A stretch of 64,000 bases of DNA from Pyropia yezoensis (Eukaryota > Rhodophyta > Bangiophyceae > Bangiales > Bangiaceae). The position numbers were made by a program, and so were the translations under genes. The stretch is taken from the NCBI GenBank assembly GCA_009829735.1, contig CM020618.1, positions 20,569,346 to 20,633,345 of the forward strand, given 5' to 3'. Every line of letters begins with the position of its first letter. The stretch's first letter is position 1. The notes under the pieces were generated by a model that was not told the DNA's origin, ran no database searches, and was given only the letters and a program-made list of their open reading frames with translations. This document shows positions 1 to 64,000 of the stretch, piece after piece.

Positions 1-1390
1 AAACCGACTCTTCACCACAGCTTGTGGACGAAGAAACCCACAAAGATTGTTGAGCTTACGGACTCGCTCCGCAAAGGACAACTCGTCCTCCGCCTCTTCC
101 TGATGGGCTTGCGTAAACTCCCTCGACTTGAGAAGCCAACGCTGCCTCATCAACCATGGCTCTCAACAACCAGTTGACGAGCTCCAAATAGGACGTCACC
201 TCCCCAGCGCCTCCACTTGAGGAGCTGGCATGACGGACATAAGTTCTGTCCGTAGGTCACCCTTCGTAAACTCCTGTAGCATGTAAAAAGCCATGCCTTC
301 ACTTATGGCATTGTCGTCACAGGCTTTTGTGAAACGACGTAGGAACTCAAAGACACGGAGGGGGGGAGTTCCGTCCCACTCCGCTTTGTGCCCAAAAGAA
401 TGAAGCGCATTCTTCTTGGCACGGCCCATGGCTCGGGCCTGGTCAGGACCATACGCCACCGACTTGTTGTGGAGGGCGTAGGTCTCACAGTCAAAGATCC
501 TCTGGTAGACCGGGTTGGCTACCTGGATCTTGGGCGGCACCTCACGTTGAGGGAACAGCCGCTGTGGCACTGGGGTAAGTTGACCCTCAGCGCCTGTAGT
601 CTGGTACGGCGAGCTTGGTGTAGCCGCCGGCGTTTCCGAGGGGAACTCCCCCGTGAAGGGCGTACGCCCCACCGAGAATGGTGCGGCTCCCACGTTGGGA
701 GTCACAGGGGTCCCCCCTGTTCGGGGCGACCCGAGGTAGGCGTCAGGAGAGATTCCCCCTGCGCCTGCGGGCTCGAAAGCCCCAGTCCGGTCTGGACATT
801 AAGGCCATCTGGCAAACTCGCCACAATCTGATTCAGAATAGTATTCGTCATCGTGACCACCAGGTCCGGCAAAGTCTGCCGCAACACATTGGTCGCCTCC
901 CGACGGACAGTTTCCGCGAGGAGTGGATTGACGACTCCAGTTGAGTCTCGGTCCGCCTCCGGGAGTCCACCTGAGGGGTAACCACGTTCCTCAGGGGTCT
1001 CAACCGGGGGCATTGGCGCGAGCCCATCGCCGACCAACGGAGGTCCACCGTCCTCCGAAAGCCTAGTTGGCGACGGCTCCAAGCCAAAGTTGGCTCCAAC
1101 CCGAGTGGAACCCGCGGGGACAGTCCTCACCCCTTGGGACGTTCCCGTTGAGTACACCACGCGGTGGCCAGACTTCGGCCCACCCACATCAGAAGTGTCA
1201 CCCGAGTGAACTCCCGACTGAGTCGGGGTGGCCTGTTGCCCGCCCGTACTTCCAGTCCTGCTGGCTTGAGGACCTCTAGTCCCTCTGCGACCCCAGGTAA
1301 ACCCACCTGTGTCTCACCAGTATTCAAAGGCACTGAAGTACGTGCGTCACCCGTGTACTCCCCGGACGACGGGGGTCCGAACTAGCCATG
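1..1390 (-). pseudogene. gag: gag fragment (5' part), frame broken by indels
   Basis: The reverse strand encodes the first ~460 residues of the retroelement Gag, from the Met codon at 1388-1390 downward, but single-base indels split it over several frames. Intact homologues are at 7794-9740, 32279-34225 and 50188-52134. The zinc knuckle lies beyond the left edge. Because the indels fall in homopolymers near a contig end, the broken frame may be a sequencing artefact rather than true decay. Confidence 0.8.
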
Positions 1391-1571
1391 TTGGCTGACG
1401 ATCCGTATGACACGGTCCAAGTCCACCGTTCCTCTGAGACAGAGGGCCCCCTACACCCGGGTGCACCCGAGGCAAAGTTTACCTCTGTCCCCTGCTGCTC
1501 CACCAAATAGGGAAAAAACCACATGCACACACGGCACCCAAGTTGGGGCGGGGTGCTAGGGCTGCCTCCCG
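1..1571 (-). mobile_element. Ty3/gypsy element, 5'-end fragment (gag, PBS, start of LTR) at a contig end
   Basis: This stretch repeats about 8346-9922 of the neighbouring copy almost base for base, on the minus strand: gag N-terminal half, leader with primer-binding site, and the first ~64 bp (inner end) of the LTR before the Ns. Differences are mostly one-base gains or losses in homopolymers (near 121, 229, 718, 1279, 1371 and 1480) plus at least one substitution near 630. The LTR inner end shows the same TAGGGA alteration as copy 1. It is either a near-identical second copy or the same element assembled twice. Confidence 0.85.
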
Positions 1572-2071
1572 NNNNNNNNNNNNNNNNNNNNNNNNNNNNN
1601 NNNNNNNNNNNNNNNNNNNNNNNNNNNNNNNNNNNNNNNNNNNNNNNNNNNNNNNNNNNNNNNNNNNNNNNNNNNNNNNNNNNNNNNNNNNNNNNNNNNN
1701 NNNNNNNNNNNNNNNNNNNNNNNNNNNNNNNNNNNNNNNNNNNNNNNNNNNNNNNNNNNNNNNNNNNNNNNNNNNNNNNNNNNNNNNNNNNNNNNNNNNN
1801 NNNNNNNNNNNNNNNNNNNNNNNNNNNNNNNNNNNNNNNNNNNNNNNNNNNNNNNNNNNNNNNNNNNNNNNNNNNNNNNNNNNNNNNNNNNNNNNNNNNN
1901 NNNNNNNNNNNNNNNNNNNNNNNNNNNNNNNNNNNNNNNNNNNNNNNNNNNNNNNNNNNNNNNNNNNNNNNNNNNNNNNNNNNNNNNNNNNNNNNNNNNN
2001 NNNNNNNNNNNNNNNNNNNNNNNNNNNNNNNNNNNNNNNNNNNNNNNNNNNNNNNNNNNNNNNNNNNNNNN
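1572..2071. other. Assembly gap, exactly 500 N
   Basis: Run of 500 undetermined bases, a round scaffolding size. It separates an element end on the left (gag/LTR side) from an element start on the right (antisense-gene side). The 3' LTR and the first part of the antisense gene of copy 1 should lie here. Confidence 0.99.
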
Positions 2072-3702
2072 GTAGGGTCGGGTTCCCTGCCGGCTTCAGG
2101 ACGGACCAGTTTGCCTTCCTGGACGATGAGGAGGTTGAGGACGTTCAGCGGGCCAAGGCCATGGTGGACCGCGGGGGAACTATCCCGGGTCCCGGCGACT
2201 TGCCGACCTTCACGTGGGACGCTGTGGCAACTCGCCCACCGTACCTCCACGAGGCCGATCCGCACACTCATCACTTTGATGTGCGGATGGAGAAAGACTT
2301 CCGGCGAGGTCCCTACTTGGTGACCTCGGCTCAACTTGAGTTTCCTCAACAGTCTGCTGCCAGTAAGGAGCAGTACTATCCGAAGAAGCCCGAGTGGTGG
2401 CCTCAAGTTGAGGTCCCCTACGGGTTCCCGGCGTTGTTGCCACGGTTGCTTGACCACTTCGGCTCAGTCATGTTGACGGCTGCCCCTGATCACCTGGTGT
2501 GGGCCATGTTGGCCACCCAGTGGCTCCTCGAGGTCATGTCGACCTGGGTGTCCTGTGTTCAGCGGCGGGGGATGCTCTGGCATCTCCCCCTCCGGCTCAT
2601 CCAAGGTTGGGAACAGCTCACCCCTCAGCTAGTTGCTGAGGGGTGCTCATCAGGACAACTCACTCTACTTGAGGAGATGCTCCGGCTCCATAAGTTTATC
2701 GAGTGGGAGAGCATTGAGCACAAGTTGCGCCGCCCCACTCGTGGGCCCAAGGACGATGGCGCACTTCGCCAGTTCGTGTGGGTCGCTCGTGAACTTCACG
2801 ACGGCCGTGTGGTCCTACGAGAGGGGTTGGGTATCGGGGACTACCCGTATGCCCCGGGGGTGGATCGCCACACTGCGCCACCCCCGGACAAGCCCATAGT
2901 TATGGCCGTGCCGTCCTATGATGACCATATGACTCAACCCACTGCGGGGGCCCTAAGTCGGGGTCGCAGTTACACCCGGGTACCGCCACCTCGGCGGGCC
3001 CCTCCGCTTCCTCCTGTTCCTTTCCAACCTCACGGGAACATCCCGATCAGCGTGGCCGTGGAGTCTTCCACCCCGGTGTCCCCCAACTTGGGGGCCACCC
3101 TCCTGACGGTATACCCCAAGTTGGTGTTGCCGCCCACGCCTCTAACCTCAGAGATGATGATCACCACGTTGGTGCGCACCATTTCCTGGTTGGCCGCGTC
3201 GACCGCAACCCTACAGAGTTCCGAGACTCCTCAACTTGAGGAGCGCGTTCGTACTGCAGTGGCGACCGCGAGTTGCGAGTCGGTGGCGGAGTTTATGACA
3301 GCCGAGCTGGCTCGCATTGGGGCTATTATGCCCCAGCCAGCCCCACTTGGGCGTGGCAAACGTCGCGCGAGCCGGGCATACTCGCCTCCTCGCCGTCGTC
3401 GCCGACACTCGCGGCGCTCTCCTTCCGTATCGGAAGACAAGCTGTCTTACTCCGTTTCGGAGTCCTCTACCCCGTCGGAGACGGAGTCTGTCCAGCGTCT
3501 GCGTCGCAAACTTGCGCGCAAGACCAGGCAGAAGAGTGGCCACGGTCGGCGCCACTTGCGCGACCGTGAGGGGCGCGACGGTTCCGACTTGGAGCCGCCG
3601 CCCACTCCAACGAGTGGAGACCGTTATCGGCGTGGGTCTCGCCGCTCGCCTCCACTTAAGGGCAAGGGCCGTGGAGTGGGAGAGTCTAGCATGCGTGCCT
3701 AG
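2072..3702 (+). CDS. Antisense accessory gene of the retroelement (N-terminus in gap)
   Basis: This is an uninterrupted frame of 543 codons from the gap edge to the stop at 3700-3702, running opposite to gag and pol. The fuller version is at 61340-63283 (minus). The N-terminal two thirds is a mixed, probably globular sequence with no family I recognise. From about 3340 the protein becomes basic and Arg/Ser-rich (RRRRRHSRRSPS), resembling the RS tail of SR-type RNA-binding proteins, and ends in SSMRA. Compared with copy 4 it shows about ten scattered amino-acid changes and no stop, so the frame has been kept. It converges on pol, with ~110 bp between the two stop codons. Role unknown; RNA binding is inference from the tail only. 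Confidence 0.7.
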
Positions 3703-3813
3703 TTGGCAGCTGCCTTTGTTGTGAGAGTGTGAGGGTTAGGGCTGTAGTTAAAAGCCACTCTGCGTACCACTTCGACTTGAAGCACTCTCTTGGCACTGTT
3801 GCTCGGCCTTCCC

Positions 3814-6800
3814 TCACGTTGAGGGAGGGCTGTTAGGGTCTATCTCATTCCGGGCACAGTACGCCCGGACCTTCTCAGCGGGGAGGTCCTCCACATACTC
3901 CCACGTATCATCCTTGGCTTTGAAGCCAAACCAACGCACCCTCAACATGAGGCGGTCAGTGTCTTCATCCCATCCGTGGTCGATGAACTTATCGAACACG
4001 TACTCCTGTGGGCCCTGTTTGGCCGCAGGCAGTGAGGGGAGGCGCCACGATTCCAACGCACGCGCCCAAGCTGGGTCGCCTGCAGGCGGTGGTGCAACTT
4101 TGACCACGTCCTGTCCGTTCACTGTGCGGACCCCATCGTCACTTTCGATGGTGAAGCGCCGCCCATCAGTACGAAGGACCTGGTACGGTCCCTTCGTCTG
4201 GAATACCAGCTTACCCCCAGTTGGGGTGTGCGAGTGTACCAGCACCCAGTCACCCTGCTCGGGGACGTGCTTAGCATTGCGCACCTTTTTGTCAAAGGTA
4301 CGCTTGTAGCGCTTTTGTGCTTTCTCCATCTCAGCCCTGACTTTAGGGATGAGGTTTTCAAGCCTAGCAGCGAACTCCGCCTTACTCTCAGTAGGAGTAG
4401 GCGTACTGCCACCATCCTCCCTAGTTGGGAGCGACCGCCGCACGGCAATAGACCGCACACGACGGGGGGTCACAAAAGCGAGGGGTACTTCCCCTGTAGA
4501 TGAGTGAACCTGCGAATTGTAGGCAGTAGTAAGGATAGAAATGTATTGGTCCCACGTCTTCACGTGCTCACTCACATAGTGGCCCAGCTGCCTAACAATA
4601 GTTTTGTTGAAGCGCTCCACCTGCCCATTAGTTTGTGGGTGGTAGGGGGTGGCATAGTTTGCCTTAACCCCCAACATATCCAGCACTCCCTAAAACAGTA
4701 CAGACGCAAATTGCGGTCCATTGTCCGATAGTTTACTATCTGGGATGCCATACGCGGCAACCCAGTGATCTAGGAAGGCTGACACGACCGACATGGCCGT
4801 GATCTCTGCCAGTGGGATCGCTCGCGTAAGTTTCGTGAAGCGGTCACAGATGACCAGGAGGTACTGGTTGCCCTCCTCGGTCACTGGCAGTGGCCCAAGG
4901 ATGTCCATCGCCAACGCGGCGAAGGGCTCCTTGGCCGGGAACAATAACATAGCCGTACTAGGCCGCCGTTCCATCAGACGGTTCTGTGCACAACTTGTGC
5001 AGGCAGCCACCCAACTGTAGATGTCCACCACCATGGACGGCCAGTAGTACCTGGTCCTCAGGGTCTGGTACAGTTTACTAGACCCCAGGTGTCCACCCGT
5101 GGGAGCGTTGTGCTCCCTCTCAATGATACTGTCCTTGAGGGATGCGGGGACGACAAGTTGTTCGGTCCCCAGGAATACCCCTCTCCTCATGAGGAGGCCA
5201 TCGTCTCCCAGAAAGAAGCGCGTCTCAACCACCGTATCCAATGTATCCCTCTGCGACTTGCAGAAGGGATCCTCGGCCTGGGCCTTCACCACCTCGTCCA
5301 GGGACAGGGGCAAGTACTTCTTGTTCCCCGGCGCCTCGGGGTCCAACGCCTGACCCGAGCGCGTGACTACCCCCACGATGGGGATGTCCTCATCGACTGG
5401 GTTAGTGTCCAGCCCCTCGGTAGGTACCCGAGAGAGGCCGTCGGCAAGGGCATGTTGCCTGCCAGGTCGGTACTCAATGTCAAAGTTGAAGGGTGCCAGT
5501 CGCACCCTCCACCGGTTGAGACGAGTGTTCGTACAGTCCGTCTTAAAGATGAACTGCAACGCGCGGTGGTCACAGCGGATGAGGAACTTCTCACCCTCTA
5601 GGTAGTGAAGAAGTGACGTCACCGCCCACACCACTGCGAGTCCTTCCAACTCGGTGACTCCGTAGTTCTTCTCGGCCGAGTTCAGCCCCTTACTAAAGTA
5701 TCCCGCCGGCAAGTACTCCTTGTCCGGCTGCTGCTGAAGCAACACACAACCAAGTTGGTCGTAGTTAGCGTCCACATCCAGGATGTAGTGGCCTCCCAAC
5801 CCGGGAATAGCCAAGATGGGGGGCTTCAGCAGAAGGTCCCGAAGAGTCTCAAAGGATTCCTGCTCCACCCGACTTGGGGGAGGCAGGTTCTTCGGTAGCG
5901 TTGAGCTCACTAGCTCATTCAACGGCTTCGCCACCTTGGCGAAGCCCTTGGTGAAACGTCGGTACACGTTACACATCCCGAGGAAGCTCCTCATCTGGGT
6001 CTGGGTCCGGGGGTACTGAGCCTTACGAATGGCCCTCAAGTTCTTCTCGTTAACACTGAGACGCCCTGGACGGACAACATGTCCCAAGTACTCCACCTTT
6101 TGAGTAAAGAGGTGGCACTTACTCGCCTTCAGTGACACACCGGCGTCAGCAAGTAGCTTGAACACCTGGCCAAGATGGCCAATGTGTTCCTCCGGACTTC
6201 GGGAGAACACAATGATATCGTCTAGGTACACAAGACAGATCTGCCACCGTACTCCGGCCAGAATCATGTCCATAGCGCGCTGGAAAGTTGCCGGCGCGTT
6301 ACACAGACCAAACGGTAGACGCTTGCACTGGTAGGTACCACAGTGACAGGTAAAGGTAGTTTTGTGCCTGTCCTCCGGGGCAATGGGAATTTGCCAGTAC
6401 CCCGCGTTACAGTCCAGGGTAGAGAACACGTTTGCCTCCCCCAGAGAGTCCAGACCGTCATCCATCCTAGGTAGGGGATAACTGTCCTTCACCGTGCTCT
6501 CGTTGAGCTTACGGTAGTCGATACAAAACCGGGGGGTCCCATCAACTTTGGGGACTATAACCACCGGACTCGCCCACTCGGCGTTGCTGGCCTCGATCAC
6601 ATCGAGGGCCTCCATGCGAGCAACTTGCTCCTTAACGAGGGCCCTTGAACGAGGTCCTCCCATATACGGTTGTTGGCGTATAGGGGGTGCACCGGGCTTC
6701 AACTCGATCCGGTGTTGGGTGGCTCTCATGAGTCCCAATTGACCATCCCACAACTTGTGATATTGGTCCAAGAGGCGTTCAACTTGAACCCTCAACCTGG

Positions 6801-7797
6801 GGGGGACACCCTCCATGTTCACATGGGGTCGAGGAGAGGCGGCCGACTTGGCTTGATGCTTCTCCTTTCCGGACTTCGGGTCGCTACTTGCGCCCGCGTT
6901 GAGGGTGACCGCTACTACCGGTCCCTCGTGTTGGTCGATATAGCCGAACTTGGCTCCCGACTTGAAGTACTTGGGCGTCGGGCTCAGGTTCATCACCTGG
7001 ATCCTCCACGGGACTCCGGCTTTGGAGTCCATCGTGCCAAGGGCAACATGCACTTGGTGCTTGCGAGCAAGACGGGGGTGAGGGTGCACCAACCCGTTCC
7101 CCGTAAAATCAGTTACAACATCAACGTGCGCCACCGAGTTGGGGGGCAACGTGACTTTGCGGGCTAAACGCAGGGTAGCACTAAACCCTTCCCTCACCGA
7201 ACAAACAGGCTTCGACTGTGAGACTGTCACAGGAGCCACAGACTTTCCCTTACCAAGGATGGGGATAGTCTCCCCATTCATCAACTTGACCCAGTACTCA
7301 GGGCCACAAATCAAAGGCACTTGTGTAACAACATAAGGGGTACCCAGAAGCAGGGGTACCGATATATTCTCAACTACGCCATAGGTCACGTCGACCTCAT
7401 GGGTCCCCAACCTAGTTGGTAGGGTCACGGCACCAACGATGGGAAGTACCCCACCATTGATGTCAATCATATGGTCAGCTTTGGACCTCCAGCGTTGGAG
7501 CTTCACCTCCTTCGGTAATAGCGACTTGCGTATCAAGGAGGCTCCTGACCCCGTATCAAGTTCGATACGGGCACAACAGGCGCGGCCGGGGGCAAGATAC
7601 ACCCGTCCAGCCACCTGGAAGTTCTCACCCGTCAGCACCGCGATGACCCGACGTGGGTTTACGTTCTTGGGGAGTCCTACCCGAGGTGGGCGGACTCCCT
7701 TAGGTCGCCGCAGTATCCGGCACGGTTGGTTCGTCCTCCTGGCCCACTTGGCCGAGGCTGCCGTTGTGAGCTTCGGACGACCAGCCCCAACGGTCAT
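3814..7797 (-). pseudogene. pol: Pol polyprotein, copy 1, one nonsense codon
   Basis: Reads as the same 1327-codon Pol as copy 2: retropepsin (DTGSG), reverse transcriptase (YLDD), RNase H, integrase with an H2C2 zinc site and DD35E core, and a C-terminal chromodomain. The frame is stopped by TAG at 4690-4692, where other copies have CAG (Gln) after QFASVLF. The break falls between the second Asp and the Glu of the integrase catalytic triad, so the truncated 1035-aa product would lack active integrase and chromodomain. The start codon at 7795-7797 overlaps the gag stop (ATGA). Confidence 0.93.
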
Positions 7798-9740
7798 TCG
7801 TTTCCCGCCGACTTGGCGTCCGAATCTGAGGGCGGGGAGGAAGACGACGAGTCCGAGGACGACGTGTCCGCCTCCTCCGCCGAGGGTGTGGCGACCGCAA
7901 CGACCGGTCGAGACTTACCCTCGCGGCGTGAACGTACTTCGTTCGTAGCCGACTTTTTACTCGCATTCCTAACAAGTTGTTGGATGCGTTTACTCAACTT
8001 GGGGCAATCATATGCCCAGTGACCATCGGAGTTGCAGTTCCAACACCGATGGTCCGTTCCGGGGGGGGTCTTCCCAACTGGGGAGGACGAAGGGATACCC
8101 TGGGAAGTTCCCACGGCAGCTACCACCCTCTCCTTGCGGATTCGGCGTGCCTCTCTCAACTCTCTGGCCTGGCGCGCCTCCTGACGTTCCTTGGCCAACT
8201 CGGCCTGACGCTCCTGGCGTTGTTCCTCCCGCAACTTGCGGTAGGCCTCGCCTCTGGGATAGGCGAACCTGGCCAACTCGGCCAGGGTCTCCCGGGCAGT
8301 GTTATGCTCCCGGGTCTCCATCCGGACTGACCAATGGAGTCCCTCCACAAACCGACTCTTCACCACAGCTTGTGGACGAAGAAACCCACAAAGATTGTTG
8401 AGCTTACGGACTCGCTCCGCAAAGGACAACTCGTCCTCCGCCTCTTCCTGATGGGCTTGCGTAAACTCCTCGACTTGAGAAGCCAACGCTGCCTCATCAA
8501 CCATGGCTCTCAACAACCAGTTGACGAGCTCCAAATAGGACGTCACCTCCCCAGCGCCTCCACTTGAGGAGCTGGGCATGACGGACATAAGTTCTGTCCG
8601 TAGGTCACCCTTCGTAAACTCCTGTAGCATGTAAAAAGCCATGCCTTCACTTATGGCATTGTCGTCACAGGCTTTTGTGAAACGACGTAGGAACTCAAAG
8701 ACACGGAGGGGGGGAGTTCCGTCCCACTCCGCTTTGTGCCCAAAAGAATGAAGCGCATTCTTCTTGGCACGGCCCATGGCTCGGGCCTGGTCAGGACCAT
8801 ACGCCACCGACTTGTTGTGGAGGGCGTAGGTCTCACAGTCAAAGATCCTCTGGTAGACCGGGTTGGCTACCTGGATCTTGGGCGGCACCTCACGTTGAGG
8901 GAACAGCCGCTGTGGCACTGGGGTAAGTTGACCCTCAGCGCCTGTAGTCTGGTACGGCGAGCTTGGTGCAGCCGCCGGCGTTTCCGAGGGGAACTCCCCC
9001 GTGAAGGGCGTACGCCCCACCGAGAATGGTGCGGCTCCCACGTTGGGAGTCACAGGGGTCCCCCCCTGTTCGGGGCGACCCGAGGTAGGCGTCAGGAGAG
9101 ATTCCCCCTGCGCCTGCGGGCTCGAAAGCCCCAGTCCGGTCTGGACATTAAGGCCATCTGGCAAACTCGCCACAATCTGATTCAGAATAGTATTCGTCAT
9201 CGTGACCACCAGGTCCGGCAAAGTCTGCCGCAACACATTGGTCGCCTCCCGACGGACAGTTTCCGCGAGGAGTGGATTGACGACTCCAGTTGAGTCTCGG
9301 TCCGCCTCCGGGAGTCCACCTGAGGGGTAACCACGTTCCTCAGGGGTCTCAACCGGGGGCATTGGCGCGAGCCCATCGCCGACCAACGGAGGTCCACCGT
9401 CCTCCGAAAGCCTAGTTGGCGACGGCTCCAAGCCAAAGTTGGCTCCAACCCGAGTGGAACCCGCGGGGACAGTCCTCACCCCTTGGGACGTTCCCGTTGA
9501 GTACACCACGCGGTGGCCAGACTTCGGCCCACCCACATCAGAAGTGTCACCCGAGTGAACTCCCGACTGAGTCGGGGTGGCCTGTTGCCCGCCCGTACTT
9601 CCAGTCCTGCTGGCTTGAGGGACCTCTAGTCCCTCTGCGACCCCAGGTAAACCCACCTGTGTCTCACCAGTATTCAAAGGCACTGAAGTACGTGCGTCAC
9701 CCGTGTACTCCCCGGACGACGGGGGGTCCGAACTAGCCAT
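7794..9740 (-). CDS. gag: Gag polyprotein, copy 1, 648 aa
   Basis: Structural protein that forms the retroelement particle. I chose the ATG at 9738-9740 (MASSDPPSS); an open frame continues upstream without another ATG. The first ~290 residues are Gly/Pro/Thr-rich and probably disordered. A helical region follows (around WDGTPPLRVFEFLRRF and the EEAEDELSFAERV stretch) that fits the retrotransposon-gag capsid type. Near the C-terminus is one CCHC zinc knuckle (CWNCNSDGHWAYDC), then an acidic Ser/Asp tail. The stop overlaps the pol start by four bases. Confidence 0.92.
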   Translation of the reverse strand: MASSDPPSSGEYTGDARTSVPLNTGETQVGLPGVAEGLEVPQASRTGSTGGQQATPTQSGVHSGDTSDVGGPKSGHRVVYSTGTSQGVRTVPAGSTRVGANFGLEPSPTRLSEDGGPPLVGDGLAPMPPVETPEERGYPSGGLPEADRDSTGVVNPLLAETVRREATNVLRQTLPDLVVTMTNTILNQIVASLPDGLNVQTGLGLSSPQAQGESLLTPTSGRPEQGGTPVTPNVGAAPFSVGRTPFTGEFPSETPAAAPSSPYQTTGAEGQLTPVPQRLFPQREVPPKIQVANPVYQRIFDCETYALHNKSVAYGPDQARAMGRAKKNALHSFGHKAEWDGTPPLRVFEFLRRFTKACDDNAISEGMAFYMLQEFTKGDLRTELMSVMPSSSSGGAGEVTSYLELVNWLLRAMVDEAALASQVEEFTQAHQEEAEDELSFAERVRKLNNLCGFLRPQAVVKSRFVEGLHWSVRMETREHNTARETLAELARFAYPRGEAYRKLREEQRQERQAELAKERQEARQARELREARRIRKERVVAAVGTSQGIPSSSPVGKTPPGTDHRCWNCNSDGHWAYDCPKLSKRIQQLVRNASKKSATNEVRSRREGKSRPVVAVATPSAEEADTSSSDSSSSSPPSDSDAKSAGNE

Positions 9741-9839
9741 GTTGGCTGACGATCCGTATGACACGGTCCAAGTCCACCGTTCCTCTGAGACAGAGGGCCC
9801 CCTACACCCGGGTGCACCCGGAGGCAAAGTTTACCTCTG

Positions 9840-9857
9840 TCCCCTGCTGCTCCACCA
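9840..9857 (-). promoter_or_regulatory. Primer-binding site, copy 1
   Basis: On the minus strand the 18-mer TGGTGGAGCAGCAGGGGA lies two bases inside the LTR. It begins TGG, as expected for pairing with a tRNA 3' CCA end, and is identical in copies 2 and 3. Confidence 0.75.
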
Positions 9858-9859
9858 AA

Positions 9860-10328
9860 TAGGGAAAAAACCACATGCACACACGGCACCCAAGTTGGGG
9901 CGGGGTGCTAGGGCTGCCTCCCGTGTCGGGGGAACCGGAAGAAGTGCAAGTCGCACACACTCTGTCCCTGTTGTGGGGCAAACCCCCCACGGACAAACAA
10001 GAGGATGGTGTGTGGTCCAACAGTTTCTTGGTCGGCACGGGGACGCAGGGCCAAGCCCCGCTGTCCCTCCCCTTATCCCCCCAGGGTCCACTTAGAATCT
10101 CGCCACTCAGAATCTCCCACCCCAGCACCTGCCCACCGGGCCACACGAAAATTCAAGACGATAAATGCAGAAAACCCTCAAATCCAAGTTGGATTTACTA
10201 CTAAGCTAACTATCCCAAACTTAGGGAATATGGACCCAAATGCAGGGGGAGGAACGGATCAGGCAAGTGGCCTGCCGCCCCTTGCATGGCACTTGTTGCC
10301 CCCCTACCTGGGGGTCAATACTGCCACA
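9860..10328 (-). repeat. 5' LTR, copy 1 (469 bp)
   Basis: Same length and sequence as LTRs of copies 2 and 3. The outer end is TGTGGCAG (minus strand). The inner end is altered: plus-strand TAGGGA instead of TGTGGC, which removes the terminal CA and the 7-bp inverted repeat. It contains the perfect palindrome AAATCCAACTTGGATTT. Confidence 0.92.
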
Positions 10329-10967
10329 CTCATCTCGCCTTTGGAGGCGGAGCAAAAAGCAGTCATGCGGGAGGGCAACCGGCGCAGGCGGGTAAGGACA
10401 CGCGGCAGGCCGTGCTCAGCTGGTGACCTCGCGGTTGATCTAAGCCTGCCTAAGCTCTGCAACGCATTGCAATGTGATGCATCTGACTGTGTCGTCTTGC
10501 AGTCCGGTGTGTGGCTCTCGGAGGAGGTGCCGCGAAAGGCGGACGGACGTCGGTCGACTTTATGGGCGACAGCCAATCTCAAGGGCCGTCCTTGGTTTGA
10601 CTGGGTGAAATACCGGGCGTCCGACGGCTCGGAGCGATACGGACGAGCCCGTGTCTTGGTGGTGAGCCTGAACGGGTCGGTCCGCAGAACTGTGGTCGTC
10701 GAGCGCGCAGAAGCAACAACTGCAGTACCGAACTGCCCTTTTTCTGCCTATGGGTGCACCCGGCTGCGTTGGGTTCATCAGCAGGGTTGTACTGAGGCAG
10801 ACCTTGAAGCCATTGATTTGAGTGCCATTACGAAGGTGCTCTGTGTTGAGCTCGACTGGGACGATTGGGTGACGCGGAACGGCCTCATCGACTTTCCGAC
10901 AACGCACCCGATTGATGCAAGTGACCTCCACCAGCGACGCTTCTTCGTCAATACATTTGCTTCTTAG
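10329..10967 (+). pseudogene. 3' fragment of an unrecognised gene, cut by retroelement insertion
   Basis: An open frame runs out of the LTR into host DNA and ends with a TAG stop at 10965-10967. The host-encoded part is about 212 residues and has the mixed composition of a real protein (examples: RPWFDWVKYRASDGS, VLCVELDWDDWV, ending RRFFVNTFAS), unlike the low-complexity frames nearby. I do not recognise the family. The position right at the LTR edge suggests it is the C-terminal part of a gene, or of another transposon's protein, whose 5' part has been separated by the insertion. A large N-terminus is missing. No intron can be placed with confidence. Confidence 0.5.
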
Positions 10968-12150
10968 GCTGCTTTGTCGTACGTGTCTTTCAATGTCTTG
11001 CTCTGCAATCCTCTGTATACACCTAGCATTTGATTGCAACTCGGGAATACTTCCATTCTGTCTTTTCCATACAGTCATTGTGCGCCTCGGGAGTGTGCTC
11101 TCTGGTGCTTGCTTGTATGGCCATGTATCGACTTGAATGTTTCTCTCTGAAGCGACTATGAGCGATTGTGCCAAGTGGAAGTGTGTATGTTGAGCGTCTT
11201 GCTCCCGTCGTCATTTTCCTCACGTTCCATGGGCTGATTTGATGAATCAAGGGTTCTTCTTGGAAAGGGGGTCGACATGGGCAAGTGAGAGGGCTGGAGG
11301 GCGGGTAGGACGGTGGGTCGGACAGCATCCGCAGCTGCGATTGACCATGATTTGAAGGGTCAGACAAAGATTCCGGGAAAGAGGGGTGGGGATGACTTAG
11401 GACGTAGCAAGCAGAGGCCATCGAGTAAAATCTTCAATCATGGTCGGGTGAGCTCACAGGCTCTTGATCTCCGCGACTGCACCAAGTCCATAGTCCTCCG
11501 ACTTGGGCAAAGAAACGACCGTATCCCTCACCAAGGATGATTCTTGGGAGGTGCATTGTGTGGGAATGTGAGAGGCGCGCGAGCCGGGAACCGGATCATC
11601 GCTTATGGAGGGTCGTGGTGCGATTTAGGACACGCTGGGTCCAGAATCAGCTCACTGGCGTCGGTAGATGCGCAACTGAGCATGTTCAGGAGGGGGTGTC
11701 AAAAAGTAGCCTCCGTGAATGGAGGCTCGGGCGAGGCTGTGTGGTCAATCAGATGCCGTGAAACGTCCGGACCGCGCGATCGGAAGAAATGGTGGACTCT
11801 TCAGCGATGTATTTTAAACGAAGATGACACTGGCGGCCGGGCGCGTACGCGTGGAGAACGAAAGGTCGATGTTCCGTCGTCCGCGACTCGACCAGCTTGT
11901 CCGATGCGACTGTCGGAGTCGCGATGGCCAGTGTGTGAGGAGCGGTGATGTCCATGAAGGATCTATGTTGCAGCGCAATACAAGAAGATGCGGCGATACA
12001 CAAGTCATGACATGTATTGCAGTGGTGCTCTTTTTTCATCAGTGGACGGTCTTCACTTGATTTTGCAGTACGTTGCAGTGGAAACATTGTGAAATGCAAC
12101 GCCATGCAGTGTTTGTGATTGAGTTGCATGTGGTTCCGGTCGCCGACGAT
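10968..12150. other. No gene recognised; lower-GC intergenic DNA
   Basis: About 1.2 kb with only short frames on both strands and none with convincing protein composition. It has clearly more A and T than most of the window and probably includes the 3' untranslated region of the gene fragment ending at 10967. Confidence 0.5.
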
Positions 12151-12154
12151 GGGG

Positions 12155-12440
12155 CGGTTTGCACTGCGTCCCCGCGGTTCATGCCATGTGGGGGGGTTGT
12201 GACGGACGGAAGGGCCCTCGAGGGGCAGGGCACTTGCACTGCACCCCCGCAGAAACATGCTGCGAGACGGGGGTCGACCTGGGGGGGGAGGGGGGGCGGT
12301 CGGAGGGTGGTTTGCACTGCGCCCCCGCTGTCCATCGCGTGAAGGGGAGTTGCTTCGGGGGAAGGGGGCGGCCGCCGCGGTGAGCGCGGTATGCACTGCA
12401 CCCCCGCCAAACAATGCTCAGGAAAGGGTTAGAAGGGGGG
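12155..12440 (+). repeat. Degenerate ~78-bp tandem repeat, four units
   Basis: The motif TGCACTGC followed by an (A/G)(C/T)CCCCGC block recurs at about 12160, 12235, 12313 and 12392, i.e. every 75-79 bp. Each is followed at similar spacing by an ATGC/CATG-like segment and a G-rich stretch. The units are imperfect and no coding function is evident. Confidence 0.65.
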
Positions 12441-14699
12441 GGGGGGGCTGCAGGTGTATCGTCGGCGGTTCCGGGGCTGCAGGGGGGAGGCGGGCCGAGA
12501 AATGGCTCTCCTGCCCCGGGATGCTGGGTGTTTCGTGCGGTGGAGGGTGGTGGCTGCCGCGGGCGAGTGTTGTCGGCTGTGAAACAGAGCTTGGTAAAGG
12601 GGGGCCTGTGGCACGCACACCCCTCTCTCCGCCTGCTGCATGCCCCGACGCAGCCGCCCCGCCCCGCTGTAAAGTATCCAGAGGGCTCGCGCGACCGCCC
12701 CAGAAGCACCAAGACGAGCGCATACTCGATTGTCCAATGACGTACATAGTGGGGACACTGTGGCAGTGGGGATTTGGGCGATAGGGACTGTTGTCGGTGG
12801 CGACGTGGAGGCACAACGCCCGAACACACACCTCCCTTGCAGGCGGATGATAGGGACCACATCGCGTCGGCGCCATGACGCCCTCACACTCGTTCGTTAC
12901 GCGACGCCCGCCAGGGGCGGCGTCATACCATGGCCTGCCGCGAGGAGGACCCCCCGCCTCATTGTCTCGTCCTGGTGGAACATGCTCCCCATAAGGGCTC
13001 AAAAGCCATCATAGCGGTCCTCCTGCCAATCAGAACCGTGGCTTGCGGGCGAGGGGGGGGGCGGAGCGTGCTCAACGTTCAGAGCCCGACGGAAGGATGA
13101 TGCGGTGTCTGCGAGAGACCCTGAAGCGAGAGAGAGAGAAAAGAGAGACGCGGGAGTTGCTGACCGCAAACAGGCGGCTGCGGCGTCCACGCTGGTGCCA
13201 GCCGAAAAGTCTGCGGCTGATCCTTGTACATCGTTGGCAACCCATGGAGTCACGCGGGAAGGGAACACAGGTGACATGCTTGCCATAGGAGACACCGCGA
13301 CACACCCACACTAGCACCCCCCCTCCAAAAACCCCTCTACACGGGGAGACTACGGCCAATGCGGCGGGTCAAAGTGAGTGTTCCACCCTTTTCTCCCCGC
13401 TCTCGTCACGCGGACGAGCACAACGGGGGAGATCCGAGCCAGATTGCGCCGCGTGCGCCGATCGTCGACAAAATTGCACGGTTTGGGAGCCATTTGGGGG
13501 CCATGATTGCGATCGACGGCGTAGTTGCGCTCTACGTGTCACGGTTGATCGCCCGAGAAACGCTTCGGAAGGATACGATCGGAGGCGATCCGTGAAGCTC
13601 GGACAGTATCTCCCGCTCCAAGATCCCGCGCTTCCATGGTCACTATGAAGTATTCAGATGGGAATGGGGTTTGGTCCGGCACGTTGTAGCAACAGAGAGT
13701 TTTTGCAACCAGGTCGTTGGAAGCCTTTGTGGCTATTTCGTGGGAAGAGCGAACGATAAAGCAATTGCAACGGACAGCTGGATCGTGAGTTTTTGCACAC
13801 CGTCAACTTCGTGGGATCGGGCTTCAAGACCACCCGACTCCCCCCGAAGCGCACCCTGAACCACTCTCCCGCATCAAGTGCAGACCAGGGACCGCCCGGG
13901 GTACCGCCAGTTGACTTCCGCTGGGATGGAGCACCCAGGAGGGGTAGAGACAGAAAAGTGAGCCGCCACCTGGGGGGACGGGACAACAGTCCGGAGGGGG
14001 TGACCTCAGTACATGGGCAGGAGCGGAAAGACAAGGGGAATCGAGGGAACTAGGACAATAAAGTGAAGTCTTCTCTCACACATCCGACCCCCCTTCCCCG
14101 CGTCTGCGCCAAACGGTGGCACCCACTGGCCAGGGAGACGGGCTTTATCGTCCGTCTGGCTGCGTCCCGGCCGCCAGCCGGTCAACTTGCCCATTCGGTC
14201 GTTCACACCCTATCCATCAACAAGCGGTGGCAGTCCACCCAGCCACTGGTCTTCCACCTCCGCCTTCTTCCCCTTCCGTAGTTGTCAGGTGGCGACGAAA
14301 GGTTGTCTGTCATCATGGGTTCTAGAGTCCGTGGCGGGGAAAGGGGGCCCACCCCCCCTGCGACGGCATCCGAGGGGGGACTTGTGACACGTTGTATGAC
14401 ACGTTGAGCGTATCGATCCCCCGATGTTGACGTAGGGAAGTCCCATATACCGATAAATGGTAACGCAATCGTGAGATCTTGACGCCACTTGGCACTACGT
14501 GGCATACAAATCGCGCCACGTTGCCCCATTTGATCCCACGAACGGGTTGCAAAAACTCTCTAATGGCTCCGATTTTTTACGCCCGATTTCGCCACCCTCT
14601 GACATCGTTCTACACAAGTCCTGCCCCCCCGGTTGGGGAACCACGGTTTTGTTTGGTCGTCCAGTCACAGGCCGCCACGTGCTTCCATTTCAGGCTTAA
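12441..14699. other. No gene recognised; short frames only
   Basis: Frames of 60-190 codons occur on both strands, none with recognisable motifs. The stretch 13600-14700 is less GC-rich and holds three related copies of a GAGTTTTTGCA motif listed separately. Confidence 0.4.
13695..14560. repeat. Short dispersed and inverted repeats, possible remnant of a small mobile element
   Basis: GAGAGTTTTTGCAACC at 13695-13710, GTGAGTTTTTGCACAC at 13785-13800, and the reverse complement of the first, GGTTGCAAAAACTCTC, at 14545-14560. The second and third also share a neighbouring TCGTGGGATC (13809 on, and in reverse about 14532-14541). The outer pair forms inverted repeats about 850 bp apart. No target duplication or transposase was found, so this is only a hint of a non-autonomous element. 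Confidence 0.35.
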
Positions 14700-15725
14700 A
14701 TGAAATTCACTTGGCCGGTGGCGGCCGCCGCGGTACCGGCCGCGGCGGCGGCGGCGGCAGCGGTGGCGCCCGCAGCGGCTGCAAGCGTGCCGTGACAGCA
14801 GCTGGGAGGCCGCGGCCAGCCGGCAGCAATGATGGCGGCAGCCGGCCATGAGCGGCTGCGGCAGGGGGGTGGCTGCCAGCCGGCGGCGGCCGCGGCTGGG
14901 GGCCTGTCGCCAGCCGGTGGCGACGGTAGCGGCGGCGGCGGTAGCGGCGGCGGCGGCGACGGCGGTGGCGGCGGCGGCGGTAGGGGTAGCGGCCAGCCGG
15001 CGGAGCTGGCGGCGGCGGCCGCGGCGGCGGCAGGCGGGCTGCGTCCAGCCGACGGCCAGGGTGTGGCGGCGGCTGCGGCGGGGGGTGGAAAGGAACCAGC
15101 CGCCGGGCGAACACCCAATAGCCGGCGGTGGTTGCGGCGGCGGCCGTAGCGACGGAGGTGGCGGCGGCCAGCGGGTGGTGGCAGAAGCTTGGGGGCCGAG
15201 GACAGCCGGCAGCAGTGGTGTGCGGCGGCCGGCCTGGAGCGGCCGCGGCGGAGGGGTAGCTGCCAGCCGGCGGCGGCAGCGGCCGGGGGCCCGTCGCCAG
15301 CCGGCAGCGGCGGTGGCGGCGTCGACGGCCTGCGGCGGCTAGCGGGTGGCGGCGGCGACAGCGACGGCGAGGCGGCGGCCAGCCGGCAGGGGCGGTGGCA
15401 GCGAGGGGCGACTGGCTGGTGGCGGTGGCGTCAGCGGCGGGGGGTTAGTGGCCAGCCAGCAGCGGTGGCGCCAGCCAGGAGCCGGCGACGGCGGCGGCGG
15501 TGGTGGCGGGGATGAGGCCGAAAGCCGGTAGCGGCGACAGTTGCCTGTAGAAGCGGCGGGAGGGCATGGTGTTGGGGAGGCGCAGTCGGCTGACGGGCAA
15601 GCCGGCGGCGACGGCGGCAGCAGGGTGGCGGCGGCGCAGCGGCGGGCAGGCAGCGGCGGGCACGCGGAGAGCTCGGTGGGGAGGGTGGCAGGAGCCGCTC
15701 CTGCCGCGGGATGGCCGGCGTAAGA
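14700..15725. repeat. CGG-type low-complexity block with imperfect longer repeats
   Basis: About 1 kb made almost only of GGC/CGG/CAG-like triplets. Longer imperfect copies can be seen, e.g. GCTGCCAGCCGGCGGCGGC at 14870 and 15259, each followed by a GGGGGCC and a TCGCCAGCCGG. Frames are open on both strands because stops are avoided by composition, so the Gly/Ala/Arg-rich translations are not evidence of genes. Confidence 0.6.
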
Positions 15726-16289
15726 CCCGCTTGCCGGCTGTGGCTGCGAGGTGCTCTTCGGCGGGCGGGTGGTGGCGCGCCTGCGCGGGTTTCCCGAGTG
15801 GGACTGGGGGCTCCTCTGGCTTGCGCGTTTGGGTCCTACCCCACCCTTCCTTCCCACTTTGCCCGGTGAAGCTGGGGCTTGTTCGATCGCACCCGCGTGC
15901 GCATCCTTTTGGCTGCTGCTCGGCGGACGACGCGTGGCGTCAGCGTCCATCGTCTTCTGAAAGTGTACTACTCTTGCTGACGTTTGTTCTGCACGCAGCC
16001 CAAACGGCCGTAAGAACCTGGTCCCACACCCCCACCGGAGCGGCGCCCCTGGTGGGGGGTTGGTACGCCCCCACGGCTACGCAGCCCTCTCAGCCCTCCC
16101 CACGCAGGTGCCCCTCACGATAGTCAACGAAAGTCAAGTCATGCTGCCGGGTGCCCACACGTGCGCCGCGGGGCGGCGGCGCGGCTCACCCAAGGTAGCT
16201 CGGCAGCAGGGGCGGTACCAACGCCCCCCGCCCCCCCCCCCCCCGCCCCTCGCGAAACGGCGAGTGCCACCCCCATCCACGGGTGCGCC
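15726..16289. other. No gene recognised; region 3' of the Cys-rich gene
   Basis: GC-rich DNA with open frames on both strands but no recognisable protein. It lies downstream of the minus-strand Cys-rich gene and includes a C-rich tract around 16219-16250. Confidence 0.4.
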
Positions 16290-17327
16290 CTAGTGGCACA
16301 CCCGCTTCTGGCAGTACTTGGTCGGGCACACCCGCTTGCGCACCTGCCGCGCGCAGCAGTGGCGGTCCCAGAAGTGCTCCTTGCACTGCGCCGGCCGGCG
16401 GACCACCCGCGTGCACCCATTCTTGACCCACCGCTTGCGGGTGCACCGGTAGTGCTGCGTGTCGGTGTAGCGGCACTGGCCAGTGTAGCGCTCTGTCTTC
16501 TTGCACCCGTACCGCTGGGTGACCCGCCGGTGGCAGGTGCGGTGGACGGTCTTGGTGCACCGGCCAGTGTATGACTCGTCCCTGTGGCAGGTGCGGTGGA
16601 CGGTCCGCTCGCAGGTGCCGCGGACGGTCTTCTTGCACCGGTACTTGACTGTGCGGGGGCACTGGTACGGCTCGTTGACGTAGCGGGTGCACGTGCGCCG
16701 CACAATGACCGTCTTGGTACACTTGCGGTCGTCATCGTCATCGTCGCTGTCGCTGTCGCGGTCGCTGTCGCTGTCGCTGCGGTCGCCGCGCTTGCACGGC
16801 ACCTTGCGGACCTCCCGCTTGTCACACGGGTACTTGCGGATGACCCGCCTGTGGCAGGTCTTGTGCTCGGTGCGCGTGCACGTTGCGTCCACGCGCTTGT
16901 CGCACGGCTCCCGGACTTTCTTGGGGCACGAGTAGGGCACCCGGCGGGTCTTGCGGCACGGCTCCGTCACCTTCTTGGGGCACGAGTAGGGCTGCCGCAC
17001 GGTGCGGGTGCACCCGTTGGGCACCCACCGGGTGCGCGTCTTGGGGCACGTCCGCGTCTTGGTCACCCGCCGCGTGCACGTGGCGGGGTACTCCTTGGCA
17101 CAGCCGTACCGCACCTTGACTGGCTTGTGGCAGCGGACCGTCTTGGTGCGGCGGCACCCGTACTTGACGCATTCGGTCTTGGTGGTGCACCGCTTGTGGT
17201 CGACGCCGCACGGCACGCGGCGGTTCTCACAGCGCGTCCCAGTCGCGGCGGCGGGGGCGGGGGCGGCGACCACAAGGATGGCCGCCGCCGCGGCGGCCAC
17301 AAGCACCAGTCGTTTGAACATCGTCAT
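16290..17327 (-). CDS. Secreted, Cys- and Lys/Arg-rich repeat protein, 345 aa
   Basis: Start chosen at ATG 17325-17327 (MTMFKRLVLV), because a textbook signal peptide follows: a basic start, a long Ala/Val/Leu core (AAAAAAILVVAAPAPAAA) and a likely cleavage near residue 30. The rest is a continuous series of short repeats with a Cys every ~6-12 residues, in motifs such as PYSCPKKVTEPC, TCTRRVTKTRTC and TVHRTCHR. Tyr, Thr and Lys/Arg are abundant, so the protein is strongly basic. One acidic/Ser spacer (SDSDSDRDSDSDDDDDD) sits mid-protein, encoded by a TCGCTG hexamer array at 16741-16790. DNA-level duplication is visible at 16916 and 16974. The protein should enter the secretory pathway and be disulphide-rich; a cell-wall or matrix role is inference. 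I recognise no named family. Single exon. Confidence 0.85.
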   Translation of the reverse strand: MTMFKRLVLVAAAAAAILVVAAPAPAAATGTRCENRRVPCGVDHKRCTTKTECVKYGCRRTKTVRCHKPVKVRYGCAKEYPATCTRRVTKTRTCPKTRTRWVPNGCTRTVRQPYSCPKKVTEPCRKTRRVPYSCPKKVREPCDKRVDATCTRTEHKTCHRRVIRKYPCDKREVRKVPCKRGDRSDSDSDRDSDSDDDDDDRKCTKTVIVRRTCTRYVNEPYQCPRTVKYRCKKTVRGTCERTVHRTCHRDESYTGRCTKTVHRTCHRRVTQRYGCKKTERYTGQCRYTDTQHYRCTRKRWVKNGCTRVVRRPAQCKEHFWDRHCCARQVRKRVCPTKYCQKRVCH

Positions 17328-19495
17328 GGCTTGGGCGGGAAGGGGCTGCTCGTGTGGGGGGGAGGGGGGAGGGGAGAGACGGAGGAGGAACGGCCGGAGG
17401 GTGGGGTCGGGCAAGAAGCGAGAGCACTCAACCCGTCGGTCGCCGGGGCCCCGCGCTGCGGCTGCTGCTGCGGATGAGGGTGAGGCAGACGGGGTACCAC
17501 AACACCGCCTGGTGCCCCTTCTTATACGCACCCCCGGTGAGACCCACAGGCCCTCGGCATCCCCCCTGCTCGAGGCACTCACCCCTCGCTCTCGCACGCC
17601 GGGCCCTCCTCTGCCGATACCGCCCTCTCACGGCTGCCTGTCGAAGGTCCTTGCCGCTCGAGCGTCGCCGCCGCCAACTGAGTGTCCTGTTGCCACTCGA
17701 ACACGCGCCTCAACCGCTCTCGGTGGCACCATCGCAGCGTACACGTCCACTACCGCCGCCCACTACCGCCGCCCGCAGGCCAGTGGGCGCTGTTGCGTCG
17801 CTTGGCAACCCCCCGGCGGGGTCACCATTCGGCTCTCGGGCGGAGAGTGCCGGATGGTGCTGAGCGAAACCCACCCTGCCCCGCCGACCGGCCGCCCAAT
17901 CCCAGGTGTCAGATGCTCTGGTGGACTGCCGCCGGTGCGTGGTCATGCACACGGCCGAGAGAGCGGCTGGAGACCAAGTGAGTGGGGCAGGCCCTATCGC
18001 CGCCTCCCCGCTGGGGCCCGCGCGAAATATGAGCGTCCCGGCGGGGGGTGCTCCCTCTCATCGGGGGTGCCTCGCTGAAACTGCTGGGCGGGATCCAGCT
18101 CACACGCCCAGCCAACCCGCGCCCGCGCTCCAGCAACCATGCATGCAGCCCAGCGACGCTACCGGGTGCTCGCCCCGCATCGCCGTGCGGAGGTCGCGCT
18201 CCGGAGCGCCCGGGTCCCCAGATCGGGTGCTCCCCCGACAGCCAGGTGGACGCATCCCAGGGTTGTGGAACCCCCGTCGTGCCATTGGGCGAAGGCCCCA
18301 GCGGGCGCGAAAAGAGAACCCATCTCGGTGTAACCCTCTGCAAGGCGGTAGCGCCAAGTCAGGAGCCACCCCGTGCGGTGCTTCTAACCCACCGACTCGA
18401 GCGAGCTCCCCTTTGCGCGGGACTCCCCGCTATCCACAGCCAGCCCAGAGGGCTCTCAGCTCTCCCTCCGTCGGCTAGCAAGAAACCCCACCCGCCCGCA
18501 AAAAACCGTTGTGCGAATCAACGCACCGGCGAGCTTGCTCACGAGTCGTTCGTCGGTGCCATGCCCGGAAGGCCACAAATCCAGACGCAGGAATGGACGG
18601 CGGGGGCGTGTTGCCAAACGGCAGCCGCCGGCGCCTGCCGTGCCTGCCGTGCATGGTCCAGCGGGGAATGGCAGGCTCCGCGGGAGGAGGGGTGGGGGGG
18701 GTGCGCCCTCGTGGAGGCGTCCCGCGCCCGCGTCGCAACAGTACGCCCCCAGGAGCCACGCACCGCGGCGCGGGCACGTGTCGCGCCAATTGGAAGATGG
18801 AAGGCGAACGAGGCGGAGCATAGCCCCAGATCACCCCGTGCGCTGTCACGGTATGAGCCGGGTGTGTCAGCTGGCAAGACGGGCGCGGCCAGGGGTGTCT
18901 CGCGCGGCGCGCCGCGGCGGCACGCCTCGGTTGGACAGGTTGGCGCACCCCCGGCGCGTCTGCGCCATGCTGGAAATGCAGCTCGCCGTCGCGAGCACCG
19001 CCAACCGTGTCTGCCCAGGGGGGCTCCAGCGCGGTCACTCCTCCACTTTGCAGCACCCACTCACTGAGACGAGCATTCGGCGAGTGTGCTCGTCGGTGAT
19101 ATTTGGAGAGCCGTGCAGTCAACCTGCCAATGGCTGTTCTCGCCAACAACTGCCAAGCATCAAAACGATGTCAACGATGGCCCCTGCTGGACGGGCGCTG
19201 GGTGGTAGTCCAGCCTTTCCAACGCTCCGTGCATGTAATGAGGTTCCGGCAGTGGCCGAGAGAGTCCAGCTCGCTGCTGTCTGCCCTGGGTGCCAAGTTG
19301 TTTGAGGATGACTATGCATGCAAAATTAAAATGCCCGGCGGGAACATGCCCGCCGCTGACTGTTGCTGAGCTCCGCTGATGACTCACGGCGTGCAACCGC
19401 AGTGATCCTGGTGGGGAAAGGATAGTTGAGCCCCCGGGAAACACTATATCATTCTATGCATGTATTAGGCAGGAGTCTTTCCCTAAGCATGACGT
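17328..19495. other. Upstream region of the Cys-rich gene and beyond; no other gene recognised
   Basis: Long frames exist on both strands (for example plus 18048-19067 and minus 18475-19149), but they overlap each other antisense, are rich in Arg, Pro, Ala and Gly as expected from composition, and contain no motif I recognise. Stretches near 19300-19450 have more normal base composition and no long frame. I cannot support a gene here. Confidence 0.4.
17521..17526 (-). promoter_or_regulatory. Candidate TATA box of the Cys-rich protein gene
   Basis: The minus strand reads GCGTATAAGAAGG here, about 195 bp upstream of the chosen ATG, an AT-containing island in very GC-rich DNA. Correct strand and plausible distance; no transcript data. 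Confidence 0.4.
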
Positions 19496-20062
19496 TTAAG
19501 TCAGCTCCCGCCCAAGTCCATAGGAGTTAGAATCGTCCCATTCGTGGATATACTGGACAGGAAAGGTAGTCTCATCTAGGGGGGGGGCGCCGCCAGGGGG
19601 GTCACCGCCGGGAGGCGGGGGAACGCCGCAAGAGTGGTCACCGCCGCCACGAGGGGGGGGGGCGCCGCGGGGGGGGAGGCCGCCAGGAGGGGGGAGGCCG
19701 CCAGGAGGGGGGAGGCCGCCAGGAGGGTGGAGGCCGCCAGGAGGGGGGTGACCGCCAGGAGGGGGGTGACCGCCAGGAGGGGGGTGACCGCCGACAGGAT
19801 AGTGGCGGCCGCCAGGAGGGGAGTGGCCGCCAGGAGCGGGGTGACCTATGGCATGGGGGTGACCGCCGCCAGGAGGGGTGTAACCGCATGTAGGGGGGTG
19901 ACCGCCGCCAGGAGGGGGCTGACCGCCAGCAGGAGGGCAGCCGCGGGCAGGGGCTGCCGCGGTCAGGGGGGGAGCAGCGGGCAGGGGCAGCCGCGGGCGG
20001 AGGGGGTGCCGACAGGGGGGGCGTGACGGCGGCTGCCAGTACGAGGGGGGGGGGGAGTACAT
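19496..20062 (-). CDS. Gly/Pro hexapeptide-repeat protein, probably 3' exon
   Basis: The frame begins MYSPPPSYWQ and runs 188 codons. Its centre is a series of GGHPPP/GGLPPP hexapeptides, followed by a non-repetitive acidic C-terminus (FPVQYIHEWDDSNSYGLGRELT), which suggests a genuine protein rather than a chance frame. On the minus strand the DNA just before the ATG reads CTGTTTTCAG then CCGTACCTGTACTCG in the same frame, a good 3' splice site, so this may be the last exon of a longer gene. The repeat is encoded by an 18-bp minisatellite. A structural or disordered role is likely; no family assigned. Confidence 0.5.
   Translation of the reverse strand: MYSPPPSYWQPPSRPPCRHPLRPRLPLPAAPPLTAAAPARGCPPAGGQPPPGGGHPPTCGYTPPGGGHPHAIGHPAPGGHSPPGGRHYPVGGHPPPGGHPPPGGHPPPGGLHPPGGLPPPGGLPPPGGLPPRGAPPPRGGGDHSCGVPPPPGGDPPGGAPPLDETTFPVQYIHEWDDSNSYGLGRELT
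19625..19925. repeat. 18-bp minisatellite (AGGCCGCCAGGAGGGGGG type)
   Basis: About a dozen consecutive or nearly consecutive units of GGCCGCCAGGAGGGG or GTGACCGCCAGGAGGGG, each 18 bp, encoding GG(L/H)PPP on the minus strand. Units keep the reading frame. Confidence 0.8.
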
Positions 20063-20239
20063 CGAGTACAGGTACGGCTGAAAACAGCAGGTAACCTTCT
20101 TGCCGTCGTCACATAAGTTCCAACCTGGCTACCATCAACAGCTACTTACTTCCTTCCAGCGCTCACCCCGTCCCTAATGACGGGAATACCCCCCCGCAAA
20201 CCCCCCCACCCCCACCCCTCACGAACCGTTCTACAGTAA

Positions 20240-20501
20240 CGAGACTGAACAATCATTGAAAAAATGACTGCTGTAATGTTAATTGATAAAACTACCGTCG
20301 CCACCACCGACTGCCACGTCCGTCGCTGACTGCCACGTCCCGGGTGGCGGGTGCACGCATAATGCATTTGCGGCGACCGGGCCGGGTGGGGATCCGGCCA
20401 GCCGCGTCCGTAAAAGACTTTGCCGTGGACGGCTCCCCGCATGCGGCCGCGAGCGGGGATTCCGCGCGGTGTGGCAATACGCCCATCCCACCGTGCGCGC
20501 C
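20240..20501. repeat. Direct repeat A, copy 1 (~262 bp)
   Basis: Closely similar to 22483-22750. Shared landmarks are CTGCTGTAATG, TTGATAAAACTACCGTCGCC, a doubled GACTGCCACGTCC, GTGCACGCATAATGCAT, AAAGACTTTGCCGTGGACG and CCCATGCGGCC-like/GCGGGGATTCCGCGCGGTG blocks. Start-to-start distance is ~2243 bp. The pair could be LTRs of a small element or a segmental duplication. Confidence 0.8.
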
Positions 20502-21876
20502 TGCGGGGGTGGGATGAGCGGCTGGCCGCACGGGAGGCGGCCGCTGACGCTGCCGCCGCTGCCGCGGCCGACGCTGTCGCCGCCGCGCCCGACGGTGAGC
20601 GGGGCGGCGGCGGCAGCGGTGGCGGGGGAAGGGGGAGGGGGGGGGCGCCAGCACCGGTGGCGTGCCGACGGGTGCCGGCGAGTGGCGGTGGGCGTCGCCC
20701 CCCCCCCCCCCCGGCGTGGCGGGTGGCGCCGCCACCGTGGCCGCCGCCGCCGCGTGGGCGCCCCCCCCCGTCCCGGCGTCTACGCCGCCGCCGCCGCCGC
20801 CGACGCCGCCGGTGCATACGGCCGCGGCGGCCGCGGCGGGGACGCCCGCCCCGACGGTGGGGGGGGAGGCGGTGCCGACGACGCCCGCCGTGGGGGGGGC
20901 GGGGGAGGGGCATTCCGTGGACGCCCGTGGCGGCTGCCGCCGCCGCTGGCCTCCGCTCCCGCCTCGACGCCATCACCGCCGACGTGCACGCGACGGTGAC
21001 GGGGGTGGTGGCGGGTGTGGCCATGCCCACCGCCTTTGGGGGGCGGGGGGGGTCGGCCGGGACGGCGGCCGCGTCGGCCCCGACGGGGACGGCGGGGGCG
21101 ACGACGGCGGCGGTGGCGGCACTGGCGGTGGCGGCACTGGCGGTGGTGGTAGTGGAGGTGGCGGAGGTGGTGGCGCGGCACGCGGGCGGTCGGCGCACGT
21201 CCCCCCCCCCCCCCTTGGCTCCACAACGTCGACGAGCGCGGGGGGCTCGGACTTTGCCGCCTTTCGGGCGGCGCTCGCGTCTTCCATCGGCGGTCGTGGC
21301 GGCGGCGGCGGCGACGGCGGCAGCGTCGTCAGCAGGGCAGCGGACGCGACGCGGCGGCGGCGGCCGTCACGGCGGCGGGGGACCGCCGCCGCGGCGGCGG
21401 GGGGCGGGGGGGAGTGGCCGCCGGCGCTGTCGGCGTCGGTGATGGTGGCGTCGAGGCGGCGGCGGCGGCGGAAGCAGTCGGATAGGGGTGTGGGGGCGTG
21501 GGGGGGGGCGGGGGAGCGCGATGGGGACATGCCGTCGGCGGGGGGGTGCTCGGATGAGGGGTGAGGCTGGCAGCGGGGGAGGAGGTGCCGCCGGGGGTGG
21601 GTCGTTGGATGAGGGCCCTAGGGCGGGGGGGGGTGGGGGTTGGGCGGGGGGACCTCACGAGACAGGGAAGAGAACCAGAAGAAAAAAAAAAAAAAAGAAA
21701 ACAACGATGGACATGACATGGACACGGACACGGACACGGACGACGGCCGACGATGAGTCCCCACGACACCGACATGCCCGCTGTCGACGACCCCCCTCCT
21801 CGATATACTTGTCCCGTCGTCCAACCCATCCCCCCACACCCCACCCTCCCCCCACCCCTGCCCTCCCCAGCCTCTC
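20502..21876. other. Low-complexity GC-rich block between the direct repeats
   Basis: Triplet-rich GGC/CCG DNA with several C or G runs and frames open on both strands. A GGTGGCGGCACTGGC array is visible near 21100-21170. No protein is supported except the minus-strand frame listed next to it. Confidence 0.4.
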
Positions 21877-22482
21877 TCACACCTTGCCATCGTAATTCCC
21901 ACCCGCCTCCCACGCGGCAACCAGCCCCTTGAACAGCTCCTTGCGGTCGGCGGGCAAAGCCGCCAGCACCCCGTGCGCGTCGCCCCCCCCCCGCCCCCCC
22001 CAACCCCCCCCCCCCCCCACGCCGAGCACCGCCTCGACCACCCTCATCAGCGCCGCCGCCACCCCCGCGTCGGCCTCCGCGGCCGTCGCCACCGTCGCGT
22101 CCGCGGCGAGCGCCGCCCGGATGTGCGGTGCGGCGGCTGCCGCCGCCGTCCGCTCCCTGCCCCCGCCCCCGCCGCCGCCGGCAGTGCCCCCCCCACCACC
22201 CGCAGACCGGGCGGCGACGGCGGCACCGCCGGCCACGTCGCCCGCCACCGTCGCCGCACGGCGGCGGCCGCGGGGGCGTGCCCACGGCGGGTGGCGGCGG
22301 CGCCCAGCGTGCGGGCAATGGCCGCGAGCTCGAGGCCCGCGGCGGGGGCGGCGGCGGCGGCGGGGGCACCGCCCTCCCCCCAGGCGGGGGGCGGCGGCGG
22401 CCTCGCGGGGGAGCCCGCCCCCGCCGCCGCCGCCCGGGCGGCGGCGGCCGCCCCTGCCTCCGCGGCCCGCCGGGCCGCCTAG
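21877..22482 (-). CDS. Ala/Gly-rich hypothetical protein, C-terminal part
   Basis: On the minus strand this frame is open from about 22482 down to the stop at 21877 and translates to an Ala/Gly-rich protein. It includes helix-like pieces (AAGLELAAIARTLGAAATRR, HIRAALAADATVATAAEADA) and a normal-looking C-terminus (LPADRKELFKGLVAAWEAGG, then NYDGKV). The C-terminus has mixed residues and a natural stop, which favours a real gene. The N-terminus and any intron are not determinable. It lies just inside direct repeat A copy 2. No family recognised. Confidence 0.35.
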   Translation of the reverse strand, partial: LGGPAGRGGRGGRRRPGGGGGGGLPREAAAAPRLGGGRCPRRRRRPRRGPRARGHCPHAGRRRHPPWARPRGRRRAATVAGDVAGGAAVAARSAGGGGGTAGGGGGGGRERTAAAAAAPHIRAALAADATVATAAEADAGVAAALMRVVEAVLGVGGGGGWGGRGGGDAHGVLAALPADRKELFKGLVAAWEAGGNYDGKV

Positions 22483-22750
22483 CGAGACTTGACATTCATT
22501 GAAAGAAGGACTGCTGTAATGCTAATTGATAAAACTACCGTCGCCACCACCGACTGCCACGTCCGTTGCCTCCACTGACTGCCACGTCCCGGGTGGCCGG
22601 TGCACGCATAATGCATATGCGGCGACCCGGCCGGGTGGGGATCCCGCCAGCCGCATCTTTGAAAGACTTTGCCGTGGACGACTCCCCGCATGCGGCCGCG
22701 AGCGGGGATTCCGCGCGGTGTGGCGATACGTCCATCCCACCGTGCGCGCC
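22483..22750. repeat. Direct repeat A, copy 2 (~268 bp)
   Basis: Partner of 20240-20501, same orientation, with roughly one difference per 10-15 bases by eye and a few small indels (e.g. an extra CTCCACT-like block near 22570). Downstream sequences diverge immediately after GTGCGCGCC in both copies. Confidence 0.8.
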
Positions 22751-22756
22751 GCCTCC

Positions 22757-22902
22757 TCCGTCCGGGGAAGGGGGCGCCCGCCCGCACCGCCGGTGCGGTT
22801 TCTCCAGCCGCGCTGGTGCCGCTGTTGGCGCGTCGCCCCCCCCGCCCCCACGAGCCGCGCCCACCCCTCGCGACCGCAGATCCCCTGCCCTGCTTTGCCC
22901 GC

Positions 22903-22936
<34 letters not shown>

Positions 22937-23140
22937 CCATTCCCCAGGTGGTGTGGGTTGTGACGGCTGCTGGGTTGCGTGCATGTCAGTGGGGGGGTGC
23001 TTGCATTGGGTGTGCAGGTGTGGAGCGTTGCGGTGCAGACGGGGTGGACGGTCGGCGGTTGGGCGGGCGGAGTACGGGCGCGGCGGCCTTCGATGGAGGA
23101 GGGGGGTGGGGCGCGCTATCCCCGCCAGTGTAGTTTTCCG
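22757..23140 (+). repeat. Dispersed GC-rich repeat B, single copy
   Basis: Contains in order GCGGTTTCTCCAGCCGCG, a C-run, a CAGGTGG...GGGTTGTG segment, a GTCGGCGG...GCGGAG segment and ACGGGCGCGGCGGC with GCGCGCTATC. The same order of blocks occurs twice in tandem at 34900-35575 upstream of the helicase gene. Divergence is considerable, so the match is by block order and short identities. Confidence 0.55.
22904..22933 (+). repeat. Poly(C) tract, 30 nt
   Basis: Uninterrupted C run within dispersed repeat B. Exact length may be a sequencing estimate. Confidence 0.9.
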
Positions 23141-23364
23141 TCGGCGGCATGGGCGTCGCCGGTGGCTGCGCCATCCCCCGAGCCCACCCCTCGCGGCCAT
23201 CCACCTTCCTGTTTCTCCTCCCCTCCCGACGGGGGGGGACACCCAAAAGCCCACTTTCAGCTCAAACTCCTCTGCCATGACGTATTCAGAGACCCCCCCG
23301 GTAGCGACGCGCTCCCTTCCGCCGCCCCACCCAAGCGGAAGCCCAGGCTGTCGCAGACCGCAGT

Positions 23365-23389
23365 CCCCCCCCCCCCCCCCCCCCCCCCC
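23365..23389 (+). repeat. Poly(C) tract, 25 nt
   Basis: Uninterrupted C run following GCAGT. Confidence 0.9.
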
Positions 23390-23536
23390 ATCCCGGGCAG
23401 CCCACACGAGCAGCCGGCACAGCCGGCACAGCCACCCGAAAAAGTCAACTGCCGCTCCTCAGCAGCCGCCGCTACCCACACGCCCCCACCGCGCGCAAAC
23501 ACCACCAGCCCGCTATCGGCTGCCACAGAAGGATGC

Positions 23537-24709
23537 TTATAGTCTGCGACTACGATGGTGTTCCCAGGTCCCCGCTACCGCTGCCATGGTCGCCCGCGCC
23601 AATGCCAATGCCGGCGCGGAGCCCACCACCTCTGCCACCGCCGCCGCCATCGCCGCCGCCGACATCGCCGCCGCCGCCGCCGCCGGCCATGCCAGGTAGG
23701 CTTTCCAGGCCTCGGGGGAGACCCGCCGGGAAGCCTCACGGGAAGTCTCCTGGAAAGGCGGTCCGGAAACCCCCCGGGAAGCCGGCAGGCAACCCAGCCG
23801 GGAGTCCAGGGGGGAATCCGGCAGGGAAGCCACTAGGAGAGCCTGTCGGCGACCCCGGGGGGAGCTCCCCCCGCATAGCTTCAATCGCCGCCGCCATCCC
23901 CATCCGAGGGTCGGCGCGCAACGCGGCAAGCGCAGCCAGTGCCGCCGCCGCCGCAGCGGAAGTAGCACTACGTGACGCAGCTGTGGCGGCTGCCGCCGCT
24001 GCTGCAGCCGCCGCCAGCGTTGTGGACGTTGGCAGCGACGGCATGGGCGGCAGGGGATGGGCAGCTGTGGCATTGGGGGAAAGGGCGGCGGCAGCTGAGG
24101 CATGGGCGGGAAGGGCGGCAGCTGCGCCATTGGGGGGAACGGAGGCAGCTGTGGCAGGGGCGGCAAGGGGGGGAAAGGTGGCCGCAGGGCCGACCCACCA
24201 GAGAACGGAAAAATCATAACAGAGGCTCGGGCCAGGGCTGCGGAGGGCTGTGGGGATGGCACGGACGAAAAGGGCAGCGGCGTTAAACTGAGAGAGGCAC
24301 TGACCAACGTGTCGGCGCTCTCTGCAGCTGTGGCAGCAGCGACGGCCGCGACGGTGGCGACTGACACTGGCGGAGACGACAGGGGTATAGGCGGAGGAGT
24401 GCGCGGGAGGGCGGCGGGAAAGGCAGGAGCCGCCGCTGCAGCTGCTGCGTCTCTATGTGCAGCGTGTGGAGTCGCGCAGCACTCCTCATCGACAGCGCTC
24501 ACGCCGTCAAGACGAAGCGCGCCCGAACCCTTCCCCCTCGCGCGCCCCAAGCGAAGCAAGCCCGCAAAAAAAGTACTGTACCAGCTGCATTGCCACCTCC
24601 TCTGGAGAGAGAGAGGATAGTGGCGGCGTCGACGCGGGGTCTTCCATGTCGGCGGCGTCATAGGGCACCGTCCAGCCGCCACCGCCGCGACCACCGCGGG
24701 AGTAGCCAC
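23537..24709 (-). CDS. Possible Pro/Ala-rich gene, exon structure uncertain
   Basis: Several minus-strand segments look protein-like and could be exons or frame-disrupted parts of one gene. In minus-strand order they are: an acidic start MEDPASTPPLSSLSPEEV with LVQYFFCGLASLG (near 24650-24510, a different frame), a Pro-rich repeat with LPPFPPMPQLP units (near 24100-24180), an Ala-rich helical part with a GFPAGFPPGLPAG repeat (23736-24044), and an end with SREASRRVSPEAWKAYLAWP (near 23700). The plus strand also has an open Ala/Pro-rich frame (23533-24219). I cannot decide between them with certainty; no family is recognisable. Confidence 0.25.
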   Translation of the reverse strand: MATPAVVAAVAAGRCPMTPPTWKTPRRRRHYPLSLQRRWQCSWYSTFFAGLLRLGRARGKGSGALRLDGVSAVDEECCATPHAAHRDAAAAAAAPAFPAALPRTPPPIPLSSPPVSVATVAAVAAATAAESADTLVSASLSLTPLPFSSVPSPQPSAALARASVMIFPFSGGSALRPPFPPLPPLPQLPPFPPMAQLPPFPPMPQLPPPFPPMPQLPIPCRPCRRCQRPQRWRRLQQRRQPPQLRHVVLLPLRRRRHWLRLPRCAPTLGWGWRRRLKLCGGSSPRGRRQALLVASLPDSPLDSRLGCLPASRGVSGPPFQETSREASRRVSPEAWKAYLAWPAAAAAAMSAAAMAAAVAEVVGSAPALALARATMAAVAGTWEHHRSRRL

Positions 24710-24734
24710 TGACGGGCTGCAGCGGGGGAGAGAA

Positions 24735-24760
24735 GGGGGGGGGGGGGGGGGGGGGGGGGG
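24735..24760 (+). repeat. Poly(G) tract, 26 nt
   Basis: Uninterrupted G run in the short region upstream of the NYN/PIN-like gene; length may be approximate. Confidence 0.9.
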
Positions 24761-24851
24761 AGGAGCGGCGGGTGAAGAGGGAGGGGGGGGGGGGAGCCAG
24801 GCCGCGCTGCTGTGGCGGCGTCAGCGACGGTAGCCACAGCTGTAAATAGCA

Positions 24852-26783
24852 ATGACGACCGAGGGTGGCACACCAGGCCGGGGGCGCCACGGCAGGCGAC
24901 CAGGCGCTGGGCATGAGGGGTCGGCGGTGGCGGCGGCATGCACGTCGGCAGCGTCGGGGGGCGACCATGCGGATGATGCGCTGGCGGATGCCGCACCGCT
25001 CGACGAAACGGCGGGTTCGAAAGCCGCTGCCGCGTCGGCCGAGACGGCCGCGGCGGCCGCATTGGCGACCGCGGCTGTGGAGGTGGACCACGGTGGGACA
25101 GCCGCCGTTGTGGCGGCACGGCGCAAATGGACGTCCGCGGCGGCTGGTGCACCGACGGCGACCGTCGCGGCGACGACCGCCAATGCGGCAGGGGGTAGAG
25201 GCGTGGCCCCAGAGTCTTCGGTCGACACCGGCGCCGCTGTAGCAGCCATACCAGAGGCACGGCGCAACGCGACGTCCACCGCGAGGACGGTGGTGGACGC
25301 GCCCGCGGCTGAACCGGCGTCGGTGGTCGTGCCCGACGCCGTGGCCAACGCGACGGCCCCGGTCGCCGCCGCACCTGCCTCTGCGGCTACTGGTCTTGCA
25401 CCGGGTGGCGGTCGCGGTCGCGGCGCACGAAAGCGCATGGTCTACATTTCCCCGCATACGCCGCTGCTGCGTCATCCCCACGGGCACGCGGTGCATCAGC
25501 GAGTGGTGCCTCGCCAGCACAACCAGCACCACGGGCAAGGGCAACAGCCAAGCCCGGGGCGACTCGAACAGGACAGTGTCGGCCACTTTGGTGATGTCCG
25601 TGCAGACAACCGAGGGCGTATTGTTGGAAGGGCCAACGGTGGCGGCGACTGCGGCGGCGGCGACAGCAGTCGCGGAGCAGACAGAGCTGTCATCACTTCA
25701 AACCGGACAGGCATCCCCCGGGCTGTGGGGTACACGGACGAATATTCTAGCCACGGGGGAGCGACGCCGTCGAGTGTGATGAGGGAGGGAAGCGGGGCCG
25801 CCGGCTGTACGAGTGGCGGCCGTGCCGCCGGCGCTGACGCTCCTCGCTCCTCGTCTCGAGCGTACCGCAGCTGCAGTGGCGGCGGCGGCCGTGGCGGTAC
25901 CGTGCTGACGTGCTGGCCATCGTGCTGCATGTGCCTAGGCGGCCTCACGCCCGTCCTCCAGCGCGGCGCCCCCCCACCAGACGTCAACTGGTTTGCAGCC
26001 ATGGACTGCCCTGCCGACCAGCGTCTCCGCGTGCCTCCCTGCACAACGCCACGGGTGGAGCACCCGTCTGTCATGACGGGACTGTCCGAGAACGAGCCTG
26101 TCTGGGAGAGCCTGCACAACCACGTGTGCGCGCTGGTCAGCTCCACGCTGGATGTGGGCGGGCTGCTGGCGCTCATCGCGCTGGACGCTGACAACTTTAC
26201 CTGTCTGTTGAGAGAGCTGCCAGAGGGACTTTTCCCTGCTTTTGGCGTCCTGGTGGCGGTCAAGGCAACGGGCGTGGCCAGCCTGTTAGGCAAGCGCGCC
26301 CTTGAAGGGGACGTTCCCCGCCCACGCCCGCTGCTCCGCCTAGCAAAGGATGGCCGCCTGGGCTGGACTTTTGCGACCGACGACAAGAACGCGGCGGACA
26401 TTGCCCTCGCCGTCGCCGTCGGCCGGCTCGACGCGCTGCTCGACTCGAGGGCGCGCATCTGGTTTGTGTCTGGCGACAGGGGCCTGTCAGCCAACTCGAG
26501 GGGATCCCTTGGGGGCGGCGACCGCGTGCGGTTTTGCAACCCGCACAGCCATTCCGAGCGCGACCAGCTGATGCGCGTGCTGGCGGGCATGGTCGTCCGC
26601 CCCACTCGCCCGCCGCCGCCGGCCCACATTTCCGCGCTGCTGCTGCCGGCGGCCCAGCCGCAGACTCGCCCCCGCCGCGCTCTGGATCCGTTCGTCTTTT
26701 GGACGAATGTGGCTGCTGAGGAGCAGGAGGCAAGACAAAAAAAGGCGGCCCGCCGTGCTGCCTGGTACGACCGCGCGCTCTAG
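24852..26783 (+). CDS. NYN/PIN-like nuclease-domain protein with long Ala-rich N-terminus
   Basis: The frame runs 643 codons to the stop at 26781-26783. Residues ~408-580 (from MTGLSENEPV at 26073) look like a NYN/PIN-type RNase domain. There is a hydrophobic strand ending in DADNF (Asp445, Asp447), a later KNAADIALAVAVGRL helix (Asp516), then a strand WFVSGDRGL (Asp542). This is the order and spacing of acidic residues seen in NYN domains (Dx(D)N, KxxD, SGDxD). The C-terminus is basic (ARQKKAARRAAWYDRAL). The first ~200 residues are Ala/Thr-rich. Between 25440 and 25900 another plus frame (25396-25779) has a better protein composition, so an intron or frame error is likely there and the N-terminus is uncertain. 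RNA cleavage or RNA-silencing roles are family knowledge, not shown here. Confidence 0.55.
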   Translation: MTTEGGTPGRGRHGRRPGAGHEGSAVAAACTSAASGGDHADDALADAAPLDETAGSKAAAASAETAAAAALATAAVEVDHGGTAAVVAARRKWTSAAAGAPTATVAATTANAAGGRGVAPESSVDTGAAVAAIPEARRNATSTARTVVDAPAAEPASVVVPDAVANATAPVAAAPASAATGLAPGGGRGRGARKRMVYISPHTPLLRHPHGHAVHQRVVPRQHNQHHGQGQQPSPGRLEQDSVGHFGDVRADNRGRIVGRANGGGDCGGGDSSRGADRAVITSNRTGIPRAVGYTDEYSSHGGATPSSVMREGSGAAGCTSGGRAAGADAPRSSSRAYRSCSGGGGRGGTVLTCWPSCCMCLGGLTPVLQRGAPPPDVNWFAAMDCPADQRLRVPPCTTPRVEHPSVMTGLSENEPVWESLHNHVCALVSSTLDVGGLLALIALDADNFTCLLRELPEGLFPAFGVLVAVKATGVASLLGKRALEGDVPRPRPLLRLAKDGRLGWTFATDDKNAADIALAVAVGRLDALLDSRARIWFVSGDRGLSANSRGSLGGGDRVRFCNPHSHSERDQLMRVLAGMVVRPTRPPPPAHISALLLPAAQPQTRPRRALDPFVFWTNVAAEEQEARQKKAARRAAWYDRAL

Positions 26784-26905
26784 ACGCCCGGGGGCGCTAC
26801 GTTTCTGGCTAATGGGGCTGTGGGGCAACTCAACCCCCCCCACCTTTGCCCCCATGAGCGGGTGAAGAGTGGGGTGGGCTGTGTCCCTTTTTCGCTGACA
26901 CTGAA

Positions 26906-26932
26906 GGGGGGGGGAGGGGGGGGGGGGGGGGG
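26906..26932 (+). repeat. Poly(G) tract with one A
   Basis: Nine G, one A, seventeen G, shortly downstream of the NYN/PIN-like gene. Confidence 0.9.
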
Positions 26933-27119
26933 CTGTTCATGTGGACACACAGGTGGGGGACGGAATCGTACGAACGGTAGCCACGCATACACACACAAAG
27001 CTACGAAGGGAAGCCTGGATGAAAGTAAAAGCAGTAGAGAGACAATACAAAGCCGACGCGAGCCGGTGGCCAAGCCCCCCATCAACAACTGCCTGGCTCT
27101 GGTGCTGTCAGCTCGTTGA

Positions 27120-27535
27120 AACCCCCCCCTCCCACCCGACCCATCCCCACGCCCGTCGGATTCATCCGACCCCTGAAGAGAGTCGTAGTCGGCGTCCCGC
27201 TGCCGTGCAGCGCACACACGGGCGAATGAATCGTGGAGCTCCTGGTTCCGGCGCGTCTCCTGTGCCAACTGGTCAGACACCGTCTGCAGACTCCTTGTGG
27301 ATGCGAGAAGCTTCTCGGACATGCCGGCCAACGTGCTGAGCGCCTGGGTGATGACGGGTGTGAAGGGGTCGGACTCCCGGGACACGCGCACGGGACCTAC
27401 CTCCGTGGATGGTCCGCCATTGGACGCCACGTTGGGCACGTCAGTACGCAGCAGTGCTGCCAAGTTGGTGGTCACGAGCAGCAGGTGCTGCACCTTTGCG
27501 GCTTCCTTTGCCACCCGGCGGTTGAGGTTCTCCAT
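27120..27535 (-). pseudogene. C-terminal part of a coiled-coil protein, fused to retroelement sequence
   Basis: On the minus strand the frame from MENLNRRVAKEAAKV (27533-27535) onward encodes ~140 residues with strong coiled-coil character (ALSTLAGMSEKLLASTRSLQ, VSDQLAQETRRNQELHDSFA), followed by an acidic Ser/Asp/Gly end. Upstream the same frame runs straight into retroelement copy 2, so the original N-terminus has been lost at the 27.55 kb junction. The 3' limit is uncertain because the frame then enters low-complexity DNA. Probably the tail of a host or transposon-derived DNA-binding protein; no domain identified. Confidence 0.5.
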
Positions 27536-27555
27536 CACCCCACGACGGTGTCCCA

Positions 27556-28187
27556 CCCCGGTGTCCCCCAACTTGGGGGCCACCCTCCTGACGGTATACC
27601 CCAAGTTGGTGTTACCGCACACGCCTCTAACCTCAGAGATGATGATCACCACGTTGGTGCGCACCATTTCCTGGTTGGCCGCGTCGACCGCAACCCTCCA
27701 AAGCTCCGAGACTCCTCAACTTGAGGAGCGCGTTCGTACTGCAGTGGCGACCGCGAGTTGCGAGTCGGTGGCGGAGTTTATGAAAGCCGAGTTGGCTCGC
27801 ATTGGGGCTATTATGCCCCAGCCAGCCCCACTTGGGCGTGGCAAACGTCGCGCGAGCCGGGCATACTCGCCTCCTCGCCGTCGTCGCCGACACTCGCGGC
27901 GCTCTCCCTCCGTGTCGGAAGACGAGTTGTCTTACTCCGTTTCGGAGTCCTCTACCCCGTCGGAGACGGAGTCTGTCCAGCGTCTGCGTCGCAAACTTGC
28001 GCGCAAGACCAGGCAGAAGAGTAGCCACGGTCGGCGCCACTTGCGCGACCGTGAAGGGCGCGACGGTTCCGACTTGGAGCCGCCGCCCCTTCCAACGAGT
28101 GGAGACCGTTATCGGCGTGGGTCTCGCCGCTCGCCTCCACGTGAGGGCGAGGGCCGTGGAGTGGGAGAGTCTAGCATGCGTGCCTAG
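27556..28187 (+). pseudogene. Antisense accessory gene, 3' third only (copy 2)
   Basis: Encodes the last ~210 residues of the antisense protein, from VSPNLGATLLTV through the Arg/Ser-rich tail to SSMRA and stop. The first two thirds are missing at the junction with the coiled-coil gene. The remaining frame has no stop or frameshift. Confidence 0.8.
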
Positions 28188-28298
28188 TTGGCAGCTGCCT
28201 TTGTTGTGAGAGTGTGAGGGTTAGGGCTGTAGTTAAAAGCCACTCTGCGTACCACTTCGACTTGAAGCACTCTCTTGGCACTGTTGCTCGGTCTTCCC

Positions 28299-31200
28299 TC
28301 ACGTTGAGGGTGGGCTGTTAGGGTCTATCCCATTCCGGGCACAGTACGCCCGGACCTTCTCAGCGGGAAGGTCCTCCACATACTCCCACGTACAGTCCTT
28401 GGCTTTGTAGCCAAACCAACGCACCCTCAACATGAGGCGGTCAGTGTCTTCATCCCATCCGTGGTCGATGAACTTATCGAACACGTACTCCTGCGGGCCC
28501 TGTTTGGCCGCAGGCAGTGAGGGGAGGCGCCACGCTTCCAAAGCACGCGCCCAAGCTGGGTCGCCTGCAGGCGGTCGTGCAACTTTGACCACGTCCTGTC
28601 CGTTCACTGTGCGGACCCCATCGTCACTTTCGATGGTGAAGCGCCGCCCATCAGTACGAAGGACCTGGTACGGTCCCTTCGTCTGGAGTACCAGCTTACC
28701 CCCAGTTGGGGTGTGCGAGTGTACCAGCACCCAGTCACCCTGCTCGGGGACATGCTTAGCATTGCGCACCTTTTTGTCAAAGGTACGCTTGTAGCGCTTT
28801 TGTGCTTTGTCCATCTCAGCCCTGACTTTAGGGATGAGGTGCTCCAGCCTAGCAGCGAACTCCGCCTTACTCTCAGTAGGAGTAGACGTACTGCCACTAC
28901 CCTCCCCAGTTGGGAGCGACCGCCGCACGGCAATAGACCGCACACGACGGGGGGTCACAAAAGCCAGGGGTACTTCCCCTGTAGATGAGTGAACCTGCGA
29001 ATTATAGGCAGTAGTAAGGATAGAAATGTATTGGTCCCACGTCTTTACGTGCTCACTCACATAGTGGCGTAGCTGCCTAACAATAGTTTTGTTGAAGCGC
29101 TCCACCTGCCCATTAGTTTGTGGGTGGTAGGGGGTGGCATAGTTTGCCTTAACCCCCAACATATCCAGCACTCCCTGAAACAGTACAGACGCAAATTGCG
29201 GTCCATTGTCCGATAGTGTACTATCTGGGATGCCATACGCGGCAACCCAGTGATCTAGGAAGGCTGACACGACCGACATGGCCGTGATCTCTGCCAGTGG
29301 GATCGCTCGCGTAAGTTTCGTGAAGCGGTCACAGATGACCAGGAGGTACTGGTTGCCCTCCTCGGTCACGGGCAGTGGCCCAAGGATGTCCATCGCCAAC
29401 GCGGCGAAGGGCTCCTTGGCCGGGAACAATAGCATAGCCGTACTAGGCCGCCGTTCCATCAGACGATTCTGTGCACAACTTGTGCAGGCAGCCACCCAAC
29501 TGTAGATGTCCACCACCATGGACGGCCAGTAGAACCTGGTCCTCAGGGTCTGGTACAGTTTACTAGACCCCAGGTGTCCACCCGTGGGAGCGTTGTGCTC
29601 CCTCTCAAGGATACTGTCCTTGAGGGATGCGGGGACGACAAGTTGTTCAGTCCCCTGGAATACCCCCCTCCTCATGAGGAGGCCATCGTCTCCCAGAAAG
29701 AAGCGCGTCTCAACCACCGTATCCAGTATATCCCTCTCCGACTTGCAGAAGGGATCCTCGGCCTGGGCCTTCACCACCTCGTCCAGGGACAGGGGCAAGT
29801 ACTTCTTGTTCCCTGGCGCCTCGGGGTTCAACGCCTGACCCGAGCGCGTGACTACCCCCACGATGGGGATGTCCTCATCGACTGGGTTAGTGTCCAGCCC
29901 CTCGGTAGGTACCCGAGAGAGGCCGTCGGCAAGGGCATGTTGCCTGCCAGGTCGGTACTCAATGTCAAAGTTGAAGGGTGCCAGTCGCACCCTCCACCGG
30001 TTGAGACGAGTGTTCGTACAGTCCGTCTTGAAGATAAACTGCAACGCGCGGTGGTCACAGCGGATGAGGAACTTCTCACCCTCTAGGTAGTGAAGAAGTG
30101 ACGTCACCGCCCACACCACTGCGAGTCCTTCCAACTCGGTGACTCCGTAGTTCTTCTCGGCCGAGTTCAGCCCCTTGCTGAAGTATCCCACCGGCAAGTA
30201 CTCCTTGTCCGGCTGCTGCTGAAGCAACACACAACCAAGTTGGTCGTCGCTAGCGTCCACATCCAGGATGTAGTGGCCCCCCAACCTGGGAGTAGCCAGG
30301 ATAGGGGGCTTCAGCAGAAGGTCCCGAAGAGTCTCAAAGGATTCCTGCTCCACCCGACTTGGGGGAGGCAGGTTCTTCGGTAGCGTTGAGCTAACTAACT
30401 CATTCAACGGCTTCGCCACCTTGGCGAAGCCCTTGGTAAAACGTCGGTACACGTTACACATCCCGAGGAAGCTCCTCATCTGGGTCTGGGTCCGGGGGTA
30501 CTGAGCCTTACGTATGGCCCTCAAGTTCTCCTCGTTAACACTGAGACGCCCCGGACGGACAACATGTCCCAAGTACTCCACCTCTTGAGTGAAGAGGTGG
30601 CACTTACTCGCCTTCAGTGACACACCGGCGTCAGCAAGTAGCTTGAACACCTGGCCAAGATGGCCAATGTGTTCCTCCGGACTTCGGGAGAACACAATGA
30701 TGTCGTCTAGGTACACAAGACAGATCTGCCACCGTACTCCGGCCAGAATCATGTCCATAGCGCGCTGGAAATTTGCCGGCGCGTTACACAGACCAAACGG
30801 TAGGCGCTTGCACTGGTAGGTACCACAGTGACAGGTAAAGGTAGTTTTATGCCTGTCCTCCGGGGCAATGGGAATTTGCCAGTACCCCGCGTTACAGTCC
30901 AGGGTAGAGAACACGTTCGCCTCCCCCAGAGAGTCCAGACAGTCATCCATCCTAGGTAGGGGATAACTGTCCTTCACCGTGCTCTCGTTGAGCTTACGGT
31001 AGTCGATACAAAACCGGGGGGTCCCATCAACTTTGGGGACTATAACCACCGGACTCGCCCACTCGGCGTTGCTGGCCTCGATCACATCGAGGGCCTCCAT
31101 GCGAGCAACTTGCTCCTTAACGAGGGCCCTTGAACGAGGTCCTCCCCTATACGGTTGTTGGCGTATAGGGGGTGCACCGGGCTTCAACTCGATCCGGTGT

Positions 31201-32282
31201 TGGGTAGCTCTCATGAGTCCCAATTGACCATCCCACAACTTGTGATATTGGTCCAAGAGGCGTTCAACTTGAACCCTCAACCTGGGGGGAACACCCTCCA
31301 TGTTCACATGGGGCCGAGGAGAGGTGGCCGACTTGGCTTGATGCTTCTCCTTTCCGGACTTCGGGTCGCTACTTGCGCCCGCGTTGAGGGTGACCGCTAC
31401 TACCGGTCCCTCATGTTGGTCGATATAGCCGAACTTGGCTCCCGACTTGAAGTACTTGGGCGTCGGACTCAGGTTCATCACCTGGATCCTCCACGGGACT
31501 CCGGCTTTGGAGTCCATCGTGCCAAGGGCAACATGCACTTGGTGCTTGCGAGCAAGACGGGGGTGAGGGTGCACCAACCCGTTCCCCGTATAATCAGTTA
31601 CAACGTCAACGTGCGCCACCGAGTTGGGGGGCAACGTGACTTTACGGGCTAGACGCAGGGTAGCAGTAGACCCTTCCCTCACAGAGCAAACAGGCTTCGA
31701 CTGTGAGACTGTCACAGGAGCCACAGACTTTCCCTTACCAAGGATGGGGATAGTCTCCCCATTCATCAACTTGACCCAGTACTCGGGGCCACAGATCAAA
31801 GGCACTTGTGTTACGACATAAGGGGTACCCAGAAGCAGGGGTACCGATATATTCTCAACTACACCATAGGTCACGTCGACCTCATGGGTCCCCAACCTAG
31901 TTGGTAGGGTCACGGCACCAACGATGGGAAGTACCCCACCATTGATGTCAATCATATGGTCAGCCTTGGACCTCCAGCGTTGGAGCTTCACCTCCTTTGG
32001 TAATAGCGACTTGCGTATCAAGGAGGCTCCTGACCCGGTATCAAGTACGATACGGGCACAACAGGCGCGGCCGGGGGCAAGTTGCACCCGTCCAGCCACC
32101 TGGAAGTTCTCACCTGTCAGCACCGCGATGACCCGACGTGGGTTTACGTTCTTGGGGAGTCCTACCCGAGGTGGGCGGACTCCCTTAGGTCGCCGCAGTA
32201 TCCGGCACGGTTGGTTCGTCCTCCTGGCCCACTTGGCCGAGGCTGCCGTTGTGAGCTTCGGACGACCAGCCCCAACGGTCAT
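28299..32282 (-). CDS. pol: Pol polyprotein, 1327 aa, uninterrupted
   Basis: The best Pol copy in the window. Domains by residue: retropepsin with DTGSG at 81-85; reverse transcriptase from ~405 to 590 with YLDD at ~524-527; RNase H ~665-770 (LDVDAS, ELEGLAVV, CDHRAL); integrase H2C2 zinc site ~895-935 and DD35E core with Asp965, Asp1025 and Glu1061; a GPY/F-type segment (KGPYQVLRTDGRRF); and a chromodomain at ~1264-1320 (VRWFGYKAKDCTWEYVEDL). The chromodomain places it in the chromovirus branch, whose members target integration to chromatin. The start ATG overlaps the gag stop in ATGA. The only stop is the natural one at 28299-28301. Confidence 0.96.
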   Translation of the reverse strand: MTVGAGRPKLTTAASAKWARRTNQPCRILRRPKGVRPPRVGLPKNVNPRRVIAVLTGENFQVAGRVQLAPGRACCARIVLDTGSGASLIRKSLLPKEVKLQRWRSKADHMIDINGGVLPIVGAVTLPTRLGTHEVDVTYGVVENISVPLLLGTPYVVTQVPLICGPEYWVKLMNGETIPILGKGKSVAPVTVSQSKPVCSVREGSTATLRLARKVTLPPNSVAHVDVVTDYTGNGLVHPHPRLARKHQVHVALGTMDSKAGVPWRIQVMNLSPTPKYFKSGAKFGYIDQHEGPVVAVTLNAGASSDPKSGKEKHQAKSATSPRPHVNMEGVPPRLRVQVERLLDQYHKLWDGQLGLMRATQHRIELKPGAPPIRQQPYRGGPRSRALVKEQVARMEALDVIEASNAEWASPVVIVPKVDGTPRFCIDYRKLNESTVKDSYPLPRMDDCLDSLGEANVFSTLDCNAGYWQIPIAPEDRHKTTFTCHCGTYQCKRLPFGLCNAPANFQRAMDMILAGVRWQICLVYLDDIIVFSRSPEEHIGHLGQVFKLLADAGVSLKASKCHLFTQEVEYLGHVVRPGRLSVNEENLRAIRKAQYPRTQTQMRSFLGMCNVYRRFTKGFAKVAKPLNELVSSTLPKNLPPPSRVEQESFETLRDLLLKPPILATPRLGGHYILDVDASDDQLGCVLLQQQPDKEYLPVGYFSKGLNSAEKNYGVTELEGLAVVWAVTSLLHYLEGEKFLIRCDHRALQFIFKTDCTNTRLNRWRVRLAPFNFDIEYRPGRQHALADGLSRVPTEGLDTNPVDEDIPIVGVVTRSGQALNPEAPGNKKYLPLSLDEVVKAQAEDPFCKSERDILDTVVETRFFLGDDGLLMRRGVFQGTEQLVVPASLKDSILEREHNAPTGGHLGSSKLYQTLRTRFYWPSMVVDIYSWVAACTSCAQNRLMERRPSTAMLLFPAKEPFAALAMDILGPLPVTEEGNQYLLVICDRFTKLTRAIPLAEITAMSVVSAFLDHWVAAYGIPDSTLSDNGPQFASVLFQGVLDMLGVKANYATPYHPQTNGQVERFNKTIVRQLRHYVSEHVKTWDQYISILTTAYNSQVHSSTGEVPLAFVTPRRVRSIAVRRSLPTGEGSGSTSTPTESKAEFAARLEHLIPKVRAEMDKAQKRYKRTFDKKVRNAKHVPEQGDWVLVHSHTPTGGKLVLQTKGPYQVLRTDGRRFTIESDDGVRTVNGQDVVKVARPPAGDPAWARALEAWRLPSLPAAKQGPQEYVFDKFIDHGWDEDTDRLMLRVRWFGYKAKDCTWEYVEDLPAEKVRAYCARNGIDPNSPPST

Positions 32283-34225
32283 TCGTTTCCCGCCGACTTC
32301 GCGTCCGAATCTGAGGGCGGGGAGGAAGACGACGAGTCCGAGGACGACGTGTCCGCCTCCTCCGCCGAGGGTGTGGCGACCGCGACGACCGGTCGAGACC
32401 CACCCTCGCGGCGTGAACGTACTTCGTTCGTAGCCGACTTTTTACTCGCATTCCTAACAAGTTGTTGGATGCGTTTACTCAACTTGGGGCAGTCATATGC
32501 CCAGTGTCCATCGGAGTTGCAGTTCCAACACCGATGGTCAGTTCCCGGAGGGGTCTTCCCAACTGGGGAAGACGAAGAGGTACCCTGGGAAGTTCCCACG
32601 GCAGCTACCACCCTCTCCTTGCGGATTCGGCGAGCCTCTCTCAACTCTCTGGCTTGGCGCGCCTCCTCCCGTTCCTTGGCCAACTCGGCCTGACGCTCCT
32701 GGCGTTGTTCCTCCCGCAACTTGCGGTAGGCCTCGCCTCTGCGATAGGCGAACCTGGCCAACTCGGCCAGGGTCGCCCGGGCAGTGTTATGCTCCCGGGT
32801 CTCCATCCGGACTGACCAATGGAGTCCCTCCACAAACCGACTCTTCACTACAGCTTGTGGATGAAGAAACCCACAGAGATTGTTGAGATTACGGACTCGC
32901 TCCGCAAAGGACAACTCGTCCTCCGCCTCTTCCTGATGGGCTTGCGTAAACTCCTCGACTTGAGAAGCCAACGCTGCCTCATCAACCATGGCTCTCAACA
33001 ACCAGTTGACGAGCTCCAAATAGGACGTCACCTCCCCAGCGCCTCCACTTGAGGAGCTGGGCATGACAGACATAAGTTCTGTCCGCAGGTCTCCCTTCGT
33101 AAACTCCTGTAGCATGTAAAAAGCCATGCCTTCACTTATGGCATTGTCGTCACAGGCTTTTGTGAAACGACGTAGGAACTCAAAGACACGGAGGGGGGGA
33201 GTTCCATCCCACTCCGCTCTGTGCCCAAAAGAATGAAGTGCATTCTTCTTGGCACGGCCCATAGCTCGGGCCTGGTCAGGACCATACGCCACCGACTTGT
33301 TGTGGAGGGCGTAGGTCTCACAGTCAAAGATCCGCTGGTAGACCGGGTTGGCTACCTGAATCTTGGGCGGCACCTCACGTTGAGGGAACAGCCGCTGTGG
33401 CACTGGGGTAAGTCCACCCTCAGTGCCTGTAGTCTGGTACGGCGAGCTTGGTGTAGCCGCCGGCGTTTCCGAGGGGAACTCCCCCATGAAGGGCGTACGC
33501 CCCACCGCGTATGGTGTGGCTCCTTCGTTGGGAGTCACAGGTGTCGCCCCCAGTTCGGGGCGACCCGAGGTAGGCGTCAGGAGAGATTCCCCCTGCGCCT
33601 GTGGGCTCGAAAGCCCCAATCCGGTCTGGACATTAAGGCCATCTGGCAAACTCGCCACAATCTGATTCAGAATAGTACTCGTCATCGTGACCACCAGGTC
33701 CGGCAAAGTCTGCCGCAACACATTGGTCGCCTCCCGACGGACAGTTTCCGCGAGGAGTGGATTGACGACTCCAGTTGAGTCTCGGTCCGCCTCCGGGAGT
33801 CCACCTGAGGGGTAACTACGTTCCTCAGGGGTCTCAACCGGGGGCCTGGGCGCGCGCCCATCGCCGACCAACGGAGGTCCGCCGTCCTCCGAAAGCCTAG
33901 TTGGCGACGGCTCCAAGCCAAAGTTGGCTCCAACCCGAGTGGATCCCGCGGGGACAGTCCTCACCCCTTGGGACGTTCCCGTTGAGTATACCACACGGTG
34001 GCCAGACTTCGGCCCACCCACATCAGAAGTGTCACCCGAGTGAACTCCCGTCTGAGTCGGGGTGGCCTGTTGCCCGCCTGCACTTCCAGTCCTGCTGGCT
34101 TGAGGGACCTCTAGTCCCTCTGCGACCCCAGGTAAACCCACCTGTGTCTCACCAGTATTCAAAGGCACTGAAGTACGTGCGTCACCCGTGTACTCCCCGG
34201 ACGACGGGGGCTCCGAGCTAGCCAT
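32279..34225 (-). CDS. gag: Gag polyprotein, 648 aa, uninterrupted (copy 2)
   Basis: Start at ATG 34223-34225 (MASSEPPSS). Long Gly/Pro/Thr-rich N-terminal half, helical capsid-like middle, Glu/Arg-rich segment, one CCHC zinc knuckle (CWNCNSDGHWAYDC, near residue 566) for nucleic-acid binding, then an acidic Ser tail (SSSDSSSSSPPSDSD). Differs from copies 1 and 3 by scattered substitutions. The stop overlaps the pol start by four bases. Confidence 0.94.
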   Translation of the reverse strand: MASSEPPSSGEYTGDARTSVPLNTGETQVGLPGVAEGLEVPQASRTGSAGGQQATPTQTGVHSGDTSDVGGPKSGHRVVYSTGTSQGVRTVPAGSTRVGANFGLEPSPTRLSEDGGPPLVGDGRAPRPPVETPEERSYPSGGLPEADRDSTGVVNPLLAETVRREATNVLRQTLPDLVVTMTSTILNQIVASLPDGLNVQTGLGLSSPQAQGESLLTPTSGRPELGATPVTPNEGATPYAVGRTPFMGEFPSETPAATPSSPYQTTGTEGGLTPVPQRLFPQREVPPKIQVANPVYQRIFDCETYALHNKSVAYGPDQARAMGRAKKNALHSFGHRAEWDGTPPLRVFEFLRRFTKACDDNAISEGMAFYMLQEFTKGDLRTELMSVMPSSSSGGAGEVTSYLELVNWLLRAMVDEAALASQVEEFTQAHQEEAEDELSFAERVRNLNNLCGFLHPQAVVKSRFVEGLHWSVRMETREHNTARATLAELARFAYRRGEAYRKLREEQRQERQAELAKEREEARQARELREARRIRKERVVAAVGTSQGTSSSSPVGKTPPGTDHRCWNCNSDGHWAYDCPKLSKRIQQLVRNASKKSATNEVRSRREGGSRPVVAVATPSAEEADTSSSDSSSSSPPSDSDAKSAGNE

Positions 34226-34324
34226 GTTGGCTGACGATCCGTATGACACGGTCCAAGACCACCGTTCCTCTGAGACAGAGGGCCCCCTACACCCGGGTGC
34301 ACCCGGAGGTAAAGCTTACCTCTG

Positions 34325-34342
34325 TCCCCTGCTGCTCCACCA
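34325..34342 (-). promoter_or_regulatory. Primer-binding site, copy 2
   Basis: Minus-strand TGGTGGAGCAGCAGGGGA, two bases inside the LTR end, identical to copies 1 and 3. Confidence 0.8.
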
Positions 34343-34344
34343 AA

Positions 34345-34813
34345 TGTGGCAAAAACCACATGCACACACGGCACCCAAGTTGGGGCGGTGTGCAAGGGCT
34401 GCCTCCCGTGTCGGGGGAACCGGAAGAAGTGCAAGTCGCACACACTCTGTCCCTGTTGTGGGGCAAACCCCCCACGGACAAACAAGAGGATGGTGTGTGG
34501 TCCAACAGTTTCTTGGTCGGGACGGGGACGCAGGGCCAAGCCCCGCTGTCCCTCCCCTTATCCCCCCAGGGTCCACTCAGAATCTCGCCACTCAGAATCT
34601 CCCACCCCAGCACCTGCCCACCGGGCCACACGAAAAATCAAGACGATAAATGCAGAAAACCCTCAAATCCAAGTTGGATTTACTACTAAGCTAACTATCC
34701 CAAACTTAGGGAATATGGACCCAAATGCAGGGGGAGGAACGGATCAGGCTAGTGGCCTGCCGCCCCTTGCATGGCACGTGTTGCCCCCCTACCTGGGGGT
34801 CAATACTGCCACA
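34345..34813 (-). repeat. 5' LTR, copy 2 (469 bp, intact ends)
   Basis: The minus strand starts TGTGGCAG at 34813 and ends TTTTGCCACA at 34345, giving perfect 7-bp terminal inverted repeats TGTGGCA/TGCCACA. Outside lies host sequence GCCCCCATCC. Confidence 0.95.
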
Positions 34814-34835
34814 GCCCCCATCCCCCACCGCCCTC

Positions 34836-34985
34836 TCCACCGTGTGCCGCGCCCCTTCCCTTCCCCCACCTCTCCCTTTCTTTGTTGTGCCGCGCCCTCT
34901 ACCCCATTCCCGACCACCCTCTCCACGGTGTGCCGCGCCCCCTCCCTTCCCCCACCCCTCCCCCCCCCCTCCCCCCCCACACCCC
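34836..34985 (+). repeat. ~80-bp tandem duplication of C/T-rich sequence
   Basis: CCCTCTCCACCGTGTGCCGC near 34837 and CCCTCTCCACGGTGTGCCGC near 34916 are followed by matching CCCTTCCC(T)TCCCCCACC blocks. Lies right beside the LTR of copy 2. Confidence 0.7.
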
Positions 34986-35580
34986 CCGCAGCTGGTGGCG
35001 GCCAAGGCGGCGGGTTGTGTGGTGTTCGCGGCGGGACCGGCGCGTTTGTTTTGAACCGCTGCGGTTGTGGGCGGAGGGGGGGGCATGAGGAGGGGCGAGG
35101 GGGGGGAGAGTGTGGGAGGGGTGGGGTGGAGGATCGGCGGCCGGCCGGGGGGGAGCACGGGCGCGGCGGCTCTGTTGGGGGAGGGGGGCAGGTCGCGCTA
35201 GCACCGGCGGCGCGGTTTCTTTAAGCCGCGCCGCCGCCGCTGCTGGTGGGCCGCCCCCGAGCCGCGCCCCCACCCCACGGCCGCTGATTCTCTGCAGTGC
35301 CTTTTTCCCCTCTTCCCCCCCCCCCCCCCCCCTCCACCGCAGGTGGGTACGTTGTGGCGTCGACCGGACCGGTGCGTTTGTTGTGGGGAGGGCGGGGCGT
35401 GAGGAGGGGGCGTGAGGAGGAAGGGAGAGTGTGGGAGAGGTGGGGTGGAGGATCGGCGGCCGGCCAGGCGGGAGCACGGGCGCGGCGGCTCTGTTGGGGG
35501 AGGGGGGCAGGTCATGCTATCACCGGTGGCGCGGTTTCTTTAAGCCGCGCCGCCGCCGCTGCTGGTGGGCCGTCCCCGCC
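34900..35580 (+). repeat. Dispersed repeat B, ~319-bp unit in tandem upstream of the helicase gene
   Basis: GGATCGGCGGCCGGCC occurs at 35131 and 35450 (319 bp apart), each followed by GAGCACGGGCGCGGCGGCTC and then by GCGGTTTCTTTAAGCCGCGC (near 35211 and 35531). Each unit also has a C-run and a CAG|GTGG-like segment. A diverged single copy is at 22757-23140. The block GCGGTTTCTTTAAGCCGC can form a hairpin (GCGG/CCGC arms). This may be promoter or 5' untranslated DNA of the helicase gene. Confidence 0.75.
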
Positions 35581-35671
35581 CAGACGTTGGGAGGTGGCGG
35601 CGGCTGGTGCGACAGGCGGCACAGCCCGCAGGTGTGGGGCGGCAACGAGGCCGGTGGGGCCGCTGGCGGCG

Positions 35672-38600
35672 ATGGCGGTCACACCACCGACGGCCGAGCC
35701 GGTGGGTGGCCCGGCGGCCGTGTCGGCGGGCGCGGTGTCTGGAGCGGAATCTGTCGCGTCGACGGTGGTCGTGCCCGCCGCGTCGGCGTCGGTGGTGGCT
35801 GACCCGGTGACCGGGCCGGCGGGTGTGGAGGGTGCAGTGCCGACGGTCGTGGCTCCGGCGGCTCCGGCCGAGCCGCCGCCCGCGTCGGCTGGCAAGTCAA
35901 CGGCGGCGTCGGCCGAGGCGTCGGCGGTCTCGCCGGCCGAGCCGGCCGTCGCGGTGTCGGGCACGTCGACGGCGGCGTCGGCGGGCAAGTGGACGGCGGC
36001 GGCGGACGCGGTGCCCGTCTTGTCGGCGGGCGCGCTGCCCGGGACGTTGGCCGCGTCGGCCGCGCCAGCGACTATGGCGCCGTCCGCGCCAGCGGGTGCG
36101 GTGTCTGTCGTGCCGGCGGGCGCGGTGCCCAGGACGATGGCTGCGTCGGAGCGCGACCCAGTCGTCGATTCGGCGGGCGCACTGCCGGCCGCGTGGGTGG
36201 CTGTAGTGCCGGCCGATTCAGTGACTGACACGGTGTCCGAGCCGGCGGATGTGGCCGCGCCGCCAGCCGGCTCGGCGGCGGTCGTACCGGCCGAGTGGGT
36301 GGGCGCAGTGCCCATCGCGTCTGCAACTGAGCCGTTGGCGCGGCAGCAAGGGGTGCCCGTTGACGTCGACGAAATTGTACCGCTGCGGACGGGCCGGTGT
36401 GCCCCCAGAATGGCGGACGAGCCGGTGGTGGAGATGCAGGACGTCACAGGCCCGGAGGTGGTGCCAGCGGTAACGGAGGCGGCTGCGGCGGTTGGCACCT
36501 ACCAGTCAGGGGTTGCGGTGGCCAGGCGGGCACATATCACGGGTGCCCTCGGACTGGTGCATGAGTGCGACGCCCTCTTTGCTCGGGTCGGCCCTCGGGA
36601 GACGACCCAGGCCGAAGCCCTGTGTGTGATCCAGGCCACGTCGACGCTTCTTCGTACGGAGCAAGGTGTGCAGGTTGCCCAGGCCGCTGTTGCCCACCTG
36701 TCCCACTTGTATCTGCCACACGCAGGCGACCCGGTCGTGGCACGACAGATGGCAACCGCCGCTCGACATGCCCTTCGTGGCCCGGGTTTGGCAAATCTGC
36801 CTTGCGACAACCTTGAGGCACTCGTGGACATGTTTGTCCTCCCCGTCATGGTTCCTGACGTGTGGCGGACAAAAACAACGATCCACCGCCTGGCGGTGCG
36901 GGCGGCGGCGGTGGCGGAGCCCACACAGATGCTGGTGACCGGCCGGTCTGGGCGGCAGCGGCTGCGTCTCACCGCCCCTGGTGGCCCTGCCGTCCCGGCC
37001 TTGGGCGGCCCTGGGGGCCCTGCGGGTCCGGCTGCGATGACGTCTTCCCGTTCATTGGCATTGACCCCCCCCCGCGCGGACTTTCGACACCCTAGGGCGG
37101 ACGAGCCGCCGGCGTCGCTTCCCCTGCAAGATGTGCATGTTGTAGCGGACGCTGGCAGGGGTGGTGGCCAGGAGCTTGCCCACTTCAGCCGCGAGATGGT
37201 CGCTGCTGTCGGCGCCGTCTGCTCGAAATGGCTGCGCGAGCACGGGCCGCTGGCCGATTCTCCTTCCTGGCCGCAACAAGTGCGGTTTTTCCGTACCGCC
37301 TGGTCCATGGGCGTCTGGCCACCCGAGGCCCAGCGCTTCCTGCTCGACGCATGTGCGACAGACACTGCCACCGTGCATCAGGCGGTGCTGGCTGGCAAGG
37401 GTTGTGCTGGAGCGCTCCAGCGGCCGTTAAAACTGCACACCCGCCTGTGGTCGCATTTGGTCGAGTCGGTCTTCGTACCTGCCGTCGTGGAGCGGGGCGG
37501 CGGTGACGACGAGCCTGTCCCGGCCAGTGCGGGCAGCCCTGACGACGTTGCCCTGCTGATGTCCATGCCAAGGACGCTGGCAATGTTGCCGACGGACTTC
37601 TTCGATGCTTTTAAAGCAGTCAAAGCGTGGAGAACGGCCATATGTGACATGGCGGCTTTGCTCTTCCCAACCGTTCTGGGACACCCGGGCGCTGCTGCTG
37701 CTGCGGCCCCGGCTGCGGCCCTGTTTTCACGTTTTGCGAGGGTCACTGCCTCGGACACTGGCGTCGGGTGGCTGGTGGCGCCCAGCTCAAGGTTCCGACT
37801 GTCCGCCCGGGACGTCATCCGTCGCCTAGCCGGTGTGGGTGAGCGGGGGGGCGGTCGGTCTGATTCGTGGTCCGTCATGGACCTGTTGGATACGTGCTCA
37901 CCCGTCCTGCCCGACGGGGGGGGGCGCGGTGACTCCGCCTGCGAGACCACCAGCGCTGCCGCCCCGGGTCCGCCTTGTGGTGGCCCGCGACCTTTTGACG
38001 CCCTGCGCGTCATCCAAGACGCCCTGCACTTGCTGGATGTTAATGCGCGCACTGCTCGTGCGGCTCGTCACTGGAACGGCATCCCCCTGCATCTGTTTGC
38101 CGTAAGTACGGCGTTTGTGCGGGGCGGCCGACAGGTGCTGACGGACGTAAGCGTGGGGCCCCCGGCTGCGGCTGTGGGCTCTCAAGGCGATTCGGACAAA
38201 ATGTCAGAGGGTGGGGCGCTCGCCCGTGTCCTGCACCTGCTCATGAGGCTGGGCATCCACCGAGACGTGTCGCAAGCACGGAGTGTCATCCGCTACGCGC
38301 TCGTCGGGGGCCTCGCCCGATTCGCCGATCCCGCTCGGTGCTCCACCCATTTTGACATCTTGGACGGGGGACACATCGCCCCCGTTGTCAACGAGTGGGT
38401 TGACTCGCTGCCGAGCCTTTGGGTGGTTGCCGTCGGAAACGACAAGGCGGCGCGGTCGCGATACAGCTGGGTGTACTGTGCGGCCATTTACAACCTGGGG
38501 AGTATACCGCTTGCGTCTGGTGTGCGGGCATCTCGGAGGGCGCTGGCCAACGCAGTGATTGCCTGGTTGGCGTCCCCGCCGGGTACGTCGCCCAGGATCG

Positions 38601-40160
38601 GACGAGGTGGGGAGAATACCTCCCAGGCCCTGCACAAGCTGAGGAGTTTGCTCTGTCCGCCTGCCAACCCTGGCAAGCGGGTCAGCCCCCTGGTCGAGCA
38701 ACTTCTTCATCGCATCGACGAATTACTGGGCGGGTCTGCTGCGCCAGAAGATACTGGGGCGGGTGCTGCGCCTGCCGCTGGGGCGGGGGCTGCGCGAGAC
38801 GACGCTGGGGCGGGAGCTGCGCCAGAAGACGCCGGGGCGGAGGCTGCGCCTGCCGCTGGGGGGGGGGCTGCACCTGCCGATGAGGTAGGTGCCCGGTCAG
38901 GTGCCGACAAAGATGGGCGGCCTCCCCCAGCGCCCGATGCGACCATGGCGATTCCGTCCGGTGACCCCGACGTCATTACCATAGGCGACGACACAGGGGA
39001 CGAAGTCCAGTTTGTGTGCTACCTGCCCGCAGTGGCGGTCCCAGACAATGTTTTGGCTGAGCAGGCCGTTTCCCCTGCGTATGATGCGGAACTCCCTAGC
39101 ATCATTTTGTTCGTTGACGACGACGATGACTGGCATGAAGCAGAGAGCGATGGCGTGACTGTCTTCAGTGTGGCCCGGGTGGTCCGGGCCGGCCAACTGG
39201 TCGGGCAGCGGCGGACGTCCTCCGCCACTGGGGCGGCCGCCCATGTGGCAGTAGCTCGGAGTGCTGCCACCTCTGTCGCGACTGTACCTGCCACCTCCTC
39301 CGCGACGGCAGCCGTCCCAAACGAGCCCTCTACGCCCGAGGTTGCTGTTACCGCTGCTGCTCCAGATGCTCCATCGGCGGCGGGTATAGCCACAGGCGCG
39401 GTGAATGCTGTGGCTGTGGGTGCTTGTGGCGTTGGTGGGGCTCCTGCGGGCACGGCGGCCGTGGCCGACGCGGGTGTTGGCGGAGGTGCACCCGCTGAAC
39501 CTGGTACTGCTGCAGCAATTGACACCGCGGGGGTGGCTGCTGTGGGCACGGCAGTGGCTCGGGGGGAGGAGCCCTCTCTTGCTTTGCCTGCAGTTGCAGA
39601 CGCGGGTGCGGCTGTTGTTGGAGGTGGGACTGCCGGCGTAGGAGGCCCTTGTATCGGTTCCCCGGGTGGTGGGGGGGACGCGGCTCCCACTGCTGCACCT
39701 CTGCCCGCGGCGGCGGCGGCGGCGGCGGGGGGTGACGCCAGCCAGGCCAGTCCTCCCACACTGTGTGGCGCGGATGGTGATCGGGTGGCGCTCGGTCAGT
39801 TGACGCTCTGTACGTCCGAGTCTGGGTGGAAGGGTGTCCCAACCCACCTGCGCCCGTCCCCATTGTACGCAAGAGGACCTGGGGGCCACTGGCAGGCCAT
39901 CGTTGTCGCCACCTTGTGCCAGCTCGCCGCCTGCGGTACAGAGGCGGTGGCGCAGTCTATCGAAGGCAGCAATAAGTGCCATGGCGGCGGCGACGGACGC
40001 AGTGGGCGCGTGACCACATCGTCATTGTGCTCACGCTTTGGCGTGGCTCGCATCGACGCGCCCATGACCCTCTCGTCGCCGCAGGGGGGGGGCTCCATCT
40101 TGGACGACCCGCGGGCGTGTCGCATGTGCAACGTGCTCGTGCGTATGCCCGCCCCTCGGG
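35672..40160 (+). CDS. Large helicase protein, first exon (N-terminal region)
   Basis: An open frame reaches back into repeat B, but I take ATG 35672 (MAVTPPTAEPVGG), the first after the repeat. Residues ~1-240 are a degenerate Ala/Val/Pro/Ser repeat. From MADEPVVEMQ (36410) on, about 850 residues have normal, largely helical composition (e.g. LVHECDALFARVG, VWRTKTTIHRLAVRAAAV) but match no domain I recognise. An Ala/Gly/Asp minisatellite at 38741-38882 and a second Ala-rich stretch follow. The end (RACRMCNVLVRMP) is still coding-like, then the frame degenerates. A GT-AG intron of 113 bp (40161-40273) joins it in phase to the helicase core. Probably one Sen1/UPF1-like gene of ~2200 codons. 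Confidence 0.6.
38741..38882 (+). repeat. Coding minisatellite, 24-27-bp units
   Basis: Six imperfect units encoding GAGAAPEDT / GAGAAPAA-type 8-9-residue repeats inside the helicase gene. Units keep the frame. Confidence 0.7.
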
Positions 40161-40273
40161 GTGGTCCCCCCGGTGGGGGCGGCCGCCCTACCGGGGGATC
40201 CGCTGGGCGCCACCACCGCCGCCACAAGGACCGCGGGGAGAGTGTCAAGTGGACCCCACAGACGCCACCCCAG
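40161..40273 (+). other. Predicted intron, 113 bp, GT...AG
   Basis: Starts GTGGTCCCCC and ends CACCCCAG. Upstream reading frame 2 is coding-like to MPAPRG and downstream frame 1 is coding-like from DLCAFWAPEPVGS. Removal of 113 bp (2 mod 3) joins these frames exactly. A frameshift in the C/G runs of the same interval is the alternative. Confidence 0.5.
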
Positions 40274-42354
40274 GTGATTTGTGTGCCTTTTGGGCACCGG
40301 AACCCGTCGGCTCGGTGTGCAGCACCCCCTTGGACGCGGTGTTTATTGGCCGCTGCGAGGGCAAGGAGGGGCAACCCGACGGGGGGGTTCGTGGCCCACC
40401 GCCCGCGGGGGCAGGCCAGTGGTCGGTGGACAAGACGCCTGGCCCGGGGCTGGACGAGGGGGACGATGACGCCGGCACGGCGCGCCACGGTGGCGCATCC
40501 GGTCCCCCCCGGCGGTGGTGGTTCGCGGTGCGTCGTTCAGACGTGCAGCGGATGCTCCATCGCCGGACGGCAAATGTGGTCGTCACCCTGTCTCATAGTG
40601 TCCTGTCGGACAGCCGCGAGTTTGGCGGCCCCGGCCACTGGGACATTTTTCCGCCAGTCATGCGGAGGGCGCTCGCCACCCACGCAACGCCTCCGCACGG
40701 GGGACAGCAGGTGGTACCTGTACCTGCACCGGGGCCTCCCCCCCTGCAGAGTGCTCCTTCACGCTACGCCCACCTGGACGTGTTCCAGTGGCGCGCAGTC
40801 GATTGCATGCGCCGGGAGCTGTTGTCGGACGAGTGTGACGTGCAGCTGGTGACGGGCCCCCCCGGGACGGGCAAGACACGCGCCATTGTCCCCATGGTGG
40901 ACATGGTACTTGGGACCCTGCCAGACGGGCGGGTGCTGCTGACGTCGCGCACCAACACGGCGTGCGACGAGCTGTTGGACGCAGTGCGCGAGTTGTTCTG
41001 TCCGTCGGGGGCTGCCAGTCGACACGGCGTCGCGGAACCCGATGCCGTGACGCTCCTCCGTGTGGGTGAACCCCCTCCGGATGGCCACCGTGCCAGGACA
41101 ACGCACATTGATGCCGTGGTGGACGAGCGCCTTCCTGTCGCCTACCCGTCCGTGACAGCCGCGGTGGAACGCGCACGGGCACGGGTGGCCGATGTGGGCG
41201 GTCGTGTGGATCGTTCCCGCGCCCAGGGTGCAGAGCCGGGCGCAGGTGGGTCACACAACCTCCTCGAGGAATGTGCCGATGCGGAGCAAGCCCTGGAGGC
41301 TGCCTTGCGTCGCCAGCAGCGTGCGGAACGGGAGCTCTGCAAGCGGATCGTGGGCGGCGCGTCCGTCATTGTCACAACGACGTCAACGTCGACGGGGGGG
41401 CTCGTGGGGGGTCAAGGCTTTGACGCCATTATCATTGACGAGGGTGCGGCAACAAGCGTCCCTGCGTCTGTCGCTGCCATTGTTCGCGCCAAGCGAGCAG
41501 GGCGTGCGGGTGGCTCGTCAGACGAAGAAGAGGACGGCCATCCGGCAGAGCGGACCAAGTGCATTGTCCTTGTTGGCGACAATGCCCAGCTGAGGCCGAG
41601 CGCCTGTATGGAGTAGAGAGGCGAGACACGGCCGATGGCATCCAGCGTTCTTGAGCGGCTCGCCAGGTTTCAGTCCGCTTGCGTCACCCTCTCCGCGCAG
41701 TACCGCATGCGGCCGCTGTTATGGTCCCTCCTCCGACAAGTCTTTTACCGGCACATTGGCATATGGTCGGACGGGCGCGGGCCCAAGACCCGCCTTGAGG
41801 AGGGGTTTGGAACACCCGCGTGGCTAAACCATCCGGGACAGCCTATTCGCTTTGGAGGGCTTCAAATGACAGACACTTCCCGCCTGCCGGCCGACGATCG
41901 CGCGCACAATTCGGGTTCCACCACCCCCAACAACAAGAGCCTGATAAACGTTGCAGAGCTTCGGTTTGACGAGATGGCTCTTACGGATCTACTGCTGGCG
42001 TGGGCGGCGTCCAGCGGGGCTACCGAGCTGAAGGTGATGCTCATCACCCCCTACACTGCGCAGCGGAACAAGCTGAATGAAGTGGTGCAGTCGGTGAGGG
42101 ACAGCAGGCGGCTGCCCCGCAGACCATGTGCGGACGTCAGGGTGTCCACCGTGGATGGCTGCCAAGGCGCTTCTGTGGACTATGTCATACTCTCCCTCGT
42201 GCGGTCAGAGCCTGGGGCGCCACCCGGCGGGAACACCGACTTTTTGTCCGACGAGCGGCGCGTGAACGTCATGATGTCGCGGGCACAGAGCCATCTCCAC
42301 GTCATTGGAGACATGGACTACCTTTCAAGCTCTGGAGGTGTGTGGAAGAGCTGA
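40274..42354 (+). pseudogene. SF1 helicase core (Sen1/UPF1-like), one in-frame TAG
   Basis: All core motifs of UPF1-like superfamily-1 helicases appear in order in one frame: a Q-like segment (DVFQWRAVDCMRREL), Walker A GPPGTGKT (40855-40878), motif Ia (LTSRTNTACDELLDAV), Walker B IIIDEGA (41428-41448), motif III GDNAQLRP (41575-41598), motif IV QYRMRP (41698-41715), motif V VDGCQG (42151-42168) and motif VI RRVNVMMSRAQ (42256-42288). Such enzymes unwind RNA or RNA-DNA using ATP. The frame is stopped by a single TAG at 41614-41616 between motifs III and IV and continues in the same frame after it (SSVLERLARF), as in related helicases. It is either a nonsense mutation, readthrough, or a very short GT-AG intron (41613-41666, 54 bp, in frame). 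Without readthrough or splicing the product lacks motifs IV-VI. Confidence 0.8.
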
Positions 42355-42453
42355 TGGGAAAACGTCCGCCGTAGGTGGAGGCAGCCAGATCTACCGGGCC
42401 GCGAGCACGTCGACATTGTGGCTCCCGACAGGATGTACTAGTCGGGAGTATAA

Positions 42454-42490
<37 letters not shown>
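42454..42490 (+). repeat. Poly(G) tract, 37 nt
   Basis: Longest homopolymer in the window, directly after TATAA (42449-42453) and ~100 bp past the helicase stop. Confidence 0.9.
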
Positions 42491-42491
<1 letters not shown>

Positions 42492-42727
42492 AGGGGGGGT
42501 GGGACTGTACGGCACCCTCGCTTTTTTATGCTTTCAAGGTGTCGCTTTTCATGTGGTAGGCGGTTGTTCCCCAGTGCTGTTCCCAACTGCTGTCGTTGAT
42601 GTTTTGAGTTGCGTGACCAGTTGGACAAAGGCTCATATGGCAAGGTCTTGCCCAAGTGCCACAGCACCGTCCGTGTTTGTGAGCCCACAGCTCGGCGCCC
42701 AGGACTCCGCCGTGGTCGGCAGGCACC

Positions 42728-43297
42728 ATGGCGGGCTCATCGCGTCGCCCTTCGTCCGACGGTGAGCGCACGGGGTCATCACTGCCCTTTTCCAACAGAA
42801 GAGGTCCTTCCGGGCCATCGGTATGGATTTGGGGCGCTCCAAGAGCACCATCGCCTACGCAGCTATGGGCCACCCGCACGGAGTCCGCCCGCGCCAGGGT
42901 GGACAAGCGCGGTCGCCCCAAGGTTTTGACGGACCGTGAGCTCTGTAACCTCAAGCGGGCGCTTGACACCGACGGGTTTTCCTCTGTGGCATCCCTGAAG
43001 GAGATGGTGAATAACACGCGCACCCAAGCGACCGGAGGGCCCGAGAAGGGACCATTGTCAGTCTCCGCTGTCCGCAGGGCCGTCCGGAGCTTGGGTTTTC
43101 ACTCCAGGGTAGCGGCCAAGAATCCCTTCCTGTCTGCCAAGAACGTCGCCAAGCGCCTTGTGTGGGCCACAGCGCACCGCGGCTGGATGGCTCTGCGCGA
43201 CCGGTGGGACGCCATTCCTGCTTCGTTTTTCAAGTCTCTCGTGGAGTCGATGCCCTGTCGTGAGGGAGGTGTGATAGCCGCTGCGCAGCGGATGTGA
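42728..43297 (+). pseudogene. Tc1/mariner transposase relic: DNA-binding part fused to the extreme C-terminus
   Basis: Starts MAGSSRRPSSDGER, typical of Tc1-like proteins. The first helix-turn-helix is readable only in the +1-shifted frame between ~42768 and ~42890 (KRSFRAIGMDLGRSKSTIAY), so two compensating indels are implied. Back in the main frame comes the GRPKVLTDREL linker and second HTH (LSVSAVRRAVRSLGFHSRVA, then KRLVWATAHRGW). Instead of the catalytic DDE domain, the sequence jumps straight to the family's C-terminal signature (RWDAIPASFFKSLVESMP). The whole catalytic core, about 170-200 residues, is deleted. Could at most bind DNA. Terminal inverted repeats were not identified. Confidence 0.8.
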
Positions 43298-43998
43298 AAC
43301 CGTGTATCTTATTTTCCGTGCATCGCGCCCGAACAGGCGGGCACGGGATTGCAGGGGGGCGCCCAGGGGCCCCGTAAAGCCCGATTTCCGCGTGCAAGAG
43401 CGCGCACGGCCGCGTTAGGACCGTGCTTCCTACTCTTTTTTTTCTCTCTCCTCGACGACCGTCATCAGGACGGCAAGGCCAACATTCTCACGGCCTGTGT
43501 CCGTCTCGCCGGAGGGGCGTGCCGCGGGGCGCACAACAAGGCGAGCGTGACCCGAGAGTACGTGTCTGTGCAGCAATATCCACGTTTCATGACGTGCCCG
43601 AATGGTGTCAGTCGCTGGTGCTGCACTGCTGAACTGCTGTGCAGGCTTCCTCACGTGAACGCGTAATGCAATGCATGCGACGGGCACGGCATTCACGTGT
43701 TTCTGAATGCTGCTGCAGGCACGGTGTTTTGCGCGACCACGGCCGCACTTTAAATTGTGCATGCCCTGCAGCGTTTTTTTGATTCCAAGGCGTGCACCGC
43801 TGACAATGTAAAATTTTACAGCTTGCAGAAGCGGCGACGCCCGGGCCCGCGGGGCCTGCAAACAGGCATTTGACAGTGCGCGCACGTGCCGGCACGGAGA
43901 AAAAGATGCACGGTTTAAGACCCGCTGCGCTGGGGGTGCTAGCACCAAGTATTGACCAGCCCAGGGCCTGGATTTGATGGGTGGCCTGTTGTCAAGTC

Positions 43999-44012
43999 GA
44001 TCCGTACGGATC
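43999..44012. repeat. 14-bp perfect palindrome with neighbouring half copy
   Basis: GATCCGTACGGATC at 43999-44012. CCGTACGGAT recurs at about 44023, followed by a duplicated GGATAATATTG. Could be a binding site or a transposon end; nothing further supports either. Confidence 0.5.
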
Positions 44013-44820
44013 TAATTTTTCGCCGTACGGATAATATTGGGATAATATTGGGTACCGACTGTACGTAACGCTCTTCGGATCTTTGTCGACATTGTTCGCC
44101 AGAGCTGACGTCTCGCGTTTAGTGCATAACGGAAGGAGTTGGGCGGTCACATAGTTGTTCTTTTGTCTGGGCGCGTGAATTAGTGTTTTTCGATTGCGTC
44201 ATGGTGGGGGGGAAACCATAAAGAGAGGGCGACGGGCGGGGGAGGGGGGGCGAATTGAGTTTCAAATTCTGAGGAGCCCGACCACCGGCTGACACCGACG
44301 CGGATCGAACGGGAGGGGAGGGGATTTGGGCGGCTGCGCGAGATGATGTTCAATTGGACGGTGACGGGGGTGTCCGGGGATGGGTGCTCTCATCCGTCGG
44401 CCGCACGTTCAGCCACATGCAGGTCCGGTCAGTCGCTTCCCTCGGCGACCCCGGGTCTGACGAGAGCCGTAGGTCCACGCGGCCCGCGCGGTGTCGTGTG
44501 CTGGTGACAGGCCATTTGGAGGCACCGCGCGGTGAGCTCGCAGCATGGCAATGCCGTCTGTGGCGGTGGGTTTGAGGTACACGACTGCCCCCCCTCCCCC
44601 CCCACCAAGACGTCCAGGATGACATTTTTCCCAAACGGTGCTCGAAGTGCATTGCAAAAGGACGGGGCCTGCCGGAAGCACCAAAATGCTGGGTGCCCGT
44701 GTCCCAACACGCCGCTCCACATGCACCGTGGCGAGCAGGCAGTGCCGAGGGTGGGTTCAATTGCAGTGTTGTTATTGCCCCGCAGCACGGTGGCGGTCAC
44801 TCTCCCAATACGTGCCGTCG

Positions 44821-44823
<3 letters not shown>

Positions 44824-44856
<33 letters not shown>
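44824..44856 (+). repeat. Poly(G) tract, 33 nt
   Basis: Uninterrupted G run upstream of the Fanzor gene. Confidence 0.9.
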
Positions 44857-45572
44857 CGGAGGGGCGCTCGCTCGCCATGGTTGGGCGAGCCGCACGGATG
44901 CTGGCGTGTCAGTCGGCTCAACTGCCGCAGTGCATGCGGTGCACTCCGTCCCGCACCCGCCGTCGTGCTACTGGCGGCTGCCATGAGTACAGCGTCTGTG
45001 CGCGGTCTGCAATCGGGCCGCCAACCCCATCACCACCACCGCCGCCGCCACACCACCACCGCCAGCCCCACCACCGCCACCGCGAGCCCCTCCACCACCA
45101 CCGCCACCGCGCCACAGGACACTCTCACGGCAGCCACCGTCGGCCACGGGTGCCTCGGAGATGAGAAGGATCTTTCATATCCGGGGCGGCGAGCTAAGGC
45201 CACGCGACAGCCCACAGGGGCACCTGGCGGTGCGAGCATCCTCAGCTCTGCCCCCTGCCCGGCAGTGGTCGATGACCCACAACGACCGACGGCAGCCTGT
45301 TCTGGCAGAGTTGCTTGCTGCACGACGACGGTGTACGCTCACGTACCGAGGGGGCGAGAAGCAGCGTCGGTTGGGGGGTGGCGGGGGGCGGGCGGCGGGG
45401 GGGGGGCGGCGGGGGGGGGAGGGGGGGGCGGGGGGGGGGGGCAGGGGGGAGGGGGTGGGGGAGGACCTGGACCGCCGGCCTCCTGACGGCCCGTGTAGCC
45501 CATCGCCAGCGTCTACAGCACGCGTACGGCATCGAGTGAGGACCCCGACCCGGATGGTGCCTTGCCAGACGA

Positions 45573-45578
45573 TAAATA
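45573..45578 (+). promoter_or_regulatory. Candidate TATA-like element of the Fanzor gene
   Basis: GATAAATAGG about 170 bp upstream of the chosen ATG. Position is plausible; no other support. Confidence 0.25.
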
Positions 45579-45700
45579 GGGCGGTAGGTGGTGCCCCGTG
45601 GTTCCCCATCTTTGCCGACCCCATCAGCCACCGTCGACAATCCCACCCACCCACCCTCCTCACAGTCGTTCCCACACACCCAACCCGCTCATCCGCCTCC

Positions 45701-45701
<1 letters not shown>

Positions 45702-45732
<31 letters not shown>
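45702..45732 (+). repeat. Poly(C) tract, 31 nt, just upstream of the Fanzor ATG
   Basis: Uninterrupted C run ending 14 bases before ATG 45747. If transcribed it would be a poly(C) leader; if the frame were started upstream it would be poly-Pro. Confidence 0.9.
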
Positions 45733-45733
<1 letters not shown>

Positions 45734-45746
45734 CCCCGGATTCACG

Positions 45747-48700
45747 ATGAACGAAGAAGACGACGGCAGCGACCAAGACATTGGCGTCGACGGGCTGGAC
45801 GGCGACACCACCTCAGACGAGGAGTGGGACCCGGCACAAGAGCAGGCGTACGTTCAAGACGCACGCAACGTGGTGACGCTCAAGCGGGCGGTGCTCGCCG
45901 CCAACCTGAGCCGCCTGCAGGGCGTGTCTGCACCCCCGGGGGGCGACGCGGCCTCGTCGGCCGACTGGTCTGCCGCCGTCGCGCAGTTGCAGCAGGCGGC
46001 CAAGGATGAGGAGGCGGCGGGCCCCCTCGACGGCGCCGGCGAAGACCTCGTCGCGGCCATCACAGGCACAGCACAGGCGGTCAGCGTGTACTGTGGTGGT
46101 CGGGCGGCGGCAAGCGAGGCCGAGGTGGAGCTCGCCGCACGCGCCAAGACGGCCGCTGGGCTGATTGGCGTGGCCGCCGCGGGCTTGCCCCGGCGCGAGG
46201 CTGCCACTGACGCACCGCCCGCCCGCAAGGGGCGGACGCAAAAGTGTAGCGGATGTGGCCAGCCCGGGCACAAGGTCACCTCTTGCAAGGCCCCGGCTGG
46301 TGCAGGGCCGGCGGCCGCTGCCGCCGCCGCCGCCGTCGTCCCGGCGGCGGCTGCGGCGGCCGCGTCCAAGTGTCGCGACTGCCTGGGAGGGGGCCACAGC
46401 AGCGGGGACGCCGCCTGCCCGGTGCAGCGGCACTGTGGGGGCGTGCCAGCGGCCTACGACCGCGGCGTCGACCCCGACTGCAAGGACCCGCCTCAGAGCA
46501 CTGGACGGCAGACGCGGGCGTGTACCGCGCCGGTGGGCGTCCTCGCGAGGGCGGTGTTTGAGGACGACAAGGACGACGCCGACACGCCCGCGGCGGTGGA
46601 GACGGCGCTGCAAGCAGAGCTGGAGGACCTCTCTGGGGCGGCTACCAAGCTCCGCTTCCTCATGCCCCGCGTCCTCGACGTCGCATTGCGGCGCCTGGTG
46701 TCGACCGTCGCGGACGCAGCCGCCGACGACGCCGACTGGACGGGGGCCGTGCCCGCGAACTGGGCGCCCGTCTGGCTGTGGTTGGCCTACGCCTGCGGCT
46801 GCGAAGGTGTGTCTGGCAGTCCCCTGCAGGCGGGCACCGTGTGTGCGGGGTGTGGCAAGGGGCGGGCCAACACGCGGATGGCGCGCGCCCGCTCTGTGGT
46901 GACGACAAGCCACCCGCTGCTGGCGGAGGCGCTCTCCTACGCCCTCACGCAGGTGATGGCCGTCACGGCAGCTGCGTGCGACCGGTATCTTCCGGCGAGC
47001 AACAACACGGAACGATGGGAGCCCGTCGCCAACATCGTGGCCACCCACGCCGGGCGGTGTGTGGACGCGGCGTGTCGCAAGCTGGGCGCCAAGGCGGCCA
47101 AGGACGCGCTGGCCACCTGCCTTGCTGCCACGGCTGCTCCAGCGGGCGGCTCTGCCTGGGACACGGAGCGGCGGCTGACGCGGTGGGCGGCCGCGCGCAT
47201 CCGAGCGGGTACCGCGGACAAGGCAGCGCCGGGCCGGCGGGGCCTCGACGGCGTCCCCCAGCACCTGGTCCAGGCGCTGGCGCAACGGGTGGCCGTCATG
47301 CGGGCGGCCATGCCACCCTCTGTGGCGGGCCTCTTTCCAGCAACGCCTATGAAGAAGCGCCGCTGGTGGGCGTACGTGCCGTATCTCCTTCACGTCCTGA
47401 ATTTGGGTGTGGAGAGCCCGTACGCCCTCATCCCTGGCGCCCGAGCGGTGCTTAACGTTCACGGCACGCTGGTGCCGGACAGGATGCTCGCCCTGTTGGG
47501 GGCAGTTTCGGCTGCCACTGGCGTGGGGGTGCGTGGCCACCCCAGTCCTCGGGCGTGGCCAGAGCTGCGAACGGGCGGTGCAGCGGTGCTGGCCGCCATG
47601 GCTGGTGTCGGTGGCCGCGCCAACCGGGCATCCTCCCAGCTGTCTACTGACGGCGTGGCGGTGACGTTTTTTCTGTCTCGACCCGACACGGCCGCAGAGG
47701 CCGAGGCGCGGGCGGTGGCCTGGGCCAAGAAGCTGGACGGCGGTGGACGTGCACGGGACCGCAGCGTCCAAGGCTTTGCGTCCCGGGTGGGGGTACTGAC
47801 GCAGCTCGAGCGGGCTGGCTTGCCGTTGGCGCGCGTCCGGTGGCTCCAGATGGTCGGCGGAGACCCGGGACGGTCTGACGTACTGTCGGCAGCACCGGGT
47901 GAGCGCGTGGCGACGGCAGACCTCCCCGCCCGCCCCGTTGTAGCCGCGATGCGCGCCGCGTGGTCCCGCCACATGGGCTTGGACGCGCTCAACCGGGCGG
48001 CCGTGGCGCTCCTGCGTGGGGCGGGCGTCCAAGACGGGGTGGCGGCAGCCGCAACCACGCCCGGGGGCCACCTACCAAGGGGGTCTAGGAAGCGGGCGGC
48101 GGCGGGCGCCCCGGCTGCAGGGGCGGGAGCAGGGGGTGGCCGTTCCAAGCGACAAGCGCGGCGGTCGTCACCCGAGGGCAGCGACGATGATGCGGCGGCG
48201 GTGGCTCCGGCGGCGGCGGGTGGGACGATGCCCCCCAAGGCAAAGACCTACCAGACGGCGAGCCCCGGCGGTGGCCACGGGCGCGTGCGGCGTGGGCCGC
48301 AGGCGTCCATCCGACGGGCCCGCCGCACCCAGCTCGCCACCTCGGTGCGGCGTGTGCTGCGTCGCACGCGCCTGTCCCGGTGGACTGTGCCCCGTCACGA
48401 GGCGAAAAAGGTGGCACTGTGGCTGGTGGAGCCCACTGCCGCGGCGGGCAACAGTGCCAGCAGCACCACCCCAGACGCGCCGCTGCAGGACCGGGTGGAC
48501 GCGCTGCCCCGGCGCAAGGGGTGTCGTCGACTGGCACCCGTCCCCGGCCTTCGCTACAGCCTGAGTGCCGCACACTTTCGCGAGGCCAGCGGCGGTAACT
48601 TTCTGGCCCGTGCGTGGAAGCAGTGGCGGGCACTCAGCGGTACAGGGGCGGGACCGGTGGCGGCGGCGGTGGCGGGACTGGTGGCGGCGGCGGGTGACGG

Positions 48701-49613
48701 AGGCGGCGTCGCTGGCCACCTACCACCCGTCGACTTGGCAGCAGCACACGGCACGATGCGTACCGGCGACGACGGCAAGCACCTGCAGGCAACGCTCGAG
48801 TGGGCCGCCCGTCGCGACACGGCCGCGTACGGCCAGCGATTTGGCGCCCAAGCCACGCGACACCTGCAGGTGGCGCGCGTGCGCAAGGCCATCCAACGCG
48901 GCCGCTTTGCTGCCTCGGTGGCGCGGGACCTGACCGGCGGCCTCCTTGGCCAGGTCCGTGGCGGCGGCGCGGTCGTCGTGGCCATGGGCACCGCGCGCGT
49001 GCGCGGGGGGGACGCCTGGCTCCGCCGCCACCTCCGACGGCTGTGCTGGTTTGTCAACCAGGACGAGTTCAACACCAGCCAGGCGTGCTCCGAGTGTCAC
49101 GACAAGATGGTGCTCATTTACTCCACGGGCAACTCCCCCCCCAAGATTCCAAGAGAGCTGTATGGGCCGCCGGCCGGCCCTCTGCCGTCGACACGGCGTG
49201 TGCGGATGGCGGCTGGGTCGCGTCGGGGGCGACCAAAGCGGGCCCTCCCCTCTGCTACCCACGTGACGCGCCGAGGGCCAGACCCCGACGCCTACCGGGC
49301 GGCCGTCCGAGCCACTGCCCGTGCTGCTGCTGTGGCGCGGCGCGCGGCCGCGCTGGCCGTCTGTGCCGTCGAGGACCGCGCCGTCTATGCCGACCCGAGG
49401 CGGCTGAGCGAGTGGGCGGCCAAGGGCTGCTACACGTGCTCTCTCGCGGCCCCACAAGGCCCCGGTCATGCAGCGCCACACCCGCCCGTGATTCGCAATC
49501 GGGACCTCGTTGCGGCCCGCAACATTGCGTGGGTGGCCGTTCGTCGTCTCACGGGTACCAACGTGTGGCCTTTCAAGCGCCCGTTAGGTATGAGGTGGGT
49601 GTGGCAGTATTGA
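45747..49613 (+). CDS. Fanzor (eukaryotic TnpB-like RNA-guided nuclease), C-terminus altered by LTR insertion
   Basis: Start at ATG 45747 (MNEEDDGSDQD); 1288 codons, uninterrupted. The N-terminal acidic region is followed by a retroviral-type zinc knuckle (CSGCGQPGHKVTSC, Cys167-Cys180), a second knuckle-like motif (CRDCLGGGHSSGDAAC) and a long helical region. The Fanzor/TnpB nuclease half shows TDGVAVTFF (634-642), RuvC-I GGDPGRSDV (Asp706), the QDEFNTSQACSECH block (Glu1107, first zinc pair Cys1114/Cys1117), second zinc pair Cys1228/Cys1231 after a ~110-residue insertion, and RuvC-III NRDLVAARNIA (Asp1253). The strand that carries the catalytic Glu in bacterial TnpB (VVVAMG) has none, so Glu1107 is the likely substitute, as described for Fanzors. 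Native sequence ends at RPLGMRW; the last residues and stop come from the LTR starting at 49600. Fanzors are guided by an RNA usually encoded at the element's 3' side, which here is displaced. Confidence 0.88.
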   Translation: MNEEDDGSDQDIGVDGLDGDTTSDEEWDPAQEQAYVQDARNVVTLKRAVLAANLSRLQGVSAPPGGDAASSADWSAAVAQLQQAAKDEEAAGPLDGAGEDLVAAITGTAQAVSVYCGGRAAASEAEVELAARAKTAAGLIGVAAAGLPRREAATDAPPARKGRTQKCSGCGQPGHKVTSCKAPAGAGPAAAAAAAAVVPAAAAAAASKCRDCLGGGHSSGDAACPVQRHCGGVPAAYDRGVDPDCKDPPQSTGRQTRACTAPVGVLARAVFEDDKDDADTPAAVETALQAELEDLSGAATKLRFLMPRVLDVALRRLVSTVADAAADDADWTGAVPANWAPVWLWLAYACGCEGVSGSPLQAGTVCAGCGKGRANTRMARARSVVTTSHPLLAEALSYALTQVMAVTAAACDRYLPASNNTERWEPVANIVATHAGRCVDAACRKLGAKAAKDALATCLAATAAPAGGSAWDTERRLTRWAAARIRAGTADKAAPGRRGLDGVPQHLVQALAQRVAVMRAAMPPSVAGLFPATPMKKRRWWAYVPYLLHVLNLGVESPYALIPGARAVLNVHGTLVPDRMLALLGAVSAATGVGVRGHPSPRAWPELRTGGAAVLAAMAGVGGRANRASSQLSTDGVAVTFFLSRPDTAAEAEARAVAWAKKLDGGGRARDRSVQGFASRVGVLTQLERAGLPLARVRWLQMVGGDPGRSDVLSAAPGERVATADLPARPVVAAMRAAWSRHMGLDALNRAAVALLRGAGVQDGVAAAATTPGGHLPRGSRKRAAAGAPAAGAGAGGGRSKRQARRSSPEGSDDDAAAVAPAAAGGTMPPKAKTYQTASPGGGHGRVRRGPQASIRRARRTQLATSVRRVLRRTRLSRWTVPRHEAKKVALWLVEPTAAAGNSASSTTPDAPLQDRVDALPRRKGCRRLAPVPGLRYSLSAAHFREASGGNFLARAWKQWRALSGTGAGPVAAAVAGLVAAAGDGGGVAGHLPPVDLAAAHGTMRTGDDGKHLQATLEWAARRDTAAYGQRFGAQATRHLQVARVRKAIQRGRFAASVARDLTGGLLGQVRGGGAVVVAMGTARVRGGDAWLRRHLRRLCWFVNQDEFNTSQACSECHDKMVLIYSTGNSPPKIPRELYGPPAGPLPSTRRVRMAAGSRRGRPKRALPSATHVTRRGPDPDAYRAAVRATARAAAVARRAAALAVCAVEDRAVYADPRRLSEWAAKGCYTCSLAAPQGPGHAAPHPPVIRNRDLVAARNIAWVAVRRLTGTNVWPFKRPLGMRWVWQY

Positions 49614-50068
49614 CCCCCAGGTAGGGGGGCAACACGTGCCATGCAAGGGGCGGCAGGCCACTAGCCTGATCCGTTCCTGCCCCTGCATTTGGGTCCATAT
49701 TCCCTAAGTTTGGGATAGTTAGCTTAGTAGTAAATCCAACTTGGATTTGAGGGTTTTCTGTATTTATCGTCTTGATTTTTCGTGTGGCCCGGTGGGCAGG
49801 TGCTGGGGTGGGAGATTCTGAGTGGCGAGATTCTGAGTGGACCCTGGGGGGATAAGGGGAGGGACAGCGGGGCTTGGCCCTGCGTCCCCGTCCCGACCAA
49901 GAAACTGTTGGACCACACACCATCCTCTTGTTTGTCCGTGGGGGGTTTGCCCCACAACAGGGACAGAGTGTGTGCGACTTGCACTTCTTCCGGTTCCCCC
50001 GACACGGGAGGCAGCCCTTGCACACCGCCCCAACTTGGGTGCCGTGTGTGCATGTGGTTTTTGCCACA
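49600..50068 (+). repeat. 5' LTR, copy 3 (469 bp)
   Basis: Begins TGTGGCAG and ends TTTTGCCACA, with 7-bp inverted ends. Differs from the 3' LTR at 63622 at about four positions in the 379 bp that can be compared, i.e. roughly 1 percent. Confidence 0.95.
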
Positions 50069-50070
50069 TT

Positions 50071-50088
50071 TGGTGGAGCAGCAGGGGA
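50071..50088 (+). promoter_or_regulatory. Primer-binding site, copy 3
   Basis: TGGTGGAGCAGCAGGGGA, separated by TT from the LTR end. The complementary tRNA 3' end would have discriminator A, acceptor strand CUGCUCC, T-stem strand CCCUG and T-loop ending UC, which is a well-formed tRNA geometry. The tRNA identity is not known to me. Confidence 0.8.
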
Positions 50089-50187
50089 CAGAGGTAAGCT
50101 TTACCTCCGGGTGCACCCGGGTGTAGGGGGCCCTCTGTCTCAGAGGAACGGTGGTCTTGGACCGTGTCATACGGATCGTCAGCCAAC

Positions 50188-52134
50188 ATGGCTAGCTCGG
50201 AGCCCCCGTCGTCCGGGGAGTACACGGGTGACGCACGTACTTCAGTGCCTTTGAATACTGGTGAGACACAGGTGGGTTTACCTGGGGTCGCAGAGGGACT
50301 AGAGGTCCCTCAAGCCAGCAGGACTGGAAGTGCGGGCGGGCAACAGGCCACCCCGACTCAGTCGGGAGTTCACTCGGGTGACACTTCTGATGTGGGTGGG
50401 CCGAAGTCTGGCCACCGTGTGGTATACTCAACGGGAACGTCCCAAGGGGTGAGGACTGTCCTCGCGGGTTCCACTCGGGTTGGAGCCAACTTTGGCTTGG
50501 AGCCGTCGCCAACTAGGCTTTCGGAGGACGGCGGACCTCCGTTGGTCGGCGATGGGCTCGCGCCCATGCCCCCGGTTGGGACCCCTGAGGAACGTGGTTA
50601 CCCCTCAGGTGGACTCCCAGAGGCGGACCGAGACTCAACTGGAGTCGTCAATCCACTCCTCGCGGAAACTGTCCGTCGGGAGGCGACCAATGTGTTGCGG
50701 CAGACTTTGCCGGACCTGGTGGTCACGATGACGAATACTATTCTGAATCAGATTGTGGCGAGTTTGCCAGATGGCCTCAATGTCCAAACCGGATTGGGGC
50801 TTTCGAGCCCGCAGGCACAGGGGGAATCCCCCCTTACGCCTATCTCTGGTCGCCCCGAACTGGGGGCGACACCTGTGACTCCCAACGAGGGAGCCACACC
50901 ATACTCGGTGGGGCGTACGCCCTTCATGGGGGAGTTCCCCCCGGAAACGCCGGCGGCTACACCAAGCGCGCCGCGCCGGACTACAGGCACTGAGGGTGAA
51001 CTTACCCCAGTGCCACAGCGGCTGTTCCCTCAACGTGAGGTGCCGCCAAAGATCCAGGTAGCCAACCCGGTCTACCAGAGGATCTTTGACTGTGAGACCT
51101 ACGCCCTCCACAACAAGTCGGTGGTGTATGGTCCTGACCAGGCCCGAGCCATGGGCCGTGCCAAGAAGAATGCACTTCATTCTTTTGGGCACAAAGCGGA
51201 GTGGGATGGAACCCCCCCCCTCCGTGTCTTTGAGTTCCTACGTCGTTTCACAAAAGCCTGTGACGACAATGCCATAAGTGAAGGCATGGCTTTTTACATG
51301 CTACAGGAGTTTACGAAGGGCGACCTGCGGACAGAACTTATGTCCGTCATGCCCAGCTCCTCAAGTGGAGGCGCTGGGGAGGTGACGTCCTATTTGGAGC
51401 TCGTCAACTGGTTGTTGAGAGCCATGGTTGATGAGGCAGCGTTGGCTTCTCAAGTCGAGGAGTTTACGCAAGCCCATCAGGAAGAGGCGGAGGACGAGTT
51501 GTCCTTTGCGGAGCGAGTCCGTAAGCTCAACAATCTTTGTGGGTTTCTTCATCCACAAGCTGTGGTGAAGAGTCGGTTTGTGGAGGGACTCCATTGGTCA
51601 GTCCGGATGGAGACCCGGGAGCATAACACTGCCCGGGCGACCCTGGCCGAGTTGGCTAGGTTCGCCTATCGCAGAGGCGAGGCCTACCGCAAGTTGCGGG
51701 AGGAACAACGCCAGGAGCGTCAGGCCGAGTTGGCCAAGGAACGGGAGGAGGCGCGCCAGGCCAGAGAGTTGAGAGAGGCACGCCGAATCCGCAAGGAGAG
51801 CGTGGTAGCTGCCGTGGGAACTTCCCAGGGTATCCCTTCGCCTTCCCCAGTTGGGAAGACATCTCCCGGAACAGACCATCGGTGTTGGAACTGCAACTCC
51901 GATGGACACTGGGCATATGATTGCCCCAAGTTGAGTAAACGCATCCAACAACTTGTTAGGAACGCGAGTAAAAAGTCGGCTACGAACGAAGTACGTTCAC
52001 GCCGCGAGGGTGGGTCTCGACCGGTCGTCGCGGTCGCCACACCCTCGGCGGAGGAGGCGGACACGTCGTCCTCGGACTCGTCGTCTTCCTCCCCGCCCTC
52101 AGATTCGGACGCGAAGTCGGCGGGAAACGAATGA
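50188..52134 (+). CDS. gag: Gag polyprotein, 648 aa (copy 3)
   Basis: ATG 50188 (MASSEPPSS). Same layout as the other copies: disordered N-terminal half, capsid-like helical middle, CCHC knuckle at residues 566-579, acidic Ser tail. Uninterrupted. The stop TGA at 52132-52134 overlaps the pol ATG at 52131-52133. Confidence 0.94.
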   Translation: MASSEPPSSGEYTGDARTSVPLNTGETQVGLPGVAEGLEVPQASRTGSAGGQQATPTQSGVHSGDTSDVGGPKSGHRVVYSTGTSQGVRTVLAGSTRVGANFGLEPSPTRLSEDGGPPLVGDGLAPMPPVGTPEERGYPSGGLPEADRDSTGVVNPLLAETVRREATNVLRQTLPDLVVTMTNTILNQIVASLPDGLNVQTGLGLSSPQAQGESPLTPISGRPELGATPVTPNEGATPYSVGRTPFMGEFPPETPAATPSAPRRTTGTEGELTPVPQRLFPQREVPPKIQVANPVYQRIFDCETYALHNKSVVYGPDQARAMGRAKKNALHSFGHKAEWDGTPPLRVFEFLRRFTKACDDNAISEGMAFYMLQEFTKGDLRTELMSVMPSSSSGGAGEVTSYLELVNWLLRAMVDEAALASQVEEFTQAHQEEAEDELSFAERVRKLNNLCGFLHPQAVVKSRFVEGLHWSVRMETREHNTARATLAELARFAYRRGEAYRKLREEQRQERQAELAKEREEARQARELREARRIRKESVVAAVGTSQGIPSPSPVGKTSPGTDHRCWNCNSDGHWAYDCPKLSKRIQQLVRNASKKSATNEVRSRREGGSRPVVAVATPSAEEADTSSSDSSSSSPPSDSDAKSAGNE

Positions 52135-55100
52135 CCGTTGGGGCTGGTCGTCCGAAGCTCACAACGGCAGCCTCGGCCAAGTGGGCCATAAGGACGAACC
52201 AACCGTGCCGGATACTGCGGCGACCTAAGGGAGTCCGCCCACCTCGGGTAGGACTCCCCAAGAACGTAAACCCACGTCGGGTCATCGCGGTGCTGACGGG
52301 TGAGAACTTCCAGGTGGCTGGACGGGTGCAACTTGCCCCCGGCCGCGCCTGTTGTGCCCGTATCGTACTTGATACCGGGTCAGGAGCCTCCTTGATACGC
52401 AAGTCGCTATTACCAAAGGAGGTGAAGCTCCAACGCTGGAGGTCCAAAGCTGACCATATGATTGACATCAATGGTGGGGTACTTCCCATCGTTGGTGCCG
52501 TGACCCTACCAACTAGGTAGGGGACCCATGAGGTCGACGTGACCTATGGTGTAGTTGAGAGTATATCGGTACCCCTGCTTCTGGGTACCCCTTATGTTGT
52601 TACACAAGTGCCTTTGATTTGTGGCCCTGAGTACTGGGTCAAGTTGATGAATGGGGAGACTATCCCCATCCTTGGTAAGGGAAAGTCTGTGGCTCCTGTG
52701 ACAGTCTCACAGTCGAAGCCTGTTTGCTCTGTGAGGGAAGGGTCTACTGCTACCCTGCGTCTAGCCCGTAAAGTCACGTTGCCCCCCAACTCGGTGGCGC
52801 ACGTTGACGTTGTAACTGATTATACGGGGAACGGGTTGGTGCACCCTCACCCCCGTCTTGCTCGCAAGCACCAAGTGCATGTTGCCCTTGGCACGATGGA
52901 CTCCAAAGCCGGAGTCCCGTGGAGGATCCAGGTGATGAACCTGAGTCCGACGCCCAAGTACTTCAAGTCGGGAGCCAAGTTCGGCTATATCGACCAACAT
53001 GAGGGACCGGTAGTAGCGGTCACCCTCAACGCGGGCGCAAGTAGCGACCCGAAGTCCGGAAAGGAGAAGCATCAAGCCAAGTCGGCCACCTCTCCTCGGC
53101 CCCATGTGAACATGGAGGGTGTTCCCCCCAGGTTGAGGGTTCAAGTTGAACGCCTCTTGGACCAATATCACAAGTTGTGGGATGGTCAATTGGGACTCAT
53201 GAGAGCTACCCAACACCGGATCGAGTTGAAGCCCGGTGCACCCCCTATACGCCAACAACCGTATAGGGGAGGACCTCGTTCAAGGGCCCTCGTTAAGGAG
53301 CAAGTTGCTCGCATGGAGGCCCTCGATGTGATCGAGGCCAGCAACGCCGAGTGGGCGAGTCCGGTGGTTATCGTCCCCAAAGTTGATGGGACCCCCCGGT
53401 TTTGTATCGACTACCGTAAGCTCAACGAGAGCACGGTGAAGGACAGTTATCCCCTACCTAGGATGGACGACTGTCTGGACTCTCTGGGGGAGGCAAACGT
53501 GTTCTCTACCCTGGATTGTAACGCGGGGTACTGGCAAATTCCCATTGCCCCGGAGGACAGTCATAAAACTACCTTTACCTGTCACTGTGGTACCTACCGG
53601 TGCAAGCGCCTACCGTTTGGTCTGTGTAACGCGCCGGCAAATTTCCAGCGCGCTATGGACATGATTCTGGCCGGAGTACGGTGGCAGATCTGTCTTGTGT
53701 ACCTAGACGATATCATTGTGTTCTCCCGAAGTCCGGAGGAACACATTGGCCATCTTGGCCAGGTGTTCAAGCTACTTGCTGACGCCGGTGTGTCACTGAA
53801 GGCGAGTAAGTGCCACCTCTTCACTCAAGAGGTGGAGTACTTGGGACATGTTGTCCGTCCGGGGCGTCTCAGTGTTAACGAGAAGAACTTGAGGGCCATT
53901 CGTAAGGCTCAGTACCCCCGGACCCAGACCCAGATGAGGAGCTTCCTCGGGATGTGTAACGTGTACCGACGTTTCACCAAGGGTTTCGCCAAGGTGGCGA
54001 AGCCGTTGAATGAGCTAGTGAGCTCAACGCTACCGAAGAACCTGCCTCCCCCAAGTCGGGTGGAGCAGGAATCCTTTGAGACTCTTCGGGACCTTCTGCT
54101 GAAGCCCCCTATCCTGGCAATGCCCAGGTTGGGAGGCCACTACATCCTGGATGTGGACGCTAACTACGACCAACTTGGTTGTGTGTTGCTTCAGCAGCAG
54201 CCGGACAAGGAGTACTTGCCGGTGGGATACTTCAGTAAGGGGCTGAACTCGGCCGAGAAGAACTACGGAGTCACCGAGTTGGAAGGACTCGCAGTGGTGT
54301 GGGCGGTGACGTCACTTCTTCACTACCTAGAGGGTGAGAAGTTCCTCATCCGCTGTGACCACCGCGCGTTGCAGTTCATCTTTAAGACGGACTGTACGAA
54401 CACTCGTCTCAATCGGTGGAGGGTGCGACTGGCACCCTTCAACTTTGACATTGAGTACCGACCTGGCAGGCAACATGCCCTTGCCGACGGCCTCTCTCGG
54501 GTACCTACCGAGGGGCTGGACACTAACCCAGTCGATGAGGACATCCCCATCGTGGGGGTAGTCACGCGCTCGGGTCAGGCGTTGAACCCCGAGGCGCCAG
54601 GGAACAAGAAGTACTTGCCCCTGTCCCTGGATGAGGTGGTGAAGGCCCAGGCCGAGGATCCCTTCTGCAAGTCGCAGAGGGATACATTGGATACGGTGGT
54701 TGAGACGCGTTTCTTTCTGGGAGACGATGGCCTCCTCATGAGGAGGGGGGTATTCCAAGGGGCTGAACAACTTGTCGTCCCCGCATCCCTCAAGGACAGT
54801 ATCCTTGAGAGGGAGCACAACGCTCCCACGGGTGGACACCTGGGGTCTAGTAAACTGTACCAGACCCTGAGGACCAGGTACTACTGGCCGTCCATGGTGG
54901 TGGACATCTACAGTTGGGTGGCTGCCTGCACAAGTTGTGCACAGAACCGTCTGATGGAACGGCGGCCTAGTACGGCTATGTTATTGTTCCCGGCCAAGGA
55001 GCCCTTCGCCGCGTTGGCGATGGACATCCTTGGGCCACTCCCAGTGACCGAGGAGGGCAACCAGTACCTCCTGGTCATCTGTGACCGCTTCACGAAACTT

Positions 55101-56114
55101 ACGCGAGCGATCCCACTGGCAGAGATCACGGCCATGTCGGTCGTGTCAGCCTTCCTAGATCACTGGGTTGCCGCGTATGGCATCCCGGATAGTACACTAT
55201 CGGACAATGGACCGCAATTTGCGTCTGTACTGTTTCAGGGAGTGCTGGATATGTTGGGGGTTAAGGCAAACTATGCCACCCCCTACCACCCACAAACTAA
55301 TGGGCAGGTGGAGCGCTTCAACAAAACTATTGTTAGGCAGCTACGCCACTATGTGAGTGAGCACGTGAAGACGTGGGACCAATACATTTCTATTCTTACT
55401 ACCGCCTACAATTCGCAGGTTCACTCATCTACCGGGGAAGTACCCCTCGCTTTTGTGACCCCCCGTCGTGTGCGGTCTATTGCCGTGAGGCGGTCGCTCC
55501 CAACTAGGGAGGATGGTGGCAGTACGCCTACTCCTTCTGAGAGTAAGGCGGAGTTCGCTGCTAGGCTTGAAAACCTCATCCCAAAAGTCAGGGCTGAGAT
55601 GGACAAAGCACAAAAGCGCTACAAGCGTACCTTTGACAAAAAGGTGCGCAATGCTAAGCACGTCCCCGAGCAGGGTGACTGGGTGCTGGTACACTCGCAC
55701 ACCCCAACTGGGGGTAAGCTGGTATTCCAGACGAAGGGGCCGTACCAGGTCCTTCGTACTGATGGGCGGCGCTTCACCATCGAAAGTGACGATGGGGTCC
55801 GCACAGTGAACGGACATGACGTGGTCAAAGTTGCACCACCGCCTGCAGGCGACCCAGCTTGGGCGCGTGCTTTGGAAGCGTGGCGCCTCCCCTCACTGCC
55901 TGCGGCCAAACAGGGCCCGCAGGAGTACGTGTTCGATAAGTTCATCGACCACGGATGGGATGAAGACACTGACCGCCTCATGTTGAGGGTGCGTTGGATT
56001 GGCTACAAAGCCAAGGACTGTACGTGGGAGTATGTGGAGGACCTTCCCGCTGAGAAGGTCCGGGCGTACTGTGCCCGGAATGAGATAGACCCTAACAGCC
56101 CACCCTCAACGTGA
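52131..56114 (+). pseudogene. pol: Pol polyprotein, copy 3, one nonsense codon
   Basis: Full-length Pol reading frame with all domains listed for copy 2, but TAG at 52518-52520 replaces TTG (Leu) just after the protease region, within LPTRL. Everything downstream (RT with YLDD at 524-527, RNase H, integrase Asp965/Asp1025/Glu1061, chromodomain ~1264-1320) remains open in the same frame. The same TAG occurs in copy 4. Without readthrough no RT or integrase would be made. Confidence 0.94.
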
Positions 56115-56225
56115 GGGAAGACCGAGCAACAGTGCCAAGAGAGTGCTTCAAGTCGAAGTGGTACGCAGAGTGGCTTTTAACTACAGCCCTAACCCTCACA
56201 CTCTCACAACAAAGGCAGCTGCCAA

Positions 56226-56844
56226 CTAGGCACGCATGCTAGACTCTCCCACTCCACGGCCCTCGCCCTCACGTGGAGGCGAGCGGCGAGACCCACGCCG
56301 ATAACGGTCTCCACTCGTTGGAAGGGGCGGCGGCTCCAAGTCGGAACCGTCGCGCCCTTCACGGTCGCGCAAGTGGCGCCGACCGTGGCTACTCTTCTGC
56401 CTGGTCTTGCGCGCAAGTTTGCGACGCAGACGCTGGACAGACTCCGTCTCCGACGGGGTAGAGGACTCCGAAACGGAGTAAGACAACTCGTCTTCCGACA
56501 CGGAGGGAGAGCGCCGCGAGTGTCGGCGACGACGGCGAGGAGGCGAGTATGCCCGGCTCGCGCGACGTTTGCCACGCCCAAGTGGGGCTGGCTGGGGCAT
56601 AATAGCCCCAATGCGAGCCAACTCGGCTGTCATAAACTCCGCCACCGACTCGCAACTCGCGGTCGCCACTGCAGTACGAACGCGCTCCTCAAGTTGAGGA
56701 GTCTCGGAGCTTTGGAGTGTTGCGGTCGACGCGGCCCAACCAGGAAATGGTGCGCACCAACGTGGTGATCATCATCTCTGAGGTTAGAGGCGTGGGCGGT
56801 AACACCAACTTGGGGTATATCGTCAGGAGGGTGGCCCCCAAGTT
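56226..56844 (-). pseudogene. Antisense accessory gene, 3' part, with frameshift near gap (copy 3)
   Basis: Minus-strand C-terminal third of the antisense protein, ending at the stop 56226-56228. An extra C near 56737 (GCGGCCCAACC against GCGGCCAACC in copy 4) shifts the frame. The indel is ~100 bp from the contig end and may be an error. Confidence 0.8.
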
Positions 56845-57344
56845 NNNNNNNNNNNNNNNNNNNNNNNNNNNNNNNNNNNNNNNNNNNNNNNNNNNNNNNN
56901 NNNNNNNNNNNNNNNNNNNNNNNNNNNNNNNNNNNNNNNNNNNNNNNNNNNNNNNNNNNNNNNNNNNNNNNNNNNNNNNNNNNNNNNNNNNNNNNNNNNN
57001 NNNNNNNNNNNNNNNNNNNNNNNNNNNNNNNNNNNNNNNNNNNNNNNNNNNNNNNNNNNNNNNNNNNNNNNNNNNNNNNNNNNNNNNNNNNNNNNNNNNN
57101 NNNNNNNNNNNNNNNNNNNNNNNNNNNNNNNNNNNNNNNNNNNNNNNNNNNNNNNNNNNNNNNNNNNNNNNNNNNNNNNNNNNNNNNNNNNNNNNNNNNN
57201 NNNNNNNNNNNNNNNNNNNNNNNNNNNNNNNNNNNNNNNNNNNNNNNNNNNNNNNNNNNNNNNNNNNNNNNNNNNNNNNNNNNNNNNNNNNNNNNNNNNN
57301 NNNNNNNNNNNNNNNNNNNNNNNNNNNNNNNNNNNNNNNNNNNN
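56845..57344. other. Assembly gap, exactly 500 N
   Basis: Second 500-N gap. Sequence after it repeats sequence from 52231 onward, not the continuation of copy 3. Confidence 0.99.
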
Positions 57345-60300
57345 GGGAGTCCCCCCACCTCGGGTAGGACTCCCCAAGAACGTAAACCCACGTCGGGTCA
57401 TCGCGGTGCTGACGGGTGAGAACTTCCAGGTGGCTGGACGGGTGCAACTTGCCCCCGGCCGCGCCTGTTGTGCCCGTATCGTACTTGATACCGGGTCAGG
57501 AGCCCTCCTTGATACGCAAGTCGCTATTACCAAAGGAGGTGAAGCTCCAACGCTGGAGGTCCAAAGCTGACCATATGATTGACATCAATGGTGGGTACTT
57601 CCATCGTTGGTGCCGTGACCCTACCAACTAGGTAGGGGACCCATGAGGTCGACGTGACCTATGGTGTAGTTGAGAGTATATCGGTACCCCTGCTCTGGGT
57701 ACCCCTTATGTTGTTACACAAGTGCCTTTGATTTGTGCCCTGAGTACTGGGTCAAGTTGATGAATGGGGAGACTATCCCCATCCTTGGTAAGGGAAAGTC
57801 TGTGGCTCCTGTGACAGTCTCACAGTCGAAGCCTGTTTGCTCTGTGAGGGAAGGGTCTACTGCTACCCTGCGTCTAGCCCGTAAAGTCACGTTGCCCCCC
57901 AACTCGGTGGCGCACGTTGACGTTGTAACTGATTATACGGGGAACGGGTTGGTGCACCCTCACCCCCGTCTTGCTCGCAAGCACCAAGTGCATGTTGCCC
58001 TTGGCACGATGGACTCCAAAAGCCGGAGTCCCGTGGAGGATCCAGGTGATGAACCTGAGTCCGACGCCCAAGTACTTCAAGTCGGGAGCCAAGTTCGGCC
58101 TATATCGACCACATGAGGGACCGGTAGTAGCGGTCACCCTCAACGCGGGCGCAAGTAGCGACCCGAAGTCCGGAAAGGAGAAGCATCAAGCCAAGTCGGC
58201 CACCTCTCCTCGGCCCCATGTGAACATGGAGGGTGTTCCCCCCAGGTTGAGGGTTCAAGTTGAACGCCTCTTGGACCAATATCACAAGTTGTGGGATGGT
58301 CAATTGGGGACTCATGAGAGCTACCCAACACCGGATCGAGTTGAAGCCCGGTGCACCCCCTATACGCCAACAACCGTATAGGGGAGGACCTCGTTCAAGG
58401 GCCCTCGTTAAGGAGCAAGTTGCTCGCATGGAGGCCCTCGATGTGATCGAGGCCAGCAACGCCGAGTGGGCGAGTCCGGTGGTTATCGTCCCCAAAGTTG
58501 ATGGGACCCCCGGTTTTGTATCGACTACCGTAAGCTCAACGAGAGCACGGTGAAGGACAGTTATCCCCTACCTAGGATGGACGACTGTCTGGACTCTCTG
58601 GGGGAGGCAAACGTGTTCTCTACCCTGGATTGTAACGCGGGGTACTGGCAAATTCCCATTGCCCCGGAGGACAGTCATAAAACTACCTTTACCTGTCACT
58701 GTGGTACCTACCGGTGCAAGCGCCTACCGTTTGGTCTGTGTAACGCGCCGGCAAATTTCCAGCGCGCTATGGACATGATTCTGGCCGGAGTACGGTGGCA
58801 GATCTGTCTTGTGTACCTAGACGATATCATTGTGTTCTCCCGAAGTCCGGAGGAACACATTGGCCATCTTGGCCAGGTGTTCAAGCTACTTGCTGACGCC
58901 GGTGTGTCACTGAAGGCGAGTAAGTGCCACCTCTTCACTCAAGAGGTGGAGTACTTGGGACATGTTGTCCGTCCGGGGCGTCTCAGTGTTAACGAGAAGA
59001 ACTTGAGGGCCATTCGTAAGGCTCAGTACCCCCGGACCCAGACCCAGATGAGGAGCTTCCTCGGGATGTGTAACGTGTACCGACGTTTCACCAAGGGTTT
59101 CGCCAAGGTGGCGAAGCCGTTGAATGAGCTAGTGAGCTCAACGCTACCGAAGAACCTGCCTCCCCCAAGTCGGGTGGAGCAGGAATCCTTTGAGACTCTT
59201 CGGGACCTTCTGCTGAAGCCCCCTATCCTGGCAATGCCCAGGTTGGGAGGCCACTACATCCTGGATGTGGACGCTAACTACGACCAACTTGGTTGTGTGT
59301 TGCTTCAGCAGCAGCCGGACAAGGAGTACTTGCCGGTGGGATACTTCAGTAAGGGGCTGAACTCGGCCGAGAAGAACTACGGAGTCACCGAGTTGGAAGG
59401 ACTCGCAGTGGTGTGGGCGGTGACGTCACTTCTTCACTACCTAGAGGGTGAGAAGTTCCTCATCCGCTGTGACCACCGCGCGTTGCAGTTCATCTTTAAG
59501 ACGGACTGTACGAACACTCGTCTCAATCGGTGGAGGGTGCGACTGGCACCCTTCAACTTTGACATTGAGTACCGACCTGGCAGGCAACATGCCCTTGCCG
59601 ACGGCCTCTCTCGGGTACCTACCGAGGGGCTGGACACTAACCCAGTCGATGAGGACATCCCCATCGTGGGGGTAGTCACGCGCTCGGGTCAGGCGTTGAA
59701 CCCCGAGGCGCCAGGGAACAAGAAGTACTTGCCCCTGTCCCTGGATGAGGTGGTGAAGGCCCAGGCCGAGGATCCCTTCTGCAAGTCGCAGAGGGATACA
59801 TTGGATACGGTGGTTGAGACGCGTTTCTTTCTGGGAGACGATGGCCTCCTCATGAGGAGGGGGGTATTCCAAGGGGCTGAACAACTTGTCGTCCCCGCAT
59901 CCCTCAAGGACAGTATCCTTGAGAGGGAGCACAACGCTCCCACGGGTGGACACCTGGGGTCTAGTAAACTGTACCAGACCCTGAGGACCAGGTACTACTG
60001 GCCGTCCATGGTGGTGGACATCTACAGTTGGGTGGCTGCCTGCACAAGTTGTGCACAGAACCGTCTGATGGAACGGCGGCCTAGTACGGCTATGTTATTG
60101 TTCCCGGCCAAGGAGCCCTTCGCCGCGTTGGCGATGGACATCCTTGGGCCACTCCCAGTGACCGAGGAGGGCAACCAGTACCTCCTGGTCATCTGTGACC
60201 GCTTCACGAAACTTACGCGAGCGATCCCACTGGCAGAGATCACGGCCATGTCGGTCGTGTCAGCCTTCCTAGATCACTGGGTTGCCGCGTATGGCATCCC

Positions 60301-61228
60301 GGATAGTACACTATCGGACAATGGACCGCAATTTGCGTCTGTACTGTTTCAGGGAGTGCTGGATATGTTGGGGGTTAAGGCAAACTATGCCACCCCCTAC
60401 CACCCACAAACTAATGGGCAGGTGGAGCGCTTCAACAAAACTATTGTTAGGCAGCTACGCCACTATGTGAGTGAGCACGTGAAGACGTGGGACCAATACA
60501 TTTCTATTCTTACTACCGCCTACAATTCGCAGGTTCACTCATCTACCGGGGAAGTACCCCTCGCTTTTGTGACCCCCCGTCGTGTGCGGTCTATTGCCGT
60601 GAGGCGGTCGCTCCCAACTAGGGAGGATGGTGGCAGTACGCCTACTCCTTCTGAGAGTAAGGCGGAGTTCGCTGCTAGGCTTGAAAACCTCATCCCAAAA
60701 GTCAGGGCTGAGATGGACAAAGCACAAAAGCGCTACAAGCGTACCTTTGACAAAAAGGTGCGCAATGCTAAGCACGTCCCCGAGCAGGGTGACTGGGTGC
60801 TGGTACACTCGCACACCCCAACTGGGGGTAAGCTGGTATTCCAGACGAAGGGGCCGTACCAGGTCCTTCGTACTGATGGGCGGCGCTTCACCATCGAAAG
60901 TGACGATGGGGTCCGCACAGTGAACGGACATGACGTGGTCAAAGTTGCACCACCGCCTGCAGGCGACCCAGCTTGGGCGCGTGCTTTGGAAGCGTGGCGC
61001 CTCCCCTCACTGCCTGCGGCCAAACAGGGCCCGCAGGAGTACGTGTTCGATAAGTTCATCGACCACGGATGGGATGAAGACACTGACCGCCTCATGTTGA
61101 GGGTGCGTTGGATTGGCTACAAAGCCAAGGACTGTACGTGGGAGTATGTGGAGGACCTTCCCGCTGAGAAGGTCCGGGCGTACTGTGCCCGGAATGAGAT
61201 AGACCCTAACAGCCCACCCTCAACGTGA
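57345..61228 (+). pseudogene. pol: Pol, partial, frameshifted at its start (copy 4)
   Basis: Encodes Pol from residue ~34 to the natural stop. The first 1.2 kb is split over frames by indels (e.g. near 57506, 57596, 57693, 57737, 58019, 58100, 58308 and 58510) and also carries the TAG seen in copy 3. From 58550 to 61228 the frame is open (892 codons) and contains RT from the LPRMDD region on, RNase H, integrase and chromodomain, identical in translation to copy 3. Confidence 0.92.
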
Positions 61229-61339
61229 GGGAAGACCGAGCAACAGTGCCAAGAGAGTGCTTCAAGTCGAAGTGGTACGCAGAGTGGCTTTTAACTACAG
61301 CCCTAACCCTCACACTCTCACAACAAAGGCAGCTGCCAA

Positions 61340-63283
61340 CTAGGCACGCATGCTAGACTCTCCCACTCCACGGCCCTCGCCCTCACGTGGAGGCGAGCGG
61401 CGAGACCCACGCCGATAACGGTCTCCACTCGTTGGAAGGGGCGGCGGCTCCAAGTCGGAACCGTCGCGCCCTTCACGGTCGCGCAAGTGGCGCCGACCGT
61501 GGCTACTCTTCTGCCTGGTCTTGCGCGCAAGTTTGCGACGCAGACGCTGGACAGACTCCGTCTCCGACGGGGTAGAGGACTCCGAAACGGAGTAAGACAA
61601 CTCGTCTTCCGACACGGAGGGAGAGCGCCGCGAGTGTCGGCGACGACGGCGAGGAGGCGAGTATGCCCGGCTCGCGCGACGTTTGCCACGCCCAAGTGGG
61701 GCTGGCTGGGGCATAATAGCCCCAATGCGAGCCAACTCGGCTGTCATAAACTCCGCCACCGACTCGCAACTCGCGGTCGCCACTGCAGTACGAACGCGCT
61801 CCTCAAGTTGAGGAGTCTCGGAGCTTTGGAGTGTTGCGGTCGACGCGGCCAACCAGGAAATGGTGCGCACCAACGTGGTGATCATCATCTCTGAGGTTAG
61901 AGGCGTGGGCGGTAACACCAACTTGGGGTATATCGTCAGGAGGGTGGCCCCCAAGTTGGGGGACACCGGGGTGGATGACTCCACGGCCACGCTGATCGGG
62001 ATGTTCCCTTGAGGCTGGAAAGGAACAGGAGGAAGCGGAGGGGCACGCCGAGGTGGCGGTACCCGGGTATAACTGCGACCCCGACTTGGGGCCCCCGCAG
62101 TAGGTTGAGTCATATGGTCATCATATGAGGGCACAGCCATAACTATGGGCTTGTCCGGGGGTGGCGCAGTGTGGCGATCCACCCCCGGGGCATACGGGTA
62201 GTCCCCGATGCCCAACCCCTCTCGTAGGACCACACGGCCGTCGTGAAGTTCACGAGCGACCCACACGAACTGGCGAAGTGCGCCATCGTCCTTGGGCCCA
62301 CGAGTGGGGCGGCGCAACTTGTGCTCAATGCTCCCCCACTCGATGAACTTATGGAGCCGGAGCATCTCCTCAAGTAGAGTGAGTTGTCCTGATGAGCACC
62401 CCTCAGCAACTAGCTGAGGGGTGAGCTGTTCCAAACCTTGGATGAGCCGGAGGGGGAGATGCCAGAGCATCCCCCGCCGCTGAACACAAGACACCCAGGT
62501 CGACATGACCTCGAGGAGCCACTGGGTGGCCAACATGGCCCACACCAGGTGATCAGGGCCAGCCGTCAACATGACGGAGCCGAAGTGGTCAAGCAACCGT
62601 GGCAGCAACGCCGGGAACCCGTAGGGGACCTCAACTTGAGGCCACCACTCGGGCTTCTTCGGATAGTACTGCTCCTTGCTGGCAGCAGACTGTTGAGGAA
62701 ACTCAAGTTGAGCCGAGGTCACCAAGTAGGGACCTCGCCGGAAGTCTTTCTCCATCCGCACATCAAAGTGATGAGTGTGCGGATCGGCCTCGTGGAGGTA
62801 CGGGGGGCGAGTTGCCACCGCGTCCCAAGTAAAGGTCGGCAAGTCGCCGGGACCCGGGATAGTTCCCCCGCGGTCCACCATGGCCTTGGCACGCTGAACG
62901 TCCTCAACCTCCTCATCGTCCAGGAAGGCAAACTGGTCCGTCCTGAAGCCGGCAGGGAACCCGACCCTACGGGGATGCTTCTCCCGTAGGCGGTCCCATA
63001 CCCGACCCATCGCTGCGCCAAGTCGGCCACAGCGAAAAACAGTCAACCCCTCCTCATAGAGAGGCCAAGCGGGGTAAAACCACCGCCCCAAGGCCTCACG
63101 CGGGACAACTTATCCCGCCTCCGGGGGAGACCCCGCCGTCAACCCAAAGCCGGGTGACGCGGGAGTCCCATCCCCCGGAGCGATCGCGGAGCCCCCGCCG
63201 GAAGTCCCGGCGGGTGCTGCACCGTAGGTGGTGTCCTCCATACGCTCATCTAGAGAGTCCGTCTCCACTCCCGGGGTCGCCAT
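61340..63283 (-). pseudogene. Antisense accessory gene, fullest copy, one TAA
   Basis: The minus-strand gene lies between pol and the 3' LTR. The open frame from 63109 to the stop at 61340 encodes ~583 residues, but its first ATG is only at 63008-63010. In the same frame, upstream of a single TAA (63110-63112), lies a plausible N-terminus beginning MATPGVETDSLDERMED (ATG 63281-63283). I infer an ancestral protein of about 647 aa. The TAA sits in a near-palindrome (GGGATAAGTTGTCCC) whose symmetry predicts CAA, i.e. Gln, before mutation. The middle is globular-looking (HHFDVRMEKDFRRGPYLVTS, LWHLPLRLIQGLEQL). The C-terminus is a basic Arg/Ser tail. No known family. Convergent with pol: 111 bp separate the two stops. 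Confidence 0.75.
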
Positions 63284-63603
63284 GGCTCTCCCCAAGTTGG
63301 GGAGAGACGCTCTGGCTATCGCGGCACGAGACCCGCCTCGAGTTGAGGGGGACTCGGATCGTGGGTATACGGGTGGCCTCCCCAGCGTGGGGCGGCCCAG
63401 TGGAAGGTGAAGGGGAGGTGGTGGTGATGGTGAAGTGTGAACTGAGGAGAGCAAGTTGCCGAGTGGGCAAGCTTGAGGAGAGGGGCGGTCAACGTGACCG
63501 CCTCCACATCCGCGTTACGTACTCGCTGGGGGACAGGAAGTCGCTCCCCCAACGCCGAGACGTGCGTTTACGCACCCCCTCACAGGGCCGACCGGGTCGG
63601 TCG
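63284..63603. other. 3' non-coding segment of the retroelement
   Basis: No conserved frame recognised. Contains stem-loop palindromes such as 63288-63304 and probably the promoter or leader of the antisense gene. Confidence 0.5.
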
Positions 63604-63621
63604 GAACTGAGGAGAGGGGAG
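63604..63621 (+). promoter_or_regulatory. Polypurine tract
   Basis: GAACTGAGGAGAGGGGAG immediately precedes the TGTGG of the 3' LTR, the expected place for priming plus-strand DNA synthesis. At 49600, by contrast, host sequence precedes the LTR, confirming which LTR is 5' and which is 3'. Confidence 0.8.
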
Positions 63622-64000
63622 TGTGGCAGTATTGACCCCCAGGTAGGGGGGCAACACGTGCCATGCATGGGGCGGCAGGCCACTAGCCTGATCCGTTCCT
63701 CCCTCTGCATTTGGGTCCATATTCCCTAAGTTTGGGATAGTTAGCTTAGTAGTAAATCCAACTTGGATTTGAGGGTTTTCTGCATTTATCGTCTTGATTT
63801 TTCGTGTGGCCCGGTGGGCAGGTGCTGGGGTGGGAGATTCTGAGTGGCGAGATTCTGAGTGGACCCTGGGGGGATAAGGGGAGGGACAGCGGGGCTTGGC
63901 CCTGCGTCCCCGTCCCGACCAAGAAACTGTTGGACCACACACCATCCTCTTGTTTGTCCGTGGGGGGTTTGCCCCACAACAGGGACAGAGTGTGTGCGAC
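63622..64000 (+). repeat. 3' LTR, first 379 of ~469 bp (copy 4)
   Basis: Begins TGTGGCAGTATTGACC and matches 49600 onward with about four substitutions (e.g. ATGGGG against AAGGGG, CTGCATTT against CTGTATTT). Cut by the window end. Confidence 0.95.

Follow-up and report, generated by a model that had tools for sequence, protein, structure and literature searches.

A putative Fanzor1-type coding sequence with N-terminal zinc knuckles, split by an LTR retrotransposon, in Pyropia yezoensis

We have analysed a stretch of 64,000 nucleotides of Pyropia yezoensis DNA (the window), which carries an uninterrupted open reading frame at 45747-49613 on the + strand that translates to 1288 aa; with an alternative GTG start, it begins at 45588 and encodes 1341 aa. 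The preliminary description had taken the 1288-residue protein as the gene product. We rejected 49613 as the natural gene end, because a long terminal repeat (LTR) starts at 49600, and everything translated beyond W1284, with the stop codon, belongs to it. Based on the LTR boundary and on the relatives P0002 and P0003, the Fanzor1-like coding sequence up to the insertion point covers 45747..49599 (+), with residues 1-1284 complete. The gene is split at 49600 by a Ty3/gypsy (chromodomain) LTR retrotransposon of 14.5 kb, which occupies 49600..64000 (+) and runs on to the window-equivalent position 64090. Comparison of the LTRs placed the 5' LTR at 49600..50068 (+) and the start of the 3' LTR at 63622..64000 (+), its end being L001:190, past the window. 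Each LTR has 469 bp, and the pair shows 4 mismatches (99.1% identity). The locus is a case of a mobile element disrupting a gene that belongs to a different family, through an insertion that can be dated. The target-site duplication of 5 bp reads GTGGG in its 5' copy (49595..49599, +) and GGGGG, with one mismatch, in its 3' copy (L001:191-195). This adjoining retroelement has a Gag knuckle of its own, which, by eye, has only the pattern in common with the knuckle of the reading frame described below.

The last 108 codons of the gene follow directly after the 3' LTR, with the stop at L001:522-524. Of the encoded residues, 97/108 are identical to the tail of the paralog P0010, whose reading crosses the insertion site unbroken, and the segment also matches residues 1212-1324 of P0003 (E 3e-6) when the low-complexity filter is off. 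With this filter and a threshold of E 1e-6, tblastn did not list the tail in L001, and the call rests on the identity to P0010. The window copy is probably broken.

The motifs of the preliminary description were all recovered at their residues. TDG, the WED motif of Fanzor1, occupies residues 634-636 (47646..47654, +) at the start of TDGVAVTFF, and the RuvC-I DPG with Asp706 is encoded at 47862..47870 (+), where DPGRS begins. The sequence QDEFNTSQACSECH at residue 1105 contains Glu1107; this putative Ealt residue, TS and the first zinc-ribbon pair C1114/C1117 span 49065..49097 (+). The second Cys pair, C1228/C1231, reads CYTC at 1228 (49428..49439, +), and the RuvC-III NRD starts at 1251 and includes Asp1253 (49497..49505, +). 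These four catalytic or Fanzor1-type assignments (TDG, DPG, Ealt, NRD) combine motif position with profile matches, and that of DPG also uses conservation. As had been noted, the VVVAMG strand, at 1076, is without a Glu, and the roughly 110 residues noted between the zinc-ribbon Cys pairs were exactly 110 (C1117 to C1228). The window copy has four Cys between Ealt and RD in pairs 110 residues apart, and the 20 residues from C1231 to R1252 lie within the X(5,50)-RD spacing found after the zinc finger of Fanzor/TnpB proteins. Known Fanzor fingerprints are DPG (PMC10711439) and an Ealt located six residues ahead of the zinc finger, to which Fanzor1 adds TDG; the window protein carries both fingerprints and TDG, with E1107 six residues before C1114. 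The ordered set TDG..DPG..E-x6-CxxC..NRDxxAxxN appeared in 0/20000 shuffles of this protein. E-x6-CxxC by itself is less telling, being present in 253/20000.

Toward the N-terminus, motif scan, conservation and shuffles supported CCHC knuckle 1 (CX2CX4HX4C, residues 167-180, 46245..46286, +; 5/20000 shuffles) and CCHC-like knuckle 2 (CX2CX4HX6C, residues 209-224, 46371..46418, +; 1/20000). The same lines of evidence indicated a third conserved Cys cluster, CXC-x13-CX2C, at residues 350-369 (46794..46853, +; 20/20000). Pfam zf-CCHC matched knuckle 1 under its curated cut-off and did not match knuckle 2. The two knuckles proposed earlier are kept in relatives whose predicted proteins include them: the zinc ligands were unchanged for knuckle 1 in 2/2, for knuckle 2 in 2/2 and for the cluster in 3/3 of the proteins spanning them, and part of knuckle 1 is kept in two further gene models. 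In the zinc ribbon, retention among aligned relatives was 6/6 for C1114 and C1117, 5/6 for C1206, 4/5 for C1228 (the sole exception, P0006, has an unrelated tail) and 2/5 for C1231. The latter is replaced by Ala in P0003 and by Gly in P0011, where a Cys lies one residue further on. Since these two are the non-P. yezoensis relatives still aligning there, the second pair proposed in the preliminary description stands for P. yezoensis copies only.

In terms of kinship, we compared a family profile (six sequences, four of them used by hhalign) with a Fanzor1 profile built from pieces of L008, SpuFz1, PpFz1 and GtFz1. L008, which comes from a viral contig and served as a bridge sequence, is a clear Fanzor1 (SpuFz1 2.8e-34, PpFz1 4.5e-35, GtFz1 4.4e-23). 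The top three local matches were collinear and fell on RuvC-II/TNB (P 1.2e-4), TDG-DPG (P 0.0018) and NRD (P 0.2). The best match scored 42.9, whereas none of 400 column shuffles went above 21.8, and the three matches summed to 96.6, compared with at most 54.5 over 400 shuffles; collinearity of the top three alone occurred in 63/400. HHalign's own probabilities were low (54.8, 14.6 and 0.3%; for the trimmed core 25.3, 23.7 and 0.4%), and a global alignment of the two profiles gave nothing sensible (score 7.0). By profile, kinship was not detectable ahead of TDG (59/150 shuffles equally good, and 91/120 in another test) or between RuvC-I and RuvC-II (17/150). By-eye pairings of YSLSAAHFRE and GTMRTGDDG with the Fanzor1 REC2, and of LIPGARAVL with the pre-TDG region, received no support from the profile test and were dropped. 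Fanzor-type identity, as first proposed for the whole protein, is thus supported at the sequence level for the catalytic segments only.

The profile check suggested earlier against TnpB/Fanzor models gave a divided result. On the one hand, the Fanzor1 profile scored above shuffles; on the other hand, Pfam TNB (PF07282) matched the window protein (P0001) weakly, exactly at Ealt/CxxC (E 0.0014, 19.2 bits, cut-off 26.3), did not match P0003 up to E 10, and had 0 matches over the whole P. yezoensis genome at E 0.001. NCBIfam matched neither P0001 nor P0003, and Pfam gave insignificant matches for P0002 and P0003 (zf-CCHC_6 E 4.8, Trypco1 6.9, HTH_23 0.023). Sequence searches of solved structures with P0001, alignment A1 and two short pieces found no Fanzor; matches to HIV nucleocapsid (E 4.3), a cytochrome, a GST and RNase P were discarded as chance. 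AlphaFold2 models from the 3-sequence (A2) and 14-sequence (A6) alignments were of low confidence, with mean pLDDT of 31.3 and 33.7.

The window copy belongs to a family. Besides it, 11 annotated P. yezoensis proteins (ten from one search plus P0002) lie on three long contigs, with 81-94% identity to the window protein. P0003, of 1347 aa, is 62% identical along nearly the whole reading frame and keeps the catalytic motifs and knuckles. In the RuvC-I DPG, D is retained in 11/11 aligned relatives, P in 9/11 and G in 10/11; the TDG Asp is kept in 8/11, and the Ealt Glu in 5/6 truly aligning relatives, a count that leaves out the misaligned tails of P0012 and P0013. The low locus-tag number of P0007 suggested a place near the start of contig C1, but tblastn over the initial 200 kb, with the low-complexity filter on and a threshold of E 1e-6, gave no match for this copy. 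No viral relative of this family was confirmed among 117 stretches: a motif scan returned 8 loci, namely L008, L010 and six with short ORFs at the motif, and scans with L008 alone or alignment A5 returned L008 only. L010, the second full-length ORF of the motif scan, is without DPG and was left out of comparisons. The retrotransposon interruption, the multicopy family, the extra residues from RuvC-I to Ealt and the third Cys cluster go beyond the preliminary description.

Considering these results together, we favour, with a probability of about 0.72, that the reading frame is the 1284-codon 5' part of a divergent, enlarged Fanzor1-type gene, from a multicopy and presumably mobile family in Pyropia and related sequences, split by the LTR retrotransposon. 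It builds on the observed motifs, profile kinship of the catalytic segments, family copies and retrotransposon split. For intact members we infer a RuvC fold, nuclease activity, a guide RNA and mobility: a guide (omega) RNA derived from the 3' end of the element would steer a RuvC site formed by Asp706, Glu1107 and Asp1253, and this site would cut matching DNA, so that the element persists more readily. The most likely role of the N-terminal knuckles would be to bind single-stranded RNA or DNA in addition. The window copy, split near the C-terminus, retains the catalytic residues and has lost the C-terminal 108 residues, its 3' region now being 14.5 kb away.

The size of Fanzor1 proteins is known to differ between members, which may have insertions in REC, RuvC and ZF; PpFz1 has a RuvC insertion of ~100 residues. 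ZF insertions having been described already, the zinc-ribbon insertion alone is not new. Accordingly, the family could be an ordinary Fanzor1 element whose knuckles and insertions are incidental and bring no new function, and the subthreshold Pfam result for knuckle 1 and the missing one for knuckle 2 agree with this. However, the zinc ligands are intact in all relatives containing them, including P0003 at only 62% identity, and we hold this explanation to be plausible yet not the one to expect.

A somewhat less likely explanation, which we regard as doubtful, is that most or all copies of a Fanzor1-derived family are dead, and that drift, in a genome rich in GC, produced the expansions as well as the knuckles and the broad gap in the zinc ribbon. 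The retrotransposon has broken the window copy, and the ten P. yezoensis relatives other than P0002 have only 268-612 aa. Catalytic or motif residues are altered in P0006 (E to K), P0011 (D to E), P0012 and P0013 (DTG, without TDG), P0007 (TNG) and P0016 (DPA). In addition, 63/191 residues are Ala or Gly in a low-complexity basic stretch at about residues 735-925 (47949..48521, +), drawn by eye from composition and spacing, with boundaries that no test supports. However, P0003 is 62% identical over nearly the whole reading frame and retains the catalytic motifs and knuckles, D706 and C1114/C1117 are invariant among the aligned relatives, and the short lengths may be gene-model artefacts, the length limit of the search having favoured short proteins.

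Domestication of a Fanzor as a host gene would agree with the full-length conservation in P0003 and with the inverted-repeat search, in which nothing around the window gene exceeded shuffle level except G/C runs, so that element ends were not found; the 11 further copies on three contigs fit a mobile family better, and we consider domestication improbable. Chance resemblance of an unrelated zinc-finger protein, to which the low overall similarity, the TNB results, the low HHalign probabilities and the lack of a PDB sequence match might point, is less probable still, given the ordered motif set and the collinear profile score above all 400 shuffles.

Within the favoured reading of an enlarged Fanzor1-type family, we tentatively raise a less likely extension: a separate, double-size bangialean Fanzor1 subfamily, in which knuckles and Cys cluster replace REC in handling guide RNA (or target) and the zinc site of the nuclease lobe is rebuilt from C1114, C1117, C1206 and C1228. 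If intact members are active, Fanzor1 proteins would be able to double in size via retroviral-type zinc knuckles, and, if true, this would provide, within a cultivated seaweed, a natural test of the way in which RNA-guided nucleases acquire additional parts for handling RNA. To our knowledge, there is little genome-editing tooling for this seaweed crop, nori.

Compared with known systems, the family shares with the Fanzor1 proteins SpuFz1, PpFz1, GtFz1 and L008 the same order of TDG, DPG, Ealt six residues before CxxC, and NRD helix, SpuFz1 itself having DPN in place of DPG. In contrast, its members of ~1290-1350 aa are about double the size of Fanzor1 proteins, mostly 600-700 and up to ~800 aa, and have the N-terminal knuckles and Cys cluster that Fanzor1 does not. 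The 110 residues between the Cys pairs compare with 34 in SpuFz1 and 28-29 in L008. The Asp-to-[TS] gap is 403 residues in the window protein (D706 to T1110), against 160 in SpuFz1 and 170 in L008, and falls outside the D-X(125,275)-[TS][TS] spacing given for Fanzor/TnpB by Bao & Jurka (2013). PpFz1, with its FRI domain, likewise has extra residues within the RuvC region. The family has 233-243 residues more than L008 and SpuFz1 from RuvC-I to Ealt; by eye, these come immediately behind the RuvC-I strand and not where FRI is inserted, and most fall in the 735-925 stretch. The CX2CX4HX4C pattern is that of the retroviral/Ty3 Gag knuckle, here within a Fanzor-like ORF. Finally, CMe-1A of Cyanidioschyzon merolae, a ~3-kb element with ~150 copies according to Bao & Jurka (2013), is also a multicopy Fanzor1 family of a red alga, set beside the nori family here by description only.

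The Fanzor-like gene of the window is split by a 14.5-kb Ty3/gypsy element, and the split copy is without its last 108 residues, as follows from the LTR pair, the resumed paralog-like tail and the restored reading across the site. The reading frame at 45747-49613 (+) encodes 1288 residues (P0001); the window itself occupies C1:20569346-20633345 in the genome of the red alga Pyropia yezoensis (107.5 Mb in 11 contigs). When the window was compared with itself, 49592-49978 recurred at 63614-64000, and the second LTR was completed in the 3' flanking DNA (L001), where it ends at L001:190. Both LTRs are 469 bp long, start with TGTGGCA and end with TGCCACA, and they differ at 4 of 469 positions. Pfam matches between them revealed Gag with a zinc knuckle, reverse transcriptase, RNase H, integrase and a chromodomain, and on the self-comparison and these domain matches the chromodomain Ty3/gypsy LTR element spans 49600-64000 and L001:1-190. 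It carries an internal tandem duplication of ~4.6 kb with a spacing of ~5.1 kb (52229-56844 again at 57345-61957, 99.7% identical). The coding sequence reaches 49599; beyond that point the frame runs by happenstance through a few codons of LTR sequence to a stop. A natural gene end at 49613 was ruled out, since the final residues and the stop are LTR sequence.

An open frame of 110 codons (L001:192-521, stop at 522-524) follows the 3' LTR immediately. Counted from its Trp onward it encodes 108 residues, and at 97 of these it agrees with the tail of the paralog P0010, which is unbroken across the insertion site; the stretch also matches 1212-1324 of the longer relative P0003 (tblastn, 3e-6). 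The 5-bp flanks of the element, GTGGG and GGGGG, differ by one mismatch. Once the element and one of the two flanks are removed, the sequence reads M-R-W-A-W-T-T-K, compared with MRWSWTTK in P0003 and MRWAWTAK in P0010. Fanzor guide RNAs are made in the gene's own 3' region. The catalytic residues are intact in the window copy; the loss of the C-terminal tail, and the 14.5 kb that now lie between the gene and its 3' region, argue that this copy no longer works as a unit.

Further copies of the LTR element, at ~96-99% identity, occupy 1-10344 and 27553-34819 of the window and occur in 6 of the first 20 ten-kb pieces of C1 (L021, L024-L027 and L034). Upstream of the Fanzor-like frame by 2.4 kb lies a Tc1/mariner-like transposase remnant (42728-43297, +; HTH_Tnp_Tc3_2, E 5.8e-9), whose catalytic middle is missing by eye. 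Mariner elements are described as carrying Fanzor1s (PMC3627910), and shared ends of the remnant and the Fanzor-like frame were looked for and none found. Two frames (39976-41616 and 41635-42354, both +) match an SF1 helicase, one half each (AAA_11, 1.1e-21; AAA_12, 2e-33), and adjoin an 1851-aa frame without a Pfam match.

Protein searches covered 5.8 billion proteins, with scoring restricted in each search to the ~8000 candidates that had most words in common with the query. With P0001 as query they returned P0002, a P. yezoensis paralog, and P0003; with P0003 as query, the same two alone. Another 14 relatives were obtained with a core profile built from two sequences, a query that lets shorter proteins in: 10 come from P. 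yezoensis, each under its own locus tag and spread over three long contigs, and 4 from short contigs. The ten are 268-612 aa long, a size that may reflect decay or gene-model error. Including P0002, P. yezoensis has at least 11 annotated relatives, 81-94% identical to P0001 and none identical, among them the hypothetical protein I4F81_002529; this count is a lower bound because it is based on annotated proteins and not on copy DNA.

The motifs named in the preliminary description were all found in P0001 at their residues, and the ordered set TDG..DPG..E-x6-CxxC..NRDxxAxxN was absent from all 20000 shuffled versions of P0001. Knuckle patterns arose in 5 (knuckle 1) and 1 (knuckle 2) of 20000. 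Among the aligned sequences that have a residue at the position concerned, D706 is kept in 11/11 and C1114 and C1117 in 6/6. E1107 is kept in 5/6, with Lys in the relative P0006 and with P0012 and P0013 left out as their ends are misaligned there. C1206 (5/6) and C1228 (4/5) are missing from P0006 alone, which on visual inspection has an unrelated tail; D1253 is kept in 2/4, with Glu in the relative P0011 and the unrelated tail in P0006. Knuckle 1 is kept at C167/C170 (4/4), H175 (3/3) and C180 (2/2), knuckle 2 at every site (2/2), and a third Cys cluster, C350/C352/C366/C369, which had been absent from the earlier motif list, in 3/3. The knuckles are most simply taken as putative RNA- or single-strand-binding modules. 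By analogy with Fanzor1, intact members would perform omega-RNA-guided DNA cutting at the RuvC site, and such predicted cutting may favour persistence of the element.

Fanzor1s are known in the red alga C. merolae (PMC3627910), and among the open-access passages covered on Fanzor with Rhodophyta, that 2013 paper is the only one to describe a red-algal Fanzor. Fanzor together with Pyropia or with CCHC was not found in the main texts of the open-access papers searched. Insertions in the RuvC and ZF regions and broad size variation of Fanzor1s are already described (PMC10711439, PMC11423790).

Among published yardsticks, DPG, an Ealt six residues ahead of the zinc finger and the TDG of Fanzor1 (passages of PMC10711439, PMC11423790 and PMC10432273) are all present in P0001. 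For the motif D-X(125,275)-[TS][TS]-X-X-[C4]-X(5,50)-RD (PMC3627910), the Asp-to-[TS] spacing in P0001 is 403, outside the published 125-275, and the C4 finger is uncertain, with C1231 in 2/5 relatives and C1114/C1117 in 6/6. Pfam TNB covers only residues 1101-1119 of P0001, below the cut-off, and gave no match in P0003 and nothing at E 0.001 across the P. yezoensis genome.

A motif scan of viral contigs provided a bridge, L008, a 671-aa frame that is plainly Fanzor1 (SpuFz1, 2.8e-34; PpFz1, 4.5e-35; GtFz1, 4.4e-23). This compact Fanzor1 (L008:1785-3800, on a 4-kb viral-collection contig) is 25% identical to the compared SpuFz1 piece. When a six-sequence profile of the window family was compared with L008, SpuFz1, PpFz1 and GtFz1, three collinear local matches were obtained (RuvC-II/TNB, TDG-DPG and NRD), with low HHalign probabilities of 54.8, 14.6 and 0.3%; a trimmed-core global alignment of the two profiles failed. 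The top match scored 42.9 against a maximum of 21.8 in 400 column shuffles (reversed control, 16.3), and the three-match sum was 96.6 against 54.5. Shuffles were equally good in 17/150 cases for the mid-region, 59/150 for the N-side of TDG, 91/120 for the REC-equivalent region and 1/150 for the C-terminal part. Since no other region matched beyond shuffles, the kinship to Fanzor1 demonstrated at the level of profiles is confined to the catalytic segments. For these segments, which beat all 400 shuffles, the Fanzor kinship proposed earlier is supported. P0001 lies outside the published Asp-[TS] spacing and below the Pfam cut-off, and for that reason it is classed, on sequence comparison, as a variant of Fanzor1 type rather than a standard member.
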